A DNA stretch of 46,427 bases from Caldilineales bacterium (GTDB taxonomy: Bacteria > Chloroflexota > Anaerolineae > J102), in contig JAIBAP010000048.1 in assembly GCA_019695115.1 (NCBI GenBank), positions 1 through 46,427 of the forward strand. Reading direction: 5' to 3'. The notes below the pieces were generated by a model. That model searched no databases. It was not told the origin of the DNA and saw only the letters and a program-made list of their open reading frames with translations. The position numbers were made by a program, and so were the translations under genes. Positions 1 to 46,427 of the stretch are shown here, in pieces. Each line of letters opens with the position of its first letter. The stretch's first letter is position 1.

Positions 1-150
1 CCCTCCCTGCGTCTCCCCCTCCCTGCGTCTCCCCCTCCCTGCGTCTCCCCCTCCCTGCGTCTCCCCCTCCCTGCGTCTCCCCCTCCCTGCGTCTCCCCCT
101 CCCTGCGTCTCCCCCTCCCTGCGTCTCTGCGTCTCCCTCCCCCTCCCTTA
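1..150. repeat. 16-bp tandem array in front of mtnP
   Basis: Seven perfect copies of the 16-bp unit CCCTCCCTGCGTCTCC run from base 1 to 112. An eighth copy with one change (113-128) and a degenerate tail reach about base 150. The array is pyrimidine-only apart from one CTGCG step, so one strand is strongly purine-rich. It probably continues beyond the left edge of the window. The mtnP ribosome binding site starts only a few bases after it, so the array sits where a promoter or 5' UTR would be. There are no spacers, so it is not a CRISPR. Confidence 0.95.
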
Positions 151-167
151 CAAGAAAGGAAAGCATT

Positions 168-1034
168 ATGTCAAACAGAATCCGCATCGGCGTCATCGGC
201 GGCAGCGGCGTCTACAATCTGCCGGGGCTGACGGAAGTCGAAGAAGTCAGGTTGGAGACGCCGTTCGGCGCGCCCAGCGACGCCTACATCCTGGGCACGA
301 TCGACGGCCAGCGGGTGGCTTTTCTGGCCCGGCATGGCCGCGGGCACTTGATCAACCCCACCCATCTGAACAGCCGCGCCAATATCTGGGGCTTCAAGCA
401 GCTGGGGGTGGAGTATCTGATCGCGATGAATGCCTGCGGCTCGCTCCAGGAGCAGTACGAACCCGGCCACATCGTCATCCCCGACCAGCTTTTCGACCGC
501 ACGCGGCTGCGCCCGCTGACTTTTTTCGATGACCCCGGCCTGGTGGTGCACCTGTCGGTGGCCGAGCCGCTTTGCCCCGACCTTTCGGACATCCTCTACC
601 GGGCGGTGCAGGCCACGGGGAAGACGGTGCACAAGGGCGGGGATTTCGTCATCATCGAAGGCCCGCGCTTCAGCACCAAGGCCGAGAGCCGGGTGTTCCG
701 GCAGCTCGGCTTCGCCATCATCGGCATGACGGCCATCCCCGAGGCTTTCCTGGCCCGCGAGGCCGGCACGTCCTACGGCATCATCGCCCACGTCACCGAT
801 TACGACGTATGGCACGAGACCGAGGAGCCGGTGACGGTGGAGATGGTGATCCAGACGCTGCTGGGCAACGCCGCCGCCGCCCAGCAGGCGACGCTAAACG
901 CCATTGCCATGCTACGCGACGCCCCGCCCTCGCGCTATGCCGACGTCCTCCAGGATGCCATCATCACCAACCGGGCGCTGATCCCGGAGGGGTTGAGGGA
1001 GAAGTATGGGATGTTGATGGGGAGGTTTGTGTAG
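168..1034 (+). CDS. mtnP: S-methyl-5'-thioadenosine phosphorylase
   Basis: The enzyme splits methylthioadenosine with phosphate into adenine and 5-methylthioribose-1-phosphate, the first step of methionine salvage, in the cytoplasm. The 288-aa protein has the usual family length. It shows the N-terminal phosphate-binding GGSGVYNL, then ARHGRGH, NACGS, the EGPRFST substrate loop and GMTAIPEAFLAREAG, all typical of MTAP/PNP family 2. The ATG at 168 is preceded by AAAGGA at 155-160. The next gene starts 48 bp downstream and is functionally unrelated. A second gene that may act on MTA, the amidohydrolase at 19898-21898, lies far away on the other strand. Purine nucleoside phosphorylase activity cannot be excluded from sequence alone, but the motif set fits MTAP best. 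Confidence 0.95.
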   Translation: MSNRIRIGVIGGSGVYNLPGLTEVEEVRLETPFGAPSDAYILGTIDGQRVAFLARHGRGHLINPTHLNSRANIWGFKQLGVEYLIAMNACGSLQEQYEPGHIVIPDQLFDRTRLRPLTFFDDPGLVVHLSVAEPLCPDLSDILYRAVQATGKTVHKGGDFVIIEGPRFSTKAESRVFRQLGFAIIGMTAIPEAFLAREAGTSYGIIAHVTDYDVWHETEEPVTVEMVIQTLLGNAAAAQQATLNAIAMLRDAPPSRYADVLQDAIITNRALIPEGLREKYGMLMGRFV

Positions 1035-1082
1035 CGCAAGTCCTCGTTAGCCGGCACGCCTCGCCCCGCACCTATCTGCACG

Positions 1083-2870
1083 ATGACAGAGTCAGTCAAG
1101 GTGGTAGCAGCCTCACAATTGAACCCGCGGCTGGGCGCCAGGAAGGTCTTGCTCTGGATTTACGGAGTTTGCGCCCTGCTCTTGTTTGTATCCAGCACTT
1201 GGGTGCTGCGACTGGTGGTTGCACAGATTGGCGAAGTGTACGGTGGGTTTGTGCTCATGCTTGATGATAGCATTGATCCGCCGTACATCGTGGGACCGGA
1301 GTTGTGGCGCACGGCGGCGTCTGCAGACGAGTTGCACTTGTTCGATCAAGTCAAAACCATCGAAGGACGCTCGGCCGGGGAATTTGGCGAAGTCTTCGCT
1401 TCGCTGCAAAGTGGCGATCTGGTGACATATGAAATACAGCGGGGCGAATCACGAATGCTCATCCAGAAACGGGCCGAACGATTTACGTTCGACCGCTTCC
1501 TGGTCTCACACGGGTTGCTTTACCTGACCGGTACAGGCTTTCTGATCGCAGGTTTCGCCTTATTATGGGCAACACGGCGCCAGGACCTGACAATCATGGC
1601 TTTTGTCTTTCTGCCCGCAGCCGCAGCCTGGCTCACCCACAGCACTCACACCAATATTGCGCGGCCAGATGCGGTTCACCCGGCTTTCGATCTGCTGGTT
1701 TGGACCCCGGCGCTGCCGCTCGTCGCCGCATTTTTGCTTCATCTCGCCCTGGTCTTTCCCACGCCGCACGGGCTAGCGACACAACGGCCCTGGCTGGTGT
1801 GGATACCGTACGCTCTGGCCGCGATTCTCATCAGTACATACCGATGGGGGCGAAGCCTGGACGACAGCAACATCGATTACATCGTCTTAGCGATCATCAT
1901 AGTCTTTGCGGCTGTTGGTGTCCTCAGCCAATTGTTGGCCTGTGCACGGGGTTATTGGCTAACAAAACGAAAGGGCGATATCGCAGGCAAACGAATCGTG
2001 GAAACGGTCGTGGCGTTGTGGTTGGTGGCGGCAGGTGTGTTCGTTGTCCTCGGCTTCATACCATTCGTCATCCTCGAGGCGCCACTGATGCCATGGGAAA
2101 TCTGGATCTCAGTCATTCTCATGTTTCCACCGGTGGCCGTCTACGCTCTGCGCAATGCAGAGGTGGGCGGTCAGTTGCAGGAGGAAGTTATACAAAGGCA
2201 ACGCTATGCCGACAAGGTTGCCGAACTACACGGCATACGCGAACAGACATTGCACGAAGTGGCCGACGCCCTGCACGATCGGGTGATCCCCGACCTGCGC
2301 GGGCTGCACTTCGCTGCCGTCGCCGCCGGTCGTCGCCTGGTACAACCCGTCGATCCCGCCCTGGCCGACGATTTGCACTTCATCACCAGCACGCTGAACC
2401 AGCTTTCCAACCAGACGCGGGCGATCATGGAGGGCACCAAGCCGGTGGATTGGGCCGAAACAGACCTGGGCCAGGCGCTGGTCTGGTTGGTCAACAGCTT
2501 CCAGCACGCCAATCCCAGACTGCAAGTTGCCCTGGAAACGACGCCTTATGACGAATCCGACCCGCCAACGGTGAAAGAGGCCCTGTATTTGATCACGCGC
2601 GCGGCTTTGAGCAACGTGCAGGAACATGCCCAGGCCGGCCGGGTGGACATCACCCTGCGTAGTTCCGGCTCGTCTGGGGTGTTGCACATCGCCGACGATG
2701 GCAGGGGGTTCGACCCGGCGGCAGCGCCCAAGCCCGGCGGCGATGAGCGCCGGCACCTGGGATTGGGCAATATGAGTCTGCGCGCCGCCGAGATCGGCGC
2801 CCATTTCGAGGTCAGCACTCAGCCTGGGCGCGGGACGGCGATCGCGATCAGTTGGGAGCGTGAACGATGA
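1083..2870 (+). CDS. Membrane sensor histidine kinase (NarL/LuxR-type partner)
   Basis: This 595-aa protein starts with a membrane helix (about 22-45) followed by an outside segment of about 85 residues with a PDZ-like look (GGFVL near the start, then a region like a PDZ core). About seven further hydrophobic segments follow to residue 360, including a HLALVFP stretch common in Chloroflexota kinases. The cytoplasmic part has a HisKA_3-like helix with DALHDRVIPDL; His398 is the likely phospho-acceptor. A HATPase_c domain follows, with N-box ALSNVQEHA, G1 box ADDGRGFDP (Asp538/Asp539) and G2 HLGLGNM. Its stop overlaps the start of the response regulator by ATGA, so the two are a cognate pair. 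The signal is unknown. No strong ribosome binding site precedes the ATG at 1083. Confidence 0.9.
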   Translation: MTESVKVVAASQLNPRLGARKVLLWIYGVCALLLFVSSTWVLRLVVAQIGEVYGGFVLMLDDSIDPPYIVGPELWRTAASADELHLFDQVKTIEGRSAGEFGEVFASLQSGDLVTYEIQRGESRMLIQKRAERFTFDRFLVSHGLLYLTGTGFLIAGFALLWATRRQDLTIMAFVFLPAAAAWLTHSTHTNIARPDAVHPAFDLLVWTPALPLVAAFLLHLALVFPTPHGLATQRPWLVWIPYALAAILISTYRWGRSLDDSNIDYIVLAIIIVFAAVGVLSQLLACARGYWLTKRKGDIAGKRIVETVVALWLVAAGVFVVLGFIPFVILEAPLMPWEIWISVILMFPPVAVYALRNAEVGGQLQEEVIQRQRYADKVAELHGIREQTLHEVADALHDRVIPDLRGLHFAAVAAGRRLVQPVDPALADDLHFITSTLNQLSNQTRAIMEGTKPVDWAETDLGQALVWLVNSFQHANPRLQVALETTPYDESDPPTVKEALYLITRAALSNVQEHAQAGRVDITLRSSGSSGVLHIADDGRGFDPAAAPKPGGDERRHLGLGNMSLRAAEIGAHFEVSTQPGRGTAIAISWERER

Positions 2871-3502
2871 GCAGTATTCGTATCCTGGCCGTGGACGATA
2901 GCGAGACTTTCTTGCGCGGGCTGGGTGGCTTGCTGGCGACGGAAGCGGATCTGGAAATCGTGGGCGTGGCGCGCAGCGGGGCCGCGGCGGTGGCGCAGGC
3001 GCGGCGCTTGCAGCCCGATGTGGCGCTGATGGATTTGCGGCTGGCCTGGGATAGCGGCTCGGCGCGGGCGACGCAGGAAGATGGGTTACGCGCGATCCGG
3101 GAGATGGCCAGGCAATGGCCGCAGATGGCGATCGTGGTGATCAGCAGCTTTTCGGAGCGACGGTGGGTGGCGATGGCGATGGATGCCGGGGCCAAAGGCT
3201 TTTTGCCCAAAGAGGCGCCTCCCGAAGCGATCATGGCGGCGGTGCGAACGGCGGCGCGCGGAGGCATGGTGCTGACGCCGGAGCAGTTCGGTTGGCTGCG
3301 CGACGCCGTCGAGCCGTTGACCGGGCGCGAGCGGGACGTGTTGGCGCTGTTGGCGCGGGGCCAGAGCGACAAGGAGATCGCACACGGACTGGGGATCTCG
3401 GTCGGAACGGCCAGCAAGCATGTGGAGAATATTCGGGCGAAGCTGGGGGCCGCCAGCCGGGGGGAAGCGGTGGCGCGGGCGCGGGAGCAGGGGTTGATCT
3501 GA
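2867..3502 (+). CDS. LuxR/NarL-family response regulator
   Basis: A 211-aa two-domain regulator. The receiver domain (about 1-125) has the acidic pair Asp10/Asp11 and phospho-acceptor Asp56 in ALMDLR, with the conserved Lys in GFLPKEA. A C-terminal LuxR-type helix-turn-helix starts at LTGRERDVLALLARGQSDKE and continues through GTASKHVENIRAKL. An extra loop (WDSGSARATQED) follows the phosphorylation site. The start codon overlaps the kinase stop (ATGA, 2867-2870), so it is translationally coupled to the kinase and should be phosphorylated by it. It is expected to bind DNA as a dimer when phosphorylated; its targets are not visible here. Confidence 0.94.
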   Translation: MSSIRILAVDDSETFLRGLGGLLATEADLEIVGVARSGAAAVAQARRLQPDVALMDLRLAWDSGSARATQEDGLRAIREMARQWPQMAIVVISSFSERRWVAMAMDAGAKGFLPKEAPPEAIMAAVRTAARGGMVLTPEQFGWLRDAVEPLTGRERDVLALLARGQSDKEIAHGLGISVGTASKHVENIRAKLGAASRGEAVARAREQGLI

Positions 3503-3589
3503 AAATACGCAGAAGTGCGTAGGTGGGGGTGGGAAAAGGGCGGATGCAGGGAGGGCGGCAAGCGCATAGACTGAGGCTGAGATTGAGAA

Positions 3590-3961
3590 ATGAACCAGCC
3601 GATCCGAGTCCTCATCGCTGACGACAATGCCGTGTTCCGGCAAGGCCTGTGCCGGTTGCTGGCAAGCGACCCTGAGATCGAGGTCGTGGGCGAGGCGGGA
3701 GACGGATATGCCGCCGTCGAGCAGGCGCTGGCCTGCGCCCCCGATGTCGTGCTGATGGACATCCGCATGCCTGGGCAAAGCGGGTTGGAGGCGGCGCGGC
3801 AGATTTGGCTGCAGCGACCGCAAATAAAAATCATCGTGTTGACTGAATATGACTCGACTGCACTACGCGCCAAAACCGATCAGGTCGGTATCGCGGCCTA
3901 TCTGACCAAGCAGGTGGATAGTAGTGAACTGCTAAAGACTATCCACAAGACGATACCCTGA
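3590..3961 (+). CDS. Receiver-only response regulator (no output domain)
   Basis: This 123-aa protein is a complete receiver domain: acidic pair Asp11/Asp12, phospho-acceptor Asp57 (VVLMDIRMPG), Thr85 and Lys107. It ends right after the last helix, so it has no DNA-binding or enzyme domain, and no remnant of a LuxR helix-turn-helix is seen downstream. It follows the LuxR regulator after 87 bp and resembles it in the N-terminal part. It may act as a phosphate sink, or as a protein-interaction output for the kinase at 1083-2870. A truncated NarL-type regulator is the alternative. The upstream ribosome binding site is weak. Confidence 0.85.
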   Translation: MNQPIRVLIADDNAVFRQGLCRLLASDPEIEVVGEAGDGYAAVEQALACAPDVVLMDIRMPGQSGLEAARQIWLQRPQIKIIVLTEYDSTALRAKTDQVGIAAYLTKQVDSSELLKTIHKTIP

Positions 3962-4072
3962 CCGTGAGCGTCGCCTGGTTTGCCCTTTTCGTGATCTTGA
4001 CAACGGGGACAACCTCACGGTTCAGCATGAAGCAAGTGAAAAATATCCAGTAGAGTTAGGAGACACCTGAAG

Positions 4073-5128
4073 ATGAAAACCATCTGCTCAATCACCATTA
4101 TCATTATCAGTATGCTGATTATTGTAGCTTGTTCGTCCACGAAGAATGAAGTTGGCGGCAAAGTTGCAGATACCACTATGAACGAAATCAGTCAGCATAT
4201 CCCAGGTTTTTGCGATAATTCTGGGCTTGATTGTACGAGCATAGAATTCAAATCCATGAGTACTCCGGACCTTACTCAAGAAGAGAAAGATTCCGGAATT
4301 CTGGACCGCCAATGCGGCACGGTAACTTTCGAATACACATCGAACGAAGAAGATGTGTCAAACACGGTCTTCGCTATCTTTGAAAAGGACCGATTGGGAT
4401 GGTCGGGTCTCTACGACTCACCGTTTCCAAGCGTTATTGGCCTTTTTGTTGATGATGACGGTTATCCTGTCGAGTCACCGCGGCGAGAAATATGGGAGGA
4501 GAAGGGATGCGGACGAGCGGAGGATTTCGACAAACTTGACGAAAGGAAGCGATTTGGCGGCATGTTGATCGACGGCCTTGTGGATGATTGGGCAGACGAG
4601 AAATGTCCGATGCAGAAAGATGACGAGGATAGCGATGCCCCAGAGTGGCTCGATCTGAAGGGGGTATGTACAAAGGTGGGGGAAGACTATCTGTTCGTGC
4701 TCATGGAATTCGGAGGACCTATGGCAATGGACGCGGGCGAAGCCGATTCCAGTGCATACCTACTTACACTGACCGATACGATAGTCGATGACATAGATGA
4801 GTCAGAAGGGGTGTTTATGAGCCAGCTAATACCACCAGCGACCACGGCATTTGGTATGGCGATCTACATTCCTGGACAAGATGAACGTATCGGATCGATT
4901 GGCAACCAACAAGATGTCGACAACGCGACCGATATGTCTAACTTCGCGTCAGCATTTGATCGAAAATACCTGGAATGGGCATTGCCAATCAGTCCAATTA
5001 AGAATGTATTTATGGGGCCGCTATGGCTGAACGTAGCCACGTTCAGCAGCCCGGAAGCAATATTCGATGAAGGTTCGACAGCAACTGACTTCAGCGAAAA
5101 CTCGATTATGATATGGTCTGGCGAATAG
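4073..5128 (+). CDS. Secreted lipoprotein of unknown function, AT-richer than its neighbours
   Basis: A 351-aa protein with a lipoprotein signal: hydrophobic residues 4-19 and lipobox IVAC, with Cys20 as the lipidated residue. It should be anchored to the outer face of the membrane. The mature part is acidic and has several Cys residues. From about residue 162 the segment starting DGLVDDWADEKC, with later YLFVLMEF, has the flavour of CBM9-like or secreted binding domains, but I cannot assign a family. AGGAG lies 9 bases before the ATG. The gene is visibly poorer in G+C than its neighbours and uses many A/T-ending codons, which suggests recent transfer. It starts the block of surface proteins that runs to 19097. 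Confidence 0.8.
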   Translation: MKTICSITIIIISMLIIVACSSTKNEVGGKVADTTMNEISQHIPGFCDNSGLDCTSIEFKSMSTPDLTQEEKDSGILDRQCGTVTFEYTSNEEDVSNTVFAIFEKDRLGWSGLYDSPFPSVIGLFVDDDGYPVESPRREIWEEKGCGRAEDFDKLDERKRFGGMLIDGLVDDWADEKCPMQKDDEDSDAPEWLDLKGVCTKVGEDYLFVLMEFGGPMAMDAGEADSSAYLLTLTDTIVDDIDESEGVFMSQLIPPATTAFGMAIYIPGQDERIGSIGNQQDVDNATDMSNFASAFDRKYLEWALPISPIKNVFMGPLWLNVATFSSPEAIFDEGSTATDFSENSIMIWSGE

Positions 5129-5225
5129 CAATACCTTCGCTAAAACGAGTTGAACCGGGGAGAGCAACTATGTACATCCTGAGTTGGGGAAACCGGAGCC
5201 TGGCGCACCGAGTCGCACCATAACA

Positions 5226-5287
5226 CTGAATGCCGCGGGGTTGCTTGCTCTGCTTGGCGAGAGGCGAGCAAGCAACCCACGGCACAG
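5226..5287. repeat. Long inverted repeat (hairpin) downstream of the lipoprotein gene
   Basis: GGGTTGCTTGCTC (5238-5250) pairs perfectly with GAGCAAGCAACCC (5266-5278) around a 15-nt loop. Beyond a small internal loop, TGCCG (5231-5235) pairs with CGGCA (5280-5284), and CTG/CAG extend it further. Together this gives about 18-21 base pairs. There is no T tract after it, so it is not a classical terminator. A REP-type element, an mRNA 3' stabilising hairpin or a small-RNA structure are possible. Confidence 0.8.
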
Positions 5288-5474
5288 AGTCGCCGGTATG
5301 ATCTACATCATAGTCAGAATGTATCTTTGCCATCATAATGGGTTGCATATCGCCACGCGCTTAGCGATGTCAGTCCATTTACAATAAACCTCACATCTTG
5401 CCATGGATGTGTGCTGTGTCCCATCGCTTCTGGCCGCCTCGCCGCCGCCCGGCCATCTCTCTGCCTTTTCCTCT

Positions 5475-5506
5475 CGCCCGCGCCTATGTGCGCGGGCGTT
5501 TTGTTT
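5475..5506 (+). terminator. Intrinsic terminator or attenuator 28 bp before a start codon
   Basis: A perfect 9-bp G+C stem, CGCCCGCGC (5475-5483) with GCGCGGGCG (5490-5498), encloses a 6-nt loop and is followed directly by TTTTGTTT (5499-5506). This is the standard shape of a Rho-independent terminator reading rightward. It sits only 27 bases before the ATG of the gene at 5534, and the ribosome binding site AGGAG is at 5522-5526. There is little room for a promoter between the two, so it may work as an attenuator or leader switch instead of a plain gene end. Confidence 0.85.
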
Positions 5507-5533
5507 CTAGAATAAACCATCAGGAGACAAACG

Positions 5534-6043
5534 ATGCCAACCAAAAGCCATCCCCTCCGCATGTTGGGGCTAACACTATTGGGTGTTGCCGTGATTTTAG
5601 TTGCTACGATGGCTGCGAATTGGGCGCTACCAGAAGCCGATTCAGGCATGGCTCAGATTTCACCGTCTCCCCGTTTGGTACGCTGCAGCAGTGTGGATGC
5701 CGCCAATCCGCCCCAGTACACCCACTTCGTGCTGACTTGCATCACCGAAGATGGCATCCCCTTTGACGAGGATGGCCTCACGGTACCTGCCGCATGGCGT
5801 TTCTACATTACCGACCTGATCAATGAAAGCTCACAATCCAGCAGCTACATCGTCCAGCAGCGCGGTGGGATGAGCGTAGCGGTGCTTCAATACGCTACCG
5901 CCAGCGATTATCACTCCACCCTGCACCTGAACTCACCCTATTTCGTGCTGCTGGGTGGCGACCGCCTGTACACAAGGTACCGGTTGTACGCAACCGGGCA
6001 CGTGGTGAGCAATCAGACGTTCTTACCCAGCATGACGCGCTAA
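5534..6043 (+). CDS. Small membrane-anchored exported protein, unknown function
   Basis: A 169-aa protein. Residues 1-10 are basic and 11-32 form one hydrophobic helix (signal anchor or signal peptide); the rest should lie outside the membrane. The mature part contains two Cys residues and a beta-rich stretch, with no family I recognise. The start is supported by AGGAG 7 bases upstream. It lies directly behind a terminator-like hairpin and 81 bp before the first giant secreted protein gene, on the same strand, so it may belong to that surface-protein group. Confidence 0.7.
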   Translation: MPTKSHPLRMLGLTLLGVAVILVATMAANWALPEADSGMAQISPSPRLVRCSSVDAANPPQYTHFVLTCITEDGIPFDEDGLTVPAAWRFYITDLINESSQSSSYIVQQRGGMSVAVLQYATASDYHSTLHLNSPYFVLLGGDRLYTRYRLYATGHVVSNQTFLPSMTR

Positions 6044-6124
6044 TCGGTATCAAACCGATCCACAGACTCCATCAGCGCTCGCACTCTCTTTTATCCCTCC
6101 CACTGCCTTGCAAGGAGCCTCCCT

Positions 6125-9100
6125 ATGCAAACGCGCCGCCTCACCTTCCTGGTCTCTTTCTTCTTGATGTTGGTGTTGCTGGTCGGCGCGGGCATGGCCG
6201 GCGCGGGCGCCAGTTCGCAGCCAAGCGCCGTTTTCGCTCAAACTGCTTCTCCAGCTAACGATAACACCGAATTTAGCGACACCCTTGCCATATCTGCAAA
6301 TGACCTTCTACAGAATACCAATACTGCTGTAATACTACCATCTGCGTCGCATCACTCGGAAGATGATCTATTCGCTGCCATCTCAAATACAGACGCTATA
6401 CGAAATAACGCAGGCTTTCGTAGACAATACCTTTCTGCCAATGATGACGGATTTACCAATCAAGTACCTATTGGTTTCTTATCTAATTTCTTTGGTGGTA
6501 TCTACAATACTCTATATGTGAATAATAATGGAAACATAACATTTGATCAATCACAAGCAGAATATACTCCTTATGATCTAACATCTACTCATAGAGTCAT
6601 TATTGCGCCATTTTTCGCTGATGTCGATACACGCGGATACGGTTCCGATCTGACAACTTTTGGAATCGACACTGTGGACGGAAAACCAGCTTTTGGAGTC
6701 AATTGGGTTAATGTTGGTTACTATTCTGGTCACACAGAAAAATTGAATTCATTTCAGCTTGTCCTCATCAGTCGAAATGACATAGGACAGGGCGACTTCG
6801 ACATTGAATTCAACTACGCACAAATTCTCTGGGAAACCGGTGATGCCAGCGGCGGTAACGGTGGGTTAGGCGGTGCTTCTGCCCGCGTCGGCTATTCCAA
6901 TGGAACCAGGCAACCCGGGACCTTCTACGAACTCCCTGGTTCAGCCGTTAACGGAGCGTTTCTCGATTTGAATTCATCCACCGGTCTCATTCATCACAGC
7001 CGCAACTCGGCCATCCTGGGTCGATACATGTTCGAGGTGCGAAACGGAGTGGTCCTGCCAACCCATACACCATCTCCTACCAATACCCCAACACCTACCC
7101 TCACCCCCACCCCTACCAACCCCGCCATCGGCGCCATCGACAACCCTAGTTGCGACGCCATCACCGGCTGGGCCGGCGATAAGGACGACCCCAACCGCCC
7201 AGTCGAAGTCCATCTCTATGCCAACGGCCCCTACGACAGCGGCACATTCATCGGCGCCGTGGTGGCCGACCTACCACGCGAGTCTGCCGTCTGCAACGCC
7301 CTGGGCGGCGTCAATTGCGGCGTCTGCCCGGCGGACCAGCCGCAGTGCAAGCACGGCTTTGCCTTCACCGCCATCCCGGCCTGGCTGCAGGATGGACATC
7401 CTCACGCCATTTATGCTTATGGCCTCAACCTGCCTGGAACCGCGGGCAACCCAGCCAACCCCCTTTATGGCGTACCCAAGACCCTGACCTGTCTACCCAC
7501 CCCCACTCCCACGCCTTCGCCAACCAGAACTCCTACTGCCGTCCCAGCCAACTCGGCCATTGGCGCCATTGGCGAGCCAACGTGCAGCGCCATCACCGGC
7601 TGGGCCGGCGACAAAGACGACCCCAACCGCGCCGTCGAAGTCCATCTCTACGCCGATGGCGACTATTCGAGTGGCCGCTTCATCACCGGCTTGTCTGCAG
7701 ATTTGCCCAGAGAAACGGCCGTCTGCTCCATCCTGGGTGGGATCAACTGCGGCGTCTGTCCCGCCGACCAGCCGCAGTGCAAACATGGATTCAGGTTCCC
7801 CAACCTCCCAGCCTGGCTGCTGGACGGGCAATCTCACACCATCTATGCCTACGCTCTCAACTTGCCCGGCACCAGTGGCGATCCGGCCACGTTGCTGGCG
7901 GGTTCACCCAAAGCGCTGCAATGCCTGCCCACGCCTACCTACACGCCTTCGGCTACCCTCAGGGCAAGCCCTACGCTCACGCCCACAAAAACCGCAACCC
8001 CCACACCAAGTCCGACTTCCACTTCCACACCCATCCCCGGCGATCTCACCCCCACCCCACGCCTCCCCACCCCCACTGCCACCCCCGATTTTCCGGTCTG
8101 CACCCTCACAGTCGAGAAGACCGCCTTCCCCAGCGTAGCCCGCATCGACGGACAGGTAGGGGTCATGCTCAGGCTGGAGGGAGAATGCGCCTCCGAAGTC
8201 GGCGCGGCGGTGGATGTGGCGCTGGTCATCGACCGATCTTCCTCCATGTGCGGCGTCAAACTCGACCAGGCTGAGGCTGCGGGCCAGGCCTTCCTCGACA
8301 ATATGACCTTCCCGCCAGACCAGGCCAGTATCATTTCCTTTGCCAGCACCGCTCAGCTGCAGGCCGGACTCACCGGCAACCGGACGCAGGCGGGCAATGC
8401 CCTGGGCAGCATTGCCTGTGGCGGCTTCTCACGCATCGACGCCGGCCTGAACAAGGCCTTCGAGGAGATGTCCGGGGCGCGACGGGTGGCAGGGCACACC
8501 CCCGCCGTCCTCCTGCTGACGGACGGCAATCCCGAAGGCAGCTACGCCGACGATGTGCGAGCCGCGGCGCAACACCTCCGTGAGGCCGGGATCCAATTCT
8601 ACACCGTCGACTTGGGCGAGGATGCCGATGCTGCGCTGCTGCGCGAGATCGCCACCGCGCCTGACCACTTCTACCAGTCGCCTACCGGCGAACAGCTCGA
8701 GGCCATCTATACCCGGTTGGCGGGCGAACTGCGCCAGGTCCCAGCCGCCAACCTTAACCTGGTCGATGTGGTTGGGCCGAATTTCGAGATCGTTCCTAAC
8801 TCGTTCAGCGGAGCAGCTACACCACGGGTCGACGGGCAAACCCTGTCCTGGGCCATTCCTCGGCTCGACGTCGGAGCCAGCGAAGTCCGCTTTAGCGTCA
8901 AACCCAAAGCCTGCGGCACGTTTCCGGTCAACGAATCGGCTGCCGTCAGCTATGACGACAACCGCGGCGTCCGTCGCACCGCCAACTTCCCCATCCCCAG
9001 CGTCACCGTAGCTGGTTGCGATGAGGCGCTTACCGACATCTTCATCCGCGATAACGACACCGACGACGGCCGCATCCCCAGCAGCCGGCCATGGTGGCTA

Positions 9101-11446
9101 AGTCCCGATATCTGGGTGCGCCACAGCCAGGACGGCGGGGAGCAGCACGAGAATCCGCAGGCTGGACAGCGCAACTTCATCTACGCCCGCATCCACAACC
9201 GGGGGACGACGCGGGTGCGAGACATCGCCGTGGCCTTCTACTTCGGCAACCCCAGCCTGGGCCTCAGTTGGCCGGACAATTGGACGCCACTCGAAGCCAC
9301 GGCCCACATCGACAGCCTGGCGCCCGGCCAAGCGACGGTCGTCTCCATCCCCTGGGACGTGCCCAACCTCAGCGGTCACTTCTGCCTGCTGGTGCGGATC
9401 AGCGCCGCCGCCGACCCCATCCGGCTGAATGACACCGCCTGGGACAACAACATCGGCCAGCGCAACCTGCACATTGTCGCCTATCCCCAACCCGCGGCCG
9501 GCGCCTGCCAACTGGACAAGAGCGGGATGTACAGCGACCGCATCGGCTTCGACGTAGTCAACACCCTCGCCGCCTCCAGCTTGATGGACTTCGAGATCGC
9601 CGCCAATGGGCTGCCGGTCGGGGTCGAGGTGCGTTTCGAGCCGGGCGGGCTGGCCGGGCGCTGGAGCTCGCTGGATGGGTTGGTGGTCGAGGCCGACGGC
9701 CGGCTGCGACTGACAAGTGCGCCGGCGCGAGTCTACGGCATACGGCTCGCCCCCTACGAGAAGCGCACGGTGTTTCTGGAAGTCAGGGCGCCGGACAACA
9801 GCCGCTTCACGGTCGGGTTGACCGAGATCGTTCGCGGGCAGGTGGTGGGTGGGAACACTTACCAACGCTACCTCCCGCCTTGCCCTCTCGCCCTGCCGCT
9901 CATCCTCGGCCCTCGGCCCGGTTGTCGCCCCGGCCACACCTATACCGCCGACGCCGATTTCGACCAGGGCCTGATGATCAACATCAACCACCGCGTGCCC
10001 AGCAGCAACCAACTGCAATTGAACGACAAAGTGACGCCGCTGCCCTTCATCTGGATCGCGCTTTCGGGACGGGGCACGGTGGCCAAGGTCAACACCGAGA
10101 CCGGCGTCGTGCTCGGCGAATATCTGTCGGCGCCTTCCGGTCGCAGTCGCAATCCCTCGCGCACCACCGTCGATCTCAACGGCAATGTCTGGGTGGGCAA
10201 TCGCGACGAAGCCGCAAGCGGCAAAGGGTCGGTCGTACACATCGGGCTGTTGGAGAACAGCCAATGCATCGATCGCAATGGCAACGGCGTCATCGACACC
10301 TCGACCGGGCTGAGCGATGTGAAACCCTGGCCCAACGCTGGCGGCGTCGACAACGGCGGCGGCGTGGCGACGGCAGAGGACGAGTGCATCATCGACTATC
10401 TGCGCACCAGCGGCACCAACGTGCGCACGGTGGCGGTGGATGTGCGCAACAATGTGTGGGTGGGCGGTCTAGGCAACATGGTGCACGATCTCATCGATGG
10501 CAACACCAAGGCGGTGCTGAAAACGATCCATCCGACTTGCGGCGGCTATGGCGGGCTGGTCGATGCGGCGGGGGTGCTGTGGTCTGCGTCGGGCAACAGC
10601 GCCGACAGCAAACTCCTACGCTACAACCCACTTACGGATGAAGCCCGCTGCATCGCTATACCGTATGGCTACGGTTTGGGTATAGACAGCCAGGGCAACA
10701 TTTGGCATAGTCAATGCAGCGCCAACCAGGTCAAGAAGTTGGATGCGAACGGGGCGACCCTGGGCGATTATGCCAGCACTGGCTCCTGTCCAACCGGCCT
10801 GACCGTGACCCCCGCCGACGACAACGCCTGGATCGCTAATCGATACTCCGCCAATGTCACGCGGCTCGGCAGTACTGGCAGCGCGCTGGCTACCATCCCG
10901 GTGGGCGGCTCGCCGACTGGCGCCGCTGTGGATGCAGCGGGCAAGGTGTGGGTGACGAACTATGACTCGAACAATGCCATGCGCATCGATCCGGCCACGA
11001 ATTCCGTTGACCTGACGGTGCCGCTTGGCGCCAATGCTCATCCTTATAACTACAGCGACATGACCGGTTCGGTCGTGCTCAGTTCACCGCCACAAGGCAA
11101 GTGGGTGGTCATTTACGATAGCGGAACCGCGGCTACACCCTGGGGAACCATCGCATGGAACGGTATGGAGCCGGTAGGGACAAGCCTCACTGTGCGTGTG
11201 CGCAGCGCCGAGAGCCGCACCGACCTGGGCGGCCAGGCGTGGGTGAACGCAAGCAACAATGTAGTCCTGGTTGGCGCACTCTCCGGTCGCTATCTGCAAG
11301 TCGAAGTGCAGTTCCTGGGCACCGACCAGGGCGCGTCGCCCATTTTGTATGACCTGACCGTAACGCCGCTCTGCCAGGCAGCACCATCGACGCCGCCAGA
11401 ACCATCCTCGCCAGAAGCGGCGCCATTTGCGCTGCCGAAGGATTAG
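6125..11446 (+). CDS. Giant secreted protein: NIDO, Cys-rich repeats, VWA, CARDB-like and beta-propeller domains
   Basis: This 1773-aa protein has a signal peptide (1-38). A nidogen-like (NIDO) domain spans about 93-305, and a Thr/Pro linker follows. Two tandem copies of a 123-residue Cys-rich domain (GWAGDKDDPNR, CGVCPADQPQCKHGF) lie at about 334-456 and 478-600, then a longer Thr/Pro stalk. A VWA domain with MIDAS DRSSS (Asp703) and LLTDGNPEG comes next. A DUF11/CARDB-like region covers about 880-1240. A Vgb/NHL-type beta-propeller spans about 1308-1645 (IWIALSGRGTVAKVN, VWVGN, IWHSQC). A beta-rich C-terminus ends it; no sorting signal or anchor is seen. AAGGAG precedes the ATG. Adhesion or matrix binding is inferred from the domains. 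The leader and the VWA-CARDB part match the protein at 13659-19097. Confidence 0.9.
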   Translation: MQTRRLTFLVSFFLMLVLLVGAGMAGAGASSQPSAVFAQTASPANDNTEFSDTLAISANDLLQNTNTAVILPSASHHSEDDLFAAISNTDAIRNNAGFRRQYLSANDDGFTNQVPIGFLSNFFGGIYNTLYVNNNGNITFDQSQAEYTPYDLTSTHRVIIAPFFADVDTRGYGSDLTTFGIDTVDGKPAFGVNWVNVGYYSGHTEKLNSFQLVLISRNDIGQGDFDIEFNYAQILWETGDASGGNGGLGGASARVGYSNGTRQPGTFYELPGSAVNGAFLDLNSSTGLIHHSRNSAILGRYMFEVRNGVVLPTHTPSPTNTPTPTLTPTPTNPAIGAIDNPSCDAITGWAGDKDDPNRPVEVHLYANGPYDSGTFIGAVVADLPRESAVCNALGGVNCGVCPADQPQCKHGFAFTAIPAWLQDGHPHAIYAYGLNLPGTAGNPANPLYGVPKTLTCLPTPTPTPSPTRTPTAVPANSAIGAIGEPTCSAITGWAGDKDDPNRAVEVHLYADGDYSSGRFITGLSADLPRETAVCSILGGINCGVCPADQPQCKHGFRFPNLPAWLLDGQSHTIYAYALNLPGTSGDPATLLAGSPKALQCLPTPTYTPSATLRASPTLTPTKTATPTPSPTSTSTPIPGDLTPTPRLPTPTATPDFPVCTLTVEKTAFPSVARIDGQVGVMLRLEGECASEVGAAVDVALVIDRSSSMCGVKLDQAEAAGQAFLDNMTFPPDQASIISFASTAQLQAGLTGNRTQAGNALGSIACGGFSRIDAGLNKAFEEMSGARRVAGHTPAVLLLTDGNPEGSYADDVRAAAQHLREAGIQFYTVDLGEDADAALLREIATAPDHFYQSPTGEQLEAIYTRLAGELRQVPAANLNLVDVVGPNFEIVPNSFSGAATPRVDGQTLSWAIPRLDVGASEVRFSVKPKACGTFPVNESAAVSYDDNRGVRRTANFPIPSVTVAGCDEALTDIFIRDNDTDDGRIPSSRPWWLSPDIWVRHSQDGGEQHENPQAGQRNFIYARIHNRGTTRVRDIAVAFYFGNPSLGLSWPDNWTPLEATAHIDSLAPGQATVVSIPWDVPNLSGHFCLLVRISAAADPIRLNDTAWDNNIGQRNLHIVAYPQPAAGACQLDKSGMYSDRIGFDVVNTLAASSLMDFEIAANGLPVGVEVRFEPGGLAGRWSSLDGLVVEADGRLRLTSAPARVYGIRLAPYEKRTVFLEVRAPDNSRFTVGLTEIVRGQVVGGNTYQRYLPPCPLALPLILGPRPGCRPGHTYTADADFDQGLMININHRVPSSNQLQLNDKVTPLPFIWIALSGRGTVAKVNTETGVVLGEYLSAPSGRSRNPSRTTVDLNGNVWVGNRDEAASGKGSVVHIGLLENSQCIDRNGNGVIDTSTGLSDVKPWPNAGGVDNGGGVATAEDECIIDYLRTSGTNVRTVAVDVRNNVWVGGLGNMVHDLIDGNTKAVLKTIHPTCGGYGGLVDAAGVLWSASGNSADSKLLRYNPLTDEARCIAIPYGYGLGIDSQGNIWHSQCSANQVKKLDANGATLGDYASTGSCPTGLTVTPADDNAWIANRYSANVTRLGSTGSALATIPVGGSPTGAAVDAAGKVWVTNYDSNNAMRIDPATNSVDLTVPLGANAHPYNYSDMTGSVVLSSPPQGKWVVIYDSGTAATPWGTIAWNGMEPVGTSLTVRVRSAESRTDLGGQAWVNASNNVVLVGALSGRYLQVEVQFLGTDQGASPILYDLTVTPLCQAAPSTPPEPSSPEAAPFALPKD
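7123..7492 (+). repeat. Cys-rich domain repeat, copy 1
   Basis: Copy 1 of a coding repeat of about 123 codons, offset 432 bp from copy 2 with no net length change. It encodes AIGAI, then GWAGDKDDPNR, LPRE, CGVCPADQPQCKHGF, PAWL and LNLPGT. Six Cys positions recur in both copies, which suggests conserved disulfides in a secreted binding domain. The GWA...D/HGF pattern recalls an unnamed beta-rich domain of secreted bacterial proteins. Confidence 0.9.
7555..7924 (+). repeat. Cys-rich domain repeat, copy 2
   Basis: Second copy of the 123-codon unit at 7123-7492. The Cys pattern and the CGVCPADQPQCKHGF block are identical, with scattered substitutions elsewhere. A Thr/Pro linker of about 20 codons separates the copies. 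Confidence 0.9.
8099..9883 (+). repeat. Shared VWA-CARDB module, copy A
   Basis: This stretch of 595 codons corresponds to 16596-18380 at a constant offset of 8497 bp from first Cys to last Cys, with no net insertion or deletion. It encodes the VWA domain (DRSSSMCG, CGGFSRIDAGLNKAFEEMSG), a linker with NESAA.SYDDNRGVR, and a CARDB-like part with SGHFCLLVRI. It ends at Y-R-YLPPC. It is clearly a duplication inside this locus. Confidence 0.9.
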
Positions 11447-11495
11447 GGCGTCCCGCAACTGGTACTTGATGCAACGAACAGGGAGGACTACAACT

Positions 11496-13559
11496 ATGCC
11501 GCCTCGCCGTATCGTTTTTCTGGTCGTTATCACGGTGTTGGCCTTTTTCCTTGCCGGCTGCGCGGCTGGTGATAGCCAGGAGGCTTCCCCTACCATCCAA
11601 GCTCCAACACCGACAATTCAGGCGACAGCCACACCGCCTCCGACCGCAACTCTTACACCCACCGCCACCCCCACCCCTGTTCCTCCCGCCGTCCTGCAAG
11701 GCAGAGTGCTCGACCCAGCCACGGGCGAACCGGCCGTCGGAGCCGAGATCACGGCTGGAGAACAGAAAGCCACCGCCGACGCCGATGGCCGCTTCATGAT
11801 CTCCGGCCTGGCTCCCGGCCAGTATGTCGTGCTGGTCAGCCATCCCGCCTATGATCCCTACCTGTCGGGGATCCTGACCCTGAACGCAGGCGAGACGCAA
11901 AACCTGGATGTGCTGCTCAGCGCTAGCGGCACGACGCGCTACCCCACCGACCCTATGGCGCAGAATCAGGTGGACCCCGCCGGCGCGCCTACTGCCGCCG
12001 AGGCCGAGCGTCTGGCCCGGCTGCAAGGGTTCCGGGGGCAGGTGGCAAGCATTCAGGAAACCCTGCTGGATGGACAGTTCCTGGTGAACTACCGCTTGGG
12101 CGGCTCTTTGCGCGCGGCCGTGGCGACGCTCAATCATCCGGCTTGGGAACTGATCGACCAGGACGGCCGGTTATGGTACATCGTGCGGGTCTGCGGCAAT
12201 CTGGCCGTCGCAAGACCTGCCACAGCCTCACTGCCGCCGCAGCTCGAGGCTCAGCCCTACCCGGTCGTCACCGTGGGCGGGCAGGCTACGATGGGTCGCG
12301 CCTGCGCCAGCGACGATTGCGAGGTGCTCATCGAGTTGCCAGCAGGCTGGCACGGCGTGGTGCTGGCATGTGCGGCCGAGTGCCAATGGTTGCGGGTGCA
12401 GGGCGAAGGCTGCCGGGGCGGTTGTTGGATCCGGTCGGAAGGACAGACGGTACTGGGCAATGCCGCGCGGCTGCCCCGTGCACCGGGCGAGATCCAGTGG
12501 TCGGCGCCAGAACCCATCAGCCCGAACGGGCAGGGTGGGCCTACGCAGCGACTCTTGCTGGACAAGAATGGGCGGTTGTGGGGGTTTTGGGAAGAACACA
12601 CTGCCAACCCTAGCCCCACGAAAATCTACGAGACCATCCACTACCGCACTTGGAACGGTGTTGGCTGGAATGATCTGCAAGACATTCCTGGCAGCGAGAA
12701 TAGTGGGGAGCCGTCAGCCACGGTTGCCACAGATGGAAGTGTTTTGGTACGCGCCGACCGGGCGGTTGATTTGATGAAGAACAAATTCGAAAAGATATGG
12801 TTTCGTTGGGATGGCAAACAGTGGACTGAACTCCGAGAGATGATGACGGAGTATATAGACCAGGGAAATGCCGGCGAGATTGCCGCCGATGGCTTCGGCA
12901 ATGTCCTTTCATTCGCCAATGGCAGTCAGGTTTGGGATGGTTCGAGCTGGCGCAAGGCAGACGGGCCGCAATTCTATGTTCCTTCAGCGGCACTGCGCTT
13001 GGATAGTCGTGGGCAACTGCACATAGTCCAGAGCGGGAATGAAGGCATACGGCACTGGATTTGGAATGGCGAGGCGTGGGCCCTGGGAGAGACCATCTAC
13101 AGGCCATTTTCTGACGAGGCGGCAGTCTACGCCAGTTTGTCCGTCGGCCCGGGCGACGCCATTCATGTGGTTTGGGTCAGCAGCCGCCCGCGATCGCTCG
13201 ACCCCAATACGCCGACGCCGCATCGGGTGTTGTACAGCCGCTGGACCGAGGCGGGATGGACGCCGCCTCAAGTCATCATGGGGCCTTTCGACGACAAAAG
13301 CGCATGGTTCCCCGCTATGACCGTGCTGCCCGATGGTCTGATCGTAGTGGTGTGGGGCGATGTGGGTGTGTTTCCGCACTCAGCAGTGTATGCCACGTGG
13401 GGCGATGGCCAGACTTGGACCCCGCCCGTGGTCATCGCTGCCAGTGACAAAACTGAATCGATGTATCCCTCGATCGCAGCCGACGCGGATGGGAACATCC
13501 ACGTCATCTGGATGGGCAACGGCTCAAATCCTGTGTACCACGTCTTGGGCAGGCGCTAA
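11496..13559 (+). CDS. Surface lipoprotein: carboxypeptidase-regulatory-like, SH3-like and sialidase-like propeller
   Basis: The start at 11496 is chosen because GGGAGG precedes it and it begins a clean lipoprotein signal (MPPRRIVFL to lipobox LAGC, Cys22). A frame-compatible earlier ATG at 11427 lies inside the previous gene. The 687-aa protein has a Thr/Pro stalk (about 30-65) and a carboxypeptidase-regulatory-like beta-sandwich (about 67-140: LQGRVLDPATGEPAVGA, DADGRF). An SH3b-like Cys-containing segment lies at about 260-325. A repeat-rich C-terminal half has sialidase/BNR-type blades (LLLDKNGRLWGFW, DADGNIHVIWMG). It should sit on the outer membrane face. It lies between the two giant secreted proteins and is probably expressed with them. 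Catalytic residues of a true sialidase are not evident. Confidence 0.85.
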   Translation: MPPRRIVFLVVITVLAFFLAGCAAGDSQEASPTIQAPTPTIQATATPPPTATLTPTATPTPVPPAVLQGRVLDPATGEPAVGAEITAGEQKATADADGRFMISGLAPGQYVVLVSHPAYDPYLSGILTLNAGETQNLDVLLSASGTTRYPTDPMAQNQVDPAGAPTAAEAERLARLQGFRGQVASIQETLLDGQFLVNYRLGGSLRAAVATLNHPAWELIDQDGRLWYIVRVCGNLAVARPATASLPPQLEAQPYPVVTVGGQATMGRACASDDCEVLIELPAGWHGVVLACAAECQWLRVQGEGCRGGCWIRSEGQTVLGNAARLPRAPGEIQWSAPEPISPNGQGGPTQRLLLDKNGRLWGFWEEHTANPSPTKIYETIHYRTWNGVGWNDLQDIPGSENSGEPSATVATDGSVLVRADRAVDLMKNKFEKIWFRWDGKQWTELREMMTEYIDQGNAGEIAADGFGNVLSFANGSQVWDGSSWRKADGPQFYVPSAALRLDSRGQLHIVQSGNEGIRHWIWNGEAWALGETIYRPFSDEAAVYASLSVGPGDAIHVVWVSSRPRSLDPNTPTPHRVLYSRWTEAGWTPPQVIMGPFDDKSAWFPAMTVLPDGLIVVVWGDVGVFPHSAVYATWGDGQTWTPPVVIAASDKTESMYPSIAADADGNIHVIWMGNGSNPVYHVLGRR

Positions 13560-13658
13560 TGACCGCGGATCGGCAGAGATTCGCATGGTTTGCGCACCCT
13601 TGCTCACTTTCCAGGTTTCCCTCCGTCTCTCTCCTATCGCCTCGCAAGGAGCCTCCTC

Positions 13659-16600
13659 ATGAAAACACGCCGCCTCATCTTCCTGCTCGCTTTCTTCATG
13701 ATCGTGGTGCTGCTTATTGGCGGCGGAATGGCTTACTCAGGAGTGAGTTCGCAGCTGGCGCCAGCGCGGCCTCTCCCTTCCGATTTCCCCGGCAGCCCCA
13801 TCCTCTTCGTCCAAAACGCCGGGCAATGGCCCGAACCCGCCCGCTTTCAGATCTGGGGCGGCCCGGCAGGAACGATGTGGCTGGCGGAGGATGCCATATG
13901 GCTCACGTTCGTCGAACACTCCACTGAGCCTGCACCTGTCGACTCGCCATCTTCGTCTGATTCCGCATTTCGCAGTCCGCAATTCGAAATCCAAAATTGG
14001 AAAAGCGCCAACATCAAACTCACCTTCGCTGGCGCCAATCCGCATCCTATCATCGAACCGTACGGGCGGTTGGAGACCACAGTCAGCTACTTCATCGGCA
14101 GCGACCCGGAGCAATGGCGGCCGGAAGTCCCGGTTTGGAGCGGGGTGCGCTATGTGGACGTGTGGCCGGGGATCGATCTAGTGTTGGCGGACAAGGCCGG
14201 ACGGTGGGGATGGTGGTGGGAAGCTAGCGTAGAGGCGGACCTGGACGTAGTGCGGCTGCGTGTGGAGGGCGCCGAGGTGGTGAGGGTGGAGGGAGGAGCG
14301 CTCGTGCTGCACACGGAGGCCGGTGCCATCGCCTTGTCCCTGCCGGCCGCCGACTTCCTCTACCGGATCGAGAGTGTGCTGCCCGATGGACGGGCGCAGT
14401 CGACGGAAATCTCACCCGCGCTTGGTTCCGACCAGATCGCCCCGCAGCCGGAAGCAGGCCTGCTTCCTGTCGCCGACCCCAGCGCCTTGCTTTTCAGCAC
14501 TTATTTGGGCGGCGCGGCCGACGATGAAACCTACGGTTTCGACGTCAACGCCGCTGGCGATGTTTATATCATCGGAACCACGCGTTCATCCAATTTTCCT
14601 ACGACACCGGGCGCGTCCGACCGCGCTCTGGGCGGCGTACGCGATGCCGTTGTCGCCAGAATCAACGCTGAAGGCAACCATCTTGTTTATGCCGCCTTCT
14701 TGGGCGGCAATGGATCCGATTGGGGATTCGACATTGCCGTCGATGAAGCCAGCAGCGCCTATCTCACCGGCTATACTGCATCATCCGATTTTCCGACCAG
14801 CGCCAATGCCTACGACCGCAGCCTGAATGGCGGGCGGGACGTCTTTCTGGCGCAACTGAATGATGGCGGCAGCAGTTTGCTCTACAGCACCTTTTTGGGC
14901 GGCTCTGGAGACGATGATGGCTACGGCATCGCCCTAGATAGCACGGGCGGCGTTACTGTCGGCGGCGGCACGGAATCAAGCAATTTTCCCACAACTGCTG
15001 GCGCGAGTGACACCTCCTACAACGGGGGCCGAGATGCCTTCCTCGCCAGGTTCACGCCAGGTGTGGGACCGCAATTGGTCTACAGCAGCTACTTCGGCGG
15101 CGCCGAGCAGGATGACATCGAAGATATTGTGATGGACGGCAGTCGTACTATCTTCGCTGTTGGGGGCACGAACTCGACCGGCTTCCCCACCACGGTCGGC
15201 GCCTACGATAGAAGCCACAACGGCGGCCGCGATATCTTCGTTGTCAAGCTCAACCCGGACGGCGGTCTGGGCTTCAGCACCTTTCTGGGCGGGTCGAGCG
15301 ATGACGACGCCAATGGCATCGCAGTAGACGGAGACGGCCGCGTCTATGTTGCCGGCGGCGCAGGCTCGGCTGACTTTCCGACCGCTAATGGGTTGGATTC
15401 ATCGTTGGGCGGAAACAGTGACCTCTATGTCAGCCGATTCGATCCCACCGGCGCCTCGCTTGAGTTCAGTACCTTCATTGGCGGCAGTGGGGATGATGGT
15501 GGGGGCAAGGTGCAGGTCAGCGCCAATGGGGTGATCTTCGTCTCGGGCCGCAGCAATTCGCCGGATTTCCCAACATCGGCGGATGCTCTCTTCCCCAGTC
15601 TGGCCGGCGATACTGACGCCGTGCTTGTAGCTCTGCAATCGGAACCACCCCTGCTCGGTTTTGGCACCTACCTGGGCGGTGCTGGCGCCGATGCTGCCAA
15701 TGACATTGTTTTGGGGCCGGACGACTCCGTGTACCTGACCGGCAGGACGGCAGGTGGCTTTCCGATCACCGCCGGTGCATTCGACGCCACCTATAATGGC
15801 GGCGTCACCGATGCCTTTGTCAGCAGAGTGCGCGCCGGTTTCGCCCCACCGCCCGCGACCTCCACCCCTACCGCCTCACCTTACTTCCTTTGGGCCACCG
15901 AAGCTGAACAAGGCCAACTGATACAGCCCATCGCCTTGCGCACGGATCCATTGGCATCGGCCTGCTATCACATCTGGACCAACGACGACTGGTCCGAAGG
16001 CGGCGTCAGCTTCAATCTGACCGTGCCGGCCGAGAAGACTTATTATCTGTGGGCACGCGCCATGGGGCTGGCCTGGAACCAAAACTCCTTCTTCGTCTCA
16101 TTTGATGGTAGACCGGACATTCACTTCGAAATTCAGCCGATTGGCGGCGAGAACGGAGTATGGGGATGGCACTGGGGAGGCGTAGAAAATGGCATTGGCA
16201 ATCCCAACGCCTTTTCGTTGGCGGCTGGCCCACATACGCTCCGCTTCAAATCTCGCGAACCTAACGCCCGGCTCGACGCCGTGCTCCTCACCGACAGCAG
16301 TGCACTGATTCCCACCGATCCCTTGACTCTGTGCGGCTCTGTGACCCCAACCCACACCCCTACCGGAACTCAGACCCCTACCGGTACCCTCACGCCCACC
16401 CGGACGCCCTCACCTTCGCTCACCCCCACATCCACACGCACGCTTAGTCCAACGCCTACGCTCACCTCCACACCCACACCCACAGCCTCTCCCACGGCAA
16501 CTCCCTCCCCCACCAGCACCCCCACCTTTGTTCCTCCTCCCTTCACTCCCACACCCGTGCTGCCAACGCCGACCGCGACGCCAAATTTCCCCACTTGCTC

Positions 16601-19097
16601 GCTCATCGTCGACAAGATCGCATTTCCCAGCGTTGCCCATATTGACGGTCAGGTTGGCGTTACCCTGCGGCTCACAGGCAACTGCCCGTCTGAAGTAGGT
16701 AGTGCAGTCGACGTGGCCCTGGTTATCGACCGCTCTTCCTCGATGTGCGGCGCCAAGCTCGACCAAGCCCAGGCCGCGGGCCAAGCCTTCCTCGACAACA
16801 TGGCCTTCCCACCTGACCAAGCCAGCATCGTTTCCTTTGCCAGCATCGCCCAACTGCACACTGGGCTCACCGGCAATCGGACGCAGGCGGGCGCTGCTCT
16901 GGGCAACATCGCCTGCGGCGGCTTCTCGCGCATCGACGCCGGTCTGAACAAGGCCTTCGAGGAGATGTCCGGGCCGCGACGGGTGGCCGGACACACGCCC
17001 GCCGTCCTCCTGCTGACAGACGGAAATCCCGAAGGCAGCTACGCCGAAGAGGTGCGGACGGCGGCGCGGCATCTCCGAGAAGCCGGAATCCAGTTGTATA
17101 CAGTCGGATTGGGCGACGACGCCGATGCCTCACTTCTGCGCGAGATCGCCACTGCGCCCGACCACTTCTACCACTCCCCCGCGCCCGCCGACCTGGCCGC
17201 TATCTACACCCGGCTGGCCACCGAACTTCGCGACGTCCCCGGCGTCAACGTCAATCTTGTCGACACTATCAGCCCCAGTTTCGAGGTCGTCTCTGACTCG
17301 TTCAGCGGCGCGGCCATACCTCAAGTCAACGGCCAGGTCCTCACCTGGCAACTGCCCCGCCTGGCAGCCGGCATAACAGAGGTTAGTTTCAACGTCAGGC
17401 CCAAGCAGTGCGGAACGTTCGCAGTCAACGAATCTGCGGCTATGAGCTACGACGACAATCGCGGCGTCCGGCATACCCTGGTCTTTCCCCCCACCAGCGT
17501 GGCCGTCGAGGGCTGCACCACTACGCTCAGCGACGTCTTCGTGCGCGACAACCCGTACGACACCGGCGGCGTGCCAAGCAGCGCGCCCTGGTGGGAAAGC
17601 CCTGATCTGTGGGTGCGGCGCCTCGACGACGGCCAGACCGCTCACGAGAACCCAGAGGCCGGGCAACGCAACTATATCTACGTACGCGTCACCAACCGGG
17701 GCACGACGACGATGCGCGACATCGACATCGCTGCATATTTCGCCAACCCCACCCTGGGCTTGGGGTGGCCATCAGACTGGAACGCCATCCCGGGCACGCG
17801 GCGCATCGACAGCCTGGCCCCCGGCGAAGCGACCATCGTCGCCCTGCCTTGGGATGTGCCCAACGTCAGCGGTCATTTCTGCCTGCTGGTGCGGATCAAC
17901 GCCGACAACGACCCCATCCGCAACAACAGTGTGCCCTGGGACAACAACATCGCCCAGCGCAACCTGCATATCATAGCCTATCCTTTGCCGCCTGCCGGTG
18001 GCTGCCAGATGGACCTGCCCGGCTTCTACAGCGACCGCGCCGCCTTCACCGTCGCCAACCTGCTCGAAACCCCCTCGCTCGTCGATCTCCAGATCATGTC
18101 CGCCAGTTTGCCGCCCAGCGCCGAGGTGCGCTTCGAACCGAGGCCGCTGGCCGGGCGCTGGGCTTCGATGGATGGCCTGGTGCCGGAAAGCGACGGTCGC
18201 CTTTTCGTTGCAGGTTTCCCGGCCATGCTCTACGGCCTGCGCCTCAACCCGCTCGAACGCCGCACCGTCTACCTGGAAGTGCGAGCGCCGGGCGATACGC
18301 GCTTCCAGGTGGGGCTTTACGAAATTGTGCGGGGGCAGGTGGTGGGCGGGAATACGTATGAACGCTATCTCCCTCCCTGCCTGGGCCAGTTGACCGGAAA
18401 AGTGACCAACGTCTTCACTGGCAGGCCCATCGCCAGCGCATCCGTTTGCCTGCCCGCCAGCAACCAATGTGCGACCACGGATGAGCGCGGGCGCTACACT
18501 CTGGCCGGCGTCCCCGCCCAAACCCTGACGGCGCGCACCACGGCCGCCGGCTACCTGCCCCTAGCGCGCACCATCACTATCCCGACCGGCGCTGCGGCCA
18601 TGGCGAACTTCGAGTTGGCGCCTATCCCCCCCGCCGAGGACATGCGAATTGTGCTGACGTGGGGATCGGCCCCGCGCGACCTCGACGCTCACTTGTGGTT
18701 ACCTGCGCCTCAGCCTTTCCATGTCTACTACTCACAGCCCGGCATCTGCGCCGCCTTCCCGCATGCCTGCCTGGACGTGGACGACACCACCGGCTACGGC
18801 CCTGAAACCATTACCATTCACCAACGGCTCGACGGCAGCTACACCTTCGCCGTGTATCAGTTCACATTTGGCGGTGCACTGGCGGGATCCGGGGCCCGCG
18901 TACAGGTGTACAATGGGGGAGAGCTGCTGGCACAGTTCGAGGCTCCCACAGTCGGCATCGGCCGTTGGTGGCATGTCTTCGACCTTGACGGAACGACCGG
19001 CATCCTCACGCCGCGCAACCGCATTCTCTCGACCCCGCCAGGGCCGTATGCCACCGCTAGCGATGCGGCGCCGCAGGGCAAAGAAGGCGCGCGGTGA
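13659..19097 (+). CDS. Giant secreted protein: DUF7948/SBBP propeller, VWA, CARDB-like and C-terminal beta domains
   Basis: The ATG at 13659 is preferred over one at 13590 because AAGGAG lies 8 bases before it and MKTRRLIFLLAFF is a proper signal peptide. The 1812-aa protein opens with a DUF7948-like domain (about 45-265, FVQNAGQWPE). SBBP beta-propeller repeats follow (about 278-727, FSTYLGG and SSNFPTT recurring). A CBM-like jelly-roll (740-884) and a Thr/Pro stalk (894-977) come next. The VWA domain has MIDAS DRSSS (Asp1024), followed by the CARDB-like region. A carboxypeptidase-regulatory domain (1575-1654) and a YfaP/DUF2135-like domain (about 1657-1787, DLDAHLWLP) end it. No anchor is seen. 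Residues near 95-115 contain a low-complexity insert. It is a paralogue of the protein at 6125-11446 over leader and module. Confidence 0.9.
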   Translation: MKTRRLIFLLAFFMIVVLLIGGGMAYSGVSSQLAPARPLPSDFPGSPILFVQNAGQWPEPARFQIWGGPAGTMWLAEDAIWLTFVEHSTEPAPVDSPSSSDSAFRSPQFEIQNWKSANIKLTFAGANPHPIIEPYGRLETTVSYFIGSDPEQWRPEVPVWSGVRYVDVWPGIDLVLADKAGRWGWWWEASVEADLDVVRLRVEGAEVVRVEGGALVLHTEAGAIALSLPAADFLYRIESVLPDGRAQSTEISPALGSDQIAPQPEAGLLPVADPSALLFSTYLGGAADDETYGFDVNAAGDVYIIGTTRSSNFPTTPGASDRALGGVRDAVVARINAEGNHLVYAAFLGGNGSDWGFDIAVDEASSAYLTGYTASSDFPTSANAYDRSLNGGRDVFLAQLNDGGSSLLYSTFLGGSGDDDGYGIALDSTGGVTVGGGTESSNFPTTAGASDTSYNGGRDAFLARFTPGVGPQLVYSSYFGGAEQDDIEDIVMDGSRTIFAVGGTNSTGFPTTVGAYDRSHNGGRDIFVVKLNPDGGLGFSTFLGGSSDDDANGIAVDGDGRVYVAGGAGSADFPTANGLDSSLGGNSDLYVSRFDPTGASLEFSTFIGGSGDDGGGKVQVSANGVIFVSGRSNSPDFPTSADALFPSLAGDTDAVLVALQSEPPLLGFGTYLGGAGADAANDIVLGPDDSVYLTGRTAGGFPITAGAFDATYNGGVTDAFVSRVRAGFAPPPATSTPTASPYFLWATEAEQGQLIQPIALRTDPLASACYHIWTNDDWSEGGVSFNLTVPAEKTYYLWARAMGLAWNQNSFFVSFDGRPDIHFEIQPIGGENGVWGWHWGGVENGIGNPNAFSLAAGPHTLRFKSREPNARLDAVLLTDSSALIPTDPLTLCGSVTPTHTPTGTQTPTGTLTPTRTPSPSLTPTSTRTLSPTPTLTSTPTPTASPTATPSPTSTPTFVPPPFTPTPVLPTPTATPNFPTCSLIVDKIAFPSVAHIDGQVGVTLRLTGNCPSEVGSAVDVALVIDRSSSMCGAKLDQAQAAGQAFLDNMAFPPDQASIVSFASIAQLHTGLTGNRTQAGAALGNIACGGFSRIDAGLNKAFEEMSGPRRVAGHTPAVLLLTDGNPEGSYAEEVRTAARHLREAGIQLYTVGLGDDADASLLREIATAPDHFYHSPAPADLAAIYTRLATELRDVPGVNVNLVDTISPSFEVVSDSFSGAAIPQVNGQVLTWQLPRLAAGITEVSFNVRPKQCGTFAVNESAAMSYDDNRGVRHTLVFPPTSVAVEGCTTTLSDVFVRDNPYDTGGVPSSAPWWESPDLWVRRLDDGQTAHENPEAGQRNYIYVRVTNRGTTTMRDIDIAAYFANPTLGLGWPSDWNAIPGTRRIDSLAPGEATIVALPWDVPNVSGHFCLLVRINADNDPIRNNSVPWDNNIAQRNLHIIAYPLPPAGGCQMDLPGFYSDRAAFTVANLLETPSLVDLQIMSASLPPSAEVRFEPRPLAGRWASMDGLVPESDGRLFVAGFPAMLYGLRLNPLERRTVYLEVRAPGDTRFQVGLYEIVRGQVVGGNTYERYLPPCLGQLTGKVTNVFTGRPIASASVCLPASNQCATTDERGRYTLAGVPAQTLTARTTAAGYLPLARTITIPTGAAAMANFELAPIPPAEDMRIVLTWGSAPRDLDAHLWLPAPQPFHVYYSQPGICAAFPHACLDVDDTTGYGPETITIHQRLDGSYTFAVYQFTFGGALAGSGARVQVYNGGELLAQFEAPTVGIGRWWHVFDLDGTTGILTPRNRILSTPPGPYATASDAAPQGKEGAR
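16596..18380 (+). repeat. Shared VWA-CARDB module, copy B
   Basis: This is the partner of 8099-9883, 8497 bp downstream and equal in length (595 codons). Silent and conservative changes are scattered throughout. The flanks (Thr/Pro stalk before it; carboxypeptidase-regulatory or propeller domains after it) differ completely, so the module was moved or duplicated as a unit between different front and back ends. Confidence 0.9.
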
Positions 19098-19102
19098 GCA
19101 AG

Positions 19103-19594
19103 TCACATGTGGACGAGACTACTGAAGCAAAGCCCCTCATCTCTCCCCCCCTCGGACATCACCCCCTCGCTCTCCTCGATCAAAAACGGCGGGTTCGGCT
19201 GCTCGAAACTCAACCCCGGCGCTGGAATGCGATGATGCTTGATGTCCGGCGGGATGTGCTTGTGATGCGGATGCGTGCTGGCCAGTGTTGGATCGTTGGG
19301 ATGTGGCTGCGAGTCGTACCAATACAACTTCTCGGATCCCTGCCAGACCTCATAGCCGTATCCTCGTAGCACCACACCGCCGCCGCCGAACGTCAGACGC
19401 TCTTTCACCACGAGATGATGACCGCTGTCGAAGATGATCTCGCCCGCCACTGTCGCGACGCTGGCCCCTTCCCGCGCAACTACAAGCGTCGAAGTGACTA
19501 TATTGGCATAACGCTCTGGCAGGGTGTAGACGAAGGTCTCGTAGTCACGCAGGGACCGGAATGCGTTCACGTCGCGCTGCCCTTTCGATGACAT
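19103..19594 (-). CDS. TumE-type toxin-like protein (DUF6516)
   Basis: A 163-aa protein with the DUF6516/TumE pattern: LRDYETFVYTLPERY, SGHHLVVKERLTF, LRGYGYEVW, WYDSQPHPN, HHKHIPPDIKHH and FEQPNPPFLIEE. Members of this family are annotated as toxins of small toxin-antitoxin pairs; their activity is poorly known. The ATG at 19594 lies inside the upstream gene (50-bp overlap). An in-frame GTG at 19570 may be the real start because the family core begins right after it. The last 20 residues (after FLIEE) are Gly/Ser-rich and atypical, perhaps a frameshifted tail. The gene ends 5 bp from the convergent giant-protein gene. Confidence 0.75.
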   Translation of the reverse strand: MSSKGQRDVNAFRSLRDYETFVYTLPERYANIVTSTLVVAREGASVATVAGEIIFDSGHHLVVKERLTFGGGGVVLRGYGYEVWQGSEKLYWYDSQPHPNDPTLASTHPHHKHIPPDIKHHRIPAPGLSFEQPNPPFLIEESEGVMSEGGRDEGLCFSSLVHM

Positions 19595-19838
19595 TGGCCA
19601 GCAGGGTCTGTCGTCTCAGCGCCTGGATCGTAGTGCGATACTGCTCGCGCCGCTCCTGGAAAATCTCATAGACCCCCGCCCAGTCGCTCCAATCCAGCAC
19701 CCAGGCGTCATCCGCCGGCTCTTCGCCGCTTATATACGACTCGTAGAAGGTTTCGGACAGAACGCCGTATTTGCGTTCATAGGTTAGCAAGTCTTCTTCG
19801 AGCGCGTGAATATCGAGAATGATTTCGTCGAGTGTCAT
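19545..19838 (-). CDS. Small acidic antitoxin-like partner of the TumE-type protein
   Basis: A 97-aa protein, largely helical and acidic. It begins MTLDEIILDIHALEEDLLTYERKYGV and continues with ETFYESYISGEE, DWSDWAGVYEIF and a basic end. Small proteins with this LEE..L..YE.KYG...E.FY layout commonly sit directly upstream of DUF6516/TumE genes, which suggests an antitoxin role; this is from memory of family context. The reading frame overlaps the toxin-like gene by 50 bp. A GGAGG ribosome binding site and a TTGCTC-16-TATAAT promoter lie just upstream. No DNA-binding domain is obvious. Confidence 0.7.
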   Translation of the reverse strand: MTLDEIILDIHALEEDLLTYERKYGVLSETFYESYISGEEPADDAWVLDWSDWAGVYEIFQERREQYRTTIQALRRQTLLANVIERAARRERIPVPA

Positions 19839-19863
19839 CGTCGTTGCCTCCGCTTCAGGGCGA

Positions 19864-19891
19864 ATTATACTGCCGGCGCGCCGGTGAGCAA
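19864..19891 (-). promoter_or_regulatory. Promoter of the toxin-antitoxin-like pair with a palindrome in the spacer
   Basis: Read on the minus strand, TTGCTC (19886-19891), a 16-bp spacer and a perfect TATAAT (19864-19869) lie 26 bp before the ATG at 19838. The spacer contains the 12-bp perfect palindrome CCGGCGCGCCGG (19873-19884). A protein bound there would block RNA polymerase, which is the expected layout of toxin-antitoxin autoregulation. Confidence 0.7.
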
Positions 19892-19897
19892 AGCACC

Positions 19898-21898
19898 CTA
19901 CCTCCCCACCAACTCCAAATAATCCGCCCGCGCATTCCGGTCCGGCTTCAGCCCCAACAAACGCAGAAGCTGCGAGGTCAGCGCCGCTTTGCGCTCGGCA
20001 TCGCTGGCCGACCAGGTGCGGGCCTTGATCTCGATGAAATTGCCGGACCCCTGTGGCCGCGTGATCTGGTCGAGATTGATGGCAAACTCCGTCGCCTCGT
20101 ACTTCACCCAGTAGCGCTTACGCCACTTCACGATCTCGAACTCCTGCCGGGGCATGAAATACTCGCGATAGAAACGCAGCGAATAGGTGGCCTGAGCGGT
20201 GTAGCGCGAGCGCGAGAGAATGACCGAATCCTGGAACTCGCGATCCTTGATCCCCTCCATCAGGGTCAGGCTGTAGGTGGGGCGCACACTCAAGGCCGTC
20301 GCCCGGCCTTCTTCGCCCGCGCCCACCAGCTCGTTATCCTCGCGGTAGCGCAGATAGCGGTCGCCCGTCCCGCCCTCGAACAGAAAATAGGTATCGAACT
20401 GCTGCCGCACCGACTGGCGGATGATCTCCAGGTCACTCGCCAGCAACCTGGCTTCGACCGCATCCACCTCCTCGATCCGCACCTTCACCTGCACTTCATA
20501 CGTCTCCTTCTGGGCAAAGCCGCCAATCGCCACCGTCTTGTTCAGAAGACTGCCCTCGCGTTCGGCCATGAAGGTATTCACCCGTGCGGCGATTTCGGCC
20601 GCCCGCGCCTGCACCGCCGGCAGATCGACCGTCAGCAGCGCCCGATCCTGCACCAACTGCCGGCCATGCACCCACACATGCCGCACATCCGTGCTCTTGG
20701 CGGCATAGACCAGATGGCTGTAGACACTGTGTGGGCCGAGATGGAAGCGCGGGGCAGCGTGCGCGCCCGACTGATCCACCACCACCACATCCGCCAGTTT
20801 CCCCACCTCCAGGCTGCCGATCTCAGGGTGGAGGTGCAGGGCGCGGGCGCCCTCGATGGTTGCCATCGCAAAGGCTTCCTGCGCCGGCAGGGCGGTGGGG
20901 TCGCCGGTGGTGGCCTTGGGCAAGAACGACGCCAGCCGCACCTCCTCGAACATGTCCAGGTCGTTATTGCTGGCCGGGCCGTCGGTGCCGATCCCCACCG
21001 GGATGCCCGCCGCCCGCAGCTTCAGCACCGGCGCGAAGCCCGAAGCCAGCTTGAGATTGGAGGACGGGTTGTGCGCCACCCCGGCGCCGCTGTGATAGAG
21101 CAACGGGATCTCCCGCTCCTTGATATGAACGCAATGGGCGGCGATCACCTTGGCCTCGAACAGGCCCAGACGGTGGGTGTACTCGATCGGCGGGGCGTCA
21201 TAATCCCGCAGGGCATCCTGCACCTCGATCGCCGTCTCGGACAGATGGATGTGTAGCGGCGAATCGGTGGCCACGGCCAGCGCCGTCGCCGCCTTCAGAA
21301 TCTCGTCGGTGTTGGTAAAAGGCGCGTGCGGCGCCACCGCCGGCGTTATCAACTCGTGCCCTTTCCAGGCTTCGATGAAAGCCCGGCAGCGGGCCAGGCC
21401 CTCGTCCCACGACTGTGCGTCGGGCGAGGGGAACTTGAGGATCGTCTGCCCCAACACCGCCCGCATCCCCACCTCGGCCGTCGCCCGCGCCACCTCCTCC
21501 TCGAAATAGTACATGTCATTGAAGGTGGTGATGCCGCTGAGCAGCATCTCGGCGCAAGCCAGGCGCGTGCCCACCTCGCAGAAATCAGGGCCGACGAACT
21601 CGCGCTCGACCGGCATCATATAGCCCAGCAGCCACACATCCAGCCGCAAGTCATCGGCCAGCCCGCGCAGCAGCGTCATCGGCGCGTGGGTGTGGGCGTT
21701 GATAAGGCCGGGGATGACCAGCTTGCCGCTGCAATCCACCTCCTGCTCGGCCGTCACCTGCTGGCGCACGCGCTCGGCCGGGCCGACGGCCACGATCTGC
21801 GAGCCGCGTATCGCCACCGCGCCGGGGTTGAAGACATCGCGCTTGGCGTTCATGGTGACGACGACGCCATCCACCAACAACGTATCGACTTGACGCAT
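19898..21898 (-). CDS. Amidohydrolase (MTA/SAH/adenosine deaminase type) fused to a C-terminal CYTH domain
   Basis: The start at 21898 has AAGGAG 8 bases upstream and begins MRQVDTLLVDG; an in-frame ATG at 21952 gives an unlikely extension. The 666-aa product has two parts. Residues 1-450 are a metal-dependent amidohydrolase of the MTA/SAH deaminase type: AHTHAP (His69, His71), HIHLSE (His218, Glu221), AAHCVH (His255) and GTDGPASNN (Asp306). This would deaminate methylthioadenosine, S-adenosylhomocysteine or a similar nucleoside. Residues about 464-660 are a CYTH (class IV cyclase/triphosphatase) domain with YEVQVKVRI, DTYFLF, YLRYRED, W.KRYWVKY and GNFIEIK. The usual ExExK reads EVQVK (468-472), so the second Glu is Gln470. 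The deaminase family normally ends near 430-450 aa, so the fusion is unusual. It is followed 59 bp on by the TumE-type pair and preceded by the VKOR gene. Confidence 0.88.
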   Translation of the reverse strand: MRQVDTLLVDGVVVTMNAKRDVFNPGAVAIRGSQIVAVGPAERVRQQVTAEQEVDCSGKLVIPGLINAHTHAPMTLLRGLADDLRLDVWLLGYMMPVEREFVGPDFCEVGTRLACAEMLLSGITTFNDMYYFEEEVARATAEVGMRAVLGQTILKFPSPDAQSWDEGLARCRAFIEAWKGHELITPAVAPHAPFTNTDEILKAATALAVATDSPLHIHLSETAIEVQDALRDYDAPPIEYTHRLGLFEAKVIAAHCVHIKEREIPLLYHSGAGVAHNPSSNLKLASGFAPVLKLRAAGIPVGIGTDGPASNNDLDMFEEVRLASFLPKATTGDPTALPAQEAFAMATIEGARALHLHPEIGSLEVGKLADVVVVDQSGAHAAPRFHLGPHSVYSHLVYAAKSTDVRHVWVHGRQLVQDRALLTVDLPAVQARAAEIAARVNTFMAEREGSLLNKTVAIGGFAQKETYEVQVKVRIEEVDAVEARLLASDLEIIRQSVRQQFDTYFLFEGGTGDRYLRYREDNELVGAGEEGRATALSVRPTYSLTLMEGIKDREFQDSVILSRSRYTAQATYSLRFYREYFMPRQEFEIVKWRKRYWVKYEATEFAINLDQITRPQGSGNFIEIKARTWSASDAERKAALTSQLLRLLGLKPDRNARADYLELVGR

Positions 21899-21971
21899 GC
21901 TCAGGCTCCTTGATAAACGAAGCGCGTGGGTGTTCCGCCCACGCGCCGGCATCGAGACCTGCTTGGGGTCA

Positions 21972-22415
21972 TCAGGCTTCCTCCAGCGCCGCTTCCTGAC
22001 CGAAGACGAGCATGGCGGCCAAGACCATGATGACGATCAGATTGACAAACGAAGCGACGCACCACGGGCACACCTCCCGCAGCAGGAACAACTCGGTGTA
22101 GGTCAGGTAGGCGGAAAAAGCGACGCCGCCGGCCGCCAGGGCAAAAAAGGCCAGGTCGGGCAGCGAACCTCGCTCGGGTTGCTGCCAGCGGTTGTAGATC
22201 GCCAGCGCCAACAGGGCCAGATAGCAGAGCAAGCCCAAGTAAGCCACCGGGACGCCCAAGAAGTAGGCGTAGATGCTGTTCTGGACGGTCGAGCAATCGC
22301 CGACGCCGCCGCAAAAGGCCTCGGTGTTGGTGAGCTTCACCCAACTGAGATAGCCGGCGATGCCGACCCCCAGCAGGCCGAGGCCGACCAAAACGTTGCG
22401 TAGTCTGGCCGTCAT
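21972..22415 (-). CDS. Vitamin K epoxide reductase (VKOR) family membrane protein
   Basis: This four-helix membrane protein (147 aa) reoxidises DsbA-type oxidoreductases and passes electrons to quinone, so it is the bacterial DsbB substitute. The key residues are present: loop Cys35/Cys41 (FCGGVGDCS), the conserved Ser/Gln following them, and the CPWC active site (Cys116, Cys119). The ATG at 22415 is chosen because AGGGAG lies 6 bases upstream; a TTG six bases earlier (22421) would overlap the dsbA stop. It lies directly after the DsbA-like gene with no gap, and the two form a complete disulfide-forming pair. Confidence 0.93.
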   Translation of the reverse strand: MTARLRNVLVGLGLLGVGIAGYLSWVKLTNTEAFCGGVGDCSTVQNSIYAYFLGVPVAYLGLLCYLALLALAIYNRWQQPERGSLPDLAFFALAAGGVAFSAYLTYTELFLLREVCPWCVASFVNLIVIMVLAAMLVFGQEAALEEA

Positions 22416-22417
22416 TT

Positions 22418-23158
22418 TCAACTCCCTGACTTTGCCTGCTCGACCGCCGCCTTAAACGCCGCCGGATCGAACGCGCCTTCGTACTTCACATCGTTGATGA
22501 AGATGGTCGGCGTCGAGTTGACGCCCTTATCGCGCGCCTCGATGTCCTCACGCAACATCGCCTCCTTGTACTTTTGGCTTTCCAGACACTTAGCGAAGGC
22601 GGCCGTGTCGAGGCCGATGTCGGCGGCCCGCTGCTCGAAATCCGAGATCTGCACGGCGCGGGGGTCCTGGCGCAAGCTCGCCAGAAGAACATCATGATAT
22701 TCCCAGAAACGCCCCTGGTCGGCTGCGCACTCGGCCGCCATCGCCGCCACCATCGAGTCGTTGCCGATCACAAAGCGATGTTTGAACTCGAAGCGGGCGA
22801 TGCCTGGCTTCACGAGGTCCTCGCGAATAGTCTTCTCCATGACGCGGTTGAAATCCTGGCAATGCGGGCACTGGAAATCTTCGTAGGCGACGATGGTCAC
22901 AGGAGCATTGGGGTCGCCCAGCGTCCGCCCGTCTGCCGGCTGCCCCACGGCGGCGGCGATCGAGCTACCGGCGGCCACGGTCGGGCTTGGTTGGCGGCTG
23001 TTCAGCAGGGCAACGACGGCCAACAACGCCAGCAGAGCGACGCCGGCGCCGGCAACCAACCACAACCAGCGCCGGCTGCTGGCTTGCTGTTTCGCCTCGG
23101 CCTCGCTGATCGGCTTGCTGCCTTTGCGCGGGGCCGGGCTTTCAATCTTCTTAGTCAT
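22418..23158 (-). CDS. Membrane-anchored DsbA-like thiol:disulfide oxidoreductase
   Basis: A 246-aa protein: basic cytoplasmic tail (1-30), one membrane helix (31-52), and an outside thioredoxin/DsbA-fold domain with CPHC (Cys97, Cys100) and the cis-Pro loop STPTIFIN. It should introduce disulfides in exported proteins, such as the Cys-rich domains encoded at 7123-7924. The start at 23158 follows AAAGGA; an ATG at 23206 would run through the promoter region. The stop codon lies 2 bp before the ATG of the VKOR gene, so the two are co-transcribed, probably with the amidohydrolase-CYTH gene further on. Confidence 0.93.
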   Translation of the reverse strand: MTKKIESPAPRKGSKPISEAEAKQQASSRRWLWLVAGAGVALLALLAVVALLNSRQPSPTVAAGSSIAAAVGQPADGRTLGDPNAPVTIVAYEDFQCPHCQDFNRVMEKTIREDLVKPGIARFEFKHRFVIGNDSMVAAMAAECAADQGRFWEYHDVLLASLRQDPRAVQISDFEQRAADIGLDTAAFAKCLESQKYKEAMLREDIEARDKGVNSTPTIFINDVKYEGAFDPAAFKAAVEQAKSGS

Positions 23159-23196
23159 AGTCAAACAATCCTTTCTGAGGGTGAAATGATGCTCCG

Positions 23197-23202
23197 AGTA
23201 TA
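23197..23202 (-). promoter_or_regulatory. Extended -10 element for the dsbA-VKOR operon
   Basis: On the minus strand TGCTATACT gives an extended -10 (TGnTATACT), about 39 bp before the dsbA-like start codon. A TTGACG lies upstream but at a spacing of 11, too close for a standard -35, so recognition would depend on the extended -10. Confidence 0.5.
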
Positions 23203-23276
23203 GCACAGCCTGCCGTCAAGGGCGATGCCGGCGATCCCAGGCTGTTCCACCGCCGGTCACAGCGCCGAACACCGGT

Positions 23277-23306
23277 TTGGCGCCCCCTTGCCCTGCCCGC
23301 TAGAAT
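23277..23306 (+). promoter_or_regulatory. Promoter of the O-antigen ligase gene, nearly leaderless
   Basis: TTGGCG (23277-23282), an 18-bp spacer and TAGAAT (23301-23306) lie only 11 bp before the ATG at 23318. The expected transcript start would fall about 5 bases before the ATG, and no ribosome binding site is visible, so the mRNA may be almost leaderless. Confidence 0.55.
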
Positions 23307-23317
23307 ACGGTTTTCAC

Positions 23318-24724
23318 ATGGCCACGGCAGAACCCACGCACCCTACCCGCACCAGCCTGGCGGCGCTGTTGAGCGCGCCTGGGCTGATCGTCGTCGCCCT
23401 GCTCCTGGCCCGGCTGCCGGTTCTATGGTCCGCCGGCCTCCTTGCCCTGGCCGCCTTCGGCCTGCTGACCCTCCTGCGCCCGGTCCTCGGCCTCTACGCC
23501 CTGGCCCTGGCCATCCCCCTCACGCCGCAGATCCGCCTGCCCCTTGGCGCTGGCGCCCTCAGCCTTGCCGACCTTCTCATCGCTGGCGTCTTCGTGGCCT
23601 GGTGGATGCGGCTGACCGTCCGACGCGAGCGACCTCGCTCTGCCCCCCTGCTTTGGCTCATCCTGCCCTTGGGCCTGGCGCTGCTGTTCTCGTCGCTGGC
23701 GGCGGCCTCGCTCGAAGAAGCCATCCCCGAGCTGATCAAGTGGGCCGAGGTCGTCGTCGTCTACTTCCTCGGCGCCCAACTGCTCACACCCCGCCACCGT
23801 CTGCCATTCGTCATCACCCTCCTGGCCGCGGCCAGCCTCGAAAGCATCGTCGGGTTGCGCCAGTTCTTCTTTCGCCTCGGCCCCGAGGCCTATCTGCTAG
23901 GAGGCTTCCTGCGGGCCTATGGCACCTTCGGCCAGCCCAATCCTTACGCCGGCTACCTGGGCCTGGCCCTGCCCCTGGTCCTTGCCCTCACGTTGTGGGC
24001 CGCGACCGCAGGCTGGCGGCGGCGCCGTCCCCTTTTCTACCTCCACTTCGTCTTCTTTGCTGGCGCCAGCATCCTGATCGGCGCCGGCCTCATCGCCAGC
24101 TGGTCGCGCGGGGCCTGGCTGGGGGCGGTCGTCGCCGGACTGACCGTCCTGGCGCTGGCCTCCACCGGCGGTCGTCTGGCCATTGCCGCCGGCGCTGCCG
24201 CCCTCTTCCTCCTCTGGCCCCTCGTTCCCCCTGCCCTCACCGGCCGCCTGGCCGAGATCGGCGCCTACGTTGGCGTGTGGAATGCGCGCGGCGTCCCCGT
24301 CACCGACGCCAACTTCTCCGTCCTCGAACGCGTCGCCCACTGGCAGGTCGCCTGGGAAATGTTCGCCGACCACCCCTGGCTCGGCGTCGGCGTCGGCAAT
24401 TGGGCCGTCGTCTACCCTCGCTATGCCTTTGCTCCCTGGACCGACCCGCTCGGCCACGCCCACAACGTCCTCTTTCACTTCGCCGCCGAGGCAGGCATCA
24501 TCGGCGCCCTGGCCTTCCTCTGCTTCTGGCTCGGCAGCCTGGTCGCCGCCCTCCGCTCGGCCCACCGCAGCCACGGCCCGGACAAAGCCATCGCCATCGG
24601 CGTCTTCGGCCTCCTCGTCCACCTCTCCATCCACAACCAATTCGACAACCTCTTCGTCCAGGGCATGCCCCTTGTCGTCGCCCTCGCCCTTGCCCTGCTG
24701 GAGAGTAGACAAGTAGACAGGTAG
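23318..24724 (+). CDS. O-antigen ligase/polymerase family membrane protein (Wzy_C)
   Basis: A 468-aa polytopic protein with about 10-12 hydrophobic segments and the Wzy_C/WaaL hallmark: a periplasmic loop with SVLERVAHWQVAWEMFADHP and LGVGVGNW, then HAHN with a following His-rich helix. It should join or polymerise surface glycans at the outer face of the membrane. The start at 23318 is chosen from the -10 element just upstream; the longer frame from 23225 lacks a ribosome binding site. The last codons (SRQVDR, stop) lie in an 8-bp tandem repeat, so the C-terminus may have been altered by repeat growth. It opens the envelope gene run to 30139. Confidence 0.85.
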   Translation: MATAEPTHPTRTSLAALLSAPGLIVVALLLARLPVLWSAGLLALAAFGLLTLLRPVLGLYALALAIPLTPQIRLPLGAGALSLADLLIAGVFVAWWMRLTVRRERPRSAPLLWLILPLGLALLFSSLAAASLEEAIPELIKWAEVVVVYFLGAQLLTPRHRLPFVITLLAAASLESIVGLRQFFFRLGPEAYLLGGFLRAYGTFGQPNPYAGYLGLALPLVLALTLWAATAGWRRRRPLFYLHFVFFAGASILIGAGLIASWSRGAWLGAVVAGLTVLALASTGGRLAIAAGAAALFLLWPLVPPALTGRLAEIGAYVGVWNARGVPVTDANFSVLERVAHWQVAWEMFADHPWLGVGVGNWAVVYPRYAFAPWTDPLGHAHNVLFHFAAEAGIIGALAFLCFWLGSLVAALRSAHRSHGPDKAIAIGVFGLLVHLSIHNQFDNLFVQGMPLVVALALALLESRQVDR

Positions 24725-24752
24725 ACAAGTAGATAGGTAGACAAGCAGACTA
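24705..24752. repeat. 8-bp tandem repeat overlapping the end of the ligase gene
   Basis: Six units of GTAGACAA or close variants (GTAGACAG, GTAGATAG, GCAGACTA). The first 20 bp encode the final residues and the stop codon of the upstream gene. Confidence 0.9.
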
Positions 24753-24779
24753 GCCGAAACAACTCATTTGGCCGATTAA

Positions 24780-24903
24780 CGATCATCGACTATCGATCAT
24801 CGATTACTGACAACTTACTACCGATTACTGGCCAAAAATTACCTATTACGACCACTAATTACTAATTACTAATTACTAATTACTGATTACTGACTACTGA
24901 CTC
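24780..24903. repeat. AT-rich degenerate short repeats (ATTACTA type) between genes
   Basis: The stretch is built from words such as ATCATCGA, ATTACTG and ATTACTA; 24850-24900 holds about seven near-perfect 7-bp units of TAATTAC/TGATTAC. No gene or clear promoter is visible. It is strikingly AT-rich against the flanking genes and belongs to the same style of repeat as 36735-36860 and 46290-46315. Confidence 0.85.
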
Positions 24904-24909
24904 CCGACC

Positions 24910-25971
24910 ATGCGCATCCTCCGCTGGCTCCTCCTCCTGCTCCCCATCGCCATCCTGGCCGAAATCTATCACTGGCCGCCTCTGCTGATCTTCCTTACCT
25001 CGGCCCTGGCTGTCGTCCCCCTGGCCGGCTACCTGGGCGAGGCCACCGAAGTCCTGGCCGACAAGACCGGGCCGCGCATCGGCGGTCTGCTCAACGCCAC
25101 GCTCGGCAATGCCGCCGAACTGATCATCACCATCATCGCCATCCGCGCCGCCGAGATCGAACTGGTCAAGGCCAGCATCATCGGTTCGGTGCTGGGCAAC
25201 CTGCTGCTGGTGCTGGGGCTGAGCGTGATCTTCGGAGGCGTAAAGAATGGCATCCAACGCTTCGACCGCGCCAGCGCCGGCCTGGACGCCACCCTACTCA
25301 TCCTGGCCGTCATCGCCCTCAGCATCCCCTCCATCTTCAACGCCGCCATCGAGCCAAACACCCTCGCTGTCGAAGAACTGAGCCTGACCACGGCCGCCGT
25401 CATGCTCGTCATCTACGTCCTGGCCATTGTCTTCATCCTCCGCTCGCGCACACCCGAACGCGAGGCCGGGCCGACCGTACAGCCCACCCGCCACGGCCCC
25501 GGCTGGAACACTAGCCTTGCCATTGGCGTCCTCCTGGCCTCAGTCGTTGGCATTGCCATCATGAGCGAGTTCCTCGTCGGCTCGGTCGAGCATGTCACCG
25601 CCACCTTGGGTCTCAGCGCCTTCTTCGTCGGCATCATCGTCGTCCCCATCATCGGCAATGTAGCCGAACATCTGGTAGCCGTGCAGGTGGCGATCAAAGA
25701 CCAGATGGACCTCAGCCTCAACATCGCCATCGGCTCCAGCCTGCAGATCGCCCTCTTCGTCGCTCCCATCCTCGTCTTCCTCTCCCTGCTCCTGGGCCAT
25801 CCCCTGACGCTCGAATTCAACAACTTCGAGCTGATCGCCCTCACCGCCGCCGCCGTCATCGCCGCCTTTATCTCGGTCGATGGTCGCTCCAACTGGCTAG
25901 AGGGCGCCATGCTCACGGCCGTCTACATCATCCTTTCGCTGGCGTTCTATTTCCTGCCCAGCGTGCGCTAA
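24910..25971 (+). CDS. cax: Calcium/proton exchanger (CaCA family)
   Basis: A 353-aa membrane protein with about 11 hydrophobic helices and the two inverted alpha-repeats of cation/H+ antiporters: LLNATLGNAAELI in the first half and GNVAEHLVAV with SLNIAIGSSLQIALFV in the second, each carrying the conserved Glu. It should export Ca2+ in exchange for protons across the cytoplasmic membrane. Length is typical for bacterial CAX/ChaA proteins. No ribosome binding site precedes the ATG, which follows an AT-rich repeat. The stop TAA overlaps the next ATG by one base (TAATG), so the GtrA gene is translationally coupled. Confidence 0.93.
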   Translation: MRILRWLLLLLPIAILAEIYHWPPLLIFLTSALAVVPLAGYLGEATEVLADKTGPRIGGLLNATLGNAAELIITIIAIRAAEIELVKASIIGSVLGNLLLVLGLSVIFGGVKNGIQRFDRASAGLDATLLILAVIALSIPSIFNAAIEPNTLAVEELSLTTAAVMLVIYVLAIVFILRSRTPEREAGPTVQPTRHGPGWNTSLAIGVLLASVVGIAIMSEFLVGSVEHVTATLGLSAFFVGIIVVPIIGNVAEHLVAVQVAIKDQMDLSLNIAIGSSLQIALFVAPILVFLSLLLGHPLTLEFNNFELIALTAAAVIAAFISVDGRSNWLEGAMLTAVYIILSLAFYFLPSVR

Positions 25972-26465
25972 TGACTTCTCTTCCCCGCTCCAATTCGTCG
26001 GAGGCTCCTTCCTTGATTGCCCGCCTTGCCGCCATCAGCCCTATCCATCCCAAAGAAACCGAACGGTTCCTCAAATTCGCCGTTGTCGGCGCCATCGGCG
26101 CCATCGTCGATTTCGGCGTCCTCAACCTTCTGGTCTTTGTTTTTGGGCTGCACGACCTCGTCGCCAACACCATCTCCTTCACCTGCGCCGTCATCAGCAA
26201 CTTCACCTGGAACCGGCTGTGGACCTATCCCGAAAGCCGCCAGATTCGCAAGCGCCGGCAGCTACCGCAATTCGGCCTGGTCAGCCTCATCGGGCTGGGA
26301 ATCAACACCATCGTCCTCTTCTTTGCCGACCGTTTTCTGCTCGGCTTCGGTCTCAGCCAGGCCCTGGCCCTCAACATCGCCAAAGCCTTCGCCATCCTCG
26401 TCGTCCTCTTCTGGAACTTCGGCGCCAACCGCTTCTGGACCTACCGCCACGTCAATCGACCTTGA
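25971..26465 (+). CDS. GtrA-family membrane protein
   Basis: A 164-aa protein with a soluble N-terminus (1-35) and four membrane helices in the GtrA pattern: RFLKFAVVGAIGAIVDFGVLN, FTWNRLWTYPES, QFGLVSLIGLGIN and NFGANRFWTY. GtrA proteins are thought to flip or carry lipid-linked sugars in cell-surface glycan synthesis. The start overlaps the exchanger stop by one base. The next gene, a glycosyltransferase, starts 12 bp after the stop, which fits a joint role in glycan assembly. Confidence 0.9.
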   Translation: MTSLPRSNSSEAPSLIARLAAISPIHPKETERFLKFAVVGAIGAIVDFGVLNLLVFVFGLHDLVANTISFTCAVISNFTWNRLWTYPESRQIRKRRQLPQFGLVSLIGLGINTIVLFFADRFLLGFGLSQALALNIAKAFAILVVLFWNFGANRFWTYRHVNRP

Positions 26466-26476
26466 CCGCAATCCCC

Positions 26477-27610
26477 ATGCACATCGGCATTGACTACACC
26501 GCCGCCGTCCTCCAGGGCGCCGGCATCGGCCGCTACACCCGCGGCCTGGTCGACGCCCTCCTGCCCCTGCTCGGCGCCGCTGACCGCCTGACCCTGCTCC
26601 ACCCACGCGAGAGCAGCCTCCCGCCCCAACCCGCCCCGCCTGCCACCGTCAGCCATCGCCGCCTCCCCCTTCCCGACCGTTTCCAAACTATTCTCTGGCA
26701 TCGCCTGCACCTGCCCCTGGCGGTCGAGTTCTTCACCGGCCCGCTCGACATCTTCCACGCCCCCAACTTCCTGCTCCCGCCTGTCCGCCGCGCCCGCACC
26801 CTCGTCACCATCCACGACCTGGCCTTTCTCGTCCGCCCGCAATTCGCCCACCCCGACCTCCAACGCTTCCTCGCCGGCGCCGTCCCCCGCTCACTCGCCG
26901 GCGCCGACCACATCCTCGCCGACTCCGAGGCCAGCCGGCAGGACGCCATCCGCCTCTTTCACCTGCCGCCTGAGCGCATCACCGTAGTCGGAGCCGGTGT
27001 CGAAGCTCGCTTCCAACCACTCACCAATAGCCAATCACTACACGAAATACGGCAAAAATATAGCCTTCCCAACGCCCCCTTTATCCTCTCCCTCAGCACC
27101 CTCGAACCCCGCAAGAATTTCGACGGTCTCATCCGCGCCTTTGTTGCCGCCCGACAGCAAGCCGCCCTCGCCCATCACCTCGTCATCGCTGGGAAACCGG
27201 GATGGCTATACGAAAATATTTACGCCGAAGTCGAGCGGCTGCACGCCGGCGACTTCATCCACTTCCTCGGCTTCGTCGCTGACGCCGACCTGCCCGCCCT
27301 CTACAACCTGGCCGACCTCTTCGCCTTCCCCAGCCACTACGAAGGCTTCGGCCTGCCCGTACTCGAGGCCCTGGCCTGCGGCCGGCCCGTCCTCTGCACC
27401 GACACCAGCAGCCTGCCCGAAATCGCCGGCGACGCCGCCCGCCTCATCCCCACCGGCGACGAGGCCGCCCTGACCGAGGCCCTGGCCGACCTCCTCAGCG
27501 ACGAGGCCGCCCGGGCCGACCTGGCCCGCCGCGGCCCCGCTCAGGCGGCGCCGTGGACGTGGGAAGCAGCGGCGAGGCGGCTGGTCGAGGTTTACCGCCA
27601 CCTGGCCTGA
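26477..27610 (+). CDS. GT4-family glycosyltransferase
   Basis: A 377-aa GT-B fold enzyme that moves a sugar from a nucleotide donor to a glycan acceptor at the cytoplasmic face. The N-terminal domain begins MHIGIDYTAAVLQGAGIGRY and has VTIHDLAFL and ILADSEASRQD. The C-terminal donor domain has LSTLEPRKNFDGLI, VIAGKPGWLY, FLGFV and the EX7E motif EGFGLPVLE (Glu289, Glu297). The frame is open upstream, but 26477 is the first start matching the family. Between the two domains (about 27017-27069) is a short AT-rich stretch encoding NSQSLHEIRQKY, different in composition from the rest. It lies in a tight run with gtrA before and the cyclase gene 22 bp after. Confidence 0.92.
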   Translation: MHIGIDYTAAVLQGAGIGRYTRGLVDALLPLLGAADRLTLLHPRESSLPPQPAPPATVSHRRLPLPDRFQTILWHRLHLPLAVEFFTGPLDIFHAPNFLLPPVRRARTLVTIHDLAFLVRPQFAHPDLQRFLAGAVPRSLAGADHILADSEASRQDAIRLFHLPPERITVVGAGVEARFQPLTNSQSLHEIRQKYSLPNAPFILSLSTLEPRKNFDGLIRAFVAARQQAALAHHLVIAGKPGWLYENIYAEVERLHAGDFIHFLGFVADADLPALYNLADLFAFPSHYEGFGLPVLEALACGRPVLCTDTSSLPEIAGDAARLIPTGDEAALTEALADLLSDEAARADLARRGPAQAAPWTWEAAARRLVEVYRHLA

Positions 27611-27632
27611 GTGCGGCCCCTGCCAACCACCT

Positions 27633-29468
27633 ATGCCCGACGAATTCCACTATCGCTGGCAATACGACCTCCACTCCAGCCCAGAGGCGCTGTGGCCGTA
27701 TGTCTCCGATACCAACCGCTTCAACCAGGAGACGGGCGTGCCGCCCGTCGAAGATATGCGGCCGGGGCTCGAGCTAGTCAATGCCCGCCGCCATCTGCGG
27801 CTACGGCGTTCGGGGATGTGGATCAAGTGGGAGGAGGAGCCATTCGAGTGGGTGCGCCCCTACCGCTTTGGCGTGCGGCGGGTCTATAGCAGCGGGCCGG
27901 TGTCCGAGATGCGCACCCTGGCCGAACTCAGTTCCCGGCCAGAGGGCGGGACCCGGCTGGTCTATCAGGTTTGGGCGCGACCGCGCAATCTGCTGGGCTA
28001 CGCCGCCATCCCCCTCCAGATTGGTCGCATCAGCGCCCGCGCCTTCGCCGCCGCCTTCTATCGCTACGACACCCTGGCTGCGCAAGGCGAGTCGCCCGGC
28101 GCAGCGCCCGGCCAGCCGCCCGGCCAGGCGGCGGCGCTCGCACCGGGCAGCGGGCAGCGCCTGCAGACGGCCGGCGCCGAGATGCAACGCCAGGGCGTGC
28201 CGCCAGAACTGGCCGGACGCCTGATCGACCTCATCATCCAGGCCGACGACATCACCCTCTCCCGGCTGCGGCCCTATGCCCTGGCCGATTACTGGCGCCT
28301 GCCGCGTCGGGCGACCCTCGAAGCCTTCCTCCACGCCACCCGCGCCGGGCTGTTCGACCTCCAGTGGCACATCCTTTGCCCGCTTTGCCGCGGCGACAAA
28401 GAGACCGCCGCCAGCCTCAACGCCATGGCGACGCGCGCCCACTGTGAAGTCTGCCACATCGACCTGGGCGCCAACTTCGACCAGGCCGTGGAACTGACCT
28501 TCCGCCCGAACCCCGCCATCCGCCCGCTCGAAATCCATCCCTACTGCGTCGGCGGCCCCCAGGTCACGCCCCACATCCTCGCCCAACAGCTGCTGCCGCC
28601 CCGCGCGACCCGCGACCTCTCGCTCCCGCTCGAACCCGGACGCCATCACCTGCGCGCCGTCGACCTGCCCGGCGGCCGCTACCTGCAGATCACAGCCGGC
28701 GGCGCCAGCGAAGCCACCCTGCGGGCGAGCGCCGACGGCTGGCCGGGCGAGGAACTCAGCCTGGGGACGAACCCCCTCATCCACCTGGCCAACGACACCG
28801 ACCGCCAGCAACTCCTCCTGCTCGAACGCCTGGCCTGGAGCGATCAGGCCGTCACCGCCGCCGAAGTGACCACGCTGCAAGCTTTCCGCGACCTCTTCTC
28901 CAGCGAAGCCCTGCGGCCGGGCGAGCAGATCTCGGTGGGCAGCCTCACCATCGTCTTCACCGACCTGCGCGACTCCACCCGCCTCTACCAGGCCATCGGC
29001 GACGCCCCCGCCTTTGGCCGCGTCATGAGCCATTTCGACATCCTCCGCCAAACGATCAGTGCCGAGGAAGGCGCCATCGTCAAGACCATCGGCGACGCCG
29101 TCATGGCCGCCTTCCGCCGGCCACTCCACGGGCTGAAAGCCATCCTGCGCGCTCAGGAACTGCTGGCCGCCCAACCCGGCGGAGCCGGCGCCCCCCTCGT
29201 GCTCAAAGCCGGCCTCCACCACGGCCCCTGCATCGCCGTCACCCTCAACGGCCGCCTGGACTACTTCGGCTCGACCGTCAACGTCGCCGCCCGCATCCAA
29301 AACCTGGCCGCCGGCGAGGACATCGTCCTCTCCAACCTCGTCCGCGACGACCCCGAAGTGGCCGCGTGGCTACACGAAAACGCGCCTCGCTACGAACTCG
29401 AAACCCTCCGCACCACCCTCAAGGGGCTGGAGGGAACCTTCGAGGTCTACCGACTGCAACGGACATGA
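27633..29468 (+). CDS. Class III adenylate/guanylate cyclase with SRPBCC-like and zinc-ribbon domains
   Basis: A 611-aa protein. Residues about 1-150 look like an SRPBCC (START-like) ligand pocket (YDLHSSPEALWPYVSD). The middle has a zinc-ribbon-like pair CPLC (Cys249, Cys252) and CEVC (Cys271, Cys274), in a region that recalls DUF5939 of cyclase proteins. The C-terminal cyclase domain has metal-binding Asp444 (VFTDLRDSTRLY) and Asp488 (TIGDAVMAAF), and the transition-state pair in YFGSTVNVAARI (Asn/Arg). All catalytic residues are therefore present, and it should make cAMP or cGMP in the cytoplasm. No membrane helix is seen. Its stop overlaps the next gene by ATGA. Its place in an envelope glycan run is unexplained; an N-terminal lipid or small-molecule sensor is possible. 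Confidence 0.9.
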   Translation: MPDEFHYRWQYDLHSSPEALWPYVSDTNRFNQETGVPPVEDMRPGLELVNARRHLRLRRSGMWIKWEEEPFEWVRPYRFGVRRVYSSGPVSEMRTLAELSSRPEGGTRLVYQVWARPRNLLGYAAIPLQIGRISARAFAAAFYRYDTLAAQGESPGAAPGQPPGQAAALAPGSGQRLQTAGAEMQRQGVPPELAGRLIDLIIQADDITLSRLRPYALADYWRLPRRATLEAFLHATRAGLFDLQWHILCPLCRGDKETAASLNAMATRAHCEVCHIDLGANFDQAVELTFRPNPAIRPLEIHPYCVGGPQVTPHILAQQLLPPRATRDLSLPLEPGRHHLRAVDLPGGRYLQITAGGASEATLRASADGWPGEELSLGTNPLIHLANDTDRQQLLLLERLAWSDQAVTAAEVTTLQAFRDLFSSEALRPGEQISVGSLTIVFTDLRDSTRLYQAIGDAPAFGRVMSHFDILRQTISAEEGAIVKTIGDAVMAAFRRPLHGLKAILRAQELLAAQPGGAGAPLVLKAGLHHGPCIAVTLNGRLDYFGSTVNVAARIQNLAAGEDIVLSNLVRDDPEVAAWLHENAPRYELETLRTTLKGLEGTFEVYRLQRT

Positions 29469-30139
29469 ACCTGAACTCCGCCGTCTGGCGCCCTCGCCTT
29501 GCCCTCAGCCTTGCCGCCGCCGGGCTTGGCTTGATTGCCCTCGGCTACTGGGGCGCCTGGCTGCCGCACCCCGCCGCCGGGCTGAACATCCTGGGCATCG
29601 ACCTGGCCGAATACGTCAAATTCGTGCCGGAGGTGCGATCCGGGCAGGTCTCGCTGCGCCGGGAGATCTTCTACGCCCCCCTCGTCAGCCTCTCCCTCGG
29701 CCTCACCCTCCTGGCCACGATCCACCGGCCTCGCCTGCCCCTCCCCCTGCGCCTGCTCCTCCTCGCCCTGGCCGTCCCGCCCGCCCTGGCCATGCTCCCG
29801 CCCGCCTGGACGCCCGCCCTCTTGCGCACGCCCGAATTCCGTGCGCAGACCCTGGCCATCGGCCTCCTCCTCGCCGCCGCCCTCCTCGCCCCCCTCTGGC
29901 GCCGTTTCCTGCCCGACCCGGCCCGCGGCCTCCTCCTTCTGGCCCTGGCCGGCCTTCCCTTCCCCGCCATCGCCGCCTTCCAGCGCCTGCTTCCCGCCCT
30001 GGCTGCGCTCTACAACCACCCTCTCGCCCCTGGCCCCGCCCTCTTCCGGCTCGGCCTGGGCGCCGGCCTGCTTGCCGCCGGCGGCTTGCTCATGCTCTGG
30101 CCCGCCAGACGAAGGCCGCGCCCCGCCGCCGCTGCCTGA
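29465..30139 (+). CDS. Polytopic membrane protein, unknown function
   Basis: A 224-aa very hydrophobic protein, rich in Leu, Ala and Pro, with about six predicted membrane helices and an Ala/Pro/Arg-rich C-terminal tail. It begins MNLNSAVWRPRLALSL. The segment LNILGIDLAEYVKFVPEVRSGQ after the first helix is the only distinctive soluble part. The ATG overlaps the cyclase stop (ATGA, 29465-29468), so production is coupled to the cyclase, and the two may work together (cyclase control or a transport step). No family recognised. Confidence 0.75.
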   Translation: MNLNSAVWRPRLALSLAAAGLGLIALGYWGAWLPHPAAGLNILGIDLAEYVKFVPEVRSGQVSLRREIFYAPLVSLSLGLTLLATIHRPRLPLPLRLLLLALAVPPALAMLPPAWTPALLRTPEFRAQTLAIGLLLAAALLAPLWRRFLPDPARGLLLLALAGLPFPAIAAFQRLLPALAALYNHPLAPGPALFRLGLGAGLLAAGGLLMLWPARRRPRPAAAA

Positions 30140-30204
30140 ACCACTAGCTGCGCGCTGCCTCCGGCTCAAAAGGAATGCCAATTACATCACGCTGCGGTCA
30201 CCGG

Positions 30205-30256
30205 TTGCGTCGCGCGCCGATCGCCGGCCTATAATCGCCTTCGATTCAGGAATCGA
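30205..30256 (+). promoter_or_regulatory. Promoter with a 16-bp palindrome at the transcript start
   Basis: TTGCGT (30205-30210), a 19-bp spacer and a perfect TATAAT (30230-30235) precede the small gene at 30359. Six bases after the -10 lies the palindrome TCGATTCAGGAATCGA (30241-30256; 7-bp arms around AG), just where transcription should begin, a classic operator position. Confidence 0.55.
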
Positions 30257-30358
30257 TAGTCCACTCTGAACCTTGCCGACCCAAACTCGCCGTTGGGAGC
30301 AAGGCATGGGGTGGCGTCTGCTGCGGTTCCCCACCCTCCAAAATCGGAAGGCGCCATC

Positions 30359-30607
30359 ATGAAACGCATCACAACTCATGTCATCACTTTGCTCTCCATC
30401 GTGGCGCTGGCCCTGGGGGCGGCAGCCACACTGCGCGGGGCCTGGATGCCGGTGGGATTCCCCGGGCAGACGCTTGGCGACGCCGCATCTGCCGCGCTGG
30501 TGCTTGCGGGCGCTTACTGGCCGCCAATCGTACTGACAGGTCTGCTGACAGGCAGCGTGGTGCTGGCGCTGACGAGACAGCGGCGCATGGCCGGCTCAGA
30601 TCTGTAG
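30359..30607 (+). CDS. Small two-helix membrane protein
   Basis: An 82-aa protein with two hydrophobic segments (about 8-25 and 43-72) joined by a short Gly/Pro-rich loop, and a basic C-terminal end (TRQRRMAG). The ATG at 30359 has GGAAGG about 7 bases upstream; an earlier in-frame start at 30293 has none. It has its own promoter at 30205-30235 with a long (about 117-bp) leader. No family recognised. A 7-bp stem (AGCCGCT/AGCGGCT, 30606-30629) follows the stop codon but lacks a T tract. Confidence 0.65.
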
Positions 30608-30719
30608 CCGCTGGGCTGAGGAAGCGGCTGCTCGACTTTCGCGCCAGGGGCGGGGCGGGGGTAGAATGTGCGCGGGCGCAGATGGCCGACACGACGGCCA
30701 GGCGCCCATTCTTTGCCGT

Positions 30720-32567
30720 ATGACCACCACCCTACCCGCAACCACGACCCACCCCACCGCCGCGGCTGGCCGCGCCGAACTCAACGCTGAATTCAGCGCC
30801 GAATTCAGCGCCGAATTCAGCGCCGAATTCAGCGCGCCCAGCCGCTACCGCAGCGACCGCCGCGGCGCGCTGCGCTGGCTTGGCTCGCACGCCCTGCGCC
30901 AATGGCACTGGGGACTGATCATGACCATCGGCGCCTTCAGCAACGCCGCCCTGGCCGCAGCCATCCCCGTCCTCACCGGCCAGGCCTTCGACGCCATTTT
31001 GCAGCAGCCGCCCGACACCACCGTGCTGGCCCGCGCCGCCCTCCTCATCCTTGCCAGCCAGATGCTACGCAGCCTCTTGCAGTTCGCCCGCAACGGCGGC
31101 GCCGAGATGATCGGGCAAAACCTGGAGCGAGACATCCGCGACGAGATGTACGGCAGTCTGCTGGGCAAGAGCATGACCTTCCACAGCCTGCAACCGGTGG
31201 GCGATACGATGGCCCGCGCCACCAACGACGTGCGCGAGATCAACCTGATGTTCAATCCGGGGGTCAACCTGGTGGTGGGGTCGGCCTTCTTCTTATTCGT
31301 CCCGCTCGTCCTGGCCCCGCGCTACCACCCCAGCCTGGCCCTCATACCCGCCCTCTACATCCTTCTCTACTTCCTGGCCCTGGCCCACTATCTGCACGAA
31401 CTGCAGCCGATCACCACACGGGTGCGCTCGACCTTCGGGCAGATGAACACCCGCCTGGCCGAGGCAATCGACGGCATCGAGACGGTCAAAGGCGCGGCCC
31501 AGGAAGAGGCTGAGGTGAAGCGCTTCAGCGTCGTCGCCGGGCGTTTCCGCGATGCCTTCGTCGGGCAGGGCAATGTCGAGGCGCGCTTCGTCCCCCTGCT
31601 GCTCTTGGGTGTGGCTTCGGCGGCCGGGCTGCTGCACGCCTTGCTGCTCTACCGCCAGGGGCTGATCGCAGTCGGCGATGTGGTGGCCTACTTTGGGCTG
31701 CTGCAATTGCTCGGCTTCCCCACCTTCGTCTCGCTCATGGCCTATTCACAGGTCTCGTCGGGCGTGGCGGCGGGGCGCAGGATCCTGGAACTGATCAACC
31801 GCGAAACCCTGCTCGACCAGAACCTGGCCGGGGCGGCGCCGCCGATGGTCGGGCGGATCGAGTTCCACCAGGTCAGCTTTGCCTACCACCAGGGCGCCGA
31901 ACCTGCGCTCGACCAGGTCAGCTTCGAGGTGCAGCCTGGCCAGACCATCGCCATCGTCGGCCAGACCGGCGCCGGGAAAACCACACTGGCCAAGCTCGTC
32001 AACCGCACCTATGATGTCGATCAAGGCGGCGTGCGGATCGACGGCGTGGATGTGCGCGACTGGAACCTGGAAGCCCTGCGCCAGCGGATTTCGATCATCG
32101 AGCAGGACATCTTCCTCTTCTCGCGCACCATCGCCGAGAACATCGCCTTTGGCAAGCCCGACGCCACCGCCGCCGAAATCGAGGCGGCCGCCCGCGCTGC
32201 CCAGGCCCACGACTTCATCACCGGCTTCAAGGACGGCTACCAGACGGTGGTGGGCGAGCGCGGCGTCACCCTTTCGGGCGGGCAGCGGCAGAGGATCGCC
32301 CTGGCCCGCGCCTTCCTCACCGACCCCGCCATCCTCATCCTCGACGACTCCACCAGTTCGATCGACAGCGCCACCGAAGACCGCATCCAGCGCGCCATCT
32401 ACGCCGCCGCCCGCGGGCGCACCACCCTGATCATCACCCACCGGCTGTCGCAGATCCGCTGGGCCGACCGGGTTATCGTCCTGCGCGGGGGACGGGTGGC
32501 AGCCGCCGGCAGCCATGAAGAGCTTCTGCATAGCTCGCCCGCCTACCGCCGCATCTTCACCGACTGA
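30720..32567 (+). CDS. ABC exporter half-transporter with degenerate ATP site (membrane plus ATPase domain)
   Basis: A 615-aa half-transporter: N-terminal tail, six-helix exporter domain (about 60-350), then a nucleotide-binding domain with Walker A GQTGAGKT (414-421), signature LSGGQ (518-522) and Walker B ILILDD. The catalytic position after Walker B is Asp543 instead of Glu, the mark of the degenerate subunit in heterodimeric exporters. The start at 30720 is the first ATG matching the family; a -10-like TAGAAT is at 30662. Residues 24-39 are four EFSA units from a 12-bp DNA repeat. The partner gene starts 4 bp after the stop. The substrate is unknown; drugs, lipids or peptides are usual for the type. 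Confidence 0.93.
30789..30836 (+). repeat. Four 12-bp coding repeats (EFSA)
   Basis: Three perfect copies of GAATTCAGCGCC and a fourth with one change lie in frame near the 5' end of the ABC gene and add a repetitive Glu-Phe-Ser-Ala segment before the first membrane helix. Copy number could vary by slippage without a frameshift. Confidence 0.95.
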
Positions 32568-32571
32568 CGCC

Positions 32572-34380
32572 ATGTTTGCCAATCTCGACCCCGAAAGTTA
32601 CGACCGGCAATACAGCGACCGGCAGTTGCTGCGCGGGATGTGGGGCTATTTTGGCGTCCACCGGCGGGCGCTGTTCCTCATTGCCTTCCTGCTGGCGCTG
32701 ATCGCCGTCGCCGGGGGGGTCTTGCCGCTGGTGGTGGCCTGGGGGGTCGATCTGATCCGGGCCGCGCCCTCGGTCGCGAACATCGCCCTGATCGCCGGCG
32801 CCGTCCTGGCTTCGGGCGTCATCACCTGGAGCGCCAACTGGTGGCGCCGGCGGCTGACGATGCGCGTGCTCGGCGATGTCGTCCTGGCCCTGCGCACCGA
32901 CGCCCTGGCCGCCGCCGTCGGCCAGGATCTCTCGTTCTACGACTCCTTCGCCTCCGGGCGCATCGTCTCGCGCATCACCTCCGATAGCAAGGACTTCGGC
33001 GAGGTGGTGCTGCTCGTCACCGACACCCTCTCGCAATTCGTCCAGGCCCTGCTGCTGGCCGTCGTGCTGCTAAGCATCGACCTCAAGCTATCGCTGGCCT
33101 TGTTCGCCTTCCTGCCGCTCATCTTCCTCATCGCCAGCAGCCTGCGCCGGCTGATGCGTCGCGCCACTCGCCGGGGGATGCAGGCTATGTCGGTGGTGAA
33201 CGCTAACATCAAAGAAAGCATCAGCGGCATCGCCATTGCCAAAAACTATCGTCAGGAGGCGGTCATCTACAACGAATTCGACGCCGCCAACCGCCAGTCA
33301 TTCGCCGTCAACATCCGCCGCGGCCTGGCCATGGCCGCCGTCTTCCCTGTTCTCAACGCCGTGGCCGGGGTGGGGATCACCGTGATGGTGTGGGTGGGGG
33401 GGTGGAGCGTGATGGCCGGGGCGGTGACGGCCGGGACCTGGTACCTGTTCCTCACCAGCCTCGACCGCTTCTTCTTCCCCGTGCTCAACCTGGCCGCCTT
33501 CTCCGCCCAGATCCAGGCCGGGATGGCTGCCTCCGAGCGCATCTTCGCCCTCATCGACGCCGAGCCGGCCGTGATCCAGACCGAGCGCGCCGCCCCGCCC
33601 CGGCTGATCGGCGACATCCGCTTCGAGCGCGTCTGTTTCCGCTATAGCGAACAGGAGCAGGTGCTGGCGGACTTCGACCTGCACATCCGGCCGGGCGAGA
33701 GTGTGGCCCTGGTGGGGCACACGGGCGCCGGCAAGTCGTCGATCGCCAAGCTCATCGCCCGCTTCTACGAGTTCCAGGACGGTCGCCTGATCGTCGATGG
33801 CCACGACATCCGCAGCTTCGAGCTTCCCGCCTACCGGCGACAACTCGGCATCGTCTCGCAGACGCCCTTCTTGTTCGCCGGCACGGTGGCCGACAACATC
33901 CGCTACGCCCACCCTGCCGTCGCCGACGCCGACATCCTGGCCCTGGCCCGGCAGATCGGCGAGGGCGAATGGCTGGAGACGCTGGCCCAGGGCCTGGAGA
34001 CCGAGGTGGGCGAGCGCGGCAGCCGGCTCTCGATGGGCCAGCGACAGCTGGTGGCCCTGATGCGCGTCCTTGTCCAGGACCCGGCCATCTTCATCCTCGA
34101 CGAAGCAACCGCCAGCGTCGATCCCTTCACCGAACGCCAGATCCAGGACGCCGTCGGCCTCATGCTGTCGCGGGCCACCAGCATCATCATCGCCCATCGG
34201 CTCTCCACCATCCGGGCCGCCGACCGCATCATCGTCCTGGACAAAGGCCGGATCATCGAAACCGGCAATCACGAGGGCCTGCTGGCCCAGGGCGGGCACT
34301 ACGCCACCCTCTACAACACCTACTTTCGCCACCAGAGCCTGGCTTATGTCGAGCAAGCGCGGTCACTCTACGGCGCCTGA
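32572..34380 (+). CDS. ABC exporter half-transporter, canonical ATP site with variant signature
   Basis: The 602-aa partner of the upstream half-transporter. The membrane domain covers about 30-330. The ATPase domain has Walker A GHTGAGKS (382-389), signature LSMGQ (486-490, not LSGGQ) and Walker B FILDEATASVD with catalytic Glu511. In a heterodimer the active site would pair this Walker B Glu with the LSGGQ of the other subunit, and the degenerate site would pair Asp543 with LSMGQ, exactly the known asymmetric pattern. The start at 32572 gives a 4-bp gap. The C25 peptidase gene follows after 16 bp, so the peptidase is probably in the same operon. Confidence 0.93.
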   Translation: MFANLDPESYDRQYSDRQLLRGMWGYFGVHRRALFLIAFLLALIAVAGGVLPLVVAWGVDLIRAAPSVANIALIAGAVLASGVITWSANWWRRRLTMRVLGDVVLALRTDALAAAVGQDLSFYDSFASGRIVSRITSDSKDFGEVVLLVTDTLSQFVQALLLAVVLLSIDLKLSLALFAFLPLIFLIASSLRRLMRRATRRGMQAMSVVNANIKESISGIAIAKNYRQEAVIYNEFDAANRQSFAVNIRRGLAMAAVFPVLNAVAGVGITVMVWVGGWSVMAGAVTAGTWYLFLTSLDRFFFPVLNLAAFSAQIQAGMAASERIFALIDAEPAVIQTERAAPPRLIGDIRFERVCFRYSEQEQVLADFDLHIRPGESVALVGHTGAGKSSIAKLIARFYEFQDGRLIVDGHDIRSFELPAYRRQLGIVSQTPFLFAGTVADNIRYAHPAVADADILALARQIGEGEWLETLAQGLETEVGERGSRLSMGQRQLVALMRVLVQDPAIFILDEATASVDPFTERQIQDAVGLMLSRATSIIIAHRLSTIRAADRIIVLDKGRIIETGNHEGLLAQGGHYATLYNTYFRHQSLAYVEQARSLYGA

Positions 34381-34396
34381 ACCGCCGTCCCTGCCC

Positions 34397-36661
34397 ATGC
34401 GCCGGCATCGCTCGCTCCTGGCTGTGCTGACCTTCACCGGCCTGGCCTGGGCGCTGCTGTCGGCGCTGGCGCCGCCGCCCAGCGCCGCCGATGCCGCCAT
34501 CCGCCTGCGCATCGGCGTCATCGCCGACGGCATCTACCGTCTCACCCCGGCCGATCTCCTGGCCGCCGGCGTCGATCCGGCCACGATCGACCCGCGCACC
34601 TTCGCCCTCAGCAGCCAGGGCCGGCCGGTCGCCATCCGCGTGCCGGGCGAAGCCGACGGCCGCTTCGACGCCGGCGACGCCATCGAGTTCTTCGGCCAGA
34701 GATTCCGCAGCAACGAGCAAGACGAGAAGTATACCGACGAGCGCGTCTACTGGCTGGAGGCTGGTGTTGGGCCGGGCGGGGCGCGCATCCCCGACCAGAT
34801 CGCAACCCCGGCCGGCGACCTGGCGCCGCCGGTCCATTTCCCAGCCGTGGTGCGGGCCGAACAGAACCGGTATTGGTTCACGTTGTATACCACCAACCCG
34901 CCCGCCAAAGACACCTGGTTCTGGGAACAACTGAAACCCTCTAGCAGCGAGGGCGTGACCGCCAGTTTCACCGCCACCGTCCCCTATCCCGTCACCGATG
35001 CCAGCGCCACCATCTGGATCGACCAGAACGCACGCTCGAACGTGATTCACCGCACCGAACTGAGTTTCAACGGGGCCGAGCTCGGCGCCGCCGCCTGGTC
35101 GGACGTGACCCGCAGCTACATCAGCCGCACGATCCCGCCCGGCGTGCTCATCCACGGCGCCAACACCCTGAGCGATCGCGCCACTCTCGTCCCGCCAACG
35201 CCGGTCGATTGGGTCTACTTCAACTACTGGGAAGTGCACTACCGGCGGCTGTTTCGGGCCTGGGAGGGACGTCTGGATTTCGTGGCCGAAGCCTCTGGCC
35301 CCGCCGAATACCTGAGCAACGGCTGGGAGACCGCCCCCATCGCCGTCTGGGACATCACCAACGCCGAACAGCCGCGACGCCTGACCGGAGCCGTCGCCAT
35401 CCCCAGCGGCCAGGGCCTGGCCCTGCGCTTTCGGGTCGATGCCGATGCGCCCGGCAACCATTACTGGCTGCAGACCGAGGCCACCCTGGCTCCCCCGGCC
35501 AGCATCCGCCTCCGCCTGCCCACCGGGTTGCGGAACCCGGCCGCCGGCGCCGACGTCGTCATCGTCACCTCAGCCGAACTGCGCCCCGCCGCCGAGCGTC
35601 TGGCTGCCTTCGACCGGCAGCGCGGCTATCAAGCGCGGGTCGTCGAGTTCCAGGACGTGGTCGACGAGTTCAACCACGGCATCTATCACCCGCGCGCCGT
35701 CCCGGCCATGCTGGCCTGGGCGCAGGCCAACTGGCCCGACCCTACGCCCCGCTTTCTCACCCTCTTTGGCGACGGCCACTGGAATTTCAAGAACTACAAC
35801 CCCGCCCTCTACCCACCCCAGCCACAGCACATCCCCCCCTATCTGGCCTGGGTCGACCCAACGCAGGGCGAAGTGCCGGCCGACCCCTGGTACGGCGACC
35901 TTGACGGCGACCGCCTGCCCGATCTGGCCGTCGGACGGATTGCCGTCAACAGCCTGGACGAGGCCAATGCCGTGCTGGACAAGCTCGAAGGCTATGACGA
36001 AAGCGGTCTGGCCGGCCCCTGGCAGCAAAACGCCATCTTCATCGCCGACGACAAGGACTCTGCCGGTGACTTCGCCGCGCTCAGCGACGCGATCATCGCC
36101 GACTATCTGCCGGCCTGGTTTACACCAGAGCGCCTCTACCTGAAAGCCACCCTCCCCGATGCTGCGGCCGCCCGCACCGCCATCGGCGCGGCCATCGACG
36201 CCGGCGCCTTGCTCCTGCAATATACCGGCCACGGCAGCCCGTCCCGCTGGACGCACGAAGAAATCTGGACCCTGGCCGATGTCCCCGGCCTGCAAAACGG
36301 TCCTCGCCTGCCGGTTGTGATGACCTTCAACTGTCTGGACGGCTACTTCGCCCATCCCCAGCCCGACCTGTTCTCGCTGGCCGAAACCATGCAGCGGCAG
36401 CCAAACGGCGGCTCGATCGCCGCCATCTCGCCCTCCGGCCTCGGTTTCACCTTCGACCAGGACCGATACCGACGCTTGCTGATGCAGAGCCTTTTCCACG
36501 ATGGCGTCTACACCCTCGGCGACGCCCTCTTGCGCACCCAGCAGCGTTTCTTTGCCCGCACCGGCCCCCACTATCTGATCGATACGATGATGTTGTACGG
36601 CGACCCCACCCTGCACATGCCTTTACCCGATGAGCAGATATTTATGCCATTGGTGTGGTAG
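34397..36661 (+). CDS. Secreted C25-family (gingipain-fold) cysteine peptidase
   Basis: A 754-aa protein with a signal peptide (1-32, ending SAADA), a beta-rich N-terminal region that starts RIGVIADGIYRLTPADL, and a C-terminal caspase-like peptidase domain of family C25 (about 390-740). The catalytic pair is His612 in YTGHGS and Cys646 in TFNCLDG. The core also shows VIVTS, LTLFGDG, GDLDGDRLPDLAVGRI and MLYGDP. No type IX sorting domain follows; the protein stops right after the peptidase core. It follows an ABC exporter pair by 16 bp and should act outside the cell membrane. Sequence specificity (Arg/Lys or other) cannot be read from this. Confidence 0.9.
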   Translation: MRRHRSLLAVLTFTGLAWALLSALAPPPSAADAAIRLRIGVIADGIYRLTPADLLAAGVDPATIDPRTFALSSQGRPVAIRVPGEADGRFDAGDAIEFFGQRFRSNEQDEKYTDERVYWLEAGVGPGGARIPDQIATPAGDLAPPVHFPAVVRAEQNRYWFTLYTTNPPAKDTWFWEQLKPSSSEGVTASFTATVPYPVTDASATIWIDQNARSNVIHRTELSFNGAELGAAAWSDVTRSYISRTIPPGVLIHGANTLSDRATLVPPTPVDWVYFNYWEVHYRRLFRAWEGRLDFVAEASGPAEYLSNGWETAPIAVWDITNAEQPRRLTGAVAIPSGQGLALRFRVDADAPGNHYWLQTEATLAPPASIRLRLPTGLRNPAAGADVVIVTSAELRPAAERLAAFDRQRGYQARVVEFQDVVDEFNHGIYHPRAVPAMLAWAQANWPDPTPRFLTLFGDGHWNFKNYNPALYPPQPQHIPPYLAWVDPTQGEVPADPWYGDLDGDRLPDLAVGRIAVNSLDEANAVLDKLEGYDESGLAGPWQQNAIFIADDKDSAGDFAALSDAIIADYLPAWFTPERLYLKATLPDAAAARTAIGAAIDAGALLLQYTGHGSPSRWTHEEIWTLADVPGLQNGPRLPVVMTFNCLDGYFAHPQPDLFSLAETMQRQPNGGSIAAISPSGLGFTFDQDRYRRLLMQSLFHDGVYTLGDALLRTQQRFFARTGPHYLIDTMMLYGDPTLHMPLPDEQIFMPLVW

Positions 36662-36893
36662 TGGTGCGTATCGAGACATAATTTGTCATTGCGAGGCCGT
36701 AGGCCGAAGCAATCCCCCAATCGCATCAGAAGTTGATTGTTGAATGTTGATTGTTTACTGGTTACTGGTTACTGGTTACTGTTCACTGTTCACTGGTTAC
36801 TGTTCACTGATTACTGGTTACTGGTTACTGGTTACTGATTACTGATTACTGATTACTGTTTCCGCGCCATCCCGACCCCTACCCGGCCAAGCC
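36662..36893. repeat. Gap with a dispersed GTCATTGCGAGG element and TTACTG repeats
   Basis: 36685-36718 reads like a scattered bacterial repeat, GTCATTGCGAGGCCG then GGCCGAAGCAATCCC, with a small internal palindrome. From about 36735 to 36860 the DNA is made of 7-bp units (GGTTACT, GTTCACT, GATTACT), over fifteen copies. No gene, and no promoter with confidence, is seen. Confidence 0.85.
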
Positions 36894-37946
36894 ATGAGCC
36901 GTTCCCTCCACCCTCGCCGCAGCCTCATCCCCACCGCCCTACTGCTTCTGGCCATCCTACTGATGCCCGCGCGGCCCACCCGCGCCGCCGTCACCCTGAT
37001 CGAATTCAAAGCGGAAACGGTCGCTGACAAGACCAACCGCATCAGCTGGCGCACCGGCACCCAGATCGGCACCTTCGGCTTCAGGCTCTGGCGGGGTGCA
37101 AGCGCCGGCGGCCCCTGGCAACAAGTCGTCACCCTGCCGGCCGAGGGCGACAGCCTGGGCGGCGCCTCCTATAGCCACGACGACGCCAACCTGCCGGCCC
37201 CGGCCCAGGTCTGGTATCTGCTGCAAGAACTGGCCAACCAGGGCAACCCCTGCTATGGCCCCGTCTCGCCGGGGCAAGGGTCGCGCATCGACGCCGCCGC
37301 TTGCCCCGCCGCCGCCGAAACCACCGCCACCCACACCCCAACCGCCACGCCCCCGGCCTCCGCCACACCCACCCCAGCGCCCACCCAGACGCCCACCCCG
37401 CCCCCCACGGCCACCTCCACCACCGTCCCCTCGGCCACGCCAACCGCCACCGCCTCCCCCTCCCCCACCCGCTCGCCCACACCCACACCTACCTTCATCA
37501 GCGTCATCCTCGTCACCGCCACCCCTTCGCCAACGCTCAGGGCAAGCCCTTCGCCCACGCTCAGGGCAAGCCCTTCGCCCACCGCCACGGCCAGCCCCAC
37601 CGCCACGACCAACGCAAGCCCCACCCCTTCGGCTACGCTCAGGGCAAGCCCGTCGCCCACCCCCACCGCCACCGAAACGGCCACACCTGCGCCACTGCCT
37701 GCGGCCAGCCCCACCGACGCGCCCTCGCCCCTCCCCTCGCCGGCAGCCAGCCCCACCCCCGCGCCCCCACCGCCGACCACGGGCTTCATCCGGCTGCCCA
37801 CCGCCACCCCCGCGCCCGGCCGCCCGGCCTCGGCTCTGCCCACCGTCTTCCTCCTCGTCGGCCTCGGCTCGCTTGGCGCCGCCGCTGCCCTGGGCCTCAT
37901 CGCCTGGCGCAACCTGCGCCAAAACCCACCCGGAGACGGCCCATGA
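36894..37946 (+). CDS. Cell-surface stalk protein: FN3-like head, Thr/Pro stalk, C-terminal anchor
   Basis: A 350-aa protein with a signal peptide (1-32), then a fibronectin III-like domain (about 33-135) with ISWRTGTQIGTFGFRLWRG, a form often seen in secreted bacterial proteins. A Thr/Pro/Ser/Ala stalk of about 170 residues follows, then a C-terminal membrane helix (about 317-337) and a short basic tail. The layout is a head held off the surface on a rigid, possibly glycosylated stalk. The stalk includes three near-identical TLRASPSPT blocks from a DNA repeat. The stop overlaps the next peptidase gene (ATGA), so they are coupled. It may be a substrate, partner or anchor for the two C25 peptidases. 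Confidence 0.82.
   Translation: MSRSLHPRRSLIPTALLLLAILLMPARPTRAAVTLIEFKAETVADKTNRISWRTGTQIGTFGFRLWRGASAGGPWQQVVTLPAEGDSLGGASYSHDDANLPAPAQVWYLLQELANQGNPCYGPVSPGQGSRIDAAACPAAAETTATHTPTATPPASATPTPAPTQTPTPPPTATSTTVPSATPTATASPSPTRSPTPTPTFISVILVTATPSPTLRASPSPTLRASPSPTATASPTATTNASPTPSATLRASPSPTPTATETATPAPLPAASPTDAPSPLPSPAASPTPAPPPPTTGFIRLPTATPAPGRPASALPTVFLLVGLGSLGAAAALGLIAWRNLRQNPPGDGP
37522..37651 (+). repeat. In-frame repeats of a GCTCAGGGCAAGCCC element in the stalk
   Basis: Three copies (37522-37549, 37547-37573, 37624-37651) of a 27-28 bp unit containing ACGCTCAGGGCAAGCCC, preceded by CCCTTCG. A fourth, similar copy is at 7944-7971 in the linker of the first giant protein. The unit has the short internal palindrome GGGCAAGCCC. 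It resembles a repeat that is usually intergenic and is here read in frame as TLRASP. Confidence 0.85.
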
Positions 37947-40033
37947 GACCGCGGTCAGCCTTCGGCGCGCTCCTGCTGGGCTTGATCGGCCTCCTCCTGG
38001 CCGCCTGCCAGCGCCCCGCCCCCACGCCCGCCCCCCGCCTCGCCATCCGCATCGACGCCGACGGCATCTATCGGCTCGAACGGGCTGACCTCCTGCCCTT
38101 CGGCTGGGATCTGGCCACACTCGACCCCGCCCGGCTCCAACTCCGCCGCGGCGACCAACCCGTTCCCTTCACCCTCAGCGACGGCGGCCGCCAACTACGC
38201 TTCTTCGGCCAGGCTGCGCCCAACCGCAACCAAAGCCAGGCCGTCTACTTCCTCTCGCAAACCGGCGACGCCACGCCCGCCTTTGCCGACCGCCCCGCTC
38301 CCCCCTCCTCAACGGCGCCGTCCGACCAGGGCCGGTGCAGCGTCCGCTTCGAGGCCAACACCACCTACCTGCCCCAAACCGATGGCGGCGACCCCTGGTT
38401 GGGCGAACGCCTCTTCGCGCCGGCCCAGATCGAGCTTCCCCTGCGGCTGACTCACCCCACCGCCGGCGCAGCCACCCTGACCGTGCGCCTCTGGTCGGCC
38501 TCCGCATCGCCGAACGACCCCGACCACCATCTCATCGCCCACCTGAACGGGCAACCGCTCGGCGAAAGTCGGTGGGATGGCGCCCGTCGTTTCGAGGCCG
38601 CTTTCTCCTTCGACGCCGGCCTCCTCCAGGATGGCGACAACACCCTCACCCTCATCGCCCCCGGCGACACGGGCGCCGCCGCCGACCTGGTCTATCTCGA
38701 TGCAGTCGCACTCGACTACCCGCGCCAGCTCATCGTCGGCGACGACCGCCTGGACTTCAGCGCCGCGGCGGGGGCGTTCCGCATCGACGGCTTCACCACG
38801 CCCGACATCGAACTATGGGACGCATCCGGGCCGGCGCGATTGACCGGATTCCAGGTCGGCGGGTCGGGGCAGGCGCATTGGCTCGCTTTTGGCGACGAGG
38901 GGCCGGGCGAGCGCCACTATTGGGCCGCCGCCGCCGGCGCCCTCCTCGCCCCGACCGCCATCCGCCCCGCCGCTGCTCCCATCCTCCCACCTGCGGCCGG
39001 GGCCGACTACATCGCCATCACCCACCCCAGCCTGGCCGAGGCCCTGCAACCGTTGGTCGAGCACCGGCAGAGCCAGGGGCTGCGGACGGTTGTTGTCAGC
39101 ACCGAGGCCATTGCCGACCAGTTCGGCGCCGGCGTGATCGGCCCCAATGCCCTGGCCGGCTTCCTGCGCTGGGCCACGACAACCTGGCCTACCCCGGCCC
39201 CGCGCTTCCTGCTGCTGGCCGGCGATGCCAGCTACGACGCCGACCCGCAGGCCGATCTGGTCCCGACCGGCCTGGTGGCCACGGGCGAGGTGGGGGAGAC
39301 GGCCAGCGACACCGACCTGGCTGACCTCGACCGCGATGGGCGGCCCGACCTGGCCGTTGGCCGTCTGCCGGCGCGCACGCCCGAGCAGATGGCGGCGATG
39401 GTGGACAAGACGTTGGCCTATGAGCAGGCAAAAGCGGGGGACTGGCAGCAGCAGGCCCTGTTCGTTGCCGACGACGATGACCCCTTCTTCGCCCAGTTCG
39501 ACGAACAGATGCTGGCGCTGCTCCCACCTGACTTCCGGGCCGAACGCACCACTATTGGCGAGGAGGATGTCCGGGCCAGGCTGGCCGCCGATTGGCGAGC
39601 GGGACGAGGGCTGATCAGCTACATGGGTCACGGCGCCACCACCTTGTGGGCGCAAGAAGAGATCCTGACCAACGCCGACATTGCCGGGCTGGAATCGGAC
39701 GGGCGGCTGCCGGTCGTCGTCGTCTGGGCCTGTCTGAGCGGTTACTTCCATCATCCCACCCAGGTCTCGCTAGGCGAAACCTTGTTGCTGACGCCAAAAC
39801 GCGGGGCGGCGGCGGCGCTCGTCCCCACCGGCGCCACCTTCGCCGGCGATCAGATGGCCCTGGCCCAGGCTCTTTTCGGGCGACACATCTTCACCAGCCC
39901 GACCCTGGGCGAGGCCCTGCTGGCCTCCTACCGCGAACTGGACCCTGCCTCGCCCGGCCTGCGCGACATCATCCACACCTTTGTCCTCCTGGGCGACCCG
40001 GCGCTGTCTTTCAGGGCTGCACGGCCTCCGTGA
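37943..40033 (+). CDS. Lipoprotein C25-family cysteine peptidase
   Basis: A 696-aa protein with a lipoprotein signal (lipobox LAAC, Cys22). Its N-terminal beta region contains IRIDADGIYRLERADLLPFG, clearly related to the N-terminus of the peptidase at 34397. The C-terminal C25 core has His563 in YMGHGA and Cys597 in WACLSGY, plus LLAGDAS, DLDRDGRPDLAVGRL and LLGDPALSF. It is shorter than its neighbour and membrane-tethered instead of released. The start overlaps the stalk-protein stop. Its 3' end overlaps the convergent kinase gene by 23 bp (40011-40033). Confidence 0.9.
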   Translation: MRPRSAFGALLLGLIGLLLAACQRPAPTPAPRLAIRIDADGIYRLERADLLPFGWDLATLDPARLQLRRGDQPVPFTLSDGGRQLRFFGQAAPNRNQSQAVYFLSQTGDATPAFADRPAPPSSTAPSDQGRCSVRFEANTTYLPQTDGGDPWLGERLFAPAQIELPLRLTHPTAGAATLTVRLWSASASPNDPDHHLIAHLNGQPLGESRWDGARRFEAAFSFDAGLLQDGDNTLTLIAPGDTGAAADLVYLDAVALDYPRQLIVGDDRLDFSAAAGAFRIDGFTTPDIELWDASGPARLTGFQVGGSGQAHWLAFGDEGPGERHYWAAAAGALLAPTAIRPAAAPILPPAAGADYIAITHPSLAEALQPLVEHRQSQGLRTVVVSTEAIADQFGAGVIGPNALAGFLRWATTTWPTPAPRFLLLAGDASYDADPQADLVPTGLVATGEVGETASDTDLADLDRDGRPDLAVGRLPARTPEQMAAMVDKTLAYEQAKAGDWQQQALFVADDDDPFFAQFDEQMLALLPPDFRAERTTIGEEDVRARLAADWRAGRGLISYMGHGATTLWAQEEILTNADIAGLESDGRLPVVVVWACLSGYFHHPTQVSLGETLLLTPKRGAAAALVPTGATFAGDQMALAQALFGRHIFTSPTLGEALLASYRELDPASPGLRDIIHTFVLLGDPALSFRAARPP

Positions 40034-41015
40034 TCGCCAGAAATTCTTGCAGCCAGCCGGGCACGGCCTCCTGGTGGGGGGCGCGGTCGGGTTCGGCGGC
40101 CCCGGCCAACGCCGACTGCCACGACAACACCCGGCAGAGGGCGCCCAGACGCTGGGCCAGGTCAGCGGCAGCGAGGAGGTGATGAGGCGGGGCAGAAGCC
40201 GACCAGGGGGCCAGGTAGGCGTCGCGCAGGCGGGCCAGTTCGGGGGCAGTAGTGGGCAGGTCGAAGCGGGCGGCCGTGCTGCGCAGGCTGACGAGCAAGG
40301 TGCAGAAGGGGTGGGTGATGCAGGCGTCGCCCCAGTCAAAAAACTGGTAGCGGCCATCGTGCACGAAGATGTTGCCGTCGTGAAAGTCGTCGTGCTGGAT
40401 GGTCTCTGGCAGGCCGTAGCTCGCCAGTTCCGCCGCCATGTCCGCCACCCGCGGGCGCAGGTCGAGCAAGCGCCGGTGCTCGGCCTGGCTGAGGCCGTCG
40501 GGCTGGCCGAGGCGGAGGTCGTCGGTGTCGGCCAACAGGCCGGCGTAGAGGGCGGGCAGCCGGGCCAGCCGGCGGTCGGGCACGCCGAGGGCCAGCATTT
40601 CATCGACATGGCCGGCCATGTCGAGCTGGAGGGTGGCGTAGTCTGGCAGCAGCCGCAGCCAGTACGAGAGATCGCGGTCGGATTGCAGCCGCGCTCGCAG
40701 GGTCTCGCCGCCGTCGGCCATCAGCATCCAGCCGCGGGCGGCGTCCACCGCCAGCAGGGCGGGCATGACGCCGGGGCGATGGCGCAACAGGGCCTGGGAG
40801 AGGCCGGCTTCGTAGATGGAGGCGGGGGCCGGGGCCTTGAAGAAGCAGGGGCCGGCGCTGGCCTGGAGGCGCATCACCACCGACCAGGGGCGGATGCGGG
40901 GCGGGTCGAGCGAGACGAGGCCCTGGCCGCGGGCTTCCAGGCTGGCTTCGATCCAGGCGCGCACCTGGTCGAACCAGGCCGGGTCGGCCCATGGGCGGGG
41001 GAGGGAGATGTCCAT
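40011..41015 (-). CDS. Aminoglycoside-phosphotransferase-fold kinase
   Basis: A 334-aa protein of the APH/choline kinase-like fold. The catalytic loop reads HDDFHDGN (His208 to Asn215, with Asp210 the base), and the metal-binding Asp227 lies in FFDWGDA. The upstream lobe has MLMADGGETLR. These enzymes phosphorylate small molecules (sugars, choline, antibiotics) or serve as uncharacterised kinases; the substrate is unknown. The start at 41015 is the first fitting ATG; no strong ribosome binding site is seen. It lies 14 bp after the ATPase gene and is likely co-transcribed. The end runs into the convergent peptidase gene. Confidence 0.85.
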   Translation of the reverse strand: MDISLPRPWADPAWFDQVRAWIEASLEARGQGLVSLDPPRIRPWSVVMRLQASAGPCFFKAPAPASIYEAGLSQALLRHRPGVMPALLAVDAARGWMLMADGGETLRARLQSDRDLSYWLRLLPDYATLQLDMAGHVDEMLALGVPDRRLARLPALYAGLLADTDDLRLGQPDGLSQAEHRRLLDLRPRVADMAAELASYGLPETIQHDDFHDGNIFVHDGRYQFFDWGDACITHPFCTLLVSLRSTAARFDLPTTAPELARLRDAYLAPWSASAPPHHLLAAADLAQRLGALCRVLSWQSALAGAAEPDRAPHQEAVPGWLQEFLAITEAVQP

Positions 41016-41029
41016 CGTCAAGACTGCGA

Positions 41030-42436
41030 TCAGACGGCCGTCTGTACGATATCTTGGGGGAGGAAGAAATAGAATCCCGACTCGCCGCCCGCCGCAGCCA
41101 GCGCCTGGCCCAGATCCCGCCCGACCAGCGCGTAGTGCACATCCCACCCCGCGTCTCCGTTCAGCCAGCGATTGCCACGGTCGATCAGCGTCTCCAATGT
41201 GCGCCCGGTCATCGGCTCGCGGCGCCACTTGGCCTCACCGAACAACACCCGTCGCTCCGAGCGGTTGACGGCCACGATGTCGATTTGGGCGTCGCCGCTC
41301 CACCATGACCCGATCTCCTCGAAGCGAAAGGGGATGGCGCCGTCGGCCGAGGCGACGAGCATGTGACGGCGGGCGACCTCTTCCCACACCGGCGCCACAA
41401 TCTGCGGCATGGCCAGACGAATCTGATCGCCGACTTCGTTTTGGCGGCGGCCGATCGCCAGGTAGTCCTCGTTTGGTAGCACCCACTGATGCCAGAAGCG
41501 GAAAAAGGGGTCGCGAAGATGGTAGCTGCCCCAACGATCCGGGTTGCGGGTGCGCTCGACGGCGCGACGATATTCGAGGATGCCCAATTCCACCAGGATG
41601 GACAGGCGATGATCGGCGGTGCGCACGGTCAGGCCCGAAAGCCGGGCGATATCGGCGCGACGATGGCCGCCGCTGGCGATGGCGCGCAAGATGGCAAGGC
41701 TGTCTTCGATGTCGCCATGCAGTTCCTCGTGCAGTTGTAGACGGACTTCGGCAAAGAGACTGCCCTGGGGTGCAAGGATGTGGCGCTTGATATTGGTCAG
41801 GAGGCTGAGCTGCGGGTCGAAGGCGATCAAGTAATCGGGCATCCCGCCCAACACCGCATAGGTCTCGACCAGTTGTTCGGCTGTGTAGTTGGGGAAGAAG
41901 CCGGGCAAATCGCCGATAGCGAGCGGTTTCAGCTCGAAAGGCCAGGTGTGTCGCCGATAGAGCGGCGCGCCAGGGTCGAGCACCTGCTGCTTGATCACGC
42001 TTTGCATCGATCCACTCAGGATCATAAAGATCTGGCTTTGTTGCAGGCGCACATCCCATTCGCGTTGGATTAGCGAGGGCAGTTCGGGGTCGGCTTCGAC
42101 CAGGTAGGGGAATTCGTCGAGCACGACGACAAGACGACGTTGCGCCGCCAGATCGGCGATGACGGCGAAGGCAGCGCCCCAGGAAGGATAGGTGAACGTC
42201 TCGGACGGCGGCGCATCGGCGGCAAAGGTCTGGATGGCGCGCGAAAACTCAGCCAACAGGGTGGCTTTGTCGGCGCGACGGGCGAAGAAGAAGATGCAGG
42301 GCTTGTCTTCCGACCACTCGAAGAGCAGGGCGCTCTTGCCCACGCGCCGGCGGCCATAGAGCACGACGATTTCGGCCCGCCCCTGAGCATAGCGTTCCGA
42401 GAGATAGCTAAGCTCGCGTGTACGCTTGAGAAACAT
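41030..42436 (-). CDS. ATPase of the archaeal-type/DUF234 family with nuclease-like C-terminus
   Basis: A 468-aa protein. The N-terminal P-loop ATPase domain (about 1-215) has Walker A GRRRVGKSA, Walker B LVVVLDEFPYL and an SGSMQS sensor stretch. A winged-helix-like region follows (about 250-310). The C-terminal DUF234-type region has GDAQIDIVAVN...LFGEAKWR, which fits a PD-(D/E)XK nuclease core. The family is common in Archaea and some bacteria; its role is not established (chaperone-like, mobile or defence-related have been proposed). AAGGAG lies before the ATG. An inverted repeat is centred against the -35 region of its promoter, so it may be autoregulated or regulated by a local repressor. 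Confidence 0.9.
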   Translation of the reverse strand: MFLKRTRELSYLSERYAQGRAEIVVLYGRRRVGKSALLFEWSEDKPCIFFFARRADKATLLAEFSRAIQTFAADAPPSETFTYPSWGAAFAVIADLAAQRRLVVVLDEFPYLVEADPELPSLIQREWDVRLQQSQIFMILSGSMQSVIKQQVLDPGAPLYRRHTWPFELKPLAIGDLPGFFPNYTAEQLVETYAVLGGMPDYLIAFDPQLSLLTNIKRHILAPQGSLFAEVRLQLHEELHGDIEDSLAILRAIASGGHRRADIARLSGLTVRTADHRLSILVELGILEYRRAVERTRNPDRWGSYHLRDPFFRFWHQWVLPNEDYLAIGRRQNEVGDQIRLAMPQIVAPVWEEVARRHMLVASADGAIPFRFEEIGSWWSGDAQIDIVAVNRSERRVLFGEAKWRREPMTGRTLETLIDRGNRWLNGDAGWDVHYALVGRDLGQALAAAGGESGFYFFLPQDIVQTAV

Positions 42437-42462
42437 GGTGGCGACGTCTCCTTGGTCGCCCC

Positions 42463-42545
42463 AGTATAGCGCGCCCGCCCCCTGTCGGCAAAGATTACCA
42501 TCGCCGGTGGTAATCTTCGGGATTACCGCCGGCCGTGGTAGTTTT
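42463..42545 (-). promoter_or_regulatory. ATPase gene promoter with abutting inverted repeats
   Basis: On the minus strand TTGCCG (42486-42491), a 17-bp spacer and TATACT (42463-42468) precede the ribosome binding site AAGGAG. Directly against the -35 lies AAGATTACCA (42491-42500) with TGGTAATCTT (42508-42517), a perfect 10-bp inverted repeat around 7 bases. A second, imperfect unit (GATTACC...GGTAGTT, about 42520-42545) follows. Two tandem operator-like sites are suggested. Confidence 0.7.
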
Positions 42546-42556
42546 CTGGTTTGGCA

Positions 42557-44041
42557 TCACCTCACCAGCCGGGCGTACAAGTCCTGCTGCCGGGCGATGG
42601 CGCGCCGGTAGAGGGCGTGCCGTTCGGGGTCAGGCGCGCAGGTGGGGCCGAGCAGGTCGGGGGCGGCGGCGAGGCCGGGCAGGAGTCCCAGGGCTGCGAG
42701 CGCAAGCAGGGCGACGCCGCGGGCGGTGGCTTCGGCGGCCTGGGAGAGTGTGATCGGCCGGCCCAGAGCGTCGGCCATGATCTGCAACCAGGTGAGCGAG
42801 GCCGCCAGGGCGCCGCCGCTGGCGATGATTTGCGCCTCGCCGGGCAGCAACGAGGCGAGCATGTCATAGACGAGGGCGATGCGATAGGCCACGGCTTCCA
42901 TGCCGGCGCGCAGAATATCAAGCGGCGTTGTCCCCAGAGTCAGGCCGTGAATGGTGGCGCGGGCGTCGCCTGCCCAGCCGGGCGCACGCTCACCGGAGAA
43001 GAAGGGGAGGATGGTGAGGCCGTGGCCGTCGGGCGGCAGAGCGGAAAGGGCAGATTCCACCGCTTCCCGGTCGCCCAGCTGCAAGCTCTCGCCCATCCAG
43101 GCGTACACGTTCCCACCCTCGGTCAAAGCCCCGCCCGGCAGCGAGCGCCGTCTATCCACGCGATAGCACCACAGTCCGGGCGGCAGGGTGGGGATGTCGG
43201 TTTCGAGCACGACGCGCAGGGCGGCGGTGGTGCCCACGGTCAGGGCCACGCGACTCGGGCCGGTGGCGCCGCTGCCGATGTTGGCGGCGGCGCCATCGCC
43301 GATGGCCGGGAACCAGGGGACGTGCGTCAGGGCGGGCCAGCGGGCGGCGAAGGCGGGGCGCAAATCAAAACGGGGGCGGTTGAAGTCAGTGAGGGGGGAG
43401 AGATGGAGATTGGAGATTGGAGATTGGGAGAGGAGGGGGGCGTCCCAAATGAGTTGGCGGCGGTCGAGCAGGCCGGTCCACGAGGCAACGTAGTAGCTGA
43501 CGGCGGTCTCGCCGAAGAGTCTGAGTTCGAGGTATTCGCCGATGGAGAGCCAGCGAGCGACCTGGGCGAAACGGGCGGGGTCAGAGCGATGGAGCCAACG
43601 CAGGCGGGCCGGCAGGTAGCTGGGGTGGAAGCGACAGCCGGTGCGCTGGTGGGTTTCGGTTTCGTCGCAGTCGGCGCGCAGGCCGGGGACTTCGCCAGCG
43701 GCGCGGGCATCGGCATAGGTGGTCAGTGGAAAAATGGCGCGGCCGGCGGCGTCGAGACCGAAGATGTTGTTGGCAAAAGTGGCTACGCCGACGCCAACGA
43801 TCGCGCCGGCCAACGGCCCGGCCTGGGCGAGGGCCTGGTCGAGGCAGGCGAAGATGCGTTCGAGCAGCTCGTCGGGGTCGAATTCATGGGCGCCGGGCGG
43901 AGAGGTGCGGGCGATCACAGCCTGCCGGCCTTCCACCACCTCCACCGTGGCGCCCTGGCGGTCGAACAGCAGCGCCCGCACCGAGGAAGAGCCGATGTCG
44001 AGGGCGAGGATGTAGGGAGGCTCTGCCGGCGTCGTCTTCAT
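42557..44041 (-). CDS. FGGY-family carbohydrate kinase
   Basis: A 494-aa cytoplasmic sugar kinase of the gluconokinase/xylulokinase type. The N-terminal ATPase motif is ILALDIGSSSVRALLFD. Other hallmarks are GVGVATFANNIFGLD, LTVGTTAALR, FFSGERAPGW (FGGY signature region) and IIASGGALAASLTWLQIMAD. The start at 44041 (MKTTPAEPPYILALDIG) has an alternative three codons earlier at 44050. Residues near 43402-43428 carry an odd 7-bp repeat (LLSQSPISNLHLSPL). It faces a divergently transcribed SorC regulator and a zinc dehydrogenase, so the three probably handle one sugar or polyol. Which sugar is not decidable. Confidence 0.9.
   Translation of the reverse strand: MKTTPAEPPYILALDIGSSSVRALLFDRQGATVEVVEGRQAVIARTSPPGAHEFDPDELLERIFACLDQALAQAGPLAGAIVGVGVATFANNIFGLDAAGRAIFPLTTYADARAAGEVPGLRADCDETETHQRTGCRFHPSYLPARLRWLHRSDPARFAQVARWLSIGEYLELRLFGETAVSYYVASWTGLLDRRQLIWDAPLLSQSPISNLHLSPLTDFNRPRFDLRPAFAARWPALTHVPWFPAIGDGAAANIGSGATGPSRVALTVGTTAALRVVLETDIPTLPPGLWCYRVDRRRSLPGGALTEGGNVYAWMGESLQLGDREAVESALSALPPDGHGLTILPFFSGERAPGWAGDARATIHGLTLGTTPLDILRAGMEAVAYRIALVYDMLASLLPGEAQIIASGGALAASLTWLQIMADALGRPITLSQAAEATARGVALLALAALGLLPGLAAAPDLLGPTCAPDPERHALYRRAIARQQDLYARLVR
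43402..43428. repeat. 7-bp tandem repeat inside the kinase gene
   Basis: Three perfect units of GGAGATT (43405-43425) with degenerate flanks lie in the kinase coding sequence and give the peptide SQSPISNLH on the minus strand. The unit is of the same kind as the intergenic short repeats. Confidence 0.85.
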
Positions 44042-44053
44042 GGCGGACATGCT

Positions 44054-44154
44054 AACAACATCGGCGTCGCTTCGACAAGACGAGGGTGGGCGGATTGCTG
44101 GGATGGGCGGATTGGGAGGAGATGCCAACAACATCGGCGTCGCTTCGACAAGAC
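44054..44154. repeat. 28-bp direct repeat pair in the divergent promoter region
   Basis: A perfect 28-bp sequence beginning AACAACATCGGCGTCGC lies at 44054-44081 and again at 44127-44154, 73 bp apart. A further four to five matching bases lie before each. The interval between them contains GGATGGGCGGATTG variants. The pair sits between the kinase gene start and the regulator promoter. It is either a pair of regulator sites or a small duplicated element. Confidence 0.9.
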
Positions 44155-44191
44155 TACCAGACGGTCATCTGAAAAGGAGGAGATTCACTTC

Positions 44192-44253
44192 TTGACAACC
44201 GTTGTTGGGGCTGCTATACTATGTGCAATTGCACGATGACTGTGCATTTGCAC
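44192..44253 (+). promoter_or_regulatory. Consensus promoter and two operator boxes of the SorC regulator gene
   Basis: TTGACA (44192-44197), a 17-bp spacer and TATACT (44215-44220), with TGC before the -10, form a near-ideal sigma-70 promoter. Just after it lie two palindromic boxes: GTGCAATTGCAC (44223-44234, perfect) and GTGCATTTGCAC (44242-44253, one mismatched pair), 19 bp centre to centre. They sit at the transcript start and in the early leader, a position for repression by the SorC protein encoded next. Confidence 0.85.
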
Positions 44254-44274
44254 GGCTTTCCTATCCTTCCAACC

Positions 44275-45240
44275 ATGCCCGACCCCGACTTGCACGAACT
44301 GCTGGCAGAAGTGGCGTCGCTCTACTATGAGGAGGAGCGCACGCAAACCGAAATTGCGGCGCGGCTGGGATTGTCGCGAGTCAAGGTCTACCGCTTGCTC
44401 AAGCAGGCGCGCGAAGAACAAGTGGTGGCGATCGTGATCGATTGGCCGATCAAGCGCGATGCCCGGCTGGAACGCGAGCTGTGCCAGCGCTTCGGCCTCA
44501 GCGAGGCGCTGGTCATGCAGTCGATGTCGATGGAACAAGGCGCCAGCCTGCACCAATTGGGGCAGATGGCCGCCCGCTATTTGGAGCAGACGCTGCAAGA
44601 TGGGGCGACGCTGACGGTTTGCCTGGGGCGCTCGACCTACGAGACGATCAATGCCATCCGCCCTGGCTTTCGCGCCCATGTGCATGTGGTTCCGGCCCTG
44701 GGCAGCATGCCCTTCGCCATGCACGAAATGGATAGTGGGGCGCTGGCGCGGAGGCTGGCGCAAAAGCTCGGTGGCGATGTCTTCGATCTGTCGGCGCCGG
44801 CCATGGCCGATAGCGCCGCCGCCGCCGGGGTGCTCCGCAGCCAGCGCGACATCAAACGGGCGCTGGAGGCGGCCGAGAATGCCGATCTGGCGCTGGTGGG
44901 CATCGGCAATCTCGATCCGGTGCAATCTGGCTTTGTGAAGGGCGGGTTCATGACGCCGGAGGGGGCGAAGGCGCTGGTGGAGGCCGGGGCGGTGGGAGAC
45001 ATCGCCGGCCGCATTTTCAGCCTCGATGGCCGCTTGCATGACAATGAGTTCGACGAACGCATCATCGGCATCGGGCTGGAGGCATTACGGCGCATCCCCT
45101 GCACCGTGGCCGTTGCCCTGGGTCTGGAGAAGGCGCGGGCAATCTGCGGTTCATTGCGCTCCGGGGTGGTGAAGGTATTGTGCAGCGATGATCGTACGGC
45201 CAGGGCCGTGCTGGAACTGGAGAACGGTGATGATCGCTAA
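44275..45240 (+). CDS. SorC-family transcriptional regulator of sugar metabolism
   Basis: A 321-aa repressor/activator. A helix-turn-helix at about 22-43 (RTQTEIAARLGLSRVKVYRLL) is followed by the sugar-phosphate-binding SorC/DeoR-like domain (from about 60), with LTVCLGRSTYETI, VPALGSM and ALVGIGNL. The ATG at 44275 is used because the in-frame ATG at 44221 begins right behind the -10 element and cannot be in the message. Two matching palindromes lie between the promoter and this start. The dehydrogenase gene starts inside its last codons (11-bp overlap). It probably senses a phosphorylated sugar made by the divergent FGGY kinase. Confidence 0.9.
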   Translation: MPDPDLHELLAEVASLYYEEERTQTEIAARLGLSRVKVYRLLKQAREEQVVAIVIDWPIKRDARLERELCQRFGLSEALVMQSMSMEQGASLHQLGQMAARYLEQTLQDGATLTVCLGRSTYETINAIRPGFRAHVHVVPALGSMPFAMHEMDSGALARRLAQKLGGDVFDLSAPAMADSAAAAGVLRSQRDIKRALEAAENADLALVGIGNLDPVQSGFVKGGFMTPEGAKALVEAGAVGDIAGRIFSLDGRLHDNEFDERIIGIGLEALRRIPCTVAVALGLEKARAICGSLRSGVVKVLCSDDRTARAVLELENGDDR

Positions 45241-46270
45241 CACGATCGCGTCGATGGTCGTTCCTATTTTCCGGGGCGAAGGCCGGCTGTCATACGAAAC
45301 GCGCCCTGTCCCCACCCTGGCCGCAGCCGATGATGTGATCGTGCAGATCGAAGCCTGTGGCATCTGCGGCACCGACCTCAATATCCTGGCCACGCCGCCC
45401 GCGCACAAAGCCACGCCCGGCATCGTCATCGGGCACGAGGGCGTGGGTGTGGTGGCGGAGGTGGGAAGCGCGGTTTCAGGCTTGCAGCCGGGGGATCGGG
45501 TGGTGATCGCCAATCGCCTGACCTGCGGCCAGTGCGCTTATTGCCGCCGGGGCCTCGACAACCAGTGTACGAACTATCAGACCATCGGCACCACTGTCGA
45601 TGGCGCCTTCGCTCCCTACCTGCGGGCGCCGGCGCGGGCGCTGTGGCAGATCTCGCCGGCTGTGCCGCGCGACGATGCCGCCCTGTTCGAGCCGCTGGCC
45701 TGCGCCGTTGGCGCCGTCAAGCGGGCGCCCTTCCAGGCCGGCGACCATGTGGCCATCATCGGAGCTGGGCCGATGGGTCTGCTTTTCGCCCTGCTCTATC
45801 GGACGATGGGCGCCGGCAAGATCATCGTCATCGACCTTGCGCCCTACCGGCTCGATTTCGCCCGTGATCTGGGGGTCGATGCGGCTGTGAATGCTGCTGA
45901 GATCGATGTATCTGCCGAAGTCAAACGGCTGACCAGCCTCGGCGCCGACATCGTCGTGGATGCGGTCGGCAACCAGATGGCACAGGCGATCCGGTTGGCG
46001 CGCCGTGGCGGGCAGATCATTCTCTTTGGTCTGCGCCCGCATGATAACCCACCTGTCAACCAGTATACGATCACACGCTACGACCTCACCATCCACGGCA
46101 CGTTCGTCGGCCTGCATCCTTTCGCCCAGACGATTCAGCTGCTCGAAAGTGGGCGCTTGCAGCCGTCGGCGATCATCACGCATCGCTTACCGTTGTCGGA
46201 ACTACAGCGCGGCGTCGAGCTGATGCGCACGCAACAGGCGATGAAGGTATTGATCGAGATGGAGAGGTAG
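45230..46270 (+). CDS. Zinc-dependent medium-chain dehydrogenase (polyol/sugar type)
   Basis: A 346-aa MDR-family oxidoreductase using NAD(P). Catalytic zinc ligands fit Cys46 (GICGTD) and His69/Glu70 (GHEG). The structural zinc Cys set is Cys99, Cys102, Cys105 and Cys113 (CGQCAYCRRG...C). The Rossmann motif is IIGAGPMG. This matches sorbitol/threonine-type dehydrogenases, which oxidise a secondary alcohol of a polyol. The ATG at 45230 has GGAG 7 bases upstream and overlaps the regulator gene by 11 bp, so the two are co-transcribed. With the FGGY kinase it gives a polyol-to-ketose-to-phosphate route; the exact substrate is inference. Confidence 0.9.
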   Translation: MIANTIASMVVPIFRGEGRLSYETRPVPTLAAADDVIVQIEACGICGTDLNILATPPAHKATPGIVIGHEGVGVVAEVGSAVSGLQPGDRVVIANRLTCGQCAYCRRGLDNQCTNYQTIGTTVDGAFAPYLRAPARALWQISPAVPRDDAALFEPLACAVGAVKRAPFQAGDHVAIIGAGPMGLLFALLYRTMGAGKIIVIDLAPYRLDFARDLGVDAAVNAAEIDVSAEVKRLTSLGADIVVDAVGNQMAQAIRLARRGGQIILFGLRPHDNPPVNQYTITRYDLTIHGTFVGLHPFAQTIQLLESGRLQPSAIITHRLPLSELQRGVELMRTQQAMKVLIEMER

Positions 46271-46289
46271 GCCGGGAAGTCGATCAGTC

Positions 46290-46315
46290 ATTGGTAATTA
46301 GTAATTGGTAATTCT
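46290..46315. repeat. Short TAATT(A/G)GTAATT repeats after the dehydrogenase gene
   Basis: ATTGGTAATTAGTAATTGGTAATT is made of 7-bp units of the same kind as the AT-rich repeat at 24850-24900. It lies in the 137-bp gap before the last gene. Confidence 0.7.
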
Positions 46316-46407
46316 TTAGTTTCCGCTAAGTGCTGACGTGACAAAGGCGGCTGGATGGTTCATGATTGCAGGAAACCATTCCCACAAGCTCCTGCAAGGA
46401 GAGAACC

Positions 46408-46427
46408 ATGCCAACCGCCGTACGAGA
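46408..46427 (+). CDS. Start of a gene cut off by the window end
   Basis: ATG at 46408 follows a strong AAGGAG ribosome binding site at about 9 bases. Only MPTAVR is seen before the edge, so neither length nor function can be judged. It lies on the same strand as the dehydrogenase after a 137-bp gap and may belong to the same sugar locus. Confidence 0.5.

Follow-up and report, generated by a model that had tools for sequence, protein, structure and literature searches.

CYTH proteins, or triphosphate tunnel proteins (TTMs), are known as triphosphate enzymes. According to the published mechanism, the first metal is held by the first Glu of the ExE motif and by phosphate, and this site 1 holds the substrate; the second metal is held by the glutamates of ExExK together with the second Glu of ExE, and activates the water (PMC8233210, PMC4641920). 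Mutation of Glu-2, Glu-4 or Glu-169 strongly reduces the PPPase activity of AtTTM3, and the corresponding Glu mutations in YgiF impair catalysis (PMC4641920). Natural changes at these positions have been described as well. The TTM domain of the yeast polyphosphate polymerase Vtc4p has basic residues in place of AtTTM3 Glu-2, Glu-4, Glu-90 and Glu-171 and is without site 2 (PMC4641920), and AtTTM1 and AtTTM2 are without ExExK and ExE, yet were reported to be active on pyrophosphate (PMC8233210). Class IV adenylate cyclases are recognized by HFxxxxExExK and by a small residue that replaces the first Arg of RxR (PMC8233210). The partners named for CYTH domains in fusion proteins are HD hydrolases, exopolyphosphatases, nucleotidyl kinases and CHAD, with an amidohydrolase not among them (PMC8233210). 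A literature search, in which few subscription papers were covered, recovered no paper that pairs 'CYTH domain' with 'amidohydrolase', in agreement with the first-pass annotation of this DNA, which knew of no described protein with a deaminase joined to a CYTH domain. Both families are known and, as far as searched, their pairing and the fixed double motif change reported below are undescribed.

Such a pairing is encoded in the window, i.e. the whole stretch of 46,427 nucleotides that was analysed. The relevant features are the following (residue numbers here and below refer to a 684-aa reading, unless stated otherwise):

19898..21898, minus strand: deaminase-CYTH fusion gene, conserved start ATG at 21898, 666 aa
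20573..21898, minus strand: amidohydrolase (MTA/SAH/adenosine-type deaminase) domain, residues 19-460
19901..20506, minus strand: CYTH / triphosphate tunnel domain, residues 483-684
21686..21694, minus strand: HxH zinc motif, H87 and H89, invariant in 60 of 60
20483..20497, minus strand: EVQVK, the altered ExExK (E486, Q488, K490), invariant in 60 of 60
20024..20032, minus strand: EIK, the altered strand-8 ExE metal motif (E641 retained, K643 for the second Glu), in 60 of 60
168..1034, plus strand: S-methyl-5'-thioadenosine phosphorylase-like gene, convergent with the fusion gene and 19 kb off

The frame is open throughout on the minus strand until the stop at 19898. An in-frame ATG at 21952, upstream of 21898, yields the 684-aa reading, and the homologues begin at the internal ATG at 21898, which corresponds to the 666-aa numbering of the first-pass annotation.

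When the two halves were searched in domain databases, the match was strong for Amidohydro_1 (PF01979; 245.5 bits over residues 78-432) and weak, by Pfam, for CYTH. The best NCBIfam match of the deaminase half, PRK09045.1, scored 500.6 bits, below its cut-off of 540, and PRK15493.1 scored 283 bits against a cut-off of 779. Judged by its sequence, this half is in the same superfamily branch as the MTA/SAH deaminase models, below the curated equivalog cut-off. The HxH, H, H, D metal site and the catalytic Glu of the amidohydrolases are all there, as H87, H89, H236, E239, H273 and D324 are invariant in the 60 non-redundant homologues. The full amidohydrolase that had been read from His69, His71, His218, His255 and Asp306 (666-aa numbering) was thus recovered with every residue in place, and the deaminase half, as read from sequence and model, has a complete zinc-dependent active site. 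The nearest solved structures, in sequence as well as in fold, are the MTA/SAH/adenosine deaminases 4f0r/4f0s, 4gbd/4dyk and 4dzh. The match to the C. violaceum MTA/SAH deaminase 4f0r has an E-value of 2e-103 for sequence and 1.3e-44 for fold, and the best fold matches, with an identity of about 41%, are 4f0r, 4f0s and 4gbd, the latter being the P. aeruginosa enzyme with methylthio-coformycin. The likeness to the enzymes of C. violaceum (4f0r/4f0s) and P. aeruginosa (4gbd/4dyk) and to TM0936 of T. maritima covers the entire N-terminal domain, the zinc and catalytic residues and the fold, and the proteobacterial deaminases are around 41-43% identical to the domain. Unlike the fusion, the matched deaminase chains (406-472 residues) consist of the deaminase only and none has a C-terminal CYTH domain.

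A phosphorylase-like gene (TIGR01694 above cut-off in the three copies read) was found within 25 kb of the fusion gene in 7 of the 23 fusion genomes checked, where around 0.3 of 23 would be expected by chance, given 4-Mb genomes and keeping in mind that the genomes are related and not independent. In representatives of four families (G038, G048, G034 and G005) the two genes are convergent (tail-to-tail) and at most about 350 bases apart; the distance is 1.7 kb in G001, about 4 kb in G003 and, as listed, 19 kb in the window. The location of the phosphorylase gene beside the fusion in several families supports, on the level of gene linkage, a role of the fusion in MTA metabolism, and thereby the methionine-salvage side of the purine/methionine salvage role that was proposed in the first-pass annotation. 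Between the two genes the window holds three very long ORFs (710-1835 aa; 6125-19097, plus strand), of which the one at 13590-19097 has internal repeats. The neighbouring phosphorylase retains the sequence TDYDVW, which we take to be that of the 6-aminopurine (MTA) type. Prior deamination of MTA would then be unnecessary for the phosphorylase, and the predicted substrate of the deaminase half may be MTA, SAH, adenosine or 5'-deoxyadenosine. AhcY is present in 27 of 28 genomes, fusion carriers and others alike, and its LHxTxET motif is intact in the copies read. AhcY can therefore not decide between the candidate substrates of the deaminase half, and the SAH-to-SIH pathway was dropped as a guide. 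An MTA/SAH nucleosidase scored above cut-off in just 3 of the 28 genomes.

The Pfam model for CYTH (PF01928, cut-off 23.2 bits) gave 13.5 bits with the whole protein and 18.7 bits with the domain alone. The cut-off is exceeded in several orthologues (34.6 in G242 and 33.8 in G063), and 22 of 30 homologues show a match at an E-value of up to 1 (best 1.4e-8). The CYTH-like domain that had been noticed behind the deaminase was borne out by an AlphaFold2 model (pLDDT 82.5, 20-sequence alignment), which has the beta-barrel tunnel fold and for which the top PDB matches are TTM/CYTH proteins: SaTTM (7ns9, E 6.5e-9), class IV cyclases and PH1819. The Z-scores were 17.3 for PH1819 (2een; 169 residues, 2.2 A), 16.1 for SaTTM, 13.5 for the AtTTM1 structure 7z67 and 11-13 for chains of Med18/Med20. 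The fold search thus did match where a search of the PDB sequences with the domain profile gave no match. A profile alignment with 25 stand-alone CYTH proteins of the same class (E 2.6e-7) fixes the N- and C-terminal motifs of the fusion domain; stand-alone CYTH proteins of the CHAD type aligned solely across the N-terminal motif. In the genome of the window itself (G000) no further CYTH protein was found at an E-value of 0.01, although most of its relatives possess stand-alone or multidomain CYTH proteins.

All 60 non-redundant fusions carry E-x-Q-x-K, D-x-Y, R-x-R, K-x-R-x-R and E-x-K, whereas all 25 stand-alone CYTH proteins of the same class carry ExExK, RxR, T-x-K, K-x-R and ExE. The hallmark ExExK is therefore replaced by ExQxK (Q488) in every member. 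The EVQVK of the first-pass annotation (468-472 in the 666-aa numbering) had been taken as a possible sign of changed chemistry or of mere ligand binding, and that view gains strength from the fixation of the Gln and from a second altered motif that it had not included: the strand-8 ExE reads ExK (K643) in 60 of 60 members, with the first Glu retained. The lysine of T-x-K, a basic residue of the tunnel, is lost, and the site-1 glutamate, DxY and most of the tunnel Arg and Lys residues are invariant. An uncertain candidate for the equivalent of Glu-90 is R583, by motif reading, but hhalign shifts this position, and it is not counted among the changes. Across the domain 26 positions do not vary at all, and about 16 of these hold charged residues. 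An identification as class IV adenylate cyclase was rejected, considering the missing ExExK and the intact RxR in all 60. SaTTM and the class IV adenylate cyclases (PF01928), which are the best structural matches (Z 15-17), have ExxxK, DxY and the site-1 Glu in common with the fusion, and SaTTM also RxR; the fusion differs from them by ExQxK and ExK in place of the metal-2 acidic patch, by the loss of the T-x-K lysine and by the attached deaminase. Vtc4p is alike in the retention of metal site 1 and the change of the acidic patch to basic residues (PMC4641920), but it is remote in sequence and its polymerase chemistry is no part of the evidence on the fusion. In Arabidopsis TTM1 and TTM2 a CYTH domain with lost ExExK and ExE is likewise found C-terminal to a nucleotide-related domain, but there the partner is a phosphoribulokinase-like domain and not a deaminase, and the proteins occur in plants and amoebozoa. 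YgiF, a CYTH-CHAD inorganic triphosphatase, and other CYTH fusions also hold the domain within a multidomain protein of phosphate or nucleotide metabolism (PMC8233210), but differ in domain order and active-site residues.

Read by the TTM mechanism, ExQxK and ExK predict that the hydrolytic metal site 2 has been dismantled in one fixed way and that site 1 is retained, along with most of the residues that cradle the phosphate. The simplest reading would be ligand binding without hydrolysis of triphosphate, and the identical rebuilding of the cutting site in every species suggests a sensor and not a second enzyme. On sequence and model together, we consider the chances evenly balanced that the protein is a zinc-dependent adenosine-type nucleoside deaminase whose CYTH domain binds a ligand without hydrolysing it and serves for regulation. 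We infer that in this case ATP, PPi, PPPi or polyphosphate, perhaps together with a single metal, would sit in the tunnel as phosphate ligand and keep its gamma-phosphate, and that a filled tunnel would change how active the deaminase is or how it assembles. The coupling to phosphate or signal state that had been suggested in the first-pass annotation is likewise hypothetical. Given the loss of the T-x-K lysine, a ligand other than a triphosphate is conceivable. SAM synthetase releases PPPi and PPi as by-products, and the use of SAM gives rise to MTA and SAH, so that a sensor of this kind would, speculatively, link the clearance of MTA/SAH by-products to SAM or energy turnover. The full version, a deaminase for SAM by-products that is switched allosterically by triphosphate, pyrophosphate or ATP bound in a CYTH tunnel with reversed charge and no catalytic activity, is tentative and somewhat doubtful. 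If true, the CYTH domain would sense a metabolite on behalf of the metabolic enzyme to which it is fused. The fusion, lineage-wide and with its hydrolytic metal site replaced identically in every member, would provide a clear natural example of a CYTH domain that has been put to a different use. It offers a testable direct link between phosphate status and the clearance of SAM by-products.

The CYTH half could also be an enzyme in its own right whose chemistry has shifted, for instance to that of a pyrophosphatase like plant TTM1/2 or to a one-metal reaction, which would make the protein bifunctional. Considering that AtTTM1/2 act on pyrophosphate without ExExK and ExE (PMC8233210), the motif loss in the fusion is no proof of absent catalysis, and both the invariance of the tunnel Arg/Lys residues, DxY and metal-1 Glu and the recovery of AtTTM1 among the fold matches fit such an enzyme. 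We nevertheless judge it unlikely, as the residues for the water-activating metal are neutral or basic in every fusion member and equivalent Glu mutations impair catalysis in AtTTM3 and YgiF (PMC4641920). Alternatively, the domain could be a structural or partner-binding module without a small ligand, for instance in oligomerisation, like the CYTH-like folds of Mediator Med18 and Med20, whose appearance among the fold matches indicates that the fold can serve without catalysis. The low Pfam score would be in line with this, but most of the invariant charged residues belong to motifs whose positions form the tunnel lining of known TTMs, and their conservation at a domain identity of roughly 40-50% between families is unexpected of a scaffold, making this role quite improbable.

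An origin of the fusion by misassembly, or by a frameshift that unites two genes, is virtually dismissed, as the same open frame occurs in well over 100 genomes, among them finished chromosomes on very long contigs (G045, G048, G205, G213, G228 and G326), and forms a well-supported clade of single origin. A frameshift near 20500, which had been named as a finding that would undo the fusion, was not seen, and the same join is present in the 60 non-redundant full-length homologues. The C-terminal domain was detected in 63 of 100 relatives, nearly all with one open frame, and in 90 of 400 phylum-wide genomes, or about 89 when the chance match in G278 is left out (L103, by reading of its sequence acetyltransferase-like and rejected as member). 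Nearly every match lies within a single frame of about 650-840 codons, and the short ones (the second piece of G013, G039, G235 and G469) end at contig ends, which were seen for G235 and G469. Separate halves were not encountered among the sampled genomes, the only splits being those at contig ends.

The fusion is usually present in a single copy per genome. In the 400-genome sample about 49 genomes of the class have it and 5 do not, and it also occurs in a further set of families that lie beyond the class of the window genome and that we infer to be Chloroflexia. The named records recovered in a single-sequence scan of genome contigs belong to Caldilineales, other Anaerolineae or Chloroflexota, and no relatives were found on plasmids and viral contigs. 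In the deaminase tree the 30 fused rows are set apart by a single branch, supported at 100/99, and the closest unfused relative is 44% identical; the fusion thus arose once, as far as sampled, and is, by this phylogeny, old. The unfused relative (L167 of genome G046) is sister of the entire fused clade and a candidate for the pre-fusion state.

Immediately downstream of the fusion gene (19103-19838, minus strand) lies a gene for a TumE-like toxin (PF20126, 47 bits), which is overlapped by a TumA-like antitoxin ORF (weak match), the two probably constituting a toxin-antitoxin pair. Upstream (21972-23206, minus strand) there are genes for a VKOR-family protein and a DsbA-like thioredoxin, an arrangement that is maintained in several genomes of the same family.

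Follow-up and report, generated by a model that had tools for sequence, protein, structure and literature searches.

Which protein would act on a near-consensus promoter that runs directly into two palindromes, and which genes would it control? This question is raised by a locus in the genome of a Caldilineales bacterium (5,986,056 bases, 5.99 Mb; 135 contigs), located on contig C48, the whole of which, 46,427 nucleotides, was analyzed and is called the window here. The promoter lies on the plus strand and consists of the −35 element TTGACA (44192–44197), found by direct reading and by the scanner, and the −10 element TATACT (44215–44220), which was found by the promoter scan and follows after a 17-bp spacer with TG ahead of it. 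At 44192–44220, 11 of 12 positions match the consensus. Scanning of 43500–46427 returned five promoter sites compared to 0.9 in shuffles, and the site at 44192 was the best by two matches. Box 1, GTGCAATTGCAC (44223–44234), starts 2 bp past the −10 element and is fully palindromic; box 2, GTGCATTTGCAC (44242–44253), lies in the 5′ leader and is palindromic except for the central pair. The first-pass annotation had described this near-consensus promoter and its twin palindromes exactly, as confirmed by direct reading and scanners, and the spacing of 19 bp given there holds as the distance from start to start, with 7 bp between the boxes.

Judged from the −10 element, the transcript should start at about 44227, within box 1. 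As the −10 element ends at 44220, a SorC start codon at the ATG at 44221 would precede the transcript start. Also, the conserved protein begins at 44275 (MPDPDLHELLAEV compared to MPDSGLHELLAEV in the relative G001); therefore, the start codon already favored by the first-pass annotation, 44275, was retained. A third in-frame ATG at 44236, not mentioned there, is absent from the compared G001 sequence. On reading the sequence, no ribosome-binding sequence was evident before 44275. Further upstream, a 40-base direct repeat with 93% identity (44042–44081 and 44115–44154) was observed in the gap that leads from the SorC promoter to the divergent FGGY kinase gene; one copy overlaps the kinase start. 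The kinase gene itself (42557–44050, minus strand) is not supported as a target of the operator, because the only matching kinases in the neighborhood of the G001 and G008 operons are 27–28% identical and lie kilobases from the SorC gene.

Palindromes in a leader could also act as RNA hairpins, i.e. as an attenuator or terminator, instead of as DNA operators, and CTGTGCATTTGCACGG, followed by a short T-rich tail, was indeed classed as terminator-like by the scanner. However, there is no real T run, and transcription would begin within box 1, whose hairpin then could not form. The folding predicted for the leader does not surpass that of shuffled sequences (z −0.74; 51 of 200 shuffles were equally good), and an attenuator was rejected for this reason. 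In addition, the letters of the boxes follow the recognition helix encoded by the adjacent gene, as described below. RNA hairpins are thus a very improbable explanation of the boxes.

The gene directly behind the boxes (44275–45240, plus strand) is the only SorC gene in the genome. Its product P0001 (321 amino acids) comprises an HTH and a PF04198 sugar-binding domain, the latter scoring 208 bits compared to a cut-off of 27 over residues 59–314. It could be aligned over nearly the full length to DeoR (8r7y), LsrR (4go1), and SorC (2w48). This end-to-end alignment leaves a short N-terminal HTH of 50–60 residues without the winged HTH of CggR type, and CggR chains match P0001 only from residue 65, that is, in the sugar-binding domain. 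R35 and R40 of P0001 align to the DNA-contacting R34 and R39 of DeoR, for which PMC11229326 describes base contacts in the DeoR-DNA complex. PF04198, the short HTH, and the conserved DNA-contacting arginines place P0001 in the SorC/DeoR subfamily. Between the two arginines, V36-K37 of the recognition helix SRVKVYR (codons at 44380–44385, plus strand) align to P35-T36 of DeoR, beside the base-contacting R34 (residue numbers counted by hand), and these are the residues that accompany the GTGCA half-site. Since P0001 scored below the cut-offs of the NCBIfam equivalogs for DeoR (NF053881, 181.6 of 420 bits) and LsrR (NF011947, 144.1 of 486 bits), it is, by these scores, neither DeoR nor LsrR itself.

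A search for the same box elsewhere in the genome, suggested beforehand as a check, gave a regulon of one operator. GTGCAWWTGCAC occurs at only two places in the whole genome, both at the 44192–44253 locus, and the reversed control yielded 0. When the outer bases were relaxed (GWGCAWWTGCWC), three extra single sites appeared (on C33, C69, and C98); all of them are inside open reading frames and were taken as chance occurrences, not as members of the regulon. With two mismatches allowed, 10 boxes were counted in the window compared to 7.1 in shuffles, which is no enrichment, and it is therefore the exact form of the box that matters. This frequency of loose boxes would suit chance palindromes near a promoter, but two exact boxes in 6 Mb, placed 19 bp apart and kept in five relatives, reduce the probability of chance to a negligible level. 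When up to one mismatch was allowed, the remaining half of the operon (L054, see below) yielded only two sites, with centres unlike those of the twin boxes and neither of them paired. A double-box search with up to three mismatches in 400 genomes of the phylum returned the 44192–44253 site and two others; the latter have no SorC gene in the surrounding 2.7–3.0 kb and were counted as chance.

Alternatively, the boxes could belong to another regulator, for example a CRP/FNR-like or global factor, with the SorC gene being merely one target. The form TGTGCA...TGCACA resembles in outline other bacterial regulator dyads. Against this, the boxes are found at one place only, beside the only SorC gene of the genome, and they adjoin the SorC ortholog in each relative, so another regulator is very unlikely.

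The closest orthologs of P0001 are encoded in G001 (79% identity, same genus), G482 (68%; the genome of JACFMY010000071.1, Caldilineaceae), G008 (59%), G483 (53%), and G484 (51% for this copy; the genome of JAFLCG010000001.1). Comparison of these five SorC operons with that of the window revealed TTGACA in all six promoters, in each case with box 1 at 31–32 bp from the first base of the −35 element. The boxes are spaced by 19 bp in five promoters and by 20 bp in the sixth, that of G484. The −10 element is TATACT or TAGACT in G001, G008, and G482, and weaker in G483 and G484. Summed over the six promoters, mismatches to GTGCA amount to 9 in the outer left, 1 in the inner left, 1 in the inner right, and 3 in the outer right half-site. 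Four of the five relatives deviate in outer half-sites; the fifth, G482, has one mismatch in each inner half-site. By these sums, selection holds the inner inverted repeat TGCAC-N7-8-GTGCA hardest. The G483 cluster of SorC, ROK, activase, and glycyl radical enzyme genes (L215, JARLGF010000153.1), with the same promoter and boxes, was found in a metagenome-assembled genome labelled Terracidiphilus, which would point to horizontal transfer or, alternatively, to a bin that is mislabelled or mixed.

Whether box letters follow the recognition helix was surveyed in the regions upstream of 133 SorC genes, comprising 66 from the class and 67 from a held-out set of named genomes. The first set represents distinct regions from 96 matching loci after duplicates and too-short regions were dropped, and the held-out set was kept from 80 regions, of which 12 were duplicates and one was too short. 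GTGCANNTGCAC with at most one mismatch was present within 160 bp of 7 of the 26 SRVK genes and of none of the 107 others (Fisher 5e-6, a value that ignores relatedness and overstates independence, since the seven box genes span five genera at most). Exact CACANNTGTG was found upstream of 22 of 61 SRS-type genes and of none of the 72 others, and SRIK genes show GATCA, GTTCA, or GAACA boxes by eye. Of the SRVK genes, 19 have no box within 160 bp; most of these are preceded, by eye, by coding-like sequence that runs to a stop codon just ahead of the gene, and they probably do not have a promoter of their own. Evidence against a helix code comes from L196 (the same gene as in L224), which has the helix SRVKVYRLL and an apparent upstream gap, yet no box. 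Also, common descent alone could account for the link between helix and box. Two further genes with the helix SRVKVSRLL (L064 and L097, from G033 and G096) carry GTGCATTTGCAC boxes 18 bp apart, and their proteins are 38–39% identical to P0001.

The spacing of boxes was analyzed in the same regions with a score for pairs of 14-bp palindromes built from four like half-sites. Because this test was devised after the pattern had been noticed by eye in the first set, the held-out set provides the fair test. In the first set, 19 bp was the commonest best spacing (14 of 66 regions), and a score of at least 29 was reached at 19 bp in 10 of 66 regions, with 0.06 expected per spacing. In the held-out set, 6 of 67 regions scored at least 28 at 19 bp (0.43 expected; next best spacing 2), two of these six being relatives of the window operon; at a score of at least 30, there were 2 at 19 bp compared to 0.08 expected, with several other spacings at 1. 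L007, one of seven first-set cases with at least 30, and L156, one of the six held-out cases, resemble G+C-rich terminator hairpins. A SorC gene of Enterococcus avium (L197) has twin boxes with a spacing of 19 bp, too. Outside the class, the 19-bp rule thus seems likely but is not proven. Computed from the operator sequences printed in PMC11229326, the spacing is 20 bp for CggR and 22 bp for DeoR. In the open papers searched, neither a 19-bp twin-box rule nor a helix code for SorC proteins was found.

With a probability of roughly 87%, the two boxes are the operator by which SorC controls its own gene and the sugar-breakdown operon as an autorepressor. The proposal of the first-pass annotation that the boxes are candidate sites for the SorC protein gains support from the promoter and boxes kept in five related operons, from the helix-box link over 133 upstream regions, and from a geometry in keeping with that of solved operators in the SorC family. 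We infer binding of the protein encoded at 44275–45240 to both boxes as one operator with four GTGCA half-sites, with one SorC dimer on each box. Via their sugar-binding domains, the two dimers would be joined to a tetramer that covers a single DNA segment from about −4 to +27. Such a tetramer would straddle the transcript start and keep RNA polymerase from loading or leaving, so that the SorC gene and the operon behind it would be repressed, until a sugar phosphate or a related pathway product releases SorC.

This model can be compared with three known systems. The DeoR protein of Bacillus subtilis, which acts at the dra-nupC-pdp operator, has the same domain order as P0001 (alignment over residues 3–313), and according to PMC11229326 it binds a two-half operator as a tetramer, a dimer of dimers. 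The operator here likewise has two halves, 19 bp apart, on which P0001 would form its tetramer. In the DeoR operator, located at −60 to −21, the boxes are 16 bp long, carry TTGAACA half-sites, and are spaced by 22 bp; those of the window, located at the transcript start, are 14 bp long, carry TGTGCA half-sites, and are spaced by 19 bp. The recognition helix is SRPTVSR in DeoR and SRVKVYR in P0001. B. subtilis CggR, of the SorC/CggR subfamily and acting at the gapA operator, offers, like the model proposed for P0001, an autoregulated first gene of an operon, an operator downstream of the promoter, and a tetramer on two palindromic halves; its spacing is 20 bp. Unlike P0001 with its short HTH, CggR carries a winged HTH that spans about 100 residues, as given in PMC11229326. 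Escherichia coli LsrR shares the domains of P0001, and its helix TRLKVSR has a lysine at the position of K37, but LsrR controls autoinducer-2 genes. In the lsrR-lsrA intergenic region, the search found no 19-bp twin box, the best arrangements having other spacings, and LsrR was therefore rejected as a case with the same operator grammar.

The boxes might bind SorC with a different outcome, the protein mainly activating transcription or box 2 serving as an elongation roadblock instead of a block of initiation. The position of the boxes does vary in the family: by eye, twin boxes of other SorC genes of the class (L017, L029) lie upstream of or over the −35 element, and the CggR operator is located at +32 to +77 according to PMC11229326. 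In the aligned relatives, however, box 1 starts 2–3 bp after the −10 element, which is the classical position of a repressor. Near-consensus promoters seldom need an activator, which argues against activation. Hence we consider activation or a roadblock unlikely and autorepression the preferred reading.

The genes that would be repressed together with SorC begin with a zinc-dependent dehydrogenase, P0002 (PF08240 and PF00107; 45230–46270, plus strand), whose first 11 bases are shared with the 3′ end of the SorC gene. The dehydrogenase gene also follows SorC in G001, G008, and G482. The window ends 157 bases past this gene, and the end of contig C47 carries the remaining operon genes in the expected order and direction: an epimerase-like protein (88% identity to G001), a Gfo/Idh protein (81%), an ABC binding protein and two permeases, a GMC oxidoreductase (79%), a glycyl radical enzyme (80%) and its activase, an HbpS-like protein, and an ROK kinase. 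C48 and C47 presumably form one operon, their adjacency being deduced from gene order. At both contig ends, namely at 46285–46340 of the window and in the last 250 bases of L054, there are runs of TAATTACTAATT-like repeats, which are the likely cause of the assembly break. On the other side of the locus, an ATPase_2 and DUF234 protein is encoded beside sugar genes (41030–42436, minus strand).

Among the relatives, the operon is conserved with varying gene content. In G001, all genes point one way and encode SorC, the zinc dehydrogenase, a PF00834 epimerase-like protein, a Gfo/Idh/MocA dehydrogenase, the GMC oxidoreductase, the glycyl radical enzyme, a radical-SAM activase, and the ROK kinase. 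The order is SorC, dehydrogenase, GMC, HbpS-like, ROK, activase, and glycyl radical enzyme in G008, and SorC, ROK, activase, and glycyl radical enzyme in G483. G482 has SorC, dehydrogenase, epimerase-like, Gfo/Idh, GMC, and ROK up to the contig end, and G484 has SorC, epimerase-like, Gfo/Idh, a solute-binding protein, GMC, and HbpS-like.

Some information on the substrate comes from the glycyl radical enzyme of G001 (P0006 of that genome; PF02901 and PF01228), whose closest solved relative is E. coli PflD (8yjo, 744 bits; next 653; YbiW 488). It reached 831 of 1109 bits with the closest NCBIfam equivalog, NF007437 (PRK09983), and is thus below the cut-off. According to the review PMC12441222, YbiW acts on 1,5-anhydroglucitol 6-phosphate and PflD on 1,5-anhydromannitol 6-phosphate, and cleavage by either enzyme yields 1-deoxyfructose 6-phosphate. 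The same review states that the sugar enters E. coli by a PTS, whereas here an ABC transporter and an ROK kinase accompany the enzyme. The Gfo/Idh/MocA protein has its best solved match in 6a3f, which is named only a putative dehydrogenase, and its best NCBIfam model is levoglucosan dehydrogenase (278 of 650 bits, well below the cut-off). Because of the PflD-like enzyme and this levoglucosan dehydrogenase-like protein, our guess is that the operon encodes an anhydrosugar or anhydrohexitol phosphate pathway and that one of its phosphates is the SorC effector. No match to the glycyl radical enzyme was found in the genomes of G482 and G484, both of which have the SorC operon; therefore, the core of the pathway may not need this enzyme. 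A strict tie of the enzyme to SorC was rejected, as G021 carries it on a 9,980-base contig without SorC. This contig (C32, L213) encodes a PflD-like enzyme 69% identical to that of G008, and nine matches to the enzyme were found in G021.

Taken as a single case, the locus is a well-supported and unusually clean instance of a type of switch that is already known, and a general rule for DNA recognition in the SorC family is hinted at. Tentatively, and with somewhat less than an even chance of being right, we propose an operator grammar for the SorC/DeoR type in which two 14-bp palindromes lie mostly 19 bp apart, the outer half-sites are dispensable and the inner ones near-invariant, and the letters are set by the two helix residues after SR (VK for GTGCA, S-x for TCACA, IK for GATCA or GTTCA). 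This grammar would expose the SorC-controlled operon of the lineage, whose gene content varies and by which, in several genomes, a PflD-like glycyl radical enzyme would be coupled to oxidoreductases of the anhydrosugar type. SorC regulators are widespread, and in PMC11229326 (2024) two complexes with DNA are put forward as the first comprehensive picture of how they bind. The locus adds a clean and strongly conserved candidate operator with all four half-sites visible and a defined promoter geometry, and it ties the letters of the operator to two residues of the helix, a link open to testing by residue swaps. If the grammar is true, operators and regulons of many uncharacterized SorC proteins would become predictable. 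The locus also marks a conserved operon among uncultured Chloroflexota relatives.
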